From Apostichopus parvimensis (lineage: Eukaryota; Echinodermata; Holothuroidea; Aspidochirotida; Stichopodidae), in contig KN884993.1 in NCBI GenBank assembly GCA_000934455.1, positions 37,602 to 101,601 of the forward strand: a stretch of 64,000 bases of DNA, read 5' to 3'. This document shows positions 1 to 64,000 of this stretch, in pieces. Under the pieces are notes generated by a model. The model worked only from the letters and a program-made list of their open reading frames with translations, ran no database searches and had not been told where the DNA came from. The translations under genes were made by a program, and so were the position numbers. Each line of letters begins with the position of its first letter. Position 1 is the first letter of the stretch.

Positions 1-2558
1 GGGGGGGGGAATGGTGACTGGGCTGACCACTTAATAAAAGAATAAGTTCAATATTTGTGACCATTTCAGATTAATGAGTATCCTCTGACTGAAGATATAC
101 AGCTACTGGTTAAATTATACTTCCTTATCCAGGTAGCCATTTTGGAGCAAAACAGTTTGAAATTCTACCTACTAAAAGCATCCAAAACAAAGCATACTCT
201 TTTATGCTATGTGTTTAGGATTTCCATGGTTACCAAATTGAACTCTTAACAGCCGGGGGAAAAGAAAAGAGGGCCAGTGCTCTGAAAGACTGGTGGTATT
301 TATATGATGATGTATGATTCCCTACAACAAACAGTTTTGGTTGGTAAAAAGCTTGAGTCATCTTGAGTTTGCTGAAAATGTTTTTTTGGTACTTTGACCC
401 CAATTGCCTGCTATAATGGTAAAGCAGTGGGGGTCAAAGGTCCAGTCTGTGTATTATATTACTTCTTTTGAATGTAAACAATTTCCTGCCCTTGTAAACT
501 GTTGGTACTGCAGCTGACACTGCAGACACCACCCCATGCTACCTGCTACAGCTAAGCACCTCAACAAATAAAGGACATTTTAGAGGGGCGTGGTTAGGAT
601 GAGTGTGGGGTCCTTTCTTTCCTTCCTATTGTCTGAGAATTCTTTGCAGACAGACAGCAAGCAAGCAAGCTAGCTCAGCTAGCTAGCACTTGAATTCCAG
701 ATCATTTGTAGGCTTAACACTTAAAAGGATATCACAAAGGTTGCTAGCTTCTTCCTTCATTGGTGACGATGTCAGCCAGTGTGCGAATGTTTGTCAAATT
801 TTCTTGCATTGGAAATGTTCACACTCGATCGATCGTTTATATTCAAGTGGTTAATTATGATGGCCTACATTTGTGGTAGAATAAGTCTGAGGTCACCTTC
901 AGGGTAGCTCCTTTAGTAGAGATGTATGTAAAACAAAATATATATATATAAAACATACGGAAGGAGGGGAAGGAGGGGGGAGAGGGAGGGTAGGGAGAGG
1001 GGAAGGGAAGGGCATTCGGAAACAAAGTTTCTTCATCACGTCAAAGTGCACAGTAAAGTTGACGATACCCACCTGTATGATGTTGTGTTTTATAATTATA
1101 GAGTTCATATAAAAGTCACTTTTAATAATAGACGGATGCAACTATATCCACCTTCTGCCCTTCCTTTCTATCCTCCTCTACTCTAGTTTCTAGTGAAAAT
1201 TGCTTCCCAAGTCAAATAAGCAAATTCTGTCTGCAGCTGCCCACATAATATATATATATATATATCCATAAAGGTAAAAACAAGAAGTTGACTAACATAA
1301 TAAGTGTTAACACTAGGCTCTCATATTTACATTGCCCTCTCTCTGTTCAGGTGTACAAAGTCATACATACGTGCAGGCTTGATGTAGGCATACATGCAGG
1401 TTTGGCGTAGGCGTACATGTAGGCTCAATGCAGGGCATACATGCTAGTCTTTAGTATCATCATCATCTCTGTTAGTGATTTTGAGCATGACATGAAGTGT
1501 TGGTGCCTGCTTGTATAAATATATTGATATAAATATACACTAGCATGTTTGCTGTTGCTACAGGGAATAGACCACAACCCTCCCCCTTTCCCCACTCCCC
1601 GTTCTTTCCCCCTCACGTTCCCTTTTCTGTTTGGATATATATCGCACATCTAATTCTCTTTAAAGTCCTCTGGGGAAATATCAGCTAACCATACGAATCA
1701 TACAAACCCCGTCCGTCGATGTATTAGGCCCGCATCTGGTTGCCGGTTCGTTAAGTCCACAGCACTCTAAAGTATATCTTGGGTATATTTCGGTCACGAT
1801 CCTTGAAAACTGTAGGAGAAAGTAAACGGTGCACAGTGGCACCAGACCTGTAAACGCCATGTCAAACAAACACCTCTGCACGGTACATTTTTCACTCCGT
1901 TAAATTAACATATACATACCTCGTCTGCGGTCTTACAACACAACCATGTCTTTCTCAGTGCACTCGCAGGGGACGTCAATCAAAAAAGTGGACCGTCGTC
2001 AGTGATATATGTTAATAGCCGAAAAACATAAATCCTTTAACCGTTCACTCTATTTGTGTTTTATTTTCTTTCTTAATAATCAGGGGAGGAATGTATACCA
2101 CCCTCCTTTTTTCCTCTAATTATGCCTTTCATTCATTACACACCTACTTGTTAAAGATTTATAGGTTGAAAGATAGGGGGGGTGGATGGGGGGTAGAAAG
2201 TGAGTTAAAAGCAGTTTTAACGTGGCAAGAGAGAGATAAGATAAGATGAGACAAAAAATAATGAGAAATTTAAAAAATTGTTTGAATGTGTCGGTTGTGA
2301 CTGTGAGGAGTAGGAGGAGGAGTAGGACAGGCAATGTTTGCATGTCTTTGAGTAGTTTCACTGACATCACCCTCTCTTTCTCTCTTTGCTTCTTTTGTTT
2401 CTCCCTACACAACAATGCCATGCTGCTGTTCGTCCCGTGCTTGCCGTTTATGTTTATGACTTCGTATCGATTCTCCCTTCCCACACATGGCCTACAACTG
2501 TCCGCTCTGCTATCCATATTGGCCAAAATACCATCATGTCGCTGTGCATACTAATTAG
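1..2558. other. non-coding upstream/intron sequence
   Basis: I see no gene here. The stretch begins with a run of nine G and contains (TA)n runs near 935 and 1250, GCAAGC/GCTAGC short repeats around 655-690, and pyrimidine/purine-rich blocks near 960-1010 and 1570-1620. Reading frames of 60-136 codons on the minus strand are low-complexity and have no recognisable family. It is most simply an intron of, or sequence upstream of, the plus-strand zinc-finger gene, whose first fingers must lie to the left of the window. Confidence 0.5.
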
Positions 2559-2609
2559 CTTCCGACAAACCGCAAGCGCCCACGGGAGGAGGACGACCAG
2601 CTGCTACTG
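2559..2609 (+). CDS. possible internal exon of the CCCH gene
   Basis: This is a 51-base, phase 0-0 open segment reading LPTNRKRPREEDDQLLL. It is preceded by TACTAATTAG, which combines a consensus-like branch point (TACTAAT) with an acceptor AG, and is followed by GTACTT as donor. The phase fits directly onto the exon at 7361. The acidic/basic composition and KRPR cluster look coding and could be a small nuclear localisation signal. Weak points are the short branch-point-to-acceptor distance, the lack of a pyrimidine tract and the absence of any homology I can name. It is a candidate only. Confidence 0.3.
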
Positions 2610-5600
2610 GTACTTTTTTGTCTTTATTATTTTTGACTATCTGGCGCCCCCACTCAACCAGGTCAAGGGTCGTGTTTTTACCGATAAAACAGGAAAAAAA
2701 AAAAAAGGGAACAAAAAAAAAAAAATCTTTCTGCATATTGGCTCAACATTTTTCTCCATGCAAGTCTTTTAGTCGTGCAGGGAACGTTGTGGCTCCTCTT
2801 CTTTTGATTTAGTGTTGAAAAAACGCATGATGACGGAAAATCGAGAATCTTCTTTAACGCATGCTCCTAAATTTTATATACTCACCGACAACAAAAAAAA
2901 AAATTTCAGTTCTTACAGGTCAAGGGTCAAACTGGAGTTGGATTTTTTTTTTGTGTTTCTACTCTTTGTGCATGCACACCATAGAACATCAATTCTCCTG
3001 TAGTCAAATTGCATTCAAATTTGCTTCCAAATCTAACAATTGACCTTTTTGACCTTTTGACATTTTAACCCTGAGTATCATGCACTTTGTAGACAACGCC
3101 AAACACTGACCCTCATCTGGTTGGGATGGCACCAGTAATTTGCTGATTTTTGCAATTTTAGTAAAAAAAAAAGAAAGAAACTAGGGACCTTAGCTTGTTA
3201 TGATGGTCCTTGGTTTTTTTTTTTAAATTGCTTGATTGTTATGTTAATTGTGTAATGCATATTCATCAAGGGTTGGCACTTTTGGCTGTGAAGAATATAA
3301 ACTGCTTGTTGTACATTGTTAAAAAAAATTCACTTCAGATAGCATGTTGTTTTTTTTCTCTCTGAATAAAAAAAAGAAATGTGTGAAACCTGTTTTTGTG
3401 GGGTAGATGGTGCATCCATTATAATTTATTCATGTAATCCTTGCTTTAGAAATCTCAGCTGGGTTTCGAGAACTCGTAAAAGGGCAACAGAAATCCGTAC
3501 ATGAAAATCTGCATCACGATTGTGTATGTTTATGTGTGTCTGTTTGTCGTGCTGTTTCTGTTGTGTTATGCTGTGATGGTCCTTGCTTATGATTTTCAAT
3601 CAATCCTGAAAATGATCCCTCACACCACTCCTTTCAGACTTCGCTGGCAGGCCGGCCTTTCAACTAAAAAGGACAAAAATGGAAATGAAAGGGAAAAAAA
3701 GCCAATAAAGTGAAATATTTTATTTGGAAGCTACCTTATACTTCTCATACCCCCCCCCAACCACCTCCCCTAGAGTACAGCACTGATAATCTGACCCACA
3801 GAGGACGTACACCAAAGTTATGGGAAATTTTCAAAACGTTACTTTCAAAAATTTGTTTATTTATTTTGAGTAACCCTTCGTTTCACAGCCTGAATGTAAT
3901 TGTTGAAAAGTGACCATGTCAGAGTCACTTGGGTGTCCTAATGTTTCCGTTCCAACAAATATAGAATCCTTCTCACCCACTTTCTGTCGTGAATGCAGTT
4001 ATCGGAATCTAAAATCCACGCCTAGTTAACTGCTACCTCCCATTTCATGCATAAATATCTAGCAAAAATGAAAAAAAATGGAAAAAAAAATGATATCCAC
4101 CACCACCCCCCTCCCACCCTTTCAAAGCATCATTTTCCTTACAACCATGTATGTAATCTCTGACCACCCTCAAGCATCTCTTTGTTCAAAAAAAAAAAAA
4201 AAAATGAAATAGCAACAGTAGGCCCATTGTTCTTCCCCCTGTCTTTGTTCTCCAGCAAGCACCTGATTGGTTGTGATGCAGTCTTTCATGTCTGGAAATA
4301 GCATTTTTGGAAAATCCAGGGGAAAAAAATATGCATTGCGGTATTATTTAATACTTTGAAAAAGCTTTTTCTTTCACATTCTCACCAAAAAAATTTCAGT
4401 TGGAAAAAACAAAAAGAAGAAGGAAAACATGAAAGAAGCCTCCATTCCCTTTTTACGAAACTTGTCACCCAGCTTAGCGTTTCTGCAAATAATTTGGGCT
4501 TCTATTTTTTCAGCACTTGTGCCATTTTTTTGATGTAATAGAAAAAAATGACCAAAGAAAAAATTGTAGAAATTTCACACAAAATGTTGTATATATATCA
4601 ACTTCATGTTAGCTATTTTAGTAAGCTTCTGTGCAAAAACTTGCAAATTTTCTGGTTAAAAGTAGTCTTCTTTTACCATATAGACTTACCTTAGAATTTA
4701 TATATTTACATAACTTTATGATTTACATTTTTTTAAAAAAATTTTTTATCCTTTTTTTGTATCCTTTTTGTTTTGTTTTAGTTATAAAAATTAAAATGCA
4801 TTTTACCTTCATAAATTGAATTTTTGCTTCACCTTAATGTTTTTCTCTTTATTCAGGGGCCACATGCTTGGACAGATGTTTTCGCCTTTTTTGTTGTTAG
4901 ATCAAGAAAGAAAGAAAAAAAAAAAGCCTACTTTTAAATCATATTATCATTAGATAAATCCATGTCTAGATACCATTTACTACTGCAATTCACAAAGTTA
5001 CTGAAAATTTTGCACACACTTACCATATTACTTCAAGTAACTTCAGTTCATAAACACTGATCTTTATACTAACAATTCAAATAGAAGTGACTCCTAGTAT
5101 ACACTGCGATGAGAAATAGTTTCCTTTGTGATAATGATCAGACGGTAGAATGTTTATCAATTTTCTCTTATAAATGTCTTATATGTTGAACAGTTATTGA
5201 CTGCTGCCATAGACACCACGTCGAACTCAAAAAGCAATTAAATTCATCTTTTTTTAAATTTTTTATTACAGCTCAACATTTGTATATGACATTGAATTGT
5301 AAAAAATTGTGTCTTAAACTTTTCTTGGTGAAACATTGCCTAGAACCAAGTGTAAATCTATTTACTGGATCACATAGTTCCACCACATATTTCACTCCAG
5401 TTGCAAATGACAAACAGTTAGGAATCCAGGTGTTATTCTCAGCTTCCAGAATCTTGGCTGAGAAGCGAGCTAGAAATTGCTAGACTAATAAAAACATAAA
5501 TAAATAAATTAATAAAAACATGTGAAAGATGAGTGAAAAATTAAAGAAACATTCCATTGTAAATACATAACCACAAAAATGAGCCATTTTACTGCCACCC

Positions 5601-8600
5601 AAATTGTAGACAAAAAATAATTAGGTTTCATGCTAACTCTTCATACAGAAAATGTGTCGGAATTAAAAAAGGGAATATAATCAGTCTTGTTTTGTTACCA
5701 TTAAAAAAACAATTAAAAGGAAACATCAGAGGTGAAAAGTGGGAATGAAAGCTTGCTTTCTGTTACCATTTGGCAATTTGGAACAAAAAGTCAAAAACAA
5801 ATTCATGAAGTATATAAATATCAGCCCAGTCACCTCCGTGTATCTCGATATTCAAGTCCACACTGTCCTTCAGGCAATCTGTGGTTTCATGGATACAAAG
5901 AAGGGGGTGGGGGTGGGGGATGAGGATATTCCAGAAAGCATTAACCATCGTGATTTATTCTCAAACGGAAAATATCAATATAGCTATCAACAAACCCAAA
6001 AAATTAGGCTTCACAGAATAAATTAATTTGGAAAAGCATTCGTATAGCTAGGTGAATAAATCCTCAACGCTAAGTGATATTTTTTGCTGACTAACATTTC
6101 CCTTTTGTAAGTAAAACTTCTGCTGCGTCATCTTGGCATCTTCTGTTTTTCCCCCGCTAATCAAAGGAAGGACGGGCGTATCAGGTTCTTGCCATCGGTG
6201 GGAGTACCATCAGGGGGTCCGTTATATGCCGGAATTTTCAAATTTACATTGTTAGGCCTGTTTTCGCTTGTGAGGACATAACATGTTCAACCAAATCTGC
6301 TAGATTATACTCTGAAATTCCCAGCCATGAAAAGTTTGATGGAAACCCCTATCCGATATAAATCTCTGCAGTGTGATAGAATTTGCATTTTGAAAGACAA
6401 TGTCTCCTCGATGGCCGACTTCTGAAAGTGTTTTGGTTTATTAATATAGGATAGCACGGTGAGGGTGACATTAAAAATATGAAATTCACAATACTTCTCT
6501 CTGATTGGTTGGGTCTAAGTTTCACAAAAGAGATTAACAACAAAAAAATAATAATTTCTTTGCATATCAGCAATTATTTACAATTTCTGGGGAAGGTTTT
6601 ACTGTTCCAAATAAATAAACAATTTAAGTACTTATTTAGCTTGTCTGGTCTAGCAATTTGTAAGTATTGACTGATGGTCACACTGAAACCATACATTCTA
6701 TTCACAACTCTTAATCAGAATGTAGGGAAGCCTTTGAGAAAATAGACATACAACTTGTTACAAGACAAACTTTGCTCAGAGTAGCACTAACACCTAACCA
6801 GGCAAATTTTATCAGGCAGTATTTTACTAAATTACGATACATATGATTATAGGAAATGACATCCCAAAACTTTATTGAAAATTATGCTATATCACCACTG
6901 ACATGTCACACTAATTGAGGTCATTCATCCCTAACAACTCTGCTCAGCCCTTTTCTGTTGATATGAATATTCAATATTATGTTAATATAATTTATTAACT
7001 TATGCAAATATTCGCTGCATATCTAGATGCTCAGACAAAGTAGTACAAAGGATGTAATAAATAATTATGCATGTTTCAAAACAGGTCAGAAACAAATATG
7101 ACTCACTTCTCTCTGAAGAAGAAAAGACTACTAGGCAAAGAAGACATTGGTCGTAGGTCCAGTGGTGTAACCGAAAAAGGATAAACAGAAGTGAAAGAAA
7201 AACCGTTTGAAGTTTTTTTCTGAATGGCTTTGACCTATTGGATACTTGCCCATTCCATTTTATCCCCTACCCATTTTTCATTACCCCCCCCCCCTCCTCC
7301 TTGCTTTAAGATTTTATGATTTCAAGCAGAAGCTAAGACTTACTTCCTTTAATTCCTTAGATGTGGAATTATTTAAAGGATGACTCATCCAGATGGCCGT
7401 CCTCCCCAGAATACAGCAGCTACGCACAGGTCTGTCTGAAAAGTTATAATTCTTTCACTTTTTTTGTCAAAATTGTGGCTTTAATATATTGCGCTTTCTT
7501 TGTTTTCTTCTTCTTGATATTGCATCCTTAAAATTCAGTTCGAACAGCTTCAGAAACGCGGTGGTGTGGTACAGTATTTTCCACCATTTTTTTTCCCATA
7601 ATTTTTTTGGTCTTTTCACTGTAACAATTACAAATCAAATGTTAATAGCCAAAACTTCCGATCACTGTGTTGTTGACAAACTCAAGTTCAAAAAGAAAAA
7701 AGAAATGAATGGTAAAATTGATAATAATAATAATTTTGAAAAATATTATATTATTAATTTTGATTTTGCAAGTCAACAAGAGTCTGTTACAATGAAAATG
7801 AGTAATATTAAGTTATTTTGACAATATTATTTGATCATACAAGCAAGCAATGCTAAGAAGACACAACACAAAACTGTAACAAGTGGGTGAAACTATTTAT
7901 ACAAAGAGAAAAAGTGATACTAGTTTAGGCTGCGTTAAGGAGATCCTGTAGATTGGATGGATGGTATCATTTAGGCTGGATTAAAGTGATAGTATAGATT
8001 GGATGGATGGTATCATTTAGGCTGGATTAAAGTGATAGTATAGATTGGGTGGATGGTATCATTCAGGCTGGATTAAAGAGATCCTGTAGATTGGATGGAT
8101 GGTATCATTTAGGCTGGATTAAAGAGATCCTGTAGATTGGGTGGATGGTATCATTTAGGCTGGATTAAAGAGATCCTGTAGATTGGATGGATGGTATCAT
8201 TTAGGCTGGATTAAAGTGATACTATAGATTGGATGGATGGTATCATTTAGGCTGGATTAAAGAGATCCTGTAGATTGGATGGATGGTATCATTTAGGCTG
8301 GATTAAAGAGATCCTGTAGATTGGATGGATGGTATCATTTAGGCTGGATTAAAGAGATCATTTGAGGGAAGCTGAGGGGTAGCAATGCTGTAAGCACAGA
8401 GAAAGGTTTCATTTGGGGCTGGGTTAAATGGACCATTGAATCTCTAGGTAAAGGAATAATTTAGACTGGGTTAAAATGATCATTTTAGGCCTGGTTTAAT
8501 TGAGAATATGGATTTGACTCCTTTCAGTTTGGGTTTGTTGTCAATCTTGCTTTTTAATTGCACTCTGATAGAAGGGCATTTGGGGGGTAATCAATTTGAT

Positions 8601-11600
8601 ATCTCTACACACATTTTAACTAAAATCTAGGAATATTGTACTACTTCAAACTTGATTAAACCATGGAGGTAAACAGATTAAACATGCCACATTCATCAGA
8701 TCCAGAAACTACCATTAAGCTATAAATAGAAATCCATCATGTGACTCTCTCACTATCATGGGGATGCCAGTGTGAAGTGTCCTAATTATACCTGAAGAGG
8801 CGGACCACATTTTTGTGGTTTCCTGCATATAGAAGAACTGTGTTGTTATAAGGTACACACATCATGGCACTGCTTGTAACAGGATGCAGTGCACACGTGA
8901 AGTATTCTCTAAGTACTTCCTTCACACATACCTGAATGTCTCACATTCGACCCTGATCGGGATACTACGATAGATTGGGTTCATTCGCTCGCGCTCAAGA
9001 CTGAACAAGGACACTTCCTCCAGATCTAACATCGTTAACCATTTTCAACAACGAAAAAGAACAAACTAAATGTTGGACAATTTAAACCGGCATGCAATGG
9101 AAAATGAAATATCAAAATCGCTTTCCGGGATTAGCCCTTTTTTCAGTGTCTTGCTTTTCGGGGTCAAGGCATGTCAGCGGGTACAAAAGAATTCACAACA
9201 GTCATTTAATATCGTCTGCTGCCCCCATTTATGCTCTGGTAGCTTGGTCATGGTTTGGGTTCAATTTGGGGTAGGTGGGGGTGAAGGGGAGGTGGGCAGG
9301 GGAAGGGACAAGCAGCCCTCCCCTGCTCTGCCGTCATCAAGTCATCGAATGAAAACTTTGTTTTTTTTTCGCATGCATTAATCAGATCGTACCTAACATT
9401 TTGTTTTAATGGCTACGCTGCCTTTTATAAAACACTTTCCACTATCCATTTGTTATTTTGACCACTGATGCAATTTAAAGTTTGAAAAACTCCTCTGTTG
9501 GGTACATTTAACTTTGTCAAAATTTGAAGGGAAAAAAAATAGTTATAATTATTATTTTTTTAAATTTAATTTGCAATTGTGATGGCTTTGCTCTAAACAT
9601 GAAATGCATGGTGTCATATCATATTTTGCTACGTAAACCCCACCCTGCCCCTGGACTTGCACATTTTCTGTTCAGCCTTGTGTTCCTTGCATTGCCATCT
9701 GCATAGACAAAGATAATCTGCTAAATTGTTTATTAACCAGTAGGATAATCAACATATCTGTCAGTTTTACAAATAATACATATCTAATTTCTGTAAACAT
9801 TACCTTCCTTGACTCCACTCCATTCCCCCAAAATCTTAGCGATACATGGAGCAAAATAATGTTGAGACATTGAGCATTTAAATAGATGATGACTTTATTT
9901 ATTAATGCCCCTCTCCCTCAAAGCTAACAATATTTATAATTTTTAACACTTCCATGAAAAAGAATATATTTTCATATTAAAATCTCTTGTTTTTGCGATA
10001 TTACATAATCAGTCGTTTTAGAGAGACATCTATCTTCCCTTTTTTTTTTTTAACTTGTATGTGTTTAATTTCAAATCTCTCACTTTTTTTTTCCCCCTCC
10101 CCAGAATCATCAGAGTCTAGCTTGCTACCCGAGGCCACCAAAGCTACAGGCTGGTATGGTGACCCAGCCACAGCTGGCACAGTCTACTATGTTCCCATCC
10201 AACTTAGTTTACAACCCGTTGCCTCAGATGACGGTGATGGCGCAACCGCAGTTTTTACCAAGTCCTCGTAAGTGTCACCCCAGTAAAAATTGTTACCAAT
10301 GTGAATGACCTTTGACCTTGAAAAGTAGTAAAAAAGTATCATTTTGTGGATTCCTTCCTGGGGGGAAAGTAGGGGATACGTACCTGCGCCGAGAATGTGC
10401 AGGATCAGTACTTACCAAGGAGAGAGATAGGGTTAGATTTTTTTTGTTTGCCATTACCCAGGAGGACACGGAATGGGGGAAGGCTGCCCTGTGATTAAGT
10501 AAAAATGCATCTTTGTAGTTTGGGGCAGGCAGCACGGTACGGTTATATGCTCATGCAGCACAGTACGGTTATATCCTCATGCCGCACAGTACGGTTATAT
10601 CCTCATTTTGCACGGTCTGGTTATATCTCCATGCCGCACGGTATGGTTATATCCTCATTGGTTAAACCCAGAACTTGTCGTCTTTTAAACCACTCCTTAC
10701 ACCTACCCCACTCGGTGAAGTAACCTGCACTTCAAAAGCATCAAAGTATCGCATCATATTTATCTGCGAAACCTTCCCGGTTGCCACGGTGACAATTGGT
10801 CAGACACGAAAGAAATCGTTTATAGACGCAAAAAGTTAGCTCTCTTCTGCTCTGTAGAACTGAACAAATTTGGGGTACGGTGGAGAGGGGGAGGGGGGAA
10901 ATGTCTTTAATTTGACGTTCAGAAGCTTTAAAAAAAATACTGTTTTTCTTGATTGCTTTTTCTCTCCCTTTTCTTAGTTCCTATGATGCCTACATTTCCT
11001 CTAATGGCCCCACACTTTATACATAACCAGGTAAGTATAATACTGTATTCCAAATGAGACAACATCCTACAACATAGCAGTTTGTTTTCTCACGGAAATT
11101 GCTGTTTGTGAAAGACCTTGCCCGAGAAAACAAACTGTTGCACACACACCCTCCCTTACATATTTCTATGATAAAAGTAAACCAGATCGTTCAAAGGTGT
11201 AGTATGTTCTTAAGTAAACATTGCGTTTGTTTCACTTGCAACATTTGAATAAAGGTGTGAAAAACTTGGAAACAGCAGTTAATCACTTTCTGTCACACTA
11301 AGTCTTGAAAGGGACAATGTTAATGGTGCAATAATTTGCTAGATATATTAAAATGGCCACAATTGAACTCAGGTTGGTAGTTGTGAAGTTCATCCAATCC
11401 TAAAAGAATCAGTGGTGTAAAGGGTTATGTACTAGAAAAGTTCAGAAGCAATCAAAGCCCCTGTCAACATTGCTCTCATTGGGACTATAAAGTGACCCCA
11501 GAATTGTAGTGATGTCAACACAGGATTGAGACAGGGGGGTGGGGAGGGGGAGACGGGGTGGGAAGGGGGAGACAGGATTAAGACCACTTTTCACAAGCAT

Positions 11601-14600
11601 TGAAATTGCTGGAAATTAAATTGGGAATTTAATTTTTTTTTTTTTTTTTTCATTTTATCGTAGAATACTTCAGAAACTCTACCAGTCTGTAGGGATTTCA
11701 AGTCTGGCAACTGTAAACGACCAAACTGCAAGTACGCACACGTCGTTGAAGGTAAGCAACGTGGACCTGGTTCATATCTGAGATTTCAATAATAATAATA
11801 TGTTCTTTTGTTTTAGTCTTTTGAGGACTCTTGCCATTACCCTCTCTCCACATATTTTTATGCGTAAGAGTAAATTTTTAAAAAGTGTACAGCGAAGAGC
11901 GAGGCCACAGATTGTTGAGTGGGAGGTCGACACCCGAGAGCTTTCTTACAGTTTGAGCCACGAAGAAGCAGGTTTTTCCTTTTTTTTTCTTATTTATTTA
12001 TTTTTAAATATTGTTAAATGCACTAGCGTAAGTCTAGCGCAGTTGTTGCTCAGGTATGTGAATTCCGTCCCTACGGCAGAAACAGACACATTGCCTGTCG
12101 GAGAGCTGTTCTATCGCTCTGGGTGGTAAGTATGAGCCGTGTGATGGGAGCGAACGAGATCCTGACATTTTAGAAAAAGTTACCTTTGAAATATCATCGA
12201 ACGGTCCATTTTTCGTAAAGAAGTTGTATAAGACAAGCCACACATCATGGCTGTTTTAAGTAAGCAGTCACATGTGGTGAATTAAGAGGATTTAATATAG
12301 ACAAGAGTTTAGCTTAATTTTCAAACAAATTTAGGCCACTCTATGTAGGTTCACGATAGCGTCCCAGAGTTCTGCTACAGGTACTCAGTACCGGGAGAAT
12401 GGTGATCCACAGAAAATCAGTCCAAATTTGAATTATCTGTTGATATGAACCGGAGTGGAATAGTGGCTGATCCATCTCGAAGTACCTTAGGTGATCATCT
12501 TAGCTAACGATCACTTTAAGTTTAAACTAGGGGAGGGATAAAACTGTTTTAGGATTTATCTTGAAAGGGAAACTCGATGAGTTACTCCATTCACTGCCTC
12601 GAGCTATTATAGCGATGGACCTCCAGAAATAAAGCAACATGAAGTAACCCCAACTGAACAGAGAGATATTATAAAGATGTTCTTTTTCCCTAAAAGATGT
12701 CCTAGTTGTAGGAATCGTGTAAAATTTAACAAAAATTTTTCCTTTTTTCTTTTTTCATATATAATTTTTTGGGGTCATTAGTGTGGTGTTCTTTTAATAG
12801 AAGCGTAGGCATAAGGCACACAAATACGGTACACACATGATGATGTGCGGATGATGATGGTGGTCGGTGGACTATGTAATATATATCTTTTCAAACACTC
12901 TCTCCTCTCACCAAACCATTCACTAATCAATTCATCACCTCCAGATTATGTGGAAATAACCGACGGAAAAGTCACAGTGTGTCGCTATGCCGTTCAAAAC
13001 CGTTGCACGAGGCCGCGTTGTAAGTTCTACCATCCGCCCACGACACCCGTAGCTATGGTGAATTCCATCCCCTCTATGCCAACGCCCGGGGTCACCAATG
13101 CTTGACAGAAGAGGGACGATAAGGAACAAAAAAAAAAAGAGGTCTCCCTCGCCAAAACGATGGCATGAACGAGACCTGTTATTTTCAACCCGTTGCATTC
13201 CATAGAGGTGTCATCCTCTCTCTGGTTATTTTGCTAATTTTTTTTTTTTTTGGTCACAGAGAGAAGAGGATGTTCACTGGTTGTACTGCCGTATGTCAAG
13301 AAGCAGTCTGTGTACTGTTTTGATCTTTGATTGTTTTTTTTTTCGGTTTTTTTTCTTTTTCTCCATTTTATGATTAATTTTTTTTCTATGTAGGAAACTG
13401 CTGTGAAGTTATAAAATGATACAGATGTTTGTACATTACTATGTGGTGCTATACACAAATGGCATACACATATATTTTTTTTTTGTACTCGAGACCACAA
13501 GAGCTCCTCCCTCTGTCATTCCCTCGTTTTCGTACGGATGTGGTCCGTCATTTTGCACCATGTTTTCTTCTCGTTTTTTCGTGGAGGTTTTTACCATGAT
13601 CTTTTGGAGGGTGCCTAAACCTTTTGGTGCAACTTTTGACGAGACCTAGTCATAGTGAGGTCGTTGGGTCTTTTTAGTGTTTGCCAACGTGTCAGACGTG
13701 TGGTCCAGTACCAGTACCTTAACAAACAACAAAAAGAAGATAAACGTTAGAAAAAAAAGGGGGTAGGGGAAAAAAACACATTGATGAACAAAAAGAAAAA
13801 AAACACACAGAAAATGTGGGGAAAAAAAAAACAATAATATGTCTTAAGAGTACCTATGAGTTCTTCCAATTCACCATTGTTTTCCAAGTGCAATTTCATG
13901 TCGAGTGTGGTGTGAAGAAAGGGCCATTGAGTAACAACAAGTTGAGTGTCTTCGGTTTTTCGTTAAGACTTAATTAGTGGTGGGTGGGGGGGGGGGAGGC
14001 ATCCTGCCGTTGGGTACTATATTCACTTTGAAAGGAAGTTCCTGTGGAGTGACTTCCAACTGGGACAGTATAATATTTCTCCTTTACCCAAGTTGAAGCT
14101 TACGTAAGAGAACAGTCATCTTGTGAATTGACTCTTGAATCTCGAGACAGATCCCCGAGGCTCATTCTCCTCGGTGGGGGCATTCGCAATTGGGATGATG
14201 GAATCAATAGTGCCAGTGGAGGAGTTATTTTTAACAAAGTGCCAGTAATTGTGTGTGAAAGCAGCCAAGGCAAATAATGGAGTACTTTACCCTAACCTGA
14301 TAGGTGTACTCACTGACAAAACAAGGGGTTTCCCCTTAATGTACCCTTACTGTTACAAGAGGGTACCCTCTCAAAACATGGGGGGTGGGGGTGGAGAGGG
14401 ATGGGTGAGAAGCACTGGATGCACCATCATAAACTCAAAACTTGATCAACCATTTTCTGGTGAATAATACTCTCTGACATGGAAGATGTGGCTGGTCATG
14501 AAAAAAAATGACAGAATGTAGGAGGACAAATTTCTTCATCTCCTCTAGTACCTGGCAATAAAACCAGGGACACAAAGGCACTGGAAATACTCATTTAACA

Positions 14601-17600
14601 AAACAATGTGTGAAGGAAGGAAGGAAAGGGGGGGGGGGAGGGGGTTAGTTAATCTAACAAGGATGAATATTTCCTCAACTTTCATGGTGGCTGCAGTGTT
14701 GATGATGAAGAAGTGGGCTTTATGAATGAGTGGCGGCTAAGCCGCCTCCATTGAGTGGATATGTGTGTGACTTAAAAAAAAACAAAAAAACCATCAGCAG
14801 CTGACGCAGCCGGAAAAGCCCTGCTGCGGGGTATGCGCCCTTATTAAGAGGATACCATCCTGAAAGGATACGATGGAAGCCTCCATCGATATGTGGAGGG
14901 TGGGGGGGGGACGGGGGAAGGAACAAATGTGTATACTACATACTATAATTATTTTATCTTTGGATTTTTGTAGCATTTTTACTTCTGGGGTTAAACAGGG
15001 TTTAACAGATAGCTGTTTGTTCTTGTGAGTCTTTGTGTAGTTATCGATGGATGCAAAGAATGAGGACAGTTTCCAGTATCTTTTTTTTTTTTTTTAAGTA
15101 CCAAATATTTTGGTATGCCTTATGTGGTTGGTAGAGCGAAACCACATCGTTTTGTTGGGATATGTGTACATGGCAGCTCGAATAAGAAGGAAAAAAAGAC
15201 ACCTTTTTTTTTAATTTTTTTTTTTTTTTCCTATTGTGGTAGAAATGAGCCAGCAACTTAAATGTGTGCTCAAGAAACGTCTTAAGTGATTAACCAAAGA
15301 CTTAAAACCAAGTACAAGTAAGGTAGAAATCATTTTCAAAGATATTTTCTTTATAATGTCATTAGTATATCTTTTTTTTCCTTCTTCTTCTTCTCCGTGT
15401 TTAACTCGTGTTTTCTTTTTCTCATTCTCTCGTGTCTATGGTGAATATTATCAACAATTCACCCTAAATTTGTCTTCTTTTTTCTTCTTCTTTTGAGTCT
15501 TTATTTCTCTTTCGCCATCTATTTATTTCTTTGTTTCTGACTAGGGATTATTTTGATTTCCGAATTTGTATATGTTAGAATTTTAACCCAATTTAGTGCA
15601 AAATTTGTCAGTCATTTCAACAGACTGGATCAATCTTTGTATTCCATCCTTCCAAGTTTGCCTTTTTTTTCTTCTTTTTTCTTTTTTTCTTTATCACTTT
15701 TTTTTTTTTATTACTATTATTATAATTATTATTACGATCACTATTATTATTTTGGTCTTGTAGTAGTCGTTTCCTCTTGTGGATATTAACGAGACGAGTT
15801 GCGTCATGTTATGCCTCTAGTTGTTTGACGTTGGCGATATATTTTTTTTCTTATTTGTTTTCTCTCTCTGACTCACTTTCTCTGTTACCTTTTTGGTCTT
15901 TTTTTCTGTCTTTTTGACTAAAATAGGCAGAATATGAGCCTCTGACCAGTGTACTAATTTCTGAAATATTAGTTGTAGCAGCTGTAACTCCCAATTGGAG
16001 TCTCTTAGCTTTTTAGAGTAATAATATTATTAAGGGAAATTTTAGTATAAAATATCGTGTGCATTTTTTTCCTCTTTTTTTTTTTTTACTTAGTTGCAGC
16101 TGATAGGGATTATAGGCAGTGGTGGTTGTAAATTTTGTTTTTAATAATTCTGAAGGCCAAATATGGTGCTAACTGAAATATCAAACATGAAATATGGTTC
16201 TTAGCAAAGTAGGCGATGTTAGTGATAAAATTAAGAGTTTGAGCAAAGGAAACCTCAGAACGTAAACTACTAGGTCATATAAGTTTGGGGCAAAGGTACC
16301 AACGTAATATGTCACATAGTGGGTAATAGAAATTGGCAGAAAGCTACGATTGATAGAAAGAGAGGGTGGGTGGGCTATAGTGGGGGTTAGAGGAGGCAGG
16401 CAAGCAGGAGAGGGGGCACTTTTAAAATTGTAAATCAAATCAGTCAGAGAATAAATTCAGTGTTTTAGTAAGGAATATAAACTATCAAAATTTAAACATG
16501 CCATTTTTTTAGTTGATGGTGCAAAAAAGGTATTGTCCCCCTGGTATTATCCCAAATTGTCAAAATTTTAATTTTGAAGAAGCACTGTTTTAAAGGTACT
16601 TTCATTTTACGAATCTGATGTCGTTTATTAGTTCTAGAGGAAGAAGATGTTTTGCTCTTTAATTTTTATCAAGAGAGAAGAAGCAGAGATAATCTGATAG
16701 TTATTTTTATTCCACACCTATTTTTTATTTTTTTTTGGTTTTATTTTTTTTTGGTCTTAGTTAGCTGTGGATATTATTCAAGAGTTTCATCAGTACTTTA
16801 AGTATTTCTGATATTTTTAAACTAACCTAACAGAACTGTTGTTCTGTTTCTTTTCTATTAATACCTTTTATTAAATTGTAAGTTATCCCAACAAAGCTAT
16901 GTGGTGGCCGAGGTTACTTGTCACTTATCATACCAAAGGATCGATTTATTATCATCATCATCATTATTATCATCATTATTATCGTTATTGTTGTTACTAC
17001 TACTGTTATTAATATCATTATCAACGATTATTGTATTTGGAAAAAAGAAAAGAGAAAGAAAAAAAAAACCATGATAACCGTAACAAGACACAATGTTTGC
17101 AGCTGAATGTCCCAAGAAAAAAAACAGCTTCATACTAAGTAAAACATTGCAGATATATCTATCAACATATACGTAAGAACAGCAAGAGAGAAACAAGTGT
17201 TACTCGATAGAAGGAAAATGCAGCGAAATATGCTTGAAAATAAAATAAATAGTAATATTGATGTATTTTTATTAAAGTTGCTTACAGCGGTATAACCGGG
17301 TCTCTTTATTTTAAGAACACCATTCATTTGAACCAAGAAAATAAGTATTGAAAGTTTGGCTTCATTTTGTGGAAGATTCAACAGGCCGTCAGTGAGCGAG
17401 TTTAATTTCTGCGGACTTTGTTTATAATTAAAATGGTACGTTCCTCTCCCTTGGTATAGACCGCTTTAAGGAAATTATCCTGATTTGAGTTGCCTTAGCC
17501 CATCATCTCACCCCCACCCCCCAACCCTCCTAATTCCACATCTAGAAAGTAGAAATGGTAGCTGCCTAGTTGATATTGCTGATTTTTTCCTCCCTTTCAG

Positions 17601-20021
17601 AGAGAAAAAAGTAGTTGGTCTATCCAACAAACACCTTTCAAAACCCACTTGCTATATACACTTCCTTCCCATTTTTTTTTCATTTTTTTAAAAATAAAAC
17701 TTTTTGCATGTTGAAATAAAAAAGAGAAAAATCTCTCATTCTTTATCAGGTTACTCTTTTCTGCAGCAATGGTCATGAAAGTGCATGTTATTTGCTAAAA
17801 TTAATCATTATTTTCTCAAACAGGGCATGTAGGCGCTCCTTTCTTCTGTTTTTTTGTCTTCGACTATACACCATGGCATCATTTCTATGTGATTTTATCT
17901 AGCAAATTAATCTGCTAGAAATACATAGCAGCAAATCTGCTAGGTGGAAGCATCAGTTATTTAGTACCTTGCAAAGCTGACTTTGTGTCTTGGGGCCAAA
18001 TCAGTGATCTTCCATTTTGTAAGGGCAGGTATCAAAGAGTTATTAAAAAATTACCTGGGTAAAGTCAAGATACGAAACGTCAAGACTCATTTTGATCTCA
18101 GAATCAGCCAAAATTCTAAACCAGCACAAGACGAGAAATGCCTGTGTGAGAATTTCGATCTTGGTATTAAACACTCGTGTTATTCCTGTCAACTTAAAAA
18201 ACTTAAAAGAACTCTGATGTTCTTTCTTGATGATGAGAATCAAATAGCTTTTAATTTTAATGGGAATTGAGTTTATCTATGACGGTAACATAATCAAATC
18301 ATGAAATGGTACAAGATGTTGCCTTTAAAACTGTTCAGGGATAAACGGATGGAAGATCGCTGATTTTCACCGGCTTAGACAAGTCAATGCTATCCACAGT
18401 GTGCATGTGTAGACATATATATATATGTATATATATGTATACATTTAAAAGGTGTGCTTAATCAGGAACAGGTGGCAGCGCCTTCATCATCATCATCATC
18501 CAACGAAGCATTCTTTAACTATCTTGCTGCCCGCCTCTGTCTTGATGAAGACCACCCACCCACACATGCACACACACTACTACATATTGCAGCTAGCTAG
18601 CTAGACATGCAGCTATCAGTTAGCATGTTGCTGAGCCAGCCGCTAGCAGCCATATCAAGAGCATGTTGTAACATTTGTATATTCACGCAGTATTGTCATG
18701 ACTTTTGAGATTCGCAATATTCTGACAGTCGTCGATTTTCTCGTATGCAAAATGTTTAGTATGTATTTTTTTTTTTCGGTCCTGTTGAAATGCATTTTCC
18801 CCCCCCCCCCCCTCTCTTTCTCTCTCATAAAGCTTGCTTGGCAGCACCGTGGATTTGAAAAGGTCGTCAGTATTGCACCCAATTATGTTAGAAATCCAGG
18901 GGGGGGGGGAGCGGGAAACGTTTGGCAAATGGTTTAATCATAAACATTGGACCCGAAGAATAAGTCCTTTACCCTCCATGAGAGCACATTGTGTAATAAA
19001 TTTCAGCTTTATAGTTTGTTATAATTTGGGACAATACTGAAGACCTTAAAAGCAAGCTTTTGTTTTTTTCCCAGCTATTTAACATTTTTCCCTTTTTTTT
19101 TCAAGATATCCCACTTGGTGGTTCACCCACTACTCACCTAACAATAACTGTGCATTTTTCCCTCTTCAGTTTTTTTTCCTTTTTTTTGAAGTTCAAATAA
19201 AAACCATATCGAATGTGTCACCTGCTTATGGAGAATATGCACAAGGAACATGTGGGATACTTGCTGTAGTGGTATTATGCACCCAATTGCCCCCTCCATC
19301 TCCCCCCCCCCCCCCCCCGCCCCCTTTACCATATTGCAGAATATAATAGCAAGTGGCATATTATAACGATAAATGTACCATTCATCTACTGGGGACATTT
19401 TACACGCCCAAAAAGAGTTCATCTTTTCTTCCCCAATCCCCCCATTTGCTCCTCCCTCACTCTACCACTCCCCCACCCCCCTGCCCCTAAACCATCATTC
19501 TCACAGTTTCCTACAAATAGAACATTTGTAGTTGAATGCCGTGTTCAAATTTTACATTGCATGCTATGTTGCTTCCTTGTCAATTCAACTATTTGCGCTG
19601 ACATGTATAATGGTTTGCGACATATTTTTTTTATTTGGGCTGATATGCAAGCATTCCTACCTAGCATACTACCATGCTTGCACAGCCTGGGTGGCAATGT
19701 CTTTAATTCTATCTGATTTTCAGCTTTTATGTTTTTGTTTTCCTCTATTTTTCTCTCACTCTATCTCTCTCTCATGTTTTTTTTTTTGTAGTGACTTTTA
19801 AAAAGAAAAGAAAAGAAAAGATACAAGAGTTGTTTTCTCTTCTTCACCTCACAGACAAAGTTGAAATTGTGGAGGGAAAAGTCACGCTTTGCCGAGATGC
19901 AGCCAAAGGGAAATGCATGCGAACCAACTGCAAATACTACCACGTCCCCATCACTGCAACCAACGGCATCCTTCCCGCTACCGCATCCGCAAACGCAACG
20001 GCTGCTAGTGCTACCTTTTAG
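2559..20021 (+). CDS. muscleblind-like tandem CCCH zinc-finger RNA-binding protein, 3' part (exons listed separately)
   Basis: Proteins of this type bind pre-mRNA and mRNA through paired CCCH fingers and regulate splicing, localisation and stability. In-window exons are 7361-7429, 10105-10267, 10978-11030 and 11664-11751, followed by either 12945-13105 or 19855-20021; 2559-2609 is a possible earlier exon. All joins keep one open frame (phases 0, 0, 1, 0, 1). The protein shows a short polar segment, a 72-residue Pro/Met/Gln-rich linker, finger A (C-X7-C-X4-C-X3-H) and, 15 residues later, finger B (C-X7-C-X4-C-X3-H) preceded by a VEI..GKVT-C motif. The close spacing and that motif match the finger pairs of muscleblind (for example V-NG-V-AC and NTVTVC before MBNL1 fingers 2 and 4). 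Finger A differs from MBNL fingers 1 and 3, which are C-X7-C-X6-C-X3-H. ZC3H10-like CCCH proteins are the main alternative, but their finger spacing fits less well. The N-terminal fingers and start codon are outside the window. Confidence 0.7.
2610..7360 (+). other. intron or intergenic sequence, no gene seen
   Basis: AT-rich sequence with many A and T homopolymers (for example near 2695-2720, 4190-4205 and 4910-4925). I found no phase-compatible exon with good splice sites. The open frames of 60-128 codons here are low-complexity shadows. Confidence 0.5.
7361..7429 (+). CDS. CCCH gene, internal exon (69 nt)
   Basis: The acceptor TTCCTTTAATTCCTTAG precedes an open segment of 23 codons starting MWNYLKDD and ending PEYSSYAQ, followed by donor GTCTGT. 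It is phase 0 at both ends, so it joins in frame to the exon at 10105. The segment is polar and Trp/Tyr/Ser-containing with no named domain. It could be a cassette exon because its length is a multiple of three. I cannot exclude that its ATG serves as an internal start in some transcripts. Confidence 0.6.
7430..10104 (+). other. intron with a 46-bp minisatellite
   Basis: Intron between the exons at 7361 and 10105. The only structured element I see is the 46-bp array at 7923-8358 with decayed copies trailing to about 8500. The rest is AT-rich, with a G-rich patch at 9265-9305. Confidence 0.55.
7923..8358. repeat. 46-bp minisatellite, 9 copies
   Basis: The block containing ATGGTATCATTTAGGCTGG recurs at 7961, 8007, 8053, 8099, 8145, 8191, 8237, 8283 and 8329, exactly 46 bases apart. 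Two spacer variants occur, AGAGATCCTGTA and AGTGATAGTATA (or ..ACTATA), arranged in short blocks. This implies amplification of already diverged units. Decayed relatives (GGCTGGGTTAAA, GACTGGGTTAAAA) continue to about 8500. Confidence 0.95.
10105..10267 (+). CDS. CCCH gene, Pro/Met/Gln-rich linker exon
   Basis: A long pyrimidine tract ending CCCCAG precedes the exon and GTAAGT follows it. The frame that matches the neighbours gives 54 codons plus one base, including QPQLAQSTMFPSNLVYNPLP and MAQPQFLPSP. This is low-complexity Pro/Gln/Met sequence of the kind that separates finger pairs in muscleblind proteins. The longer open frame across this region, starting upstream in the intron, reads a different phase and does not join to the next exon. 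Confidence 0.75.
10529..10660. repeat. 26-bp tandem repeat, 5 copies, in an intron
   Basis: GGTTATAT recurs at 10541, 10567, 10593, 10619 and 10645, each 26 bases apart, within units of the form GCACRGTAYGGTTATATCCTCATG. It lies in the intron between the two linker exons. Confidence 0.92.
10978..11030 (+). CDS. CCCH gene, second linker exon (53 nt)
   Basis: The acceptor TTTTCTTAG precedes it and the donor GTAAGT follows. With the single base carried from the previous exon it encodes 18 codons reading LPMMPTFPLMAPHFIHNQ and ends in phase 0. It continues the Pro/Met-rich linker directly before the finger exon. The perfect donor and the phase match on both sides support it. Confidence 0.75.
11664..11751 (+). 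CDS. CCCH gene, zinc finger A exon
   Basis: A poly-T tract and TCGTAG precede it; GTAAGC follows. The 88 bases encode NTSETLPVC.. and one complete finger, CRDFKSGNC-KRPNC-KYAH (C-X7-C-X4-C-X3-H), then VVE and one extra base (phase 1). That base joins to AT at 12945 or AC at 19855 to make Asp in both cases. RPNCKYAH resembles the RNA-contacting end of muscleblind and ZC3H10 fingers. This is the last exon common to both predicted isoforms. Confidence 0.85.
11752..12944 (+). other. intron
   Basis: Intron between finger A and terminal exon a. No conserved element is recognised. A 109-codon open frame at 11800-12129 begins 49 bases after the donor, has no family resemblance, and is rejected as a gene. 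Confidence 0.55.
12945..13105 (+). CDS. CCCH gene, alternative terminal exon a with zinc finger B
   Basis: The acceptor TCATCACCTCCAG precedes it. With the carried G it encodes DYVEITDGKVTV, then finger CRYAVQNRC-TRPRC-KFYH (C-X7-C-X4-C-X3-H), PP, and a tail ending PGVTNA before TGA at 13103-13105. The VEI..GKVTVC lead and CKFYHPP end match the second finger of muscleblind pairs. It shares 19 of 34 residues with terminal exon b at 19855 and uses the same splice phase. The two therefore look like duplicated, mutually exclusive last exons. A stop and a U-rich 3' UTR follow. Confidence 0.85.
13106..19791 (+). other. 3' UTR of isoform a, then intron before terminal exon b
   Basis: After the TGA at 13105 the sequence is strongly T-rich, with ATT triplet runs at 15710-15760 and 16940-17010, as expected of a long animal 3' UTR. 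Candidate poly(A) signals AATAAA are at 14557, 16450, 17239, 17244, 17693 and 17715; which one is used cannot be told. For isoform b this whole stretch is intron. Long poly-C and poly-G runs occur near 18800, 18900 and 19300. Confidence 0.5.
19792..19854 (+). CDS. optional 21-codon extension of terminal exon b (upstream alternative acceptor)
   Basis: A very strong acceptor (a CT-rich tract, then about eleven T and GTAG ending at 19791) would start the exon 63 bases earlier than the site at 19854. With the carried G it reads V-TFKKKRKEKIQELFSLLHLT in frame into DKVEIVEGKV, without a stop. The insert carries a KKKRKEK basic cluster, a plausible nuclear localisation or RNA-binding patch. Part of it, (AAAAG)n, is simple sequence. 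Whether this site is used is unknown. Confidence 0.4.
19855..20021 (+). CDS. CCCH gene, alternative terminal exon b with zinc finger B
   Basis: The acceptor TTTTCTCTTCTTCACCTCACAG precedes it. With the carried G it encodes DKVEIVEGKVTL, finger CRDAAKGKC-MRTNC-KYYH (C-X7-C-X4-C-X3-H), VP, then an Ala/Thr-rich tail ending SATF before TAG at 20019-20021. The KGKC..NCKYYH core is closer to canonical muscleblind fingers (KGRC..CKYFH) than exon a. The phase is identical to exon a, so the choice of exon swaps both the finger and the C-terminus. I prefer the acceptor at 19853-19854, but the one at 19791 is equally in frame. Confidence 0.85.
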
Positions 20022-23000
20022 CAGTATTCATCAATGGCTTGCAAAAAAACCCCGCCACTCATATGCCCTAGATAAATCTGTTAGTATGTTGTGGTGTCTG
20101 TATGTGTGTGTCTGGATAGACTTTCAAAGAAATATTGAAAAAATTAAAATTAAAAAAAAAAAAATCCTCGGCAGAGGTTTTTTTTTTTTTTTTTTTAATT
20201 GTTTACTTCAAGCCACAAGTCTTTATTTACCGATGCCAGATCCCCCAAAACACACCCCAATAATTAAAATAAAAAAAAAAAAAATTGGGAAATAAAGTCA
20301 TGCCGTAGGACGGTGAACAAGAGAAAACAAAATCTGGTACTTGTTAAAGTTTTTAAATTTTGGAAGGGGACAGAATGGAATGCAAAGGAGTAAATTGTTG
20401 GGAGATTGGGAATGGCATCTCTGAGAATAAGACTTGTGGCGGCTTGATCTCTATGCTTCTGAGGATCACCTTGCAAGACACATCTCATGCTAGTAATTGT
20501 CAAGTCAAGCTTGGTATTACATATCTGCAACTGGCTTATTTCTTCATAATCCTACTTTTTTGATTGAATACTGCGATGGAATGTATCTATCTCTCTCTTT
20601 CCTTTATCACCCCTCTCTTTTTTTTCACTTTTTTCTTTTTTTGTTGGAAATTTTTTTTCCCACCCCTTTTGTCCCATTGGTCGAGTTGGTACCAAGATGT
20701 TGCATATTCATGTTCTAAAATTAACATGATATAAATAATTATAAAAAAAAGTTGTGTGTTTTAAGCCTATGCCATTGTTGATGTACTAGAGGAGTTGTAG
20801 TACCCATGTTGACTGTTCCATTTATTCAATGGGGGGGGGGGACTTTTTTTAAAAAGTTTATTCTTATTAAACACTTTGTTCATCTATTTCTACATCAAAA
20901 ATTTCTTGAACAATTTTTAACACAAATTTAGGTAAAGAGCATGTGAATATTTTCTTTGTTTCTTCCACCCTTTTCTTGTTGTAACCGTGGAACTTGAGAT
21001 GTCAAATTTTAAAAGCATGTATAATAGTTACCTTTATGTAGTACAGACAGTTTTCCAATCACTGAATATTTCCAATTCTTAAACAACTCCAAACAAAAAC
21101 AAAAAATGAAAAAAAAAAACGAGAAAGATAACAGAATTTAAAAAAAAAAAAAAATTAAAAAATTCTTGAACTGCTGAAATTATTTCTAAAAATGCAGTAC
21201 TTTTTCTTAAAAGAGTGATTCTCTTAAAACTTGCCAAAATTGTAAGGCACATATTTTCTTAAATTGTTCAAACTTAACCATACAGAGAAGTTTGCATTTC
21301 ATTTATATCCATAGTGGTTCGTTAAAAACCCAAGTCATATGCAAAGAGAAAAAAAAAAATGGCAGTCGTGAACACAAAAGGGCTGACACCATGCACGCAA
21401 CACCTTCATGAAATTCACCCCCCCCCACCCCCCCCTGGTCTTGATGCACTTGACTTCCATTTATAGAGAACTAAACAAGCCTACGCAGCAAAAGGGCCTT
21501 AATTTGTCGTCTTGATATTAAAACATGAAAACTCATCTGAAATTTGATTATGAACTGAAATAAGCAGCCATTTTACCTTTATTCTTAGTACAATATAGAT
21601 TATGTACTCAGTTATAATATTCCTTGTTTATTTTTTTATATTTGTTTGGTGATCAATCTGAAATTAGTCCATACTCACTTCTTCCAAAATTTTGTTCTCT
21701 TTAAGTACCTTCTTTTTTTTCTTCATGATTTTTTTTTCATTTAGTACTTCAATTAGACTAACAACAATCTATTATAGCAGTAGGACAGGAGATGGGGTGG
21801 GGGCAGGAGGTTGATTTCTGCAGACCTATTGACTGTTTTCTCATAAAAACCAAATGAAAAATTAATGCACCTTTGCAATCTGCCCGGGGGAGGGGGGGGG
21901 TGGGATTACATTTGTAACCGTCTTTTACTTTCATGAAATATTGTCAAATTTGTTGGCACCTTGAAATTTTTAATCAACGTGCATCTCCTATGATCAGTCG
22001 TCTTTTAGTGATGTGGTAGGGGGTCGTTGCAAGTTGTGTCTGGTATACCCCTGAGTATTCTTGACCAGCCACGGGATCGTCTCTTATTTTGAATCATTCA
22101 CAAAGTTTCTTAGATCTGTTTGATCATAACGACATCACCATTCTGCTTGCTCCCTGCTTGCAAAAGGTTAGCACCGGTTTTGCTTCTTTACAAAGTTTCT
22201 TACAATGCTTACAGAATAGGGGGAAAATATTACACACTTTTTGACCCAACTATACCCTCATCGCACCTACTACCAAGACCCCTCACCCCACCCCCCCCTC
22301 CCGCCCTCTCTCTCTACTTCAAGAAAACAAATGTTCAGAGGGTCATAGACTCAACCCAAATGTCAGATTGTGTGGTAGCAATACAGAATAATGCAACTCA
22401 CTGTCGACCGATGAACGCTGCTAATGTCTCTTGGTGTTGCTTCAGAGGACTAAAGTCTGAGCAAGACTATTTGAGAATCTTTCAATATTTCAATCTCACA
22501 GAACTATTTCACATCAGCACCAGATCAAAAGGCCTCTGGTTGTAGGAAGAAAGGAAACTAATTTTTGTCCAAGGGTGACATTTCACAGAATCCATCATTT
22601 TGCACTTAAATAGATTGCTGACATTTTGACAAAAATAATTTGGGATGATTTTGTCTTGCTGCTAGCATGTTATGACCTTTAACTCTAAAAGCCTGCTGCT
22701 ATATGGTAAATGGTTTGTGTAGTAGTCTCACTAGTCTCACTAGTAGTCTCACTAGTCCAGTCACTTTATTCAATTGATGAATCTTAGCTGTTTAAAGGGT
22801 CATTTCCCAAAATCAGAAAATGGTATTAAAATATAACCTGCACTGATAGCAGTGATATTTGACAGCCTACAACATACCAAACTTAATTTGTGTGCCTAAT
22901 GGTAATCCTGTAATCTCTGCTAGCTGCCACATCGGTTGACGTCTTTTTCTGCCAAAATATCAGGAAAGCTTTTTAAAAAAAGAAAAGTCACAGTTGTTGT

Positions 23001-24007
23001 TGTCCGGACAATAATTTATCGTCCAGTTCTGACAAGGAACAAGTTTTTTAAATCCTGAGGATCATGGTTTTGAACCTTCTTTTAATATCCAAAATTTCCT
23101 CTGCCCATTCGTTTATATAGATTACCAAATCTAATTTCTATGGTTGATTTTAATACTCCAAGGTTTCAAAAAGGGAAAAAAGTCTCCTCACTTGTGGAAA
23201 TATTTTCAAGTTTACGAATCAACCAACGGGTTGAGTCTGTGATCACTCTGAACTTTAATCAAATATAATTATTAAATATCGTCCAATCAGTTACCAGGTA
23301 AGTCTTTAGCAGTGATTGTTGTAATATCCCCATTCTGTTGGGGGGGGGGGGGTGAGGGGGCAGATTTAAATGTCATCTGAAGATTACCAGGGGGAGGCTA
23401 CCTATTGAAGATTCCAAATAACTATATTTTTCATAGATGGAGAAAATCAAATAAGAAACAGTTGAATGAAGCAAATAAGCCAACTTTCAATACAATTCCC
23501 GAGACAAGTTTGCTACCAATTAAATAATAAAACACTTCCTCTGGATTGATACGTTCGTTCAGTGAAAATTACATTTATTAATAAGCTTAAATATTGTGCC
23601 AAATTGTTCACTTGCTATTATTATTATTATTATTTTTGGTTGTTAGGGGTTTAGGTTTCTTTGTTTATGTTTTGGTAATTAGGAAAGTTCTTAACGATGT
23701 GTCCTGTTGTTGAATGAATCAACCAGCATTTTTTTCTGTCTTCTTTTTCCTTTTGTTTCAATGGTTTGTTCAAACATTGGATTGTGCCAAAAGTAATACA
23801 AACAACTTGTTCTGTCGGTCACAATGATAATAACTAGTCAAATTACTAGTTATTTGCGTCTCTCGTTGGGAGCAACACATGTTCACAGAAAACCCTAGAA
23901 ACAAGATCAGTGAATCGCTTTGCAGCCAACTACCCCCATCCTTAGGGTTTATCCTGGACACGTAGTAGTAGTAACACACAGCCTTTTACAGAAAGAGTAT
24001 TAGGTTT
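20022..24007 (+). other. 3' UTR of isoform b and downstream sequence
   Basis: AT-rich, with a likely poly(A) signal AATAAA at 20291-20296, about 270 bases after the stop, and others further on. Poly-G/C runs near 20830, 21418, 21890 and 23340. A 141-codon frame at 22120-22545 has no features of a real protein. No gene is seen. Confidence 0.5.
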
Positions 24008-24192
24008 NNNNNNNNNNNNNNNNNNNNNNNNNNNNNNNNNNNNNNNNNNNNNNNNNNNNNNNNNNNNNNNNNNNNNNNNNNNNNNNNNNNNNNNNNNNNN
24101 NNNNNNNNNNNNNNNNNNNNNNNNNNNNNNNNNNNNNNNNNNNNNNNNNNNNNNNNNNNNNNNNNNNNNNNNNNNNNNNNNNNNNNNNNNNN
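24008..24192. other. assembly gap (185 N)
   Basis: Unsequenced bases. Any reading frame across it is meaningless. Confidence 1.
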
Positions 24193-25225
24193 AAAAGTTT
24201 TGAATTTGATTGGGAAAATGTGAATTTTTGTGGATAAAGATGATGTTTTAATACATTTTGCATATATTGTAGAGTGTGTGGTACACTGGTAAAGTGTATA
24301 TATTCACTAGACGTTTATGTATTCTCATTTAGTGAATGGAATTTTTTAAATGAGGCTTGGCAATGTTCCCCCATTGTCTCATACAATTATACAAACAGAA
24401 AACTAAAAAAGGAACCTTTTTAAAGATGTATGAGTAAGTAATGTATGTTTTTTATTAACAACTTAAAAACTTGAATCCCTTTTACTATGTATGTATTTAG
24501 TATATCCGAGTGTTGCCATTGGGTAACTTTTGATTATCTATCATCTAAAAATTGTTTTTTTTTTCTACAAATGAATTAACCTCTACATATTGTAGGGAAT
24601 ACATGTATATCTTTAGTGTACTACTTTTAAAGGTCGTTTGTTTTGTGTGTTCTTTTTTCTTTTTTCTTTCTTTTGATTTCATTTTTTAAATTTCAGTTTA
24701 ATAAAAAAAAAAAAGATTTTTTCACTTCTTTTGTGACCAAAGACATCCTGTGGGCCTTGTGATTTCGGTTTATTTTACCAAATACCACGAAGAGATGCAA
24801 GTAATGGCAAGTAAATAATACCAAGCTGTGTTTTAGTCGATGAAATATTTAACAGAGGAGGAGAATAATGGTATGGGGTGTCATTTCAGAAAGGTTCTAC
24901 CTTCTGTGGAAAGACAGTAAACTAGCTGCTACGAGTCCAAGACTCAATTTTTTTTTTTTTCAACAAAATAAAAAAAATGTATCGTGCCGCCATTATATAT
25001 ATCTTCTTCATTCAAAGCTTGTAGTAAGGTTTTAAAATACTGATGCCGATTCTGTGGTGAACAGAATGGCCAATAGAAAATCGCTGTAGTCGGTTCCATT
25101 GCAGAAAATGAAAGCCCTGTAGCAAATCGCTAGTGTGATCCGTGTAGGTAAAAGCAGTATATACATATATATACTCTGATACGCATTTATATAACGTGGT
25201 ATGCTTGAAAGTTCATGCTTGCCTT

Positions 25226-25404
25226 ATTGCCATAGCAACAACAAGAAGGATGACATTCACTTTTGTTGTAGGAATACTGTTGCTACGGTTACCATGCAGT
25301 CAGGTTCGGTGACATTGAAAATTAAATGTCTCCACCGATATCCGGCTGTGCAGTCTGCTATTGTCTTACCAAAACAAAAGAAAAACGTCTGTTGCCACGA
25401 CAAC
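25226..25404. promoter_or_regulatory. cluster of three X-box-like (RFX) palindromes
   Basis: ATTGCCATAGCAAC at 25226-25239, GTTGCTACGGTTACC at 25279-25293 and GTTGCCACGACAAC at 25391-25404 each fit the RFX X-box GTNRCC-N(0-3)-RGYAAC with one or two mismatches. Three within 180 bases of AT-rich DNA is more than expected by chance. No adjacent gene start is visible, so this would be an enhancer or an unannotated promoter. Confidence 0.3.
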
Positions 25405-28350
25405 CTTGATATGTATACGTGGAGAATGTTTCAGAAACTATTCGGTCCGTTTCATGTGGCCTGTTTCAACATTCCTTTGAGCTTTCAGTAGGAGATCTTC
25501 CAGTAAAAGACACCTTTACGACCTGACAGAAAATCGGTTCTAGCCAATTTTGGGGGTTGAATTGTAGATTATTAGCTTGTGCAGAAATGCAATGGAATAT
25601 AGAAGAAGGTATTTTAATCTTATCTACACTAGGGGTCACAGCCGCCATGGCCTAATGGATGTTGGTTCACAGACTGGCAGTTTCACTAATCAGATCTGAC
25701 ATTTGTATTCTTTTTTCTTTTTTTTTCTTTTTCTTTTTTTTACTTCTCTCTTACAGCAAAAAATTTTTTTTGGTAAAAATGAACAAATGTGTATTTAGAA
25801 TGACCACATCCTATCAGATGGCAAGATGCATTCTGTAATATGTACCTCTTGTATTGTTATGTAAATTCATAAAAGTCCGGAGGATGGTCTAGACAAAACG
25901 AAACAAAGAGCACATTATTTTGCAGAGTATGTTTTGAGTTTAAGAAACGAAATGTTTCGAAATCACTAGAAGGGATAAATGTTGATTATTGAGTTTACAG
26001 GTTTGGTATTAACATACCAATATGTTATTTGATGGAGAGGTGGGTGGGGTGTCTTTGAAAAAGTGAGAAACTGGTTTTCTTTCTCAATGTCAGTTGAGTT
26101 TTCTATAATGCCTTGTAAGATATACTGGAGTAACCAGAGCAACTGAAAAGTTGGAAGAAGCATACAGGGTTTACCTGGATCATAGACTTGGTTTGTCTGC
26201 AGCTACCACTTACCTGGAATTATGAAACACTCCTAGAATTCAGATTCAGGAATATGGAAATTCTATTCCGCATGAGGAAAGAAAACAGATTACTCAATCT
26301 CCTGATCAAAAAATGGAAGATTGTAGCAGTTTCTCAGCTGCATCAAGTAGCTACCCCCCCAACCACTTCCCCTCCCCCTCTCAAATGAGAGAACAAACAA
26401 GCTGATATTGTGGTGTGGTGTTTATCCAAAAACCCTGTACGTTTCTGTACAAAACTAATGTCTTGAGAGAAACAACTTCATTTGGAAGAATATTATGATT
26501 CATAGAGTAGTTTAAAAGGAATCCTGTCAAAATCAATCTTCTGGATAGCGAGAGTGCCGTCACACATTTCTGTCATTTTCGAGTTGAAGAGAATACGTGC
26601 CAAAAAAGTACTGAAATTTGTCATCTTCGACTTCTCAACGTTGGAATGTAATTCCCCGGTACATTGCCATGATAAATTGAGACGTTTTGAAATTATTATA
26701 ATCTAGCAGGCCTTGTTTGTATACAATGCCATTCGTTATAGGGATGTCAGTAGGGAGCATGCAACATAAACAGAATCCAACACCTAACCCTTATTCGAGA
26801 CCCGCTTGTCAGGGTGAAGAAGAAAAGAAAAAAGAGATTGATTTTGACAAGATTTTCACAATTATTCAGTACCATTCATTAATCATGTACTTAATGCTGA
26901 ATTGGTTTCATTTCAAACAAAAAATGACAAAATTCATTTTTTCTATTTTAACATTTTGATTCATTTGATTAATTTTACCATTATTTTTTCATAACAGATC
27001 ATGTACATAAGTTTGTGAATTCTTAGGATTTTTTTTTTTTTTTTTCGGTTTTTCAATTTTACAGAGTGACATGTTTTAGACTAACTCCAAAATTTCAAAC
27101 AAAAACAAAACTTTGGAAGATTTCCTTTCTTTGTGAAATTGTCCTAAATTTTGAGTCAAGGGATGTCGGATATATGAGAAACTTGGAAAGGGGTGGATGT
27201 TTTTGACAAGTTTTTTCATTAAAACTTGTCTTGAAAACCAGAGAGTGCCTCAGCATGGAGGAAAATCAAAGCAGTGAGAGGGAGGGGGAGAGGTTTTTAC
27301 AAAATCGTCATCCTGCATCCATAAAAAGGCTTTGAAGAATTTGCCTGAAAGCTTTTCTTTTGATACACACGGCTACAATGGGGGAAAAAAAAACAACGCA
27401 ATGCAAATCGAAATATTTACGCCATGCTTACGGGGCAAAAAAACTTGCTTGCCAAAATAAAAAAGTACACTTATAACATTGCCAATATGCTCCTCGGAAA
27501 AAAAGCAGCCACGTGTATCAGCGAAATGGCAAGAGTACAGGGGAATGGGTCGTGGAAAGAAAAAAAAAGTAGAAAATATCAAAAAAAAAATTGTACACAG
27601 AAGTTTTACTCTTTCAGGTTATGTTCAAAACAGGCCTGATTAAATAACGATTAGCTTGCTTTTGTAGTTTATAGTCTCTGTACGCATTTATCGTTGCTTG
27701 TATTGTGTCATGTTACAGTTCACTTTTAACAAAAAAAAAGGTTCTAAACCTTAAGGAGAATTTACCAAATGAAGATTTAGGAGGTTTTGATTTTATGAGG
27801 ATTCAATTTAATGATTAAAAAAAATTTCATGAAAAAAAAAAAAAAATTGCGTTATTGTTTTTATTTTGCTGTTTCGTTGTTTTGCTCTTTTTTTTGCTTT
27901 TTCTATCATTGTTTTATTACATTGTTTAGTCATCTAAATATTAAACCCATCGTAAAAAAAAAAAAAAAAAAGGTTTTGTGGCTTCCATGATGACATTTGT
28001 CTAATTTGACAAACAACAAAACTATTTGATTTCAGGGAATCATTTGGATGGTATAAAACGAGGTTACAGTAATTTTAGCATGCTAAACTTTGAACCAACA
28101 TTGGTTGCCATTCAAACTACCCTCTCACAAATATATTTAAAATCCCTTGTCAAAACTACTTGCACTTAGATGAGGGTCAAGATATTCCAGGGTCGAGAGA
28201 TCTCATTACAGAAACATTTCAGACACTGTCTTGGTTTCTATGAAATTGAAAGCTTTCCGACATGAAGTAACACCCTCTGGATAATCCAATTTTGTCAGGC
28301 TGTAACCCTGGCTACTAGGTACGTCAGCCCATATCATGAACTTACTAGAA

Positions 28351-28450
28351 AGGGACTCCACCCCATAAAGGGACTCCACCCCATCGAGTAGGGACTCCAC
28401 CCCATAAAGTAGGGGCTCCCCATAAAGTAGGGACTCCGCCCCATAAAGGG
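28351..28450. repeat. short minisatellite with GGGACTCCACCCCAT units, 5 copies
   Basis: GGGACTCCACCCCATAAAG-type units recur at about 28352, 28370, 28391, 28413 and 28430, with unit length 18-23 bases and one internally shortened copy. On the minus strand they spell a repetitive MGWSP-type frame, which is an artefact. Confidence 0.85.
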
Positions 28451-31400
28451 ATATATATTCCAGTGGGAGACACGTAACAAAACCTTAAAGAGAAAAATAT
28501 TCCTGTTTGTTAGTCGAAAATGGGATTTCAATATCTTTTCCCATACCACTGGGGACACAGTTGACTTTAATGCAAACCTATGCTAACTTGCTAAATCCTA
28601 TATTATTCCAGGATATGGATAAGAATAAGTGGTCTGTGAGGTCATTGTGACCATGTTCTTCAAAGCTTTACTTTCTCTATAATAATTTGTGGACTTCTCA
28701 AAAATGTGATCCATTCAGCATGTTTACATAATAGCTGCCAATGTTGTCTGCATTTAGAAATTGCATCAAAATTCAAGAATTATCATAATTCTTTATAAAA
28801 CTATTTTGAGATATTATTTCATTTCCAGCTTAATTGCCATGGTGATGTCATTCACTCTTACTGTTGCCATGTGCATTCACAAAATAGCACACACAAAAAA
28901 AATCAAATTCCATCACACAAAATGTTCTTGAGGAAATGGTAGTGACTTGGAAGATGTCGAAAATTGCCAGTTATTTTGTGTAGCAATCAACTTGTGCCAG
29001 CAGAAGAAAATGTCATGATTTAGAAAGGTCGCCAAAGATATAAAGAACCCTGACACGAAAATCTAACATTTCAACAAACTGATGAACTCTCCACAGGTAG
29101 TCCCAATACATCAAGTCAGTGATCATAGGGTTATTGAAAACCCTGGTCGACTGTTATTTCCCTAACATTCAAAAATGTTAAACCTCCCCTGAGAGCAGTT
29201 AGATGGTGTCGTCCATCCAGATGAAGTTGTTTGGTTAAATCGTGCCCCAGGCTGTATCGTGGGTGCCTTTTCATTAACAAAAAGTACCGTCTTTCGCTGA
29301 AGATTCCGAAGCTAAACGGTCACAGGTCAACTATAAAACAGTTTCATCATAGAGCAGGGGATAACAGTTTAAACTTGTTTAAGGCCATAAAAAAATCTTA
29401 TTGGTTAAAAATAAAAAGTACAATAAACATGGAAAGAGGGGAAAGAAGAAACAATACATGTTGGTATACATTATATTTTTTTTGTACTTCATTTACAGTT
29501 TCTCAAGGCCATCCCTGAAACTACTTTTCAGATTATTTGTAAAATAATCACAAAAAAAAAGAAATTTTCTTGCCAAGTTCAGTCGTCAATCTTTAGGCAG
29601 CAAAAGAGGACAACATTCCACAAAGGCACACGATAGCAGATAAGAGTATGTGGAAGATCTCATCAAGAGTTTATTACTTCTAAAAATTTATCGAGACGAA
29701 TAGTCAATATGATATTCCGGAAAAATCTTCTTTCTGTAGTACCTCGCCCGCTCCATATCGAGTCATTAACTTAAAAAAAATGTTTTAATCAACATCAATT
29801 CTCTTTTGAGTTGCAATGCCTTTGTAGTATTTAAAATATCGTTGATATTTCAACATTTAACCAACATACTATACAACAAAATTCTTTGAAAAAGTACAAA
29901 AAAACAAACCCCAAAAAATTGGACAACAAGAAAAGGTAATTGGCCTAATTGTAAGTAAACATTTTCCAATATAAATTGCACTGTACATTTTTACCCTTCT
30001 ATTCTGCATCAAAGCCTTTGTGGACTATTTATTTAGTTCCCTCTGCCCTGCCCCGAAATCCTTCCCCGCCCCCCCCCCCTTCACTCAAATCATGAACCTT
30101 CCCAATTACGGAACAAAATGAAAGCCAACCAATCAAGACTTGATGTCATCTGAACATTATCTTCAGAAACCAAAGATAAGAAAATTTGCCAATATTATAA
30201 TGCCTCAATTTACTTTTGAAAATGGTAAATGCTTCTTGCTTCATTTGATTAGTTTATCAAATTTATTGACATGATTTTGATTATGATTGTGTTGGCATTG
30301 TTCTACTAAATGCTTCTGCATTGCATCTTTAAACAGAAGCACAGTAATAGTTGACTTCTGCTAAAATCATTTTCCCACCGGTCTGAGTCGACCACCAATG
30401 TTGTTAGGCAATGGGTAAGAACCACACACCATGGGAGTGCAGGCAAGTTTTACCAATTGTACCAATAACAACCACTGCACTCCCTCGGCCCTCCTCCCCT
30501 CCCCACACCCCCCCCCACACCACCTCACAGAGCTTATATGTGACGATGAAGAGTGTCTTAACACACACTGAGTGCTATTACCCAAACTTGATGAACTACG
30601 ATCCTCTAATTAAAGACTAAACTGTCATTAACCTTGACGACTTTCCTACCAATTGAAACTTTGTACCAATCGTTGGATGGCTATTTGATTGACATTTAAT
30701 TGATGAGTGTCAAATCCAAGTGTCATCTTACAATTTAGAATAACGCTATAATTTTGAGTCGTGTAAATAGATAAAACATTAAACATAGAGAGTGGAGTGC
30801 AGTTGTTGTGCGAATGCAGGTAAGTACATGAATCTATTTAACACTCTTTACTTCAATTACCTCAGCAGCTTTAATGTTCCCAAGAGAGTAAAATGCTCTA
30901 GCAATGATGAAATTACCTATGTCAACTGGACGAGGATTCAACTTGAAATTAATTTGATTAAGTTAATTAAATTAAGTCGAACAAAAATATCCAATACATC
31001 CACGGTAATATAACCTAAGGATGAACTCGAAACGACGTTGAAGAATTTTTTTTTCCAAAGTCGAGGAACAGTTGGAGGTGAAGTAAGGGCGTGGGTGCAG
31101 GGAACCAGAGAGGCCGTGAAACAACATTCTATTAATTTGGGTGCTATTTTCAGTCAAAATATCTTCCTCTATCCTGGTCTGTGCTGACACATATATTTTC
31201 AAAATACTGATATTCGCTTTTGTTGACCTTCTCAACTGCCATACTGCTCTACATTGTTTTATACTATATCCTCAACTATTCTGACAAACATTTCATAAAC
31301 AGAAACACCATTTTTAAGAAACCACTTTTTAAACCATTTTGTATCCAATCATAATACTCTGTCATATATAACGCTATAATATATTGATATGGGATAAACT

Positions 31401-32155
31401 AAACTCCAAAACATTTCTAGAAAGGTCAAATTTGCAGATTTTTAACAAAACTTTTCCACAGTCCTGGCTGTGGTCAGCTTTATTAAAACGGATCCTATTA
31501 CTTTGGCCGAAGTGTTTTAGTTTACTATTCCATGCAATGTATACATGCGTAAAATGCAAGAATCAAGTATTTCCACTCTCTTTCTAATCAAACCTTTTCC
31601 TAGCCAAGATCTCATGATAATGAATGACCTCTGGTTACCTAAACATACCTAAGGAAGCCTATAAACTACATGCGAAACATAATTTTTGGCCAATCTGTAA
31701 ATTGGTTTCCAAATTGCACGACTGTGTGTCCCAATGTTGTATAAAATCAATGTATGCAACAATTTTTTTCTTCCCTCTGTCCGTTCGTTCGTTCTTTATT
31801 CCTTCCTTTTATAAAAAATAGTGTATATTGTCACTGAATGTTCTAAATAATATTAATAGTAATAAAAATAATCATAAAAAAGTAGGAAACAAGGGCAAGC
31901 TGCAAAACCACAAATCTTTCTGTCCTACAAACCTGCCAGAAAAAAAAGGAAAAAAAAACAGCTTTTTTTTCTCCCAAACAAGCAAGCCCTGCTGTGCTAA
32001 AAGAACCAAACTCCCTCTAGAAAAATGGTATCTACCAAGTGCATACAATGTCATGGCATGCTAACAAAAGCCTTAATTATAATAAAGATATTATTGTTTA
32101 TACATTTTTTTTTTTTTTTTACATCGTTACGTCTAATACTGACAGCGAACTGCTG

Positions 32156-32330
32156 TCATAAGTCGGGTATGGTAGCTTTGAAATCCATACTTTTCATGGA
32201 TTTACGGACTGACGATTCCAGTTTCCTCCTCGCTTTCCTCTCTTGGTCTAGGTCTTTCTTCAATCCCTTGGTCTCTTCCATAAGACTGGTTACTTGGTCT
32301 CGTAGCGCATAGACGGTGTCGATCAAACTC
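32156..32330 (-). CDS. ARHGEF7: PIX last exon: coiled coil and stop
   Basis: The acceptor TTGCACCAACAG starts it. One base completes Lys, then SLIDTVYALRDQVTSLMEET and a heptad-patterned stretch (GLKKDLDQERKARRKLESSV) run to SMDFKATIPDL and TGA at 32156-32158. This is the PIX trimeric coiled coil (human SLVDTVYALKDEVQEL...). Mammalian beta-PIX ends in the PDZ ligand DETNL, which binds Scribble and Shank; this protein ends IPDL, with Pro where a class I ligand needs Ser/Thr. Confidence 0.95.
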
Positions 32331-35300
32331 CTGTTGGTGCAAGAGGGTTGGGAGAAAAGTGTAAAATTAAATTAAAAACATGAATTTGTGAAGAAATATA
32401 AAAAAAATTAGATTTGAATAGAAAATTAGTCACTCGTGAGAAATGTATTGACCAGTAAATAAACTATCATCTTGATCAGAAATAATATTTCATGTATTGT
32501 TTTATATTATTTTGTAAACATGATCAATTTCTCTAAACAAATATTTTCTTTTTATCTAAAAATTACATTTCAGAAATGTTTAACACAACTACCAAAAGGT
32601 GACTGGGTGAAACATCTATTTATGAAGAATTAAAAATCTCTTACTCCCTAAGTAACAGACTTTGTTTGGTGCAAAAATTTGAAGTGGAATGTGATCTAAA
32701 ATCTTCGTTTGGGAAAAAACTCACCAGGTTTGGTTAATTAGTATCAATCAAATACACACAAAAAACAAAACAAATATTGTTTTAAATTGTTTAATGGGGT
32801 AATAATGCATGAATATTGGTCAACTTCAAAAAAACATTCCAAGCTAACTTGTTTTACAACTGGCAAAAATTATTATCTATAAAAAATAGATGGACAAACT
32901 TGACCTTGATATGTAAAAGAAATAAAAGGTCGAAATTGAAAAACAAATTTTTTTTAAATTATCACTACGTGCGAGTGTAGCCTTTAATGTTGTGCAAATG
33001 TATGGAAACATTAAATGTACAAATAATATCACTTTTCCTTGCAACTACAGAGGATAAACAACAGTGAGTGTGGATGGGTATGTCAGTCTACAGTATCTAT
33101 AAACAGATCATAACATCAGCATGCCTCCAAAATTTGGGCTATTTACTGGCTAAAACGCCAGTCGATTTCACTGTTTGCCAGTAGCAAGGCACACACACTG
33201 ATATTTTTCTGCCAGTAGACATTAAGAACATGAAAACATGATAAGTCTGTTAACTATCTTCTGTCACAGAATCGGCATGATTTCCATACCTAACGTAAGT
33301 CCCGATTTCCATTTCTTATCGGCAAATATTATTTATTGGACTGATCTCATAAGCCCGTACAGTAAACTGATGTCTGTGGTTATTCAGTAAAATGCCAACT
33401 GAGAAATTGATTTGAGCTGGTAAATTTTGTTTTTTCCTTTTTTTTTTGTCTTTGAGGCATTTGCAATATTTAGCAAGTGACTAAGCCTAAAATGATGAAA
33501 TTGTTAGCCTGCACTATAAAAACAACTTGATTAACTCTATTTACACAGTGTTTGCTTATTGCATTTGACAACCCTTCTTTCTAAGATATATCAGAGTTAA
33601 CTCATACTTCAAAAGGGGGGTAGGGGGGTTTGGAAGACATAAGACACTGTTATTATCGACCTAGAGATGACCGTTGCTAGACTTGAATGCAGACTTTTTT
33701 CTTAAAGATATAACATTATAGTGCATATGAAATATTTGATGGAACCTTCCAAGAGCACAGACTTGAACCATGAAAATATGAGAATGTGAAATAATTACAG
33801 AACACGATACCAAAATGCAAGATACCCGTGAAAACTTGCTAACGGCTAACGGGCACTCAGCGTATAAAGATTGTGCTGCTGTGACATGCAGAGTGAAATC
33901 TTTCTGAAGAAAACAGGGAAATAATAAAGCACCACCGACTGCACCAGGCAAGGCAGCAAAGAATAAAGATACTTTGGAGATGAACCGGGGGGCTTGTGGT
34001 AAAATTTCAAATGACAACTTCTCTCTCAAACTTGTAAAACTCAGATATGTATATATGCTTTCCTTGTTTTTTTTTCGTGGTTATCTAACTGTGGACTATT
34101 GTTTTTCCCAGAGATTGCTATTCACACTCCAGACCCACAGACTGGCCGTAGTTAGAATTAGCCAGCTGAAGAGGTATCGTAACAGCAAACCATGCTTACA
34201 AAAAAACAAAAAAAATGAGCCTAGATATGAAATGAGGACCTGCACAAAGTTTAGTACCTTTAAACCGACAAAACATAAATAAATAAATAAATAAATAATG
34301 GATATTCCCTTTTCTTGAGAGGCTTTGGTATTTCTCAAGATAATTCATATATGCAAACAAGACAATAAATGCCATATGGTGACATCAAACGAGTCGTGAC
34401 GTGCTCATTCGAGTAAGAGAGAAAATAAAACAGAACACATGTCAGGAATTATACCCTCTCAAAGGATCAAACACTTGAGACTGAACGAAATTGACTCGAG
34501 AGGTTGCGAGACCTTGACTTGACGGCACGAGGGAATTGCGTTTCAAGGTGTCCAATCACCACGAACCAAGAAATGGATCCATCAGTGGGCCGCATGTGCT
34601 GATAATTTTTGCGCATTAAATATTAACGACAAGATCGTATCACACATGGCTGACAGAGTTTGACAAGGTCACTTCCAAGTTTAAGAATGGCAAAACAAAA
34701 GAAAAACATTATTCCAGTTGGGTACAATGTTGGGATAAATATGTCATAGTTGATCTTGAGACATCATCAAATTATGAGGGCCCTATTTTTTTTCTTTGCA
34801 CCATCCTATCCACACTATCTTTTGCCATAACTGTAAAATCGCTATAGATTCAACTAGAACGTCTCACTTACGATTATGTCTGGAATCTACATGCAAATGC
34901 AGAAAATTAAAACCAATATATATATATATTTCTTTGACATTTCAGAAAATTAACATATTTACAGCATCCTGTAAAATTGTTTTACCCGTCCTACATCAAC
35001 ATGACCCCTATGAACCACATGAACACTTCTTGACCTTGGGTTCACTCTACATCACTGCTATATGGAATCCCTCCCAAGGTGATGACACCCCTTCTGTTCC
35101 ATCCACTTCACCCCTCCCCCCACACCCCCCACTCCTCATGGTGACACTTTACAATGCCGCAACAGGCACTGTCAGCAGGATCATGGATGGTTTCATTTCA
35201 TACTATAAATGTGAAATAATCCATCCTGTCAAGGAATATTTTTACCCACTCCTCCCTTTATGGTATGTTGCTTTTACCTGCCTGATGATAAACAAATCTT

Positions 35301-38300
35301 GATAGTAAATGGGCTCCAAGATTAGAATGCTTTTACAGGGGTAAAAGTTCCTCGTAATTGGGATCCACAAAAAGCCTTTGCGAGGGGTGTAAGCATGGTG
35401 CAGACAAGCAGTGTGAATGAAGGCGACATGCAAAGATTACCTACAAGGCAATCATCGCAGGGGTATATCCAGCCTTGCCCAAAATTAACAGAGGACGCTG
35501 CCCTACCCGGTCCTAACTGATTCCACAAAACTCTTTGTCTGCGGATCACAACGGTACCAAGAGTCAATTACTAGTAGTAAATATANNNNNNNNNNNNNNN
35601 NNNNNNNNNNNNNNNNNNNNNNNNNNNNNNNNNNNNNNNNNNNNNNNNNNNNNNNNNNNNNNNNNNNNNNNNNNNNNNNNNNNNNCTTGACTTGCCTTTT
35701 CTAAAGCATGTTGGGTTTTAGTTTGACTAAACTGCACAAGTAGACTCATGAACTAGTCATTCACTCAGCACGTCAGAATGCAAAGTCACCGATTTTTCAC
35801 ATGACTGTGACTTTAATTCGGGGATCGTTCAAAAGTACCACATCGCTGACATTTGGACCGTTATGACAGCGCCCTCTGTTGAGATGCTTGAGATGAAGTC
35901 TTTTATAAAAACGGGAATAACCATCAGGAGTGCAATATCGTAAGTCGGGAAGGTAAAGATAGAAGAAGCATCATTATTATTATATATAAAACAAAATCAT
36001 CATACTATGAAAGTGGAGAGCTATCGTGCAATGTGGTGCAGTTTTCAAAATTGAGAGGAATATGAACAAACTATACCCACAAAGTGCAAGAAGAGAGTTC
36101 TATTTATAGTGTTGTAAAATTGCAAAGCCAAAGTTTGAAATTTACTGATGCTATGTTTTCCAATAAGGTCTCCCGCTTACTTCACTTTATCATCACAAAT
36201 ATGAATGTCTTCTAGCGATGCATATGCAGAAAGCCCAATGAATATTCATGACTGGTAAAGGTGACATGGTGTTTATTAGCATGTGAACATTCTAAATGGT
36301 CTTGGCTTCAAACTTTCACAACTACTACTTTGGAAAACTTCATTTCATGCACTTCCAATGACATACCATGAAGGCATACTCACAGAAAGGGCTATAAACC
36401 CAAGGCACAGATGGCAAATTGCTGTGACGATACACTCGATATTTACCTCCTCAATGATCCTGTATTTGTTCCCAACCCAAATAACCCCTCCAAGTTTATG
36501 AAGCTTTTATTTAAAACACCGGCAGTCCTTTGAATCGTGTAATTGATCTTTACACAATCCAAAATTTGGAATTCATGAAGCAATATTAAAGATGGGAGAC
36601 GAAGGCCGCTCTGACAGGCTTTCAATGGACGTGGGCATACAATGAACAATGCAGGCATGCCCTTAATATCTAGCATGCTGTGAACCTTGTATGCAATCTT
36701 GGCATGCACTTTGAAACTGCACCCAATGCTCCGTTGCCCTGGTAACATTGTATATATACTCCCTTCCAATTGGTCATTCATCCAGAAAGGTTGCTAGCAT
36801 GCTTTGTTACCATGCAGTAAGTGCCATGCATATACAACTATACCAGATTTAAGTATTTTATAAAAATCCTCCTGTTTCATCCTTTAAAGTGGAATGAAAG
36901 AATGTTGACTCATCCTATGTAAAACTATTTTTACTTTAATTTATTTGATTCTGTAACAAGTCCCAAATCCATATTTTGATGTGCAGTTTAATTCAGCAAT
37001 TGACATTAAAGTGAGTTCAGAGATCTTCTACAACAACTACACAGTCCTCGGTCCGGCCAGGGTGACCAATTATCTACGGAGGGGTTAGTCTTCTGATTGG
37101 AGATACTAAACTCATTCAGTTAAAAAATTATTAATACCAAGGGTAGAACTTGATAAATTCAGAGTTGCTCTACCAAAAGTCCAACTTTAAGCTTACCCCA
37201 TCCTGCCATCTCATGATTTAATGAGTTTTCTCATGATTCTCATGATTTCTCATTTGATATGGTCTCTTTGACTTTACGGGAGGAAGAAACCACTGCCAAA
37301 GGAAACCCAAAGTATTATCTATTGGTGTCAAACCTTAGGGCAACACTTATCATTCTGAGGTTATTTGAGACTTATAGATCTTACCAGAAAGATTCCCATA
37401 TGAAAGTAAACTTGAATGAGATTACAGTTTGGTAAATAAATACCAAAAGGTTTTACGACCCAAGGCCAAAACTTTATACCAACTTACAAGTTTGTGGATA
37501 AACCTTTTTAAAATTACTTACATTCCCGGTCATGCCCACTGAGTATGTTTGTGTCACCTGGATTATTTAGGATGCAGCTACATCTCGAGTCTCTACCTAC
37601 GACGGCTCTCGCTGGCTATCACAATGCAAGAGCGCCCCCAATGGTTTATAATTAATTACCGTCAACCATCGACAAACTCACGGGGACAATATTGCTGGAG
37701 TCGGAATGATCTATCCCACCGTGCTAGATAAATGCCATGCTCTTTATGATAAACCTACATCGACATGGAAGGGTGATGGAGGATGTGGGGGGGGGGGACG
37801 GGTTGGGAGGGGGTTGGTTAGGGTTATTTATCATGCCACGGACGCCTACCAGAGGGTACAATGGTATCGGAACCATGCAATGATCCATTACTGGATGATT
37901 TGGCCACCTTGGTGTGCCCATTGAGCCATGAGCCAAATAGGGTTTTCAGCAGCGGGGACGATGGAGGTGGCGTAACTCTGAGAGACGACATGTTAGGAGA
38001 AGAAGATGGGAACAAAGATGGGAACAAAGATAATCATCTCTCTTGTCACTCATATTTCACCCCAACTCTTTTTCTTTCCTGTTTATTTCCTTTTTTCTTT
38101 CTTTATTAGTGTCATTATTTTTTATTTTTTTTATTTTTATTTTTAGATAGAAAACTGAATACTAAATCATGGAAGCAGCAGCAGGGTTGTTAACTTTGGT
38201 TTAATACTAAACAAATATCCATAATAATGATTATAATTGCAATTATTGTCAAGATTGACCTTCTTAATAGGTAAACTATTTTGACGTATCTGCTGAAGGA

Positions 38301-41300
38301 CTTCCAACGAAGGAATGCGGAATATATTCTTGTTTGGATGCTGAAGATAGTTTGAACCTCGCAGAGCAAGCTAACTTGGTAGGGAAAGCTAACTTGGTAG
38401 AGAAAGCATACTTTGTAGAAAAAGCATACTTGGTATGGAAAGCATACTTGGTATAGAAAGCATACTTGGTAGAGAAAGCATACTTGGTTAGAGAAAGCAT
38501 ACTTGGTAGAGGAAAGCATACTTGGTAGTAAAAGCATACTTGGTACTAACTTGACATTTTGGAATAATCAATACTTGGCTGCTTTTCAGGTTACGTTAAC
38601 GTTTCCAGACCGTAACCTGATGATGGCTCTGCTGCTGGTTGCTATGGTGACACAAAATGCTTGGAATCGATCTTATTAATGACGACAAATGTTACGCCAA
38701 TGAATTTCATGGAATGAAACTGAAAATGAGCCATAAATGTCTTGCTGTTTACCCTGCCCCCCTCCCCTCCCCCACCCTGCTAACATAAATAAGGATGGTC
38801 CCCAGATCCATGCAAACTTCAAACAACAAGCTATGGAAACCATGGAAACATTTCCTTTTTCTAAGAATCAGATGTGCAAACATAATCAAACAAGTATATC
38901 AGACAATGGAAGCTCAATGACACATTTGCATTTGCCGGGTGATCGTAAGAAAAAAAATTGAACGAGACGTTTCTTCGTGATAATGCTGCGCGGATGATAT
39001 GTGAGTTAATGGGTGAGAGAGAGCAAAGTCACAACAATAAATGTTCTTTCAATGTTAAAGAAAAGCGTCACCACAAATTGGAGCATTAATGTTTGCTTTA
39101 CATTTCCCATTGAGCAAACTTTGAACACAGATGTAGTCCATGCGAGAGAGTGGGTTAAAAAAAACCCGAGTTAATAATTCCCATTTTTTTTTTTTTCATT
39201 TTTTTCTTGCAACCCCAGACTAAGAGAGTGGTAAAAAAAGGAAAGCAATAAAAAAAATTTCAAAAAGACACAGAGAGAAGCCAGGATTGGGATTTGAGTG
39301 GAACTCACTTTTCTTCTACAACTGTTTGATTGCCCCTAGTTTCTTCCACAATAATCTTCTCGTCCTCGGCAAGGTATACATGAGGCCCTTCGGGGGGGTT
39401 AGCTGCGCCACAAGAGAGGAGCAAAAACAGAAAAAAAAAGGGAAAAAAGTAATAAACAGAAAAGAATGTATAGAAACAGAATGCGCTACCCATGAGTATA
39501 ACAGACAAACATACCAAATTTACAATTTACACCCACGATGCACTGAGAACGCAACCTAAACCATGACCCTATCGATTCCAACTGAATATTTGGGCTAGGG
39601 CTTTTTTAATATGCATTTCAGCAGATATGGGGAGCCACCTGATACAAAACCATTTGAAAGCTTGGAATAGAATTAATTCGTTTTATTAGTAAAACAAGAA
39701 CGTATCATTAGTTTTCAGTTAATTCCCATAAATTTCTGTTATTTTTCTAAATACAAATATTCAGCACGATTTTTGTTTCTGCAAACCTGAACGAATAAAC
39801 AAAATGAAATTTCACAGACGTCAATCAATCAACAACTTTTATATCACCATTTTTTTTTTTTGACACAATTTTACATACAGAACGATGAAACCGAAAATTA
39901 AAAGATCATAATTTGGTTCAAGATATTGCTAAACTGGATATCAAGCCATGACTTTGTCATCTATAACATTTATATCAAAACTTAAAATACTGAAGGACTG
40001 AAATCTGCACAGAAATCTGCTCCAAAAGGGTAGGGGCAGGAATAAGGAAGGTTTTTTTTTTGTCCTTTTTTCCCTTTTTTCCCTTTTTAACTTTCTCAGC
40101 ATTATGTGGGAAATAATATTGTTATTGTTTACTGTTCTTGTTGTTGTTTTTGTTATTGTAGTTTTAAGGAGAAAATCTTGTTTCTTGTCCGGTAAAATTT
40201 GCCATGTTTTGAATCATCAGTGAAAGAGATCCAGTCTCCAAAGTGACACAAATGTTTAATTTGTCCGTTTTTGCTTCACATTACATCGTAGCACAGTTTA
40301 TGTATCATATCTTACAATCATTTCACATTTTTTCAAACCAAGCTCCTCCCCCCATCTCGCCACCCCTCCCCACGCCCACCCTTTCATGCCGATTTAGATG
40401 GCTGCAATGCCTTTCAAAAGAGCAAAGGTCTTTTAACATTTGCTTCACACAAGATAGTTCAATGGCTTTGACACACTCTTGTCCTATGTACCAGGCATAA
40501 AATATCTGTCCATGTAAGAAAATAACATTAGATAAAAAAGAGAGAATTTGCAGTAGAGTTAATTAGATGATTCGTTGTTAATTAGCAGCAATTCCAAGGC
40601 ATGAAAGCAAGCTGACTGAAAGGAAGTATCAAAACCTTTCCCACAAGCAGAAAGCCAGTTGGCTTTGTGATTCCTTGCCATACAATTTTCTCAAAATTCC
40701 ACATAACTATCTGAATAATGTAGAGCAAGTAAGTTAAAGTTGTCCAAGAATTAAGTGAGAACCAGAAAAGATCAGAGATTTCCAGCTCTTTATTTGTAGC
40801 ATTCCCTTGTGGGAATCGACCATTTCATACACTGTCAAATATTTTCACAACCTACTGCCAAATCAAATGTCATCGAGTATAAGTCACAGAGAAAATGACC
40901 TCTTGAGCCAACTCCCCTCCCCCCCCCCCCCATTTGAGGTAACCTATTGAGGCTCAGAGGGTGATAATTGATTGAGGGCCTGCTTGAGTGTGTATAAAAC
41001 AAGACTACCAACTCTTTGAAGCAGATTTCATTCCTTGAAGACTGTATGTTTTGTTGAAGATCTAAAGAGCCCCTTTACAAAACTAAACTGAACTGAATTT
41101 GACCAAACTATGTTCAACAAAAGAAATTATAGCCTTGAGAGAATTCACAGATTAATTGTAGCTTTTTATTTTGCGAGTTTTCAGACTTTGACCACTGTTA
41201 ACCCCAAATGAACATTGAACTTCACATACAACAATAGAGTTCTTGAACTCAATGAGAAGGATCCACATACCAAGTATGAAGTTAATCTCCCATGAAATTT

Positions 41301-44300
41301 TTGAGTTGCCTTGTTAACAAGCAAGTGTCACATTCAAACTCGCACACACGCCATCACCATTGCATAGATCCCTTCTGCCTCTGGCAAGGAATCAAAATCT
41401 GTTACTTTCTAGACCCCATCAAGAAATTAATAAGATTCCATCATTAATTTCAGAAAGCTTTGATGATGTAATCAAGGAATAACAGCTAAACAAGCTTAGT
41501 AACCTATAGATACACATCATTTTCATTTAAATGCAATCCTTTCTTGCCAAAAAAAAAATTCCACTGTCCACCACCGGATATGGTACTCTATATAGTCCGC
41601 CTCTGCAATGTCCCCCCCCCCCCCAAAAAAATAAACCTCACCCCGAAAAAAAGAAAAATCCTAATTGCATTTGAATTTTCTAATTGCTTAACCATGTCAG
41701 AGAGATTCTCACTGCTTCCACAGAGAAAACAATTATTGATTTCCTCCAAGAAATTTAAGAGAAATGGAAAAAAAAGAAGAAAAAAATAGCTGCTTTTGAG
41801 ATTTATTTGCAGCAAACTTACCTGTCTCTGCAACATTAATGAAACTCTCGTTACCTGTGGCTAATTAGTACTTGAAGGTAACCAGCATTATTTTATAATT
41901 TAACAATTTTCATAAGTACTTTCTAGTTCAAATATTAAAAGGGTTGTTCAAATTAGAAAATACAATGCCTCAGTGTGGCTTAAGCCATTGTGTTAGCAGA
42001 ACACAGGTGACCATTCTTCTCACTTTCTGCTTTGCTTGCCAGCATATTTTTGGGTTATGTACTGATGACTTTAATATTAGACACCATTTCATATCTGTTA
42101 ACTTTATTGAAATACTGCCCTCTACTTGGGTTCTACCAAACCTATAAAAAGTATTTACAGTGCAACTTTAAACCCCAACATGGGAACTTATTCTTTTCCT
42201 TTTTCTGTGGTACTACATTCTAAGAAGTTGATTTTCAAGAAACCTGAACATGACAAACTTCTCAAGACGTCTGTGATATCTTGAAAAACTGTGTTTTTTT
42301 TTTTTTAATTTAAGTATGTTTTAAAATGAGACAAGTTTCAACATGGCCATGCATCCTCCTCCCCTCTCCATGGTGTTCCTCCCCCCCCCCCACCCCATCG
42401 GTTCCCCTCACCCGACATTAGTAACAAATAAATGAATACAATTTTCATACCAACTATGTAGTCACCCATTTTATCAGAAAGGTCAGAGTTCTAGAAACTC
42501 TATTAACATTGTCCTTTATTGCCATTCCTCCACTTTCTTTTGATCCAAACATCCACACTTAATGATTTCATCAATGCCACCCAATCATAATTTTTCATAT
42601 CTTTGAATTCATGATGATTCATATCTTTGAATCATGATCATTCATATCTTGGAATCCATGACCAAAAAACTTTTATTCAAGCCATGAAGTATGATTCGTC
42701 AAGAACTATTCATCACATAAAAACAAAGCGTATAGATAACCATTTACCTTATATATGTATGGCTGTAATAGGTTTAGAACTTAACATAAAGATAGACCAA
42801 AAAAATATGTAGCAACCATCTCCTGAAGTCTTGCCCTCAAAAAACTCTGCCTTTTTTTCTTTTAATATTTTTTTTATGATGTTCACAAGGAGTGTCGCAG
42901 TTAACATTAGCCGCAACACTAGATCTGCAACAAACAAAAGCATTATCACTTTCTAATGCCTGAAAAGAAAGCATCGATACACGAAAGGAAATTAAAAAAA
43001 ACTCTTTTAATGTTCAGCCAATAATCAATGCCGACTATCGAGCTTGCAAAAGTAGCGAATGAAATGGAATAATAATTGCATTATGTCGCAGAACAATAGC
43101 GCACCACAAAGGAAAGAAGTAGGAGTAGAATACCTTTGAAATTCTCAAGAGCTGGCTGATACACGCAAACGCCATTTTTCGTTTTGATAGATTAGGCTAT
43201 GAAAATGTACCTTCTACGAGCACTGGAATGAACAAGAGTCTTTTGCACTTTTATAGCAACCTGGGCTGCTGGGCGTGTGTTACATGAATGAAATGAGGCG
43301 CAAATGGATCATAGGTCGCGATCATATCAAACACATAATGTAACATGAGAGAGAAATAGTATTAAACAGAACACACAGAAGTGGATTTTAGGTCAAGCTG
43401 TATTTTTGTGTTGGGTTGTGATTTTGTGTCATTCAGGCCAAACCATTTAATAATTACACTTAATATTTTAAAATAGTAAATAGCTCTCAATCTAACTAAG
43501 GGATCTATCTTTGTGGTTAAAACCAGAAGAGTACACTTCACATGCTGTTTAACAGTGTCTTCGGATACCAAAAAGGTAATATTGTCGTTATTAGTGTTAT
43601 ACATATTTTCATAAGGCAACCCTTTGAAGTTTCTGCCTGGTTTAATCATTCCTGTTGCGATGTGGGTGTACCAAACTAACAGGTATTCTGTAACAGTCAC
43701 ATCAACTTTCATGTAAACACTCTGTAGTGATTACACCAGAACAGATTGCAGCATCAATCAATGCTAAATGGAGTTTGAATATATTTGGGGGCTGTCTGTG
43801 TGCTTTTGTTTTGCTATCTGACCGAGGACTTGAACAAAAGAATTCCAGGTCCTCGGCTGTGATTTCTAAAGAATCACCACGTCCTCGGAAGAATTCTATT
43901 GTATGGGGTATTGTTAAGGTTAGGGTACGTGGATTTGAACAATGGAAAATACAATGGGGTCCTCGGTCTGAATGTAATACAAACATGTGTGTGTGTGTAT
44001 GTGTGTAAGTCAGAGAATAGGAAACATTTCCATGAGTAGTGAGCCTTATACTTTGATGAGGCCTGCCTGACCATACCTCTCCATCAAGGGGGAGGGGGGA
44101 GGGAGGGCATTGTGTATTATCATGGTTACACAATAGACTACAAACTTTGCATATATAATAATCACCAGGTGGCTCTCAGCAGTGAAAACCCATTAGACAT
44201 TTATAGCACACCTTCATGAAGTTTATCACTGGTGGCTAAAACATGGCAATCTGACAGTGTTAGCCTGTGAAAATGTTGTATGTGGTCTAAACTGATCCAA

Positions 44301-47300
44301 CGTTTTCTTGGTCCACAAAATGCTTTAAATGATGTAAAGAGTCCAATGAAACGTATATTTTAAGGCTGCATGATACTTCAGTTCAACATCCATACCTAAC
44401 TAGAGACATTGCCATAATGTTACATGGGTATATATAGGAATATATGTGATTTTCCAAAACACCAATCAAAAGTTCACAATTCTGCAGTCACATGGTCACA
44501 GGTTTGATTTTAGATTTCTCCCCACCCCTCCACCCCCCTCTCTGAAGCCTCCACCACCCATTAACATCAAAAAAGCTTATCCAGCACTGTATCGTTGTCT
44601 ATTGGCGACATGCAATTAGTTTGCAATCTGACATCGAAAGTGAGATCATCATTGCTGCCTGCTGTTGTTTATAACTAATCTCTAATTTGGGTAAACAATG
44701 ATACCCACTTGATTTTTCTTCTTTGTCTATTATCAAGCCATCGAAACAGAAAACAAAGGACAGGATTTAATAAAAAAGGTTGCATAAAGGACAGTGAAAC
44801 ACTGATAGATGGAAACAACACACCCGAATCTAAAACAGGCTGAAGGCACAAAAATATACCATGCATAACTCTCAACATGGACTCTGGGGGGAATTTTGAG
44901 GGGGACTGATGGCTTCTGATTTTGAGGAGCACTAGAGAACCAGTCAAGTTGATTTTCCTTAATTAAATTTGCCCGAGTAAAACAACAGAGCAGCCTTGAC
45001 AATCTAAGACTTGAAATCTAAACAAACACAAAGTGACACACTCCACTTTGGTCCTGAAAACCTGTTATCTGATTAAAAAAAAACGGAACCAGAAGTTACT
45101 GACATTATCAAATTAAACCTGACATCAAATGGCATGTTTGTTTTGTATCCAAGGGATAGTATGCGAAGTCGCATATCTCTTCATGTTTGATAAGTCTCAG
45201 GTCAGCAATAGGTCCTTTTGAAATTTCTTGTAGTTCATTTTTTTTTTTTTACCTTCTTTTCTTTGCAAAACCACCCCTTAAAAGAAAGGCAGAGAGAGGA
45301 AAGGGATTAGGGGAAGGGATTAGGGGAAGGGATTAGGGGAAGGGTTATGGGGAAGGGATTAGGGTAAGGATTAGGGGAAGGGAAGAGTTTAGGGGAAGGG
45401 ATCAGGGGAAGAGTTTAGGGAAGGGTTCAGGGAAAGGGTTTAAGGGAAGGGTTTAGGGGAATGGTTTAGAGGAATGGTTTAGGGGAAGGGTTTAGGGGAA
45501 GGGTTTAGGGGAAGGGATTAGGGGAATGTTTTAGGGGAAGGGTTAAGGGGGAGGGTTTAGGGGAAGGGATTTGGGGAGGGTTTAGGGGAAGGGGAGGGTT
45601 TAGGGGAAGGGGAGAGTTTAGGGGAAGGGAAGTCTGTAGGAGAAGGGAAGGGTTTAGGGGAAGGGAAGGGTTTAGGGGAAGGGAAAGGTTTAGGGGAAGG
45701 GAAACGTTTAGGTGAAAGGAAGGGTTTAGAGGAGTGGGGAATGGAAGGAAGGGCTGCAGCCATTTTAAAAATAAAGGATCTGATCATCAGTGTAATGTTA
45801 CTTCCTTACAGCCGGTGACAAAGTTAATGGCACAAAAGAGTAGGCACTGCTTTAACTTGTTTAACTTTAATCTAAGCAAAATGGAAACAGCTCTTTGCAG
45901 ACATAAGTAGTTTAATATTGACAGTAGCTTTTGTCATGTTTAGTATTTGATTACTTTCACAATCTATTACAATATCTTTTATCAGCATTGACTGCTCAGG
46001 TTAGACTGTGTGTGCATGAGGTACACTCAACAAAGTCACACAAGTTTTGGAAGTCTCCCTAGACTCAAGCTCAAAGAGAATGAAATGAAAAACCAATTGT
46101 TCTATCACATTGTGATGAAGGTTAAAAAATAATGGAAAGACTTCAAAGGCTGGTTTAGTATCTGTAAATTTGTAGTCTCTAAAAGCCCAACAGTTCTAAG
46201 GACAGGTTATGTTCGATGAGAATATCTATATATATATATTAGTCTGTTCAAAGTATCTCTTTCGAAATCCGGCTTTAGGAATCACAAATGACTTTGAGTT
46301 GGTTAGAATCATGTTTGATCTCTAGAGAGTAAGGCAAATATGTCACTAAAACAGAACTAGTATTGTTCGATACAGGTGACAAACGCCTACAGTGGAATTA
46401 CGACCTTCCTTACCGGTTTCGAACCTCTGGACATTCTAATGGTTAGGGTGTCCGAATTATAAGCATGAGGCCAGAGTTCTGGATTTTCCAACTCACTACG
46501 ATTTCAATTATATATATATAATATATATATATATATATTAACTTACAACTGGTTCAACTAAAAGTAATATTAAAATCAATAAATTTTTTTAACTTGAAGA
46601 GAAAGTTGGATAAAATAGGCAGTTAGTTTGACTTTGCCCTGTTAGATCTACAGAGGATTAAACTACAATAGGGTTAACTTTTAGCTATATTTATATATAT
46701 ATATATATATCTATATATATATGAACTATCTAGGTTTTAGCATAATCATGTTAGCAGTCGCTTTTCTGGCGGTGAAGAGCATTCTAAAAAAAATTTAACA
46801 GGAAATAAAACTATTAATGGACAAAGCTAGAGGAAAGGAGTACCACAGTAAGGGAAGCAGCTAGAAATATATGCTATCCATTTACAGGATGGAACTATCT
46901 ATGGAGTACCCATTGTGGGGGGATATTACAGCAGATGTACCACCCCAAGAGTAACCCAAGAAGTGCATACAACTTGAGCAGCTCCATCTAGAGATGGTGA
47001 ACAGTGAGAGGATAAGGAGACGGCAAGATCTGGGCGAGAAACGATTCTCTGAGCGGTTGTCATTCAAAAGCAAGCAAACATGTAAGAGGTGCACAGACAC
47101 AGATTACTTGACCAACATGATCCTAAAATTTTACAATGGTTTAAACCAGGGGTGGGCAACCTCTTTGAATGAATGGGCCAGCTATAAAGAGTGAAAAATT
47201 GACTGGGTAGCACCTTACCAACAACCTGCTGTAGATTTCAAACCTTTGATTCCGAGGACTTTTAAGCAATAGGTGTGTGTACTTAATCTATATTCACAAA

Positions 47301-50300
47301 AACATAATGTCAATACAGAACAGTTGATAATTAATGGGGATAATAGGCCTACATGACAGCATCATTAGTGACGATAAGTTCTAAGCAGCTAGCTCGTTTT
47401 CTGTGATGATGTAAAATAGATTGATTTTTTTTTCTTTTTCTTGAGACATCTCACAGGCCGCAAGAAAATCACTGGCGGGCCGCATGTGGCCCGCGAGATG
47501 TAGGCTGCCCACCCCAGGTTTAAACCTTTCATATCTATCATTTCTATGCTTGTAAATGTTCCTTGATCTGTGGCTGAATGAGAAGATAGTCAGAGTTAAT
47601 CTTCTTCTTTATGTTGAATTAGTTAAGGACAAATACAGCCGACTAAATTACCCGTGCCAGTTACTGAGAGTTACAGGGAAATAGTTTTTTTATTAAGGGG
47701 GGGGGGGGGCTGCTGCACAAGACTCGTCGCTCCCATAGATCTAAGAACCTGTATGTCTTCTGCACTGCAAAAAATTTCAACGTATGATCCAATTGTGTCA
47801 AATTGCTTTTTAAAATATTATTTCCGGAATATTTTCAAAACCTGCCCTAGCGCTGCTGCGGTATTTGAGAAATATACTTTGCTGAGCGGTTGAATGTTAT
47901 TTTTTTGACCCGACTTACTTGCATTGTGTATTATGGTATTTCTCTTGCCGTTGCTGAAGCAATATGCCTCGATGACCTGCAGTATCTTGTTATCCTCCTC
48001 TTGACGCTCTGGCCTGAGGAAGGATGGAGTTTCAGCAGCAGCCTTGGGCTTATCTTCAGAAAGGAATCAAAGAAATGAAAAATGATACTTCATCCAGCTT
48101 GGTTTTACGTTTATTTTTATGTAGAATTTTTTTTTAAATATGTAATATTCGTGCACTTCCCAATCGATCGACTCGAGCACAAATACTCTGACATAAATGC
48201 TATCGATTATTACTTCATTCCCTCTGAAGCAAGGGGTTTGCAAATTAACTTTCTACATGGGCCAGAGAGAAACATTGGGGGATGCAAAGGGCCTGACACA
48301 ACCAAGGTGTCACTGTCCCTAGATTGAGTAGTGTGCAATGTAGGTCTTTAAGGTCTATGATACCCAATTAACAAAAATTGCGGGCCCACTTTTTTCCTTT
48401 TTCTTTTTCATTTTTTAGCTAAACCAGGAACAAGATATCCCACTACATATACTAATGTTGAATAAAAATATAATGAATAACAATATGAATAACATAAATT
48501 GCGGGCCCACTTTTTTTCTTTTTCTTTTCATTTTTTATCTATACCGGATTGAAATAAGATATGCCACTACATATAAACTAATGTTGAATAACAATATGTA
48601 ACACCCACTCGATCCTACACTGTACAGTAAGACCCCTAACAAGATGGAATATACATTGAAACCTACAATACACAGCAAAACCAATCATATGACATGACAA
48701 CCATGTCATCCTGCCAGTAACATAAATATATACATAATATATGACAGGCACGTAAGTGAGCTTTGTTCTGGTTATTTTGGATGGAACAACCTTCAAACAC
48801 CCCCCAAAAATTGTCTGTAATCTGCAGGGCTAAAAAATTGCTCCACCTCCCCTCCCCTCCCCTCTCCTCCCCCCCCCCTTTCCGACAGAGTGCCAGCTGT
48901 TGCTAAGGGGCTTTCAGCGTGAGCTGAGAAGAGGCAAATCACTACAAATCCTGGCTATGTGCCTGCATAATATGATATGACACCCATAGCTAGCATATCC
49001 TACCATGCATAGTAACATAATGTGACATTGCAACTATCATATGCTAAGTGAGCTACATTCAGCAACAGCCATGACATGACATATACTACCCCTGTCCAGC
49101 ACAAACATCCAAACCCGCAATATATTGCCTAGCCAACAAAACTTCTAAAAAGCCCCCCCAACCCCTCCACCCACACCACTGACAACCCCTCCCCCACACC
49201 ACTAACAACCCCTCCCCCACACCACTAACAACCCCTCCCCCACACCACTAACAACCCCTCCCCGTTAACTATATCACCAGATGAATCAGGGCTCACCTTT
49301 TCTCTTTGTGGATTGAAACGGTTTCTTCTTGTTGGGAGGATTTCTCTGGTCTCTGGATTTCTCTGGATTTTTCATGGACCACACAGCGGTGGGGTGGATG
49401 GGGGCCGAGGGCCTGAAACCGACGCTAGTCAAAGTGGCAGGACTGGATGGAGGCGTCAGGGACTGAGACTTGGAACTGTTGATGGATTTGGCTGACCTGG
49501 GAGACGGCAAAGTAGCACTCTTGCCCATGTCCGAGGGGACCAATCTGGGAGAGAGAGTACTTGGACTTAATTCCCTCTTTGTTGCCTGTTCAGGAGAACA
49601 AAAGGAAATTTAATAAATATTAAGCTTTGCTTTGTGTATAATGAATTCACTTTAATGGTTTCATTTGCCTCCATTGTTTGAGGAAGGTAGGCAAAACTTC
49701 TGTATTAGAAACGAATGTGTTTTTTAAAGAAGCTGGTTGCATTTCAAAGCAATGTTGTCTATATTTAGCATAAACTGCACTGCTTATCTGTTACCTATAT
49801 ATACCTTCTTAGCTTATCATAATCACAACTGAAACTGTTATAGTCATTAACTGTTAAGGACCATTGCTAAACTAGTTGTTAAAATAAAATACGTGAGAGC
49901 ATCAGTACAACCCACTATTTATTTGCAATGATCCTGGCCTAATCAGTTGATACTTGGCTCTGGGTGATGGCACGAAAAGGGAGGGTGGTAGACCAGTATT
50001 AACCACATATCAAAGGGAGTGGATCAGTTCTAAATCAGACCACCAAATCCCTCTAGAACACAGCTGGGCTGAGTGCAGTCATAATCGCATACGGTCAGTG
50101 CAGGAATTACCTGCAGCTCTCTAGGAGGTCTGTAACCCCCCCCCCCCCCCCCCAATAAATCCAGCCCACGCAACCTTAATAGTATCTGCAGCAACTATGT
50201 TTTTATCCAACTATAAATCAACTGATACAGAAATTCACCGAATGCCCGGACAGGGAAGAATATGAAAATTTGTATAAAGGACTATCTAGTGAGTAAAGGT

Positions 50301-53300
50301 GCAATGCATATTTACAATTCTTCCGCTCTTGTAGTTCCTATATAAAGTAACATGGAAGCTGCTAGATCTTTGAGTCTTACAGATACAAACTTTTCACTGC
50401 GGTTCTTAAGATCGATTCCCTCCCCCCACCCCCATCCCCCCCGCCCGACTGCTGCTCTAGATCTCATATAGTAATAGCCCTGTAGTTGTGAGGAACAGGT
50501 ACGATAGGTGAAGAGTAAATGTATGCACGTGAATACTCATATATATGACTCACTCAATATTAATTTGCAAAAAGCAGCCAAATTCATAACAAACATCTAT
50601 TTCGAGAAATGAACTCGGCACAATTTTACAACCTACACCAGAGTAATATTTCACCAGAGCTGTGACATGTCACTTCAAGTTACGGCTGAGTCATTATCGA
50701 CTAGAGTTTACCTGGCTCGAGTCCACTCACCGACTTGACTCACTACAGGTGTTTTATCTCTACGGGGGGGGGTATAGAAAACACTGGACAAACTTTTGCA
50801 ATCTAAGCAACTTGAGTCATGGCCCATTACATAGCACAGGTATTCTTCAAGTTAAATCCAACAAGAAAGGCCTTTTTTACTTTTCTTTCCTAACCTGAGT
50901 AATGGGTATGGGTGGAGGAACCATGACATTCCTGAGTTTGGGTACTTTGTTACCACCGGTCACTTTTTGGGCGGCCTGGATCGCCTCAACCATGTCTTCA
51001 CGGTCCATTAGTGAGCTGCACGTGACGGTGGTTTGGTCCATACCTGGCCCCGATAGCTCAAAGGCCCCCAACTGGGTCTCTGTATCTGGCAAAGAGTTGG
51101 CCAGCACTGTGGCAATTGGAAATTTGTGCTGCAAGGACAGTACAAAACAAAAAACAAAAAGAGTCATATTGTCCACATGGTATGATCAATTGTGATTCCT
51201 TTGACAGGTTCTTCCATACCGAGATACGACAGCCAAAATTCTAGTAACCACTTGCGCTCTTGGAAACCATGTGCATGTAGCCTACTGCCCAGTCAGGCCT
51301 AGGACACACTAAGCCGCCGCCCCCCCCCCCTCCCCGTGAAGTTTTTTATAAATTCATGGTACAATCATGGGAATATGTAGAATTTTTTATTCCTAAGATG
51401 ACAATACACTAGATGCTTTATCCCATATTTCCCCAAGCCCCTAATTGGGCTCTAGCCTGCTCCAGCAACCTCCCCCGCCCCACCCCTCCCCACCTCAACA
51501 CTATACACTCTATACACTCGAGAACAAGACGATGATGATATTATTACCTGATATATGTAACCGCTCATTGACTTGGTGGGGTGGAGGACAACTAAATGTG
51601 TGACGAAGAGTAATATGAGTAGCTCCTGGCGCGAGCCGCCATCTTGACTCGATCCTTGAATCATCTTGACGATTTCACCTAGATTGCTTATTGACTGCGG
51701 AGAGAGGGAGAGAGAGAGAAACGATCGATCAATGTCCGCCTTCATCGATCCATATTATCCATGTCAGATGAAAAATATGTTATACGATTCATCGGTGTAT
51801 TACAGCTTGAACCAATCACATTATGACTCACGTGAAAATATTTGGACTTCAACACAATGTGTATTTTCTTACATTTTCATTCAAAATATGCATAGATCAT
51901 TGGTCTACCATTGCGAGACTACAAAATGTGAACATTTGAGCTTCCTAACCTGAATAACAGAGGGGGTTTCAGAAATAGGACAAATCAGATGGGAGTTTAT
52001 ATGTAAAAAACAGATGGTAACTATATGTATTAAAACAATGTGCTGAAATGAAAACTGACTTCCAACTATCTTTAATAGCAAGGTTAATTCTGTGTCCTAC
52101 TTTGAGGAACCATACACAACTCTGTGACAGATTTTTGACAGCTGGCAATCGAAAAAAAATAACTTAGATTTTTAGTAACTATAGATTTGAGGCTAACAGA
52201 GGATCTATGTAATTTATGGCATGGCAACTTTATCCTTGGATTTATTTTGAAATGTTAAAAAAAAAAATGTATTCATTTGTTAAGTAATATCTGAAGATGA
52301 AACATGTGCAAAATCTGGAACTGGCTCAAGTGGTTTGTTTTATTGTTTTTACTTAAATGTTATCAACACTTTTACCACTGTCATGTCTACATAGCAACTA
52401 AAACAATGTTGTATGATATTTGGTGACTAAAAAAACAACCATCTGTGCAGGTTTAGAATATATTTACAAAAAAACAGCCGATATGAGCATTTTACGTGAA
52501 ATAGGTAAGATCAGTGGCTTTCCTTAATAATTTACTCAAAGGCTATATGTACTATAGGGATCTAGTTATTATATTTAAATATTTTTACCTATAAACAGCC
52601 GATATAAGCATTTAACCTGAATTAGGTAAGACCAGAGGCTTTCCTTAATAATTTACTCAAAGGCTATATGTACTATAGGGATCTAGTTAAACTTGCATCA
52701 TTATATGTGCCATACCATAGTACAATGAATTTTATAAATATATACAAAATTGCATATTATGAATAATTTCTGCAATAGTTGGTGCATGGAATAGCTTGTT
52801 TTTTTGTGTCTGCCACCTCTAACATGAACTGATCAACGCACCAGTCTTCCTTGAAATAAGCCCATGCCTCCTCCGAAGGAACAGTTCAGTCACAAATAAT
52901 ATTAACAAACAGGATCAATAGAGTACAACAATGCTAATATGCTATGCTGATACGCTATACTGATGCTATACTGAATGCTATACTGATATGCCCAGGTGGG
53001 ATGAGAAGGGTGCAAACATGTAGAGTGGATATAGGTGCAACTGGGGGTGAAATAATGACCCCTTACGTACCTCTCCTTCCCAACCTTGTACTGTTCCGGT
53101 CATAATGTCCAATTCGATTTCCTTCTGCTTTCGCACAAACTGACAATTTTTCTGGAAAATTACCAAAGAAAAGGGAGGAAAAGGTAAAACATTATATTTG
53201 ACACACATCCTTGTTCATAACAAGTGTTTAGGTTAAGTATTAGTACCAATATGGTTTGAACACAGGTAAAAGAGAAGTGAAAAGTATTTTAATAATACCA

Positions 53301-53387
53301 GCAAAAATTATGTGACCATCAAATTGAAGAGTGATGACCAGTAGATAAAGTTATAATTTCATAATTGAAGTATCCAGTTTTATTTTT

Positions 53388-53424
<37 letters not shown>

Positions 53425-56400
53425 GGGGGGGGGGCAATGTTACAAAACATACACATATCTTATTTGACCTATGTATTTGAAAGATAATTAGCTATCTGCA
53501 GTTTTTAACCACAGTTTCTGTGAAAAATGGATGTTGCTTTAACTCAAGGAATTGACAACCTGCATATTAGAAATCATTGTAATAAGAAACCTTACTCCCT
53601 TACCCTTACAAGGTATAGGAAATTATGCTGGTTAACATCAGGTAACCAAAGGTGAAAGGACTAATTATTTATAGCAGGTCACAGACTCAGATACAACACC
53701 ACCACCAACAAGTGAACCGATGTAAAATATGCTTTTTCCTGTTGGCCAGGAAAACAGCAACTTGACCAATTAGAGCCTTGTTTAATACACAACTTGACAT
53801 CTAGATAACTAAATCTTCAAACCCTGTGTAGACTTGTCCTCTGGGAAGTGATTAAACGTGTGATGAATAATGGTTCCGAAGGGGTTGATGGAAGTTGTAC
53901 ATGTAGTTGTGGGATGAAGGTTAAACATATTTTTGTTCAGGTCGCTCAAGTCATTATTAAAGCAAAATGCTGTTGTTTCCAATTCGTTTAGGTTGCTAAT
54001 GTCATTATAAAGCAAAATGCTGTTGTCTCTCTCCATGGGTCTCTTGATGGTTGGATATCAAATTTGGGCTACATTTTCTGTGTTGTTCCTCGTATGAGAA
54101 CAAGCCCAGTCACACCCCCCCCCCCTCCCCGCACATACAATAGAGCACACTTTGTGTATCACACGATCATACCATCGTAATCCGTATTAAAAAGAACGAC
54201 TTTTGAACGGGTTAATTCTTAAGTGAAAAGATTACCAACAGACGGTCATTGTGATGTATACTCAAAAAAAGAAATATCTCATTTTTTTTACCCTGTCGAA
54301 ATCTCTCTCCTGCATTCGGAGATGCATTTTCCCATTTGCTCACAAAAAAAAACCTTTACGACAATTTAGCCTAGGCCGGCACTGAGAGTGTTTCACTTTT
54401 CTTTTGCCAGCCAGACAGGAAGAGAAATCCTTCATAAGCATTGTCAAAGAAAATCCACATTGCCAACAGGCATTTTAAGTTTCAATTCCAAAACTGGATA
54501 AGACAAAGCATTTTTTTAATAACTGATGGGGAGCACACATACAGTATCATGCGAAGTACTTAACGCCCCCATTTTATTGTTGTGATAAATTCAAGGTTTA
54601 AGTCAACAGAGTAACAAAGTTCATGTAAATCATTTTCTAAAGAAAATATGTCCAAACAATGCAAAAAAAAAGCCTGTAGGTACATAAACTAGTATCTAAC
54701 AGTTAAAAATGTCAATAAGTCCCTCCTATATTTATCGGGAAGGAAGTAAGTTTTGGTGCATGAATTTATTGACTGCAACTTTGCACGACACTGCGGTAAC
54801 CGCACGGCAAAAGATCTCCATAAGAAACTCGCGTGTCGTCAAAGCGATGACGGTATCAATAATTCCAAGTAGAACCAAACAGACCAAAAACAAACAAAGA
54901 GAAATGGAAGACCACGAGAGAGCGAGGGGTTTATTACGGGTGGGGTCGTAGGTGTTATTGACACGGTACTCACACAAATATCCTTGTAAACAGAAATAGA
55001 TGTGGTGATGTTTATTCTGTCTGGATGCTCCACCTATAAACAAAATAACAGAGTTGGAACGTTGAATGAAAGATATTTATTGCAATCATATAAACTAGTG
55101 ACTTCATATTAGTATTAAAAGCACATATCTAAGTTTCAATAACAGCATGGAAATGGCATGTTGCACAAAAAGATATATGTAGCAATCATATAAACTAATG
55201 TAGTTTTAACTCACATATCTAAGTTTCGGTAACAGCATGGAATGGCATGTTGCACAAATATATATATATTGCAAGGGGGGCCAAGTGTGGGCAAGAAATT
55301 GCTACCGGGGCAGGAATCAAACTGGCTGAGTCGGGGGTCTTGAAACAAATTTCTTGCAATTGTCAGATACAAAATTCACACGTCACATTTTTACAGACAG
55401 AATCATGACACAGTCATTCCTGTCAGCTTGCCAAACAGTTTAGTAAAAATAAATCAGATTCATTTGAACAGGGATGAGCCTGGGGTAAAAAAGAAATCAC
55501 AGAACTTTGCAAAAATTGTGGTATAGGCTCCAGTTTGTATATGCTACAGTGTGTTAGGATAATAGTTTTGTCCCCCTACAGGTTGGATATCCATCGGTAA
55601 TGAAAAACAAGCGAACGACAGATCAAATGATACAACGCTGTTGTTAGAAATTCACGGAAATTGAGAGGTGTAAATCTCGGAGGTAGAAAAGAAATCACAG
55701 ATATTCGGCGAATTCGCGGAGAAAGCTCATGCCGGTTTGAAACATGCAGATTAGCTGTTATGATGAACATGCTTTTTAGACTCACTGGAGTATGTCGTTC
55801 TAATTCCATGAGGTCGTTTGGATATTTTTCTGTGAGCCTGAAAGGTTTGTAGAGTCCTGTTGTAAGTGCCATGATGTCCGAACCTTTGCCCTCCATATAT
55901 CTGGAAAGTTCTTCTCTGTGACAGTAGAACAAGATGGTATATCAAAAGTTACAAACTGTTTGTGATGACTCTTCGATTTATTTTTCAAGATGGTTCTTTA
56001 GACACAAAAGTGTGAGAAAATATGAAAATATGCAAATGAAATAATTGGTGATTGTTTGACAGAATATTAAGAACAGTTCTTAAAGTATGACCTTAGGTTG
56101 AATTTCAGTCTTGACATATGTTACAGTCCAAGACAAAAGAAAAAGGCGTTTGTAATGTTTCTACACTTATTCTGGTTTTCATGATATTCAACTTAAAAAA
56201 TGCCAATTTTCTGAAAGCTCCTTTTACGGCTAAACTGACGATTGCCAGGTCTGAGCAAACATTTAAGCAAACAGTACATAAGGCTTTTATGAGTACCACA
56301 GCAGTTGTTGGGTGAATGGAATAACATTCTGAATAGAGTTAATCCTTCGTAGAAGTATTTATGTATTTCATGATTTATCAAAGCATTTTGTGAGTACCAC

Positions 56401-59400
56401 AGCAGTTGTTGGGTGAATCGAATAATAAGCTGAATAGAGTTAATCGCTCGGAAGGGAAGAATTAACCAATTTCGTGTTCTATCAAAATTTTCGGTAAAAG
56501 ACATAAAAAGACTTACAAGTATTTTGTAAGTACCGCAGCAGTCTTTGGGTGATTGGAACAATATGCTGAATAGATAGACTTGTATTCTGTCGAGGCTTTC
56601 ATGTAGCAGACACCGACTTTCCGATGTCGACCTGCTAAGTTGGATACCTCCTCCAGGTTTTTACTGAAGGTTTCCTGAAATTTGAGTAATTCCACAAGAT
56701 TGCAAAGTAGTGTGGCTTGGTCTGTAGCTGGCAGCCTAAATGTTATGAAAGGGAGAGAAATACATGAAAATGGTAAAAAAAATGCTTGTGAAAATTATTG
56801 TCCTTGTTTTTAGCTTAACAAGGTTACAAATCCATTTTAAAAATACAGAGAGAATGATTTAAGCAACCTCAAAAGGTAAAACTGAAGAAATAGGGTCAAT
56901 ATGCAAATCAGCCTAGTAACACAAGTCACAAATATATTTCAAGCTTCAACGAGCAATGTACACTCGACACAGCATTTTGTCTCACTCTTAGCCATTCCAT
57001 TTCTGTAATTTACTCTTCCACATTTGAGCATATACCTTTTGTGTCAAAACCTGCTGCAAAGATCTTTTGAAACTTTCAGCCAACTTTTTTCAGACATCGA
57101 TGAGAGTTAAATAAGATACCCCAAAACTTGGTTTGGGTATTTACAAATGACCAGACTCTCCTGTCTCCTATACATATGCAGTCGTCTCTACCCTAGACAA
57201 TAACTGGTTACATTCTTGCACTACCCTTCCCCCCCCCCTTCCCCTTCCTCCCATGAACCTCTCCAGGTTACTGCCCTCTTCCATCCAGGTTTACCCATTA
57301 TCTAAGGCTAGGTAGTTCGAGAGCATATGTATAGGAGACAGGAAAGAGAAGAAGTAAATGAGAAGTGAAGAAATAAATATCTAACATCTGACTTGCAGTG
57401 ACTGAGTATTCTTGTATTCTAGCACTGTTGCATAAACTTGTACTCCCCTCTGAGATTAGTAATAGTCCTAGTAGTATTCTAGTGTAGGGATCAGTAATAG
57501 TACTAGTAGCATTCTAGCATAGGTATCAGTAATAGCACTAGTAGTATTGTAGCACAGGGATCAGTAATGGTACTAGTAGTAATCTAGCACAGGGATCAGT
57601 AATAGTACTAGTAGTATTATAGCCAGGGATCAGTAATAGTACTAGTAGTATTATAGCCAGGGATCAGTAATAGTACTAGTAGTATTATAGCCAGGGATCA
57701 GTAATAGTACTAGTAGTATTATAGCCAGGGATCAGTAATAGTACTAGTAGTATTATAGCCAGGGATCAGTAATAGTACTAGTAGTATTCTAGCACAGGGA
57801 TCAGTAATAGTACAAGTAGTATTCTAGCGCAGGGATCAGTAATAGTACTAGTAGTATTCTACCACAGGGATCAGTAAAATAGTACTATAAAAATTTTAGC
57901 ACAGGGATAAGTAATATTACTGGTAGTATTCTAGCACAGGGATCAGTAATAGTACTAGTAGTATTCTAGGCATTTTTGGAACTCTACTACAGGTACCAGT
58001 TCAAGAACACTGTACTCATACTCAAGCTTATAATCTTGTACTCATGCTTGTACTCCTACCAAGGGGAATTGTACTTGTAACTTGCTGTTGTAAAGTCTCC
58101 TACTATAGTTCTTCTTAACAATGGTTGTGAGAGAACACACGTTGAAATGGTTGCTTTGGATATTTAGTACAATGCTTGTTCAAGTTTGAACACATGTGAC
58201 TGATTATGACATTTCTAGCACAGTTTGGGAGTATGCCTCGTGACTATACCAAATCAATGACCACTGACCACTGACCAGAGGCTACAGGATGCCTAATATT
58301 CATGCAATGACCATAATGACCATATAGCGCAGTGTCTACAGAGAAGTACACTGCAACTGGTGTTCATGGCGAGAGAGGTAAACAACGCATGCTCCCCATG
58401 CGATCGGGATGTACACTGATGTTGGTTGAATTTCCAATCTCATTTAAAACTGATGTAAAGTAGTGGAGTGTAGGTAATATGACATATCCTGGTATGGATA
58501 TCCAAATGTCATGACTTTTTAGAAGATTTCCGAATAACATTATTGTTTCATTTGTCTTTTACACTTACACTCCAGCGGTCTGCAGCGGCGTCAGATAATT
58601 TTGTATTAGTCTCTTCATTTCTACACAATACTCTTTATCTGTTTCCAGAATGTTCTTTAAAACCTGTTGAGAGATAACAATAAAATTTGCAGATTAAAGA
58701 CATGTGTGAAATTACAGGGTTTGGGTATATTTACGAGGGACAACTTCACCTGTTTCCTCAGAACATCAGCATTTCCTCTTTGCTGTGTCTGTAGGTCCCT
58801 ATCTATTAGAGGGAGAGTGCTATCAATGTTACGAGAAGACAGGTGAGCCAGGAAGCAGAGTAAATTCAATCAAATACCCCAAAACTCGATGGTTTGGATA
58901 TTTACAAGCGACAATAACTACCTGTCCCCGAATCTACTAACTGCACCTTCCCATCTACATAACCTACTAACTGGTAACATTTTAGCATATCGCTTCCTTG
59001 ACCCTCCAGGTCACCGGCTCCTCCAGGTCAATGCCCATCAACTCTTCCTTCCAAATCAATTCCCCAAAACTTACTGGTGAATCTGACATGTCTCCATCCT
59101 CACAGATTAAATACATGTGTGGAATTTTTTTTATGACAGAAGTCCAAAAATGACTGGCTTTGGGTTTATTTACGAGCGACAAGTTCACCTGTCTCCTTGG
59201 AACAATAGCATTTCTCCATTTTACCATGTCTAGAATGGACTGGTACCACTATAGGTACCTAGCTATTGCAGGGAGAATGATGTTAACATTATCAGGAGAC
59301 AGGACACTGCCCATCACCTCTTCCTTCCGAGTCAATTTGCCATCTCGATCCGCACCACTAAAACAATCACACTCTACCATGTCAAGAGTGGTCTGTTAAT

Positions 59401-60998
59401 CACTATAGCACTGTCTTGAGTGTCTTTCCTTCCCTCCCCCCCCCTCCTCATCCACCCCCTCCTCAACACCCAAACTTACTGGTTTGGGTATTTACTTCCC
59501 TCCTCACTTACCTGTCTCCTGTATCTACAGACACCTATCTACCCCTTGCCTATTAACTGGTAACATTCTTGCACTGTTAATAGGCTAGGATAGATAGGTG
59601 TGCATAGCTTAGTGAGGAGATAGGTAAGTGAGTAGTGAAGTAAACTATAGATCATTATTTTTATCACTGAGCCAGAAGTTGGTGACCACAGTGCTGATGG
59701 TTTAAAGGGTCTTTGCTCAGAAAAAGAAGAAGGTATATAACAATATATAACAACATCTTAGAATGATTTCAGCTGTTTATATGTTGTTCAAAATATCCAT
59801 TTATCGTGTACCTGCAGTCACCCTTTAGGTAACTGTAAATATAACTTGCTTGTACCACAACAACCACACATACTGTACATATACATAATGCATGAAAAAT
59901 TTCACCCAGATCCATATCACATACTGCACAGCAAGCATACTGAAGCTTAGGGAAATACTAACAAGACTAGTTTAACACACTGTGTTACTCAGACCGTAGC
60001 TTCATTAGTGTCAGAGGAATAACATATGACGTCACGTTATCACAACTTTCGCTTTGTGCAATGTTCAAAATGAAAGGAAGGTGAATAAAATGCTAAAATA
60101 AACAGTGTAAAGCCTCAAAAGGTACTTGTAAAATATATCCCATCAAAATGTGAAGTATTTAATTCAAATTTGTTATCACGACTGTAATACTGCATGCTAA
60201 ATAATATCTCGTCAATTCCACTTCCTTATAAAACTTCCAGGGGGGCCTACTGTGTGAACAATAATAACAAATCGTTCTTTTTAACTTAACCGACCTTTGT
60301 TCCTTCAACAGACCCCCCTTGACAATACAAAGAAATATTCAGGGGTCTTTCCCTTTAAATTGAGTATCATCATTGACGCACCATGGTGCAGAGGTCAGGT
60401 ATAAGTCAGTTTTTTCTTTGCTCCAGAGCACTCTTTCAAACTTCTTTCGACTGGCTTGACGGCCGATTTAAGTCGTTAAAACTGGTCCCTTCCGCTTTTA
60501 CAAACCCCATTTAGTCATCACAGTCCTTCTCAAATTTTCACAGATCCAATGGACACCAAGATCGAAATAGGACAGCTGAGCGTGACAAAAATAATTTTCT
60601 AACTAGTATTAAATAAATCTAAATGAACCCTACCGAGTTGTTACCCCTCAGTCCCTTTTTTTTTAACCTTGGCATGCAGGTTAACCCATAGTCCAACTAA
60701 CCAAGGTTGCTTTTGCATGCAAGGGTGACCATGTTACCCCTCTCCCCTCCCTCTCCCCTCCCTTCCCCCTCCCTTCCCCCATCAAAAATTTTCAACTCTA
60801 GCAATTCAACTTCATATTCCATCCATTTGTATGATTAAATATATGTACAGACTTTAATAAACAGGGTCTTCAAGGGTGTGTAACATGAAATGTGATTTAT
60901 TCATGCTCTAACCTGATCTTGGTATTCATTTTTTTCTAAATTGCTGTCATCCAGTTTGTCCTTGTCCTTTTTGGGTGATTTTGATGGACTTCCTGGGC
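32156..60998 (-). CDS. ARHGEF7: Cool/PIX Rho guanine nucleotide exchange factor (ARHGEF6/7), 12 exons, 5' end outside
   Basis: PIX proteins bind PAK through SH3, activate Rac1/Cdc42 through DH-PH, bind GIT1/2, and trimerise through a C-terminal coiled coil at focal adhesions, centrosomes and synapses. Exons on the minus strand, 5' to 3': 60998-60913, 58663-58569, 56735-56517, 55915-55786, 55033-54974, 53151-53071, 51694-51548, 51128-50895, 49585-49297, 48053-47919, 39402-39309, 32330-32156. All have GT-AG borders and join in phase, giving about 580 codons and one stop. Matches to PIX include NILETDKEY, YCSNHP, ALTTGLYKPF, KYPNDLMELERH, VRKQKEIELDIM, MSGYIYQ, ILQVIEAYC, EDEKIIVEET and SLIDTVYALRDQV. 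The SH3 (and any CH) domain lies beyond the right edge. Vertebrates have two copies, so the symbol marks the family, not strict orthology to one paralogue. Neighbour: the CCCH gene, tail to tail. Confidence 0.95.
34276..34300. repeat. (AAAT)n microsatellite
   Basis: ATAAATAAATAAATAAATAA-type tetranucleotide run. It might mark the A-rich tail of a decayed retroposon, but no body is recognisable upstream. Confidence 0.8.
35586..35685. other. assembly gap (100 N)
   Basis: Exactly 100 N, the usual placeholder length. The real size is therefore unknown. Confidence 1.
36733..36746. promoter_or_regulatory. perfect X-box (RFX-type) palindrome
   Basis: GTTGCCCTGGTAAC matches GTNRCC-NN-RGYAAC at every position. 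It lies in the last PIX intron. RFX factors drive ciliary genes in animals. A single perfect site in 64 kb may be chance. Looser versions occur at 10780-10793 and 38638-38651. Confidence 0.35.
37824..37977 (-). CDS. candidate alternative PIX exon (terminal or cassette)
   Basis: On the minus strand an excellent acceptor (long pyrimidine-rich tract ending GTCTCTCAG) starts an open frame in the phase left by the exon at 39309: one base completing Lys, then VTPPPSSPLLKTLFGSWLNG, a Ser/Thr-rich stretch, and GRRPWHDK before TAA at 37824-37826. As a last exon it would give a PIX isoform ending after the KIIVEE block without the coiled coil. A donor-like GTAGGC after 37850 would leave phase 1, which does not fit the exon at 32330. 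The Ser/Pro-rich composition looks coding. The plus strand is also open here, so strand choice rests on the splice site and phase. Confidence 0.4.
38365..38555. repeat. 18-bp minisatellite, about 10 copies
   Basis: Units of AAAGCATACTTGGTAGAG with changes (AACTTGGTAGGG at the left edge) run head to tail within a PIX intron. They create spurious repetitive frames on the minus strand. Confidence 0.92.
39309..39402 (-). CDS. ARHGEF7: PIX exon: conserved KIIVEE block
   Basis: The acceptor CTCTTGTGGCGCAG precedes it and GTGAGT follows. With the carried A it encodes TNPPEGPHVYLAEDEKIIVE and ETRGNQTVVEE plus two bases (phase 2). Mammalian PIX has LPEEEKIIVEETKSNGQTVIEEK at this place, just before the coiled coil. 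The match is close over the whole exon. Confidence 0.95.
43820..43969. mobile_element. short element with 10-bp terminal inverted repeats (MITE-like)
   Basis: It begins GACCGAGGAC (43820-43829) and ends with the exact inverse GTCCTCGGTC (43960-43969). GTCCTCGG also occurs inside at 43849-43856 and 43881-43888. It is 150 bases long and has no coding capacity. I see no clear target-site duplication, so an imperfect palindrome of another origin is possible. Confidence 0.4.
45296..45735. repeat. G-rich, telomere-like minisatellite
   Basis: About 440 bases of 12-20-base units built from TTTAGGGGAAGGG and ATTAGGGGAAGGG. Runs of three or four G occur every few bases on the plus strand (C on the coding strand of PIX), so it has strong G-quadruplex potential. 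It is intronic. Confidence 0.92.
46426..46489 (+). repeat. decayed tRNA-like sequence (SINE or tRNA pseudogene)
   Basis: TAATGGTTAGGGTGTCC followed by GAATTATAAGC..GAGG and GAGTTCTGGATTTTCC resembles, in order, the A-box/D-arm (AGTGGTTAGAGCGTC), anticodon arm (TTATAAG loop) and T-arm/B-box (GGTTCGAATCC) of a tRNA. The stems pair poorly, so it is not a functional tRNA. Confidence 0.3.
47147..47517. mobile_element. complete non-autonomous hAT-superfamily DNA transposon
   Basis: It starts CAGGGGTGGGCAACC and ends GGCTGCCCACCCCAG, an inverted repeat with two mismatches. CAGGGGT-GGCAACC is the hallmark end of hAT elements (Charlie-like). It is flanked on both sides by the identical 8-bp target-site duplication GTTTAAAC (47139-47146 and 47518-47525), as hAT insertion requires. 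The 371-bp body has no transposase frame. Subterminal GGGCCGCATGTGGCCCGCGA is also typical of the group. The perfect duplication suggests a fairly recent insertion. Confidence 0.93.
47919..48053 (-). CDS. ARHGEF7: PIX exon: GIT-binding segment
   Basis: The acceptor CTTTCTGAAG precedes it and GTAAGT follows. It encodes DKPKAAAETPSFLRPERQEE, then DNKILQVIEAYCFSNGKRNT and IIHNA with one base left (phase 1). Mammalian PIX has EEDAQILKVIEAYCTSAKTRQTL here, the core of the helix that binds GIT proteins. It starts in phase 1, matching the previous exon. Confidence 0.95.
48375..48600. repeat. 121-bp direct duplication, 2 copies
   Basis: The block starting AAATTGCGGGCCCAC and running through CACTACATATA..CTAATGTTGAATAA is repeated with a spacing of about 121 bases and modest divergence. 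Confidence 0.9.
49160..49264. repeat. 23-bp C-rich minisatellite, about 4.5 copies
   Basis: AACCCCTCCCCCACACCACT-AAC is repeated nearly perfectly, ending 33 bases downstream (on the minus strand) of a PIX donor site. Confidence 0.93.
49297..49585 (-). CDS. ARHGEF7: PIX exon: Pro/Ser-rich region after the PH domain
   Basis: The acceptor TTCTCCTGAACAG precedes it and GTGAGC follows. It encodes 96 codons plus one base: ATKRELSPSTLSPRL, SLTPPSSPATLTSVGFRPSA, AVWSMKNPEKS and the basic end KKKPFQSTKRK. The region corresponds to the PIX linker whose LTP..., W-L and KRKPERK motifs precede the GIT-binding domain. Many SP and TP sites suggest kinase targets. It is the least conserved exon but is fixed by phase on both sides. 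Confidence 0.9.
49586..50894 (-). other. PIX intron
   Basis: Contains poly-C runs near 50139 and 50425. No gene is seen. Confidence 0.55.
50895..51128 (-). CDS. ARHGEF7: PIX exon: second half of PH domain and following linker
   Basis: The acceptor CTTGCAG precedes it and GTTAGG follows. It encodes HKFPIATVLANSLPDTETQL, GAFELSGPGMDQTTVTCSSL, then the C-terminal helix DREDMVEAIQAAQKVTGG and a VPPPIP stretch. It aligns with human GKLPTTGMTITKLEDSE..AFEISG..QQDLQEWVEHLQKQ. The Trp that is nearly invariant in the last PH helix appears to be Ala here. Confidence 0.95.
51129..51547 (-). other. PIX intron (419 nt)
   Basis: Short intron with a C-run near 51320 and a C-rich stretch near 51470. No other content noted. 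Confidence 0.6.
51548..51694 (-). CDS. ARHGEF7: PIX exon: first half of PH domain
   Basis: A (CT)n tract ending CTCCGCAG precedes it and GTAATA follows. Its 49 codons include SISNLGEIVKMIQ and RQELLILLFVTHLVVLHPTK, ending SMSGYIYQ. Human PIX has [24 protein letters not shown] here. It is phase 0 at both ends. Confidence 0.95.
51695..53070 (-). other. PIX intron with a 121-bp duplication
   Basis: Apart from the duplication at 52474-52695, it has repeated GCTATACTGAT motifs near 52940-52985. No exon seen. Confidence 0.55.
52474..52695. repeat. 121-bp direct duplication, 2 copies
   Basis: ACAGCCGATATGAGCATTTTA through TACTATAGGGATCTAGTTA recurs at a spacing of 121 bases (52474 and 52595) with few changes. 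Confidence 0.92.
53071..53151 (-). CDS. ARHGEF7: PIX exon: end of DH domain
   Basis: The acceptor GGTAATTTTCCAG precedes it and GTACGT follows. Its 27 codons, KNCQFVRKQKEIELDIMTGT and VQGWEGE, align with human [27 protein letters not shown], the helix linking DH to PH. It is phase 0 at both ends. Confidence 0.95.
53152..54973 (-). other. PIX intron with a long T-G homopolymer junction
   Basis: Contains 34 T followed directly by 11 G (53390-53434) and a poly-C run near 54113. No exon candidate. Confidence 0.55.
54974..55033 (-). CDS. ARHGEF7: PIX exon: DH domain, short 60-nt exon
   Basis: The acceptor TTTGTTTATAG precedes it and GTGAGT follows. Its 20 codons read VEHPDRINITTSISVYKDIC, matching the human EDYHTDRQDIQKSMAAFKNL region. 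It is phase 0 at both ends and much diverged, but position and phase are unambiguous. Confidence 0.88.
55034..55785 (-). other. PIX intron with a 100-bp duplication
   Basis: The segment starting GCAATCATATAAACTA is repeated 100 bases apart (55082 and 55182). The remainder has no recognised feature. Confidence 0.55.
55082..55258. repeat. 100-bp direct duplication, 2 copies
   Basis: Both copies contain GCAATCATATAAACTA, CACATATCTAAGTTTC and AACAGCATGGAA in order. The second lacks part of the middle. Confidence 0.85.
55786..55915 (-). CDS. ARHGEF7: PIX exon: DH domain CR3 region
   Basis: The acceptor CTACTGTCACAG precedes it and GTGAGT follows. It encodes EELSRYMEGKGSDIMALTTG and LYKPFRLTEKYPNDLMELER, then HTP. 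Human PIX reads [25 protein letters not shown]: the helix is clear, but the Arg of the P-x-x-R consensus appears one residue earlier here (KPFRLTEKY). Confidence 0.95.
56281..56345 (-). pseudogene. decayed copy of a DH exon 3' end (copy 1)
   Basis: On the minus strand it still reads LYSECYSIHPTTAVVLIK in the exon's frame, against IYSAYCSNHPKTAAVLTK in the real exon. There is no GT donor at the matching position (CCTTATGT), so it cannot splice like the parent exon. Confidence 0.75.
56382..56450 (-). pseudogene. decayed copy of a DH exon 3' end (copy 2)
   Basis: It reads LYSAYYSIHPTTAVVLTKCF on the minus strand. It is closer to copy 1 than to the exon (shared YSIHPTTAVVL), so one duplication was followed by a second. 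The donor position reads CTTTGATA, not GT-containing. Confidence 0.78.
56517..56735 (-). CDS. ARHGEF7: PIX exon: DH domain core
   Basis: The acceptor TAACATTTAG precedes it and GTAAGT follows. It completes Val and encodes LPATDQATLLCNLVELLKFQ, ETFSKNLEEVSNLAGRHRKV, GVCYMKASTEYKSIYSAYCS and NHPKTAAVLTKY with two bases left. It aligns with human ISYLMGNLEEICSFQQMLVQ through LTYCANHPSAVNVL. Confidence 0.95.
57123..57370. mobile_element. fold-back repeat (member 1)
   Basis: TCCTGTCTCCTATACATATGC at 57159-57179 is exactly inverted at 57323-57343, and the arms pair more loosely on both sides. The loop holds a C-rich stretch near 57230. The left end, CCAAAACTTGGTTTGGGTAT, is shared by relatives at 58.7-59.6 kb. 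It is non-coding. Confidence 0.65.
57455..57970. repeat. 34/35-bp minisatellite, about 14-15 copies
   Basis: AGGGATCAGTAATAGTACTA with GTAGTATTATAGCC or GTAGTATTCTAGCAC spacers. A block of 34-bp (ATAGCC) units sits inside 35-bp (CTAGCAC) units, so the middle was homogenised more recently. Confidence 0.95.
58569..58663 (-). CDS. ARHGEF7: PIX exon: start of DH domain
   Basis: The acceptor TTATCTCTCAACAG precedes it and GTAAGT follows. It encodes VLKNILETDKEYCVEMKRLI and QNYLTPLQTAG plus two bases. Human PIX reads [33 protein letters not shown]. The ILET..EY motif is the CR1 helix that contacts the GTPase switch I. Confidence 0.96.
58710..59345. repeat. three diverged relatives of the fold-back repeat
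   Basis: Segments opening with TTTGGGTATATTTAC (58712), TTTGGATATTTAC (58892) and TTTGGGTTTATTTAC (59159) are each followed by CACCTGT or ACCTGTCTCC. At least the first and third contain an inverted AGACAGG downstream. They are scrambled and degenerate. Confidence 0.5.
59465..59648. mobile_element. fold-back repeat (member 2), best preserved palindrome
   Basis: CTCACTTACCT (59503-59513) pairs with AGGTAAGTGAG (59622-59632). CACCTATCTA and GCCTATTAA in the left arm pair with TAGATAGGTG and TTAATAGGC in the right, around a centre near 59572. The arms are about 70 bases. No coding capacity. Confidence 0.7.
60913..60998 (-). CDS. ARHGEF7: PIX exon: linker between SH3 and DH
   Basis: The acceptor TCTCTTTTTACAG precedes it and GTTAGA follows. 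It encodes PGSPSKSPKKDKDKLDDSNL and EKNEYQDQ, and ends in phase 0 directly before VLKNILET. Human PIX has a Lys/Pro/Ser-rich linker (SGTLKSPPKG) and INKSYYNV at this place. It is the 5'-most exon I can support; the SH3 exons should lie to the right. Confidence 0.88.
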
Positions 60999-63900
60999 CT
61001 GTAAAAAGAGAGAAAGGCAACCAAAATTTAAATATTGTACGCAGACCGCCAAACTTAGAATGGTCTGAGTAAATATCAAGTATGACACTAACTTACCTGT
61101 CTTCTTCCAATAAAAACTTCAATTTTTAGGACAAAATACTGACTTTAGGACATTTACTACAAACTCTACGGCAATTCCCCTCTTGGGATGTAATTTCCCT
61201 CTTGGGATGAAATAAAGTTTTACTTACTTACTTACTTAATTCTTACTTCAGGGCGGTTCTAACTAACTCGTCTCCACTCGAAACTACAGTTGCATTCGGT
61301 TGCTAGGTGTTTTTAAATCTGTCCCTAATGAATTTAGTTCTTCAAATTTTGACATTTGCCACAATTATGTTGAAGTTTTCATCAGTTTTTGATAAGAGCA
61401 CTGACAAAGCATCACTTGATTTAATTATTTTTTTTAATTTCATGATTTTCATACATGCAAAATTTGTTGGATATATGTGTAGCGCCTGTGCTTTGCCTAA
61501 ACATTTTTTTTGGGGGGGTGGGAGGAACTGTCTAGAACAACAATTAATCACCATCATTTTTATCATGTATACAAGACTCTGGAGGTAAAATTACATATGT
61601 ATGCTCATTATGCTGTGACCACATATTACTGCATGTGTTGTAAATTTCCAATCTTAAAACTGCTGATGGTTACATTACTGTACCAGGATAAATAATCATT
61701 GCATTTTCAGTCTATAAATGCTACTTTTCAGTTTTTGTTCTGACTACATTTTAATGGTAAGATAACACAGAAAGATCTCTTCGGGATCCTGACAAAAGCA
61801 AACGGAACATTTTTCAAAACAGGAAGGATGGCTTTCTTTTTTTTTTAAATACAGCGAGCAGAAATAGTTTCCAGCTAGATAATCATTTTCACAGGATTAT
61901 TTACCCTTATATCATTCAATACCGTGTAATGTGATAGTCACACATAATTTGATAGCACCAGTTTCACTATATCGAAAGATATGAAACCATTTAGTCATGA
62001 TGGTGTAGCTTCATTTGTAGATTCTAAAAGGGAAAGACTATACTATAGATAATTTTATTTAAATGAGGATGGATGATATTCCATTTTTTACTTTTAAGTA
62101 TAACAAGCATGTAATGCTCCATGATCGGGTGTAACACAATCTTGATTGCATGTAATGCTCCCTGACACCAGGTGAAAGTGTGACAAGTGAGAAAGGGATA
62201 TTTGGTGGCAGTATAGTTCAATGCCAAATGCAATTGATGGACAAAGCATATATAGAGAATAAAGAGGTATCAATAGTTGAGCCTCCCAAATATGCTAAAG
62301 TCAAGTAATGGTCGCCCTCTTATCAAGTTCAACACGTAGTTCACCGCCACCTTCAAAGCAATTGATCAGGACTTTGATTGGAATCTCATAAGGATGTAAT
62401 TCATACCCTTGAGTACATTGCAATCCCTTGGGTTCACATTAAGGTCTGGCAACATTAACAAAAGCAGATGTCGGTATATTGCCGAGTCAATATCAGTTTC
62501 ATAACTGTGTATTAATGTATGTTATAAGGAAACAATTCACATCATTCCTCTCTCTCTCACATGTCACCAATCTAAAGACTGTAGAAATCTCACTGTCCTA
62601 TCCACCTAAACTACATGACAGGATATGCTTCAGCACTGCGCCCCCTATGCAGTGTCTCCCTTTCGGGACACTACCTTCTTTCTCACCCATCCCCCCCCCA
62701 CCCCCACAATTTTGTATGGAATTACTATAACACATACTATATGCATCATCAAAATTGAAGAATAGCATGTTTCTGCATGGTGTGGGCAAACTTCCCAAGC
62801 ATCCCAATCCTGCCTCCACCCGCAAAAACCCCACTCATGTAACTGCCCCTCCCCCTCCCCCTCCCTCCCCTCTTTTCTGACACATCCTCATTGATGTCAC
62901 AAACTGGATGATACATTAACTACTCTAAAAACATGAATAAATTAAATGCAAAAGGTGAATCGTCCTTGTTATTATAGGCCATTTATAAGCACACTGACGA
63001 GATATCTCTGAAGATGTGCTGCCTGAAAAGTGAAGCATTTTGAATACCGTTCATTGTTAGTATCTATAACCTGGTCTCCAGTCAATATACATACATGTAC
63101 ATAATTTCCATCTACTGATCCTATCCAACAAACAATTTTGGTAACATTTTATAATACTGTATCTCCATATCGCTCAGATTTTCTGAATCACTGCCAACTT
63201 CCTGTTAACCCACCCCTCATTTTTTTGTAGCAGAGATAAAACAGGAGTAAAGTAGTGTTGCAGTTAGTCAAGCAATCTGTTGAACAGTTGCAAGTTCCTT
63301 ATACTATCTATCAATGTTATTCAGGATTAGTATTTCTTAACCACTGTGTGGCAGTGAGTGGTACGATTGCAGTATATGACCTTTGGTGTGTATCATAAAA
63401 ACAACATGTAGTATTTATTACATACACACACACACACTGGCCAGTGTTCCTTGCCATCACTTGGACACTTGCTATTGTACACAAAAATATGTAATGACCA
63501 CAGATTTGTGGTAGTATACATGTACTGTCCTTGTGCATCTTATATCCGAGCAGAGCATCCATTCAGCTCTCTTAATACCAGTAAATATTGGCGAATTTTG
63601 CTGTTTTTTTATATATTTATATTTTATTTTTTATTTTGAAGGCCATCAATGCACGATGTCCACCCTTGTCTTTTGAACTGTACAAGAACCCCTGTATTTA
63701 TTGTAGTTTGCGTGCGCGCTACAATATTGGCATTACTGGCCAAGTGAATGATACCTACATGACTGGATGTTGAAACTTAAAGTTTCATATAGTCTCTTTA
63801 CATTTTCAGTTTCAGAGGCTAGATGCGCAGCCAACTTATTCCGAGTCTGTCACGGCACTCACAAGCGCCCTCACTTTGTAGGTACCTACATGACTATACT

Positions 63901-64000
63901 CCCTGGTGTGTTGTCCGCCCAAAAAAAATGACACCATGAACAACCAAAAAGTTCTTCCTACTACTGCAAGCACTCCAGGCATTTGCAGGCAAATACAGTT
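60999..64000 (-). other. PIX intron, upstream part
   Basis: I looked for an SH3 exon (ALYDY/GWW/FPSNYV-type coding) on the minus strand and saw none. Contains the retroposon-like tail at 61180-61235, (CA)n near 63422, and a short plus-strand open segment near 63808-63873. Confidence 0.5.
61180..61235. mobile_element. 3' tail of a LINE or SINE with a (TTAC)n end
   Basis: GGCAATTCCCCTCTTGGGAT, partly duplicated, followed by GAAATAAAGTTTTACTTACTTACTTACTTA, is the usual ending of CR1/RTE/L2-like non-LTR elements and their SINEs (CAATTTCCCTC..GGAT.AATAAAG plus a short tandem repeat). Only the tail is recognisable. Confidence 0.55.

Follow-up and report, generated by a model that had tools for sequence, protein, structure and literature searches.

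The stretch of DNA analyzed here, 64,000 nucleotides long and referred to as the window, contained three plus-strand exons that each encode one CCCH zinc finger, a probable linker exon upstream of them, and a minus-strand gene of the PIX type. The features, with coordinates counted from the first letter of the window, were:

10105-10267, plus strand: probable linker exon L, NHQSLACYPRPPKLQAGMVTQPQLAQSTMFPSNLVYNPLPQMTVMAQPQFLPSP, with acceptor tttttttttccccctccccag, a GTAAGT donor, an open frame, and a phase 1 end
11664-11751, plus strand: exon A, penultimate finger CRDFKSGNCKRPNCKYAH (CX7CX4CX3H), starting at 11664, or at 11674 if joined to L, with a phase 1 end
12945-13105, plus strand: exon B, putative proximal last exon, D-YVEITDGKVTVCRYAVQNRCTRPRCKFYHPPTTPVAMVNSIPSMPTPGVTNA-stop, identified by phase, stop, and Pfam zf-CCCH_10 (38.7 bits)
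14557-14562, plus strand: candidate poly(A) signal AATAAA, 1.45 kb 3' of the exon B stop, motif only
19855-20021, plus strand: exon B', putative distal last exon, D-KVEIVEGKVTLCRDAAKGKCMRTNCKYYHVPITATNGILPATASANATAASATF-stop, identified by phase, stop, and Pfam zf-CCCH_10 (39.2 bits)
20268-20296, plus strand: two candidate poly(A) signals AATAAA (20268 and 20291), ~250-270 bases 3' of the exon B' stop, motif only
about 49000-56760, minus strand: PIX (ARHGEF6/7)-type RhoGEF gene, with its DH exon near 56520-56735

Rfam and tRNA scans of the window were empty. Minisatellite arrays were located at 7924-8359, 45301-45733, and 57454-57969, with units of 46, 13-26, and 35 bases, respectively. Two runs of N at 24008-24192 (185 bases) and 35586-35685 (100 bases) are probably assembly gaps and may hide short exons.

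Exon A ended with ...CKYAHVVE and one further base, after which came gtaagc. Exon B was preceded by tcacctccag and exon B' by cttcacctcacag; in both cases, an AG acceptor lay upstream, an Asp codon (GAT or GAC) was completed, one full CX7CX4CX3H finger followed, and the frame closed with its own stop (TGA at 13105 in B, TAG at 20021 in B'). The exon ends, phases, stops, in-frame Asp, and whole CCCH finger that an earlier note on this DNA had read in B and B' were all confirmed from the sequence, as was its count of 19 of 34 residues common to both (ungapped alignment, BLASTP E = 1e-13). When the 64 kb window was searched in six frames on both strands for the pattern CX4-9CX4-6CX3H, only three matches were found, namely A, B, and B'. 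The exact 7-4-3 spacing occurred three times in the window, compared to 0-1 per shuffled window (40 dinucleotide shuffles), and B and B' each passed the Pfam zf-CCCH_10 cut-off of 27 bits alone.

The same finger-pattern scan revealed no second finger-A exon, either between B and B' or elsewhere in the 64 kb window, and its absence between B and B' is consistent with a single gene that has alternative last exons. We regard it as very unlikely that B' instead comes from another gene, a tandem duplicate, with its remaining exons elsewhere or lost. The 8 kb between A and B' would suit such an arrangement; however, in addition to the missing finger-A exon, no other Pfam domain was present on the plus strand between 13000 and 32800, and the acceptor phase of B' matches A exactly.

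Upstream of exon A, the frame of exon L was rich in Pro, Gln, and Met, resembling the linker between the muscleblind finger pairs, and its acceptor was among the best-scoring tier of the window. As no Pfam match was found for exon L, we infer from these features that it is probably the linker exon of the same gene as A. An L-A junction at 11664 was rejected, as it produces a stop; in-frame joining is obtained only via a downstream AG, the best of which lies before 11674, ten bases inside the 11664 start, and L plus A from 11674 reads ...FLPSPQTLPVCRDF... into the finger. The acceptor at 11664 scores better in the window (97th percentile, compared to the 78th for 11674), yet the stop it creates with L implies that a later AG is used or that another exon lies between. 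Of the span 11664-11751 proposed earlier for exon A, the end and phase hold, while the start is uncertain because the linker exon joins in frame only further downstream; 11674 is the likely, though uncertain, start if A is joined to L. The swap of the last finger is independent of this question.

To which family the fingers belong was examined by comparing A+B and A+B' with PDB chains using phmmer. MBNL finger pairs were matched at 3.8e-14 by A+B and 1.1e-14 by A+B', six MBNL sequences were matched at 1e-12 to 1e-14 by both, and the strong matches among solved structures were exclusively the finger pairs of MBNL1 and MBNL2. The next CCCH proteins were tristetraprolin (0.05 with A+B) and ZAP (0.6 with A+B, 0.1 with A+B'), both far below MBNL among solved structures, and CCCH genes of the tristetraprolin and ZAP types were considered and rejected. 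The Pfam name alone was indecisive for the family, since zf-CCCH_10 is named ZAP-like. ZC3H10 was also considered; it was not among the structure matches of A+B or A+B', but we know of no solved structure of this protein.

Pairwise scores were calculated against human MBNL1 finger sequences, which were entered by hand and are consistent with those in the phmmer structure matches. Finger A was closest to the odd MBNL1 fingers, ZnF1 and ZnF3, and B and B' were mutual best matches (111), followed by MBNL1 fingers 4 and 2, the even class. A+B and A+B' each constitute a CCCH tandem pair of the muscleblind type, and the proposal of such a pair in the earlier note is borne out by the phmmer results. 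Relatives of the exons were absent from viral contigs, prokaryote genomes, and plasmids, as would be anticipated for a gene of animal origin.

The gene neighborhood fits muscleblind synteny, as supporting rather than defining evidence. The DH exon of the minus-strand PIX gene matched Pfam RhoGEF (1.8e-9) and PIX in the PDB (3e-10), and a weak ARHGEF6 match was found further along this gene. In human, ARHGEF7 is located at 13q34 and ARHGEF6 at Xq26.3 (PMC6032284), and MBNL2 and MBNL3 are located on chromosomes 13 and X (PMC13044900). A PIX gene in the same window, which recalls the PIX and MBNL genes sharing chromosomes 13 and X in human, speaks for a true ortholog of muscleblind.

Two features of the pair count against its assignment to a muscleblind gene. 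The canonical spacing is CX7CX6CX3H followed by CX7CX4CX3H; the second finger fits in both B and B', and finger A is two residues short, with CX4C instead of the CX6C of MBNL fingers 1 and 3 (CX7CX6CX3H in MBNL1; PMC9780971). The canonical second pair is contained within one exon from insects to vertebrates (Irion 2012, PMC3315501), whereas here an intron divides A from B and B'. With CX4C in finger A, what can be claimed is a muscleblind pair of diverged rather than canonical type. A further point against is the absence from the 64-kb window of the N-terminal pair that muscleblind genes normally carry (ZnF1/2, with a split ZnF2 exon); either the gene extends upstream of the window or its introns are very large, as in insects.

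These departures bear on another reading, which is compatible with a muscleblind gene ending in B or B' and would set the age of the arrangement. It is quite possible, though short of an even call, that A+B and A+B' are the counterpart of the diverged second pair of Drosophila MblF, that is, an ancient accessory pair whose last finger was duplicated, with the canonical pair elsewhere in the gene. The pair departs from the canonical one in both its CX4C spacing and its intron split, the second pair of MblF is likewise diverged (32% identical to MBNL1; PMC3315501), and the canonical pair is absent from the window. However, this is a lead only, drawn from the published description of MblF.

The comparison of B with B' gave a local score of 112, compared to a maximum of 43 in 2000 shuffles. 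DNA similarity extended from 14 bases upstream of the exons to ~45 bases inside them, and its confinement to these 14 intron bases and ~45 exon bases points to an old duplication. Identity at codon positions 1, 2, and 3 was 23, 25, and 11 of 34, respectively (Fisher p 3e-4), with ~8.7 third-position matches expected from composition alone; dN was 0.36 and dS was saturated. This codon-position pattern indicates that the copies are old and have been kept as protein. When neutral decay to equal nucleotide identity was simulated, none of 20000 runs combined an open frame with as many as 19 matching residues, the mean being ~10. Judged from the sequence, the duplication is old and selection has preserved both copies as protein, which does not imply that both are in use today.

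Splice sites were scored using approximate weights from general knowledge and ranked as percentiles within the window. Among all GTs of the window, the exon A donor (GAAG/gtaagc) ranked at the 99.9th percentile; the acceptor of exon B was weak (93rd percentile) and that of exon B' strong (99.6th percentile). Neither B nor B' contained a good donor by this scoring. B and B' are two terminal exons with same-phase acceptors and their own stops, the layout of alternative last exons, and they are most likely of the skipped-terminal-exon kind. The AATAAA sites near 14557 and 20291, to which the earlier note had pointed, were rejected as evidence for two 3' ends: 150 copies of the motif were counted on both strands of the window compared to ~126 expected, and sites of a motif this near its chance frequency are no evidence in themselves. 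YGCY motifs, a possible hint of self-regulation, showed no enrichment upstream of the two acceptors (0 and 1 per 200 bases).

That one copy is a relic, with only B' (or only B) used and the other silent or rare and open by chance, appears unlikely. The weak acceptor of B, the conserved pocket residues lost in it (see below), and an AATAAA as far as 1.45 kb past its stop are what a relic might look like; however, the retained protein similarity was not reproduced by the neutral-decay simulation, in which 26% of copies stayed open and 0.3% kept all Cys and His.

Taken jointly, the evidence makes it likely that the locus is the 3' part of an invertebrate muscleblind gene and that exon A is spliced to either of its duplicated terminal exons, B and B'. 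Exon A, carrying the first finger of the tandem pair, would be joined to B or to B'. Use of the near exon B would end the message early, and skipping of B would connect A with B', 8 kb downstream. Most simply, the choice would be a race between the weak near acceptor of B and the strong far acceptor of B', tipped by splicing and 3'-end factors; we pair slow splicing or a highly active 3' end at B with the short form, and skipping would yield the long form. The two predicted proteins would be identical as far as the Asp that follows finger A and would diverge from there on, with different last fingers and different short tails rich in Pro, Thr, and Ala. In a transcript retaining the intron after A, the frame reads GKQRGPGSYLRFQ to a stop (window 11752-11789, plus strand), a possible truncated third form with finger A only.

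What such a swap could do to RNA recognition was considered from the pocket of MBNL1 ZnF4, formed by M222, Y224, K226, G227, R231, K235, and Y236, with positions counted from the published numbering (PMC9780971). The equivalent residues were R, A, K, G, R, K, and Y in B' and R, A, Q, N, R, K, and F in B, which also has Tyr for Asp 223. B' retains the even-finger pocket D..KG[KR]C.R..CKY.H, and B has Y..QN in place of D..KG, so that B' resembles an ordinary even finger of muscleblind and B an altered one. Since B lacks the Lys-Gly that B' retains, altered RNA affinity or specificity is plausible, and the B and B' isoforms may plausibly differ in this respect; an altered affinity, base preference, or finger-finger contact would be most likely for the B finger. 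AlphaFold models of B and B' built from two sequences were too poor to inform (mean pLDDT 48).

It is also possible, though not what we would expect, that both last exons are used and the finger swap is neutral or minor, the differing 3'UTR (stability, localization) or the short tail being what matters and the finger being merely kept folded. Both B and B' encode intact fingers of the even class, and their 3'UTRs are unrelated, the DNA similarity stopping within the exons. In the MBNL1 ZnF3/4 structure, the main contacts to GC come from ZnF3, and ZnF4 packs on a second ZnF4; a packing rather than a reading role was proposed for ZnF4, and the even fingers of MBNL1 were proposed to be less important for base reading (PMC3103431). 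However, the equivalents of K226 and G227 differ (QN in B, KG in B'), and K226 of ZnF4 contacts RNA in simulations (PMC9780971). The specificity switch suggested earlier stands in so far as it involves a muscleblind-type pair, homologous in-phase last-finger exons with their own stops, and the retention of both as protein. The broader proposal, an old switch across a wide invertebrate group in which the last finger is picked by alternative 3'-end choice, changing the RNAs bound and regulated, is tentative and, on the sequence features described here, rather doubtful.

Several known systems resemble parts of this arrangement. The Drosophila muscleblind isoforms MblA-G differ in their C-termini (PMC13044900), the second pair of fly muscleblind is either the conserved one (exon 5) or the diverged one of MblF, and fly isoforms with one and two finger pairs rescue different splicing defects (Irion, PMC3315501). 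The fly gene is of the same family and likewise has a common N-terminal part, alternative C-terminal exons, and two second-pair versions (PMC3315501, PMC13044900); however, its alternatives are whole pairs or tails, whereas here the final finger and tail only would be exchanged, via a recognizable duplicate exon. Vertebrate MBNL1-3 have CCCH tandem pairs of the same class and provided the best structure matches, and MBNL2 and MBNL3 share their chromosomes with PIX genes, but vertebrate isoforms vary mainly 3' of the fingers, ZnF3/4 form a single exon, and fingers 1 and 3 are CX7CX6CX3H. In insect BTB zinc-finger genes such as lola, alternative exons put different fingers on a common N-terminus, changing specificity (PMC5127561); lola, however, encodes a DNA-binding BTB protein unrelated to muscleblind, for which the change in specificity has been measured. 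The mutually exclusive exons of Dscam and insect Mhc also arose by exon duplication, with one or the other copy then used (PMC1397879, PMC2257972), but those exons are internal. B and B' are terminal, and 3'-end formation therefore belongs to the choice.

In the literature searched, which covered few subscription papers, we came across no report of a duplicated terminal exon swapping only the last muscleblind finger; eukaryote annotation may already list two predicted isoforms. The earlier statement that no description was known is correct for the exact layout in this literature but not for the kind, as Drosophila MblA-G and MblF were already known (PMC3315501, PMC13044900). The exact layout thus appears new in the papers searched, and the exchange of C-terminal exons is already familiar in the muscleblind family.

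Muscleblind proteins govern splicing in muscle and nerve differentiation and are titrated in myotonic dystrophy, and how RNA recognition is divided among their individual fingers is still debated. If the proposed choice between B and B' is true, a natural isoform pair distinguished by its last finger and tail would offer a built-in experiment on the contribution of that finger, and the locus would provide an example of RNA-binding specificity determined by 3'-end choice.
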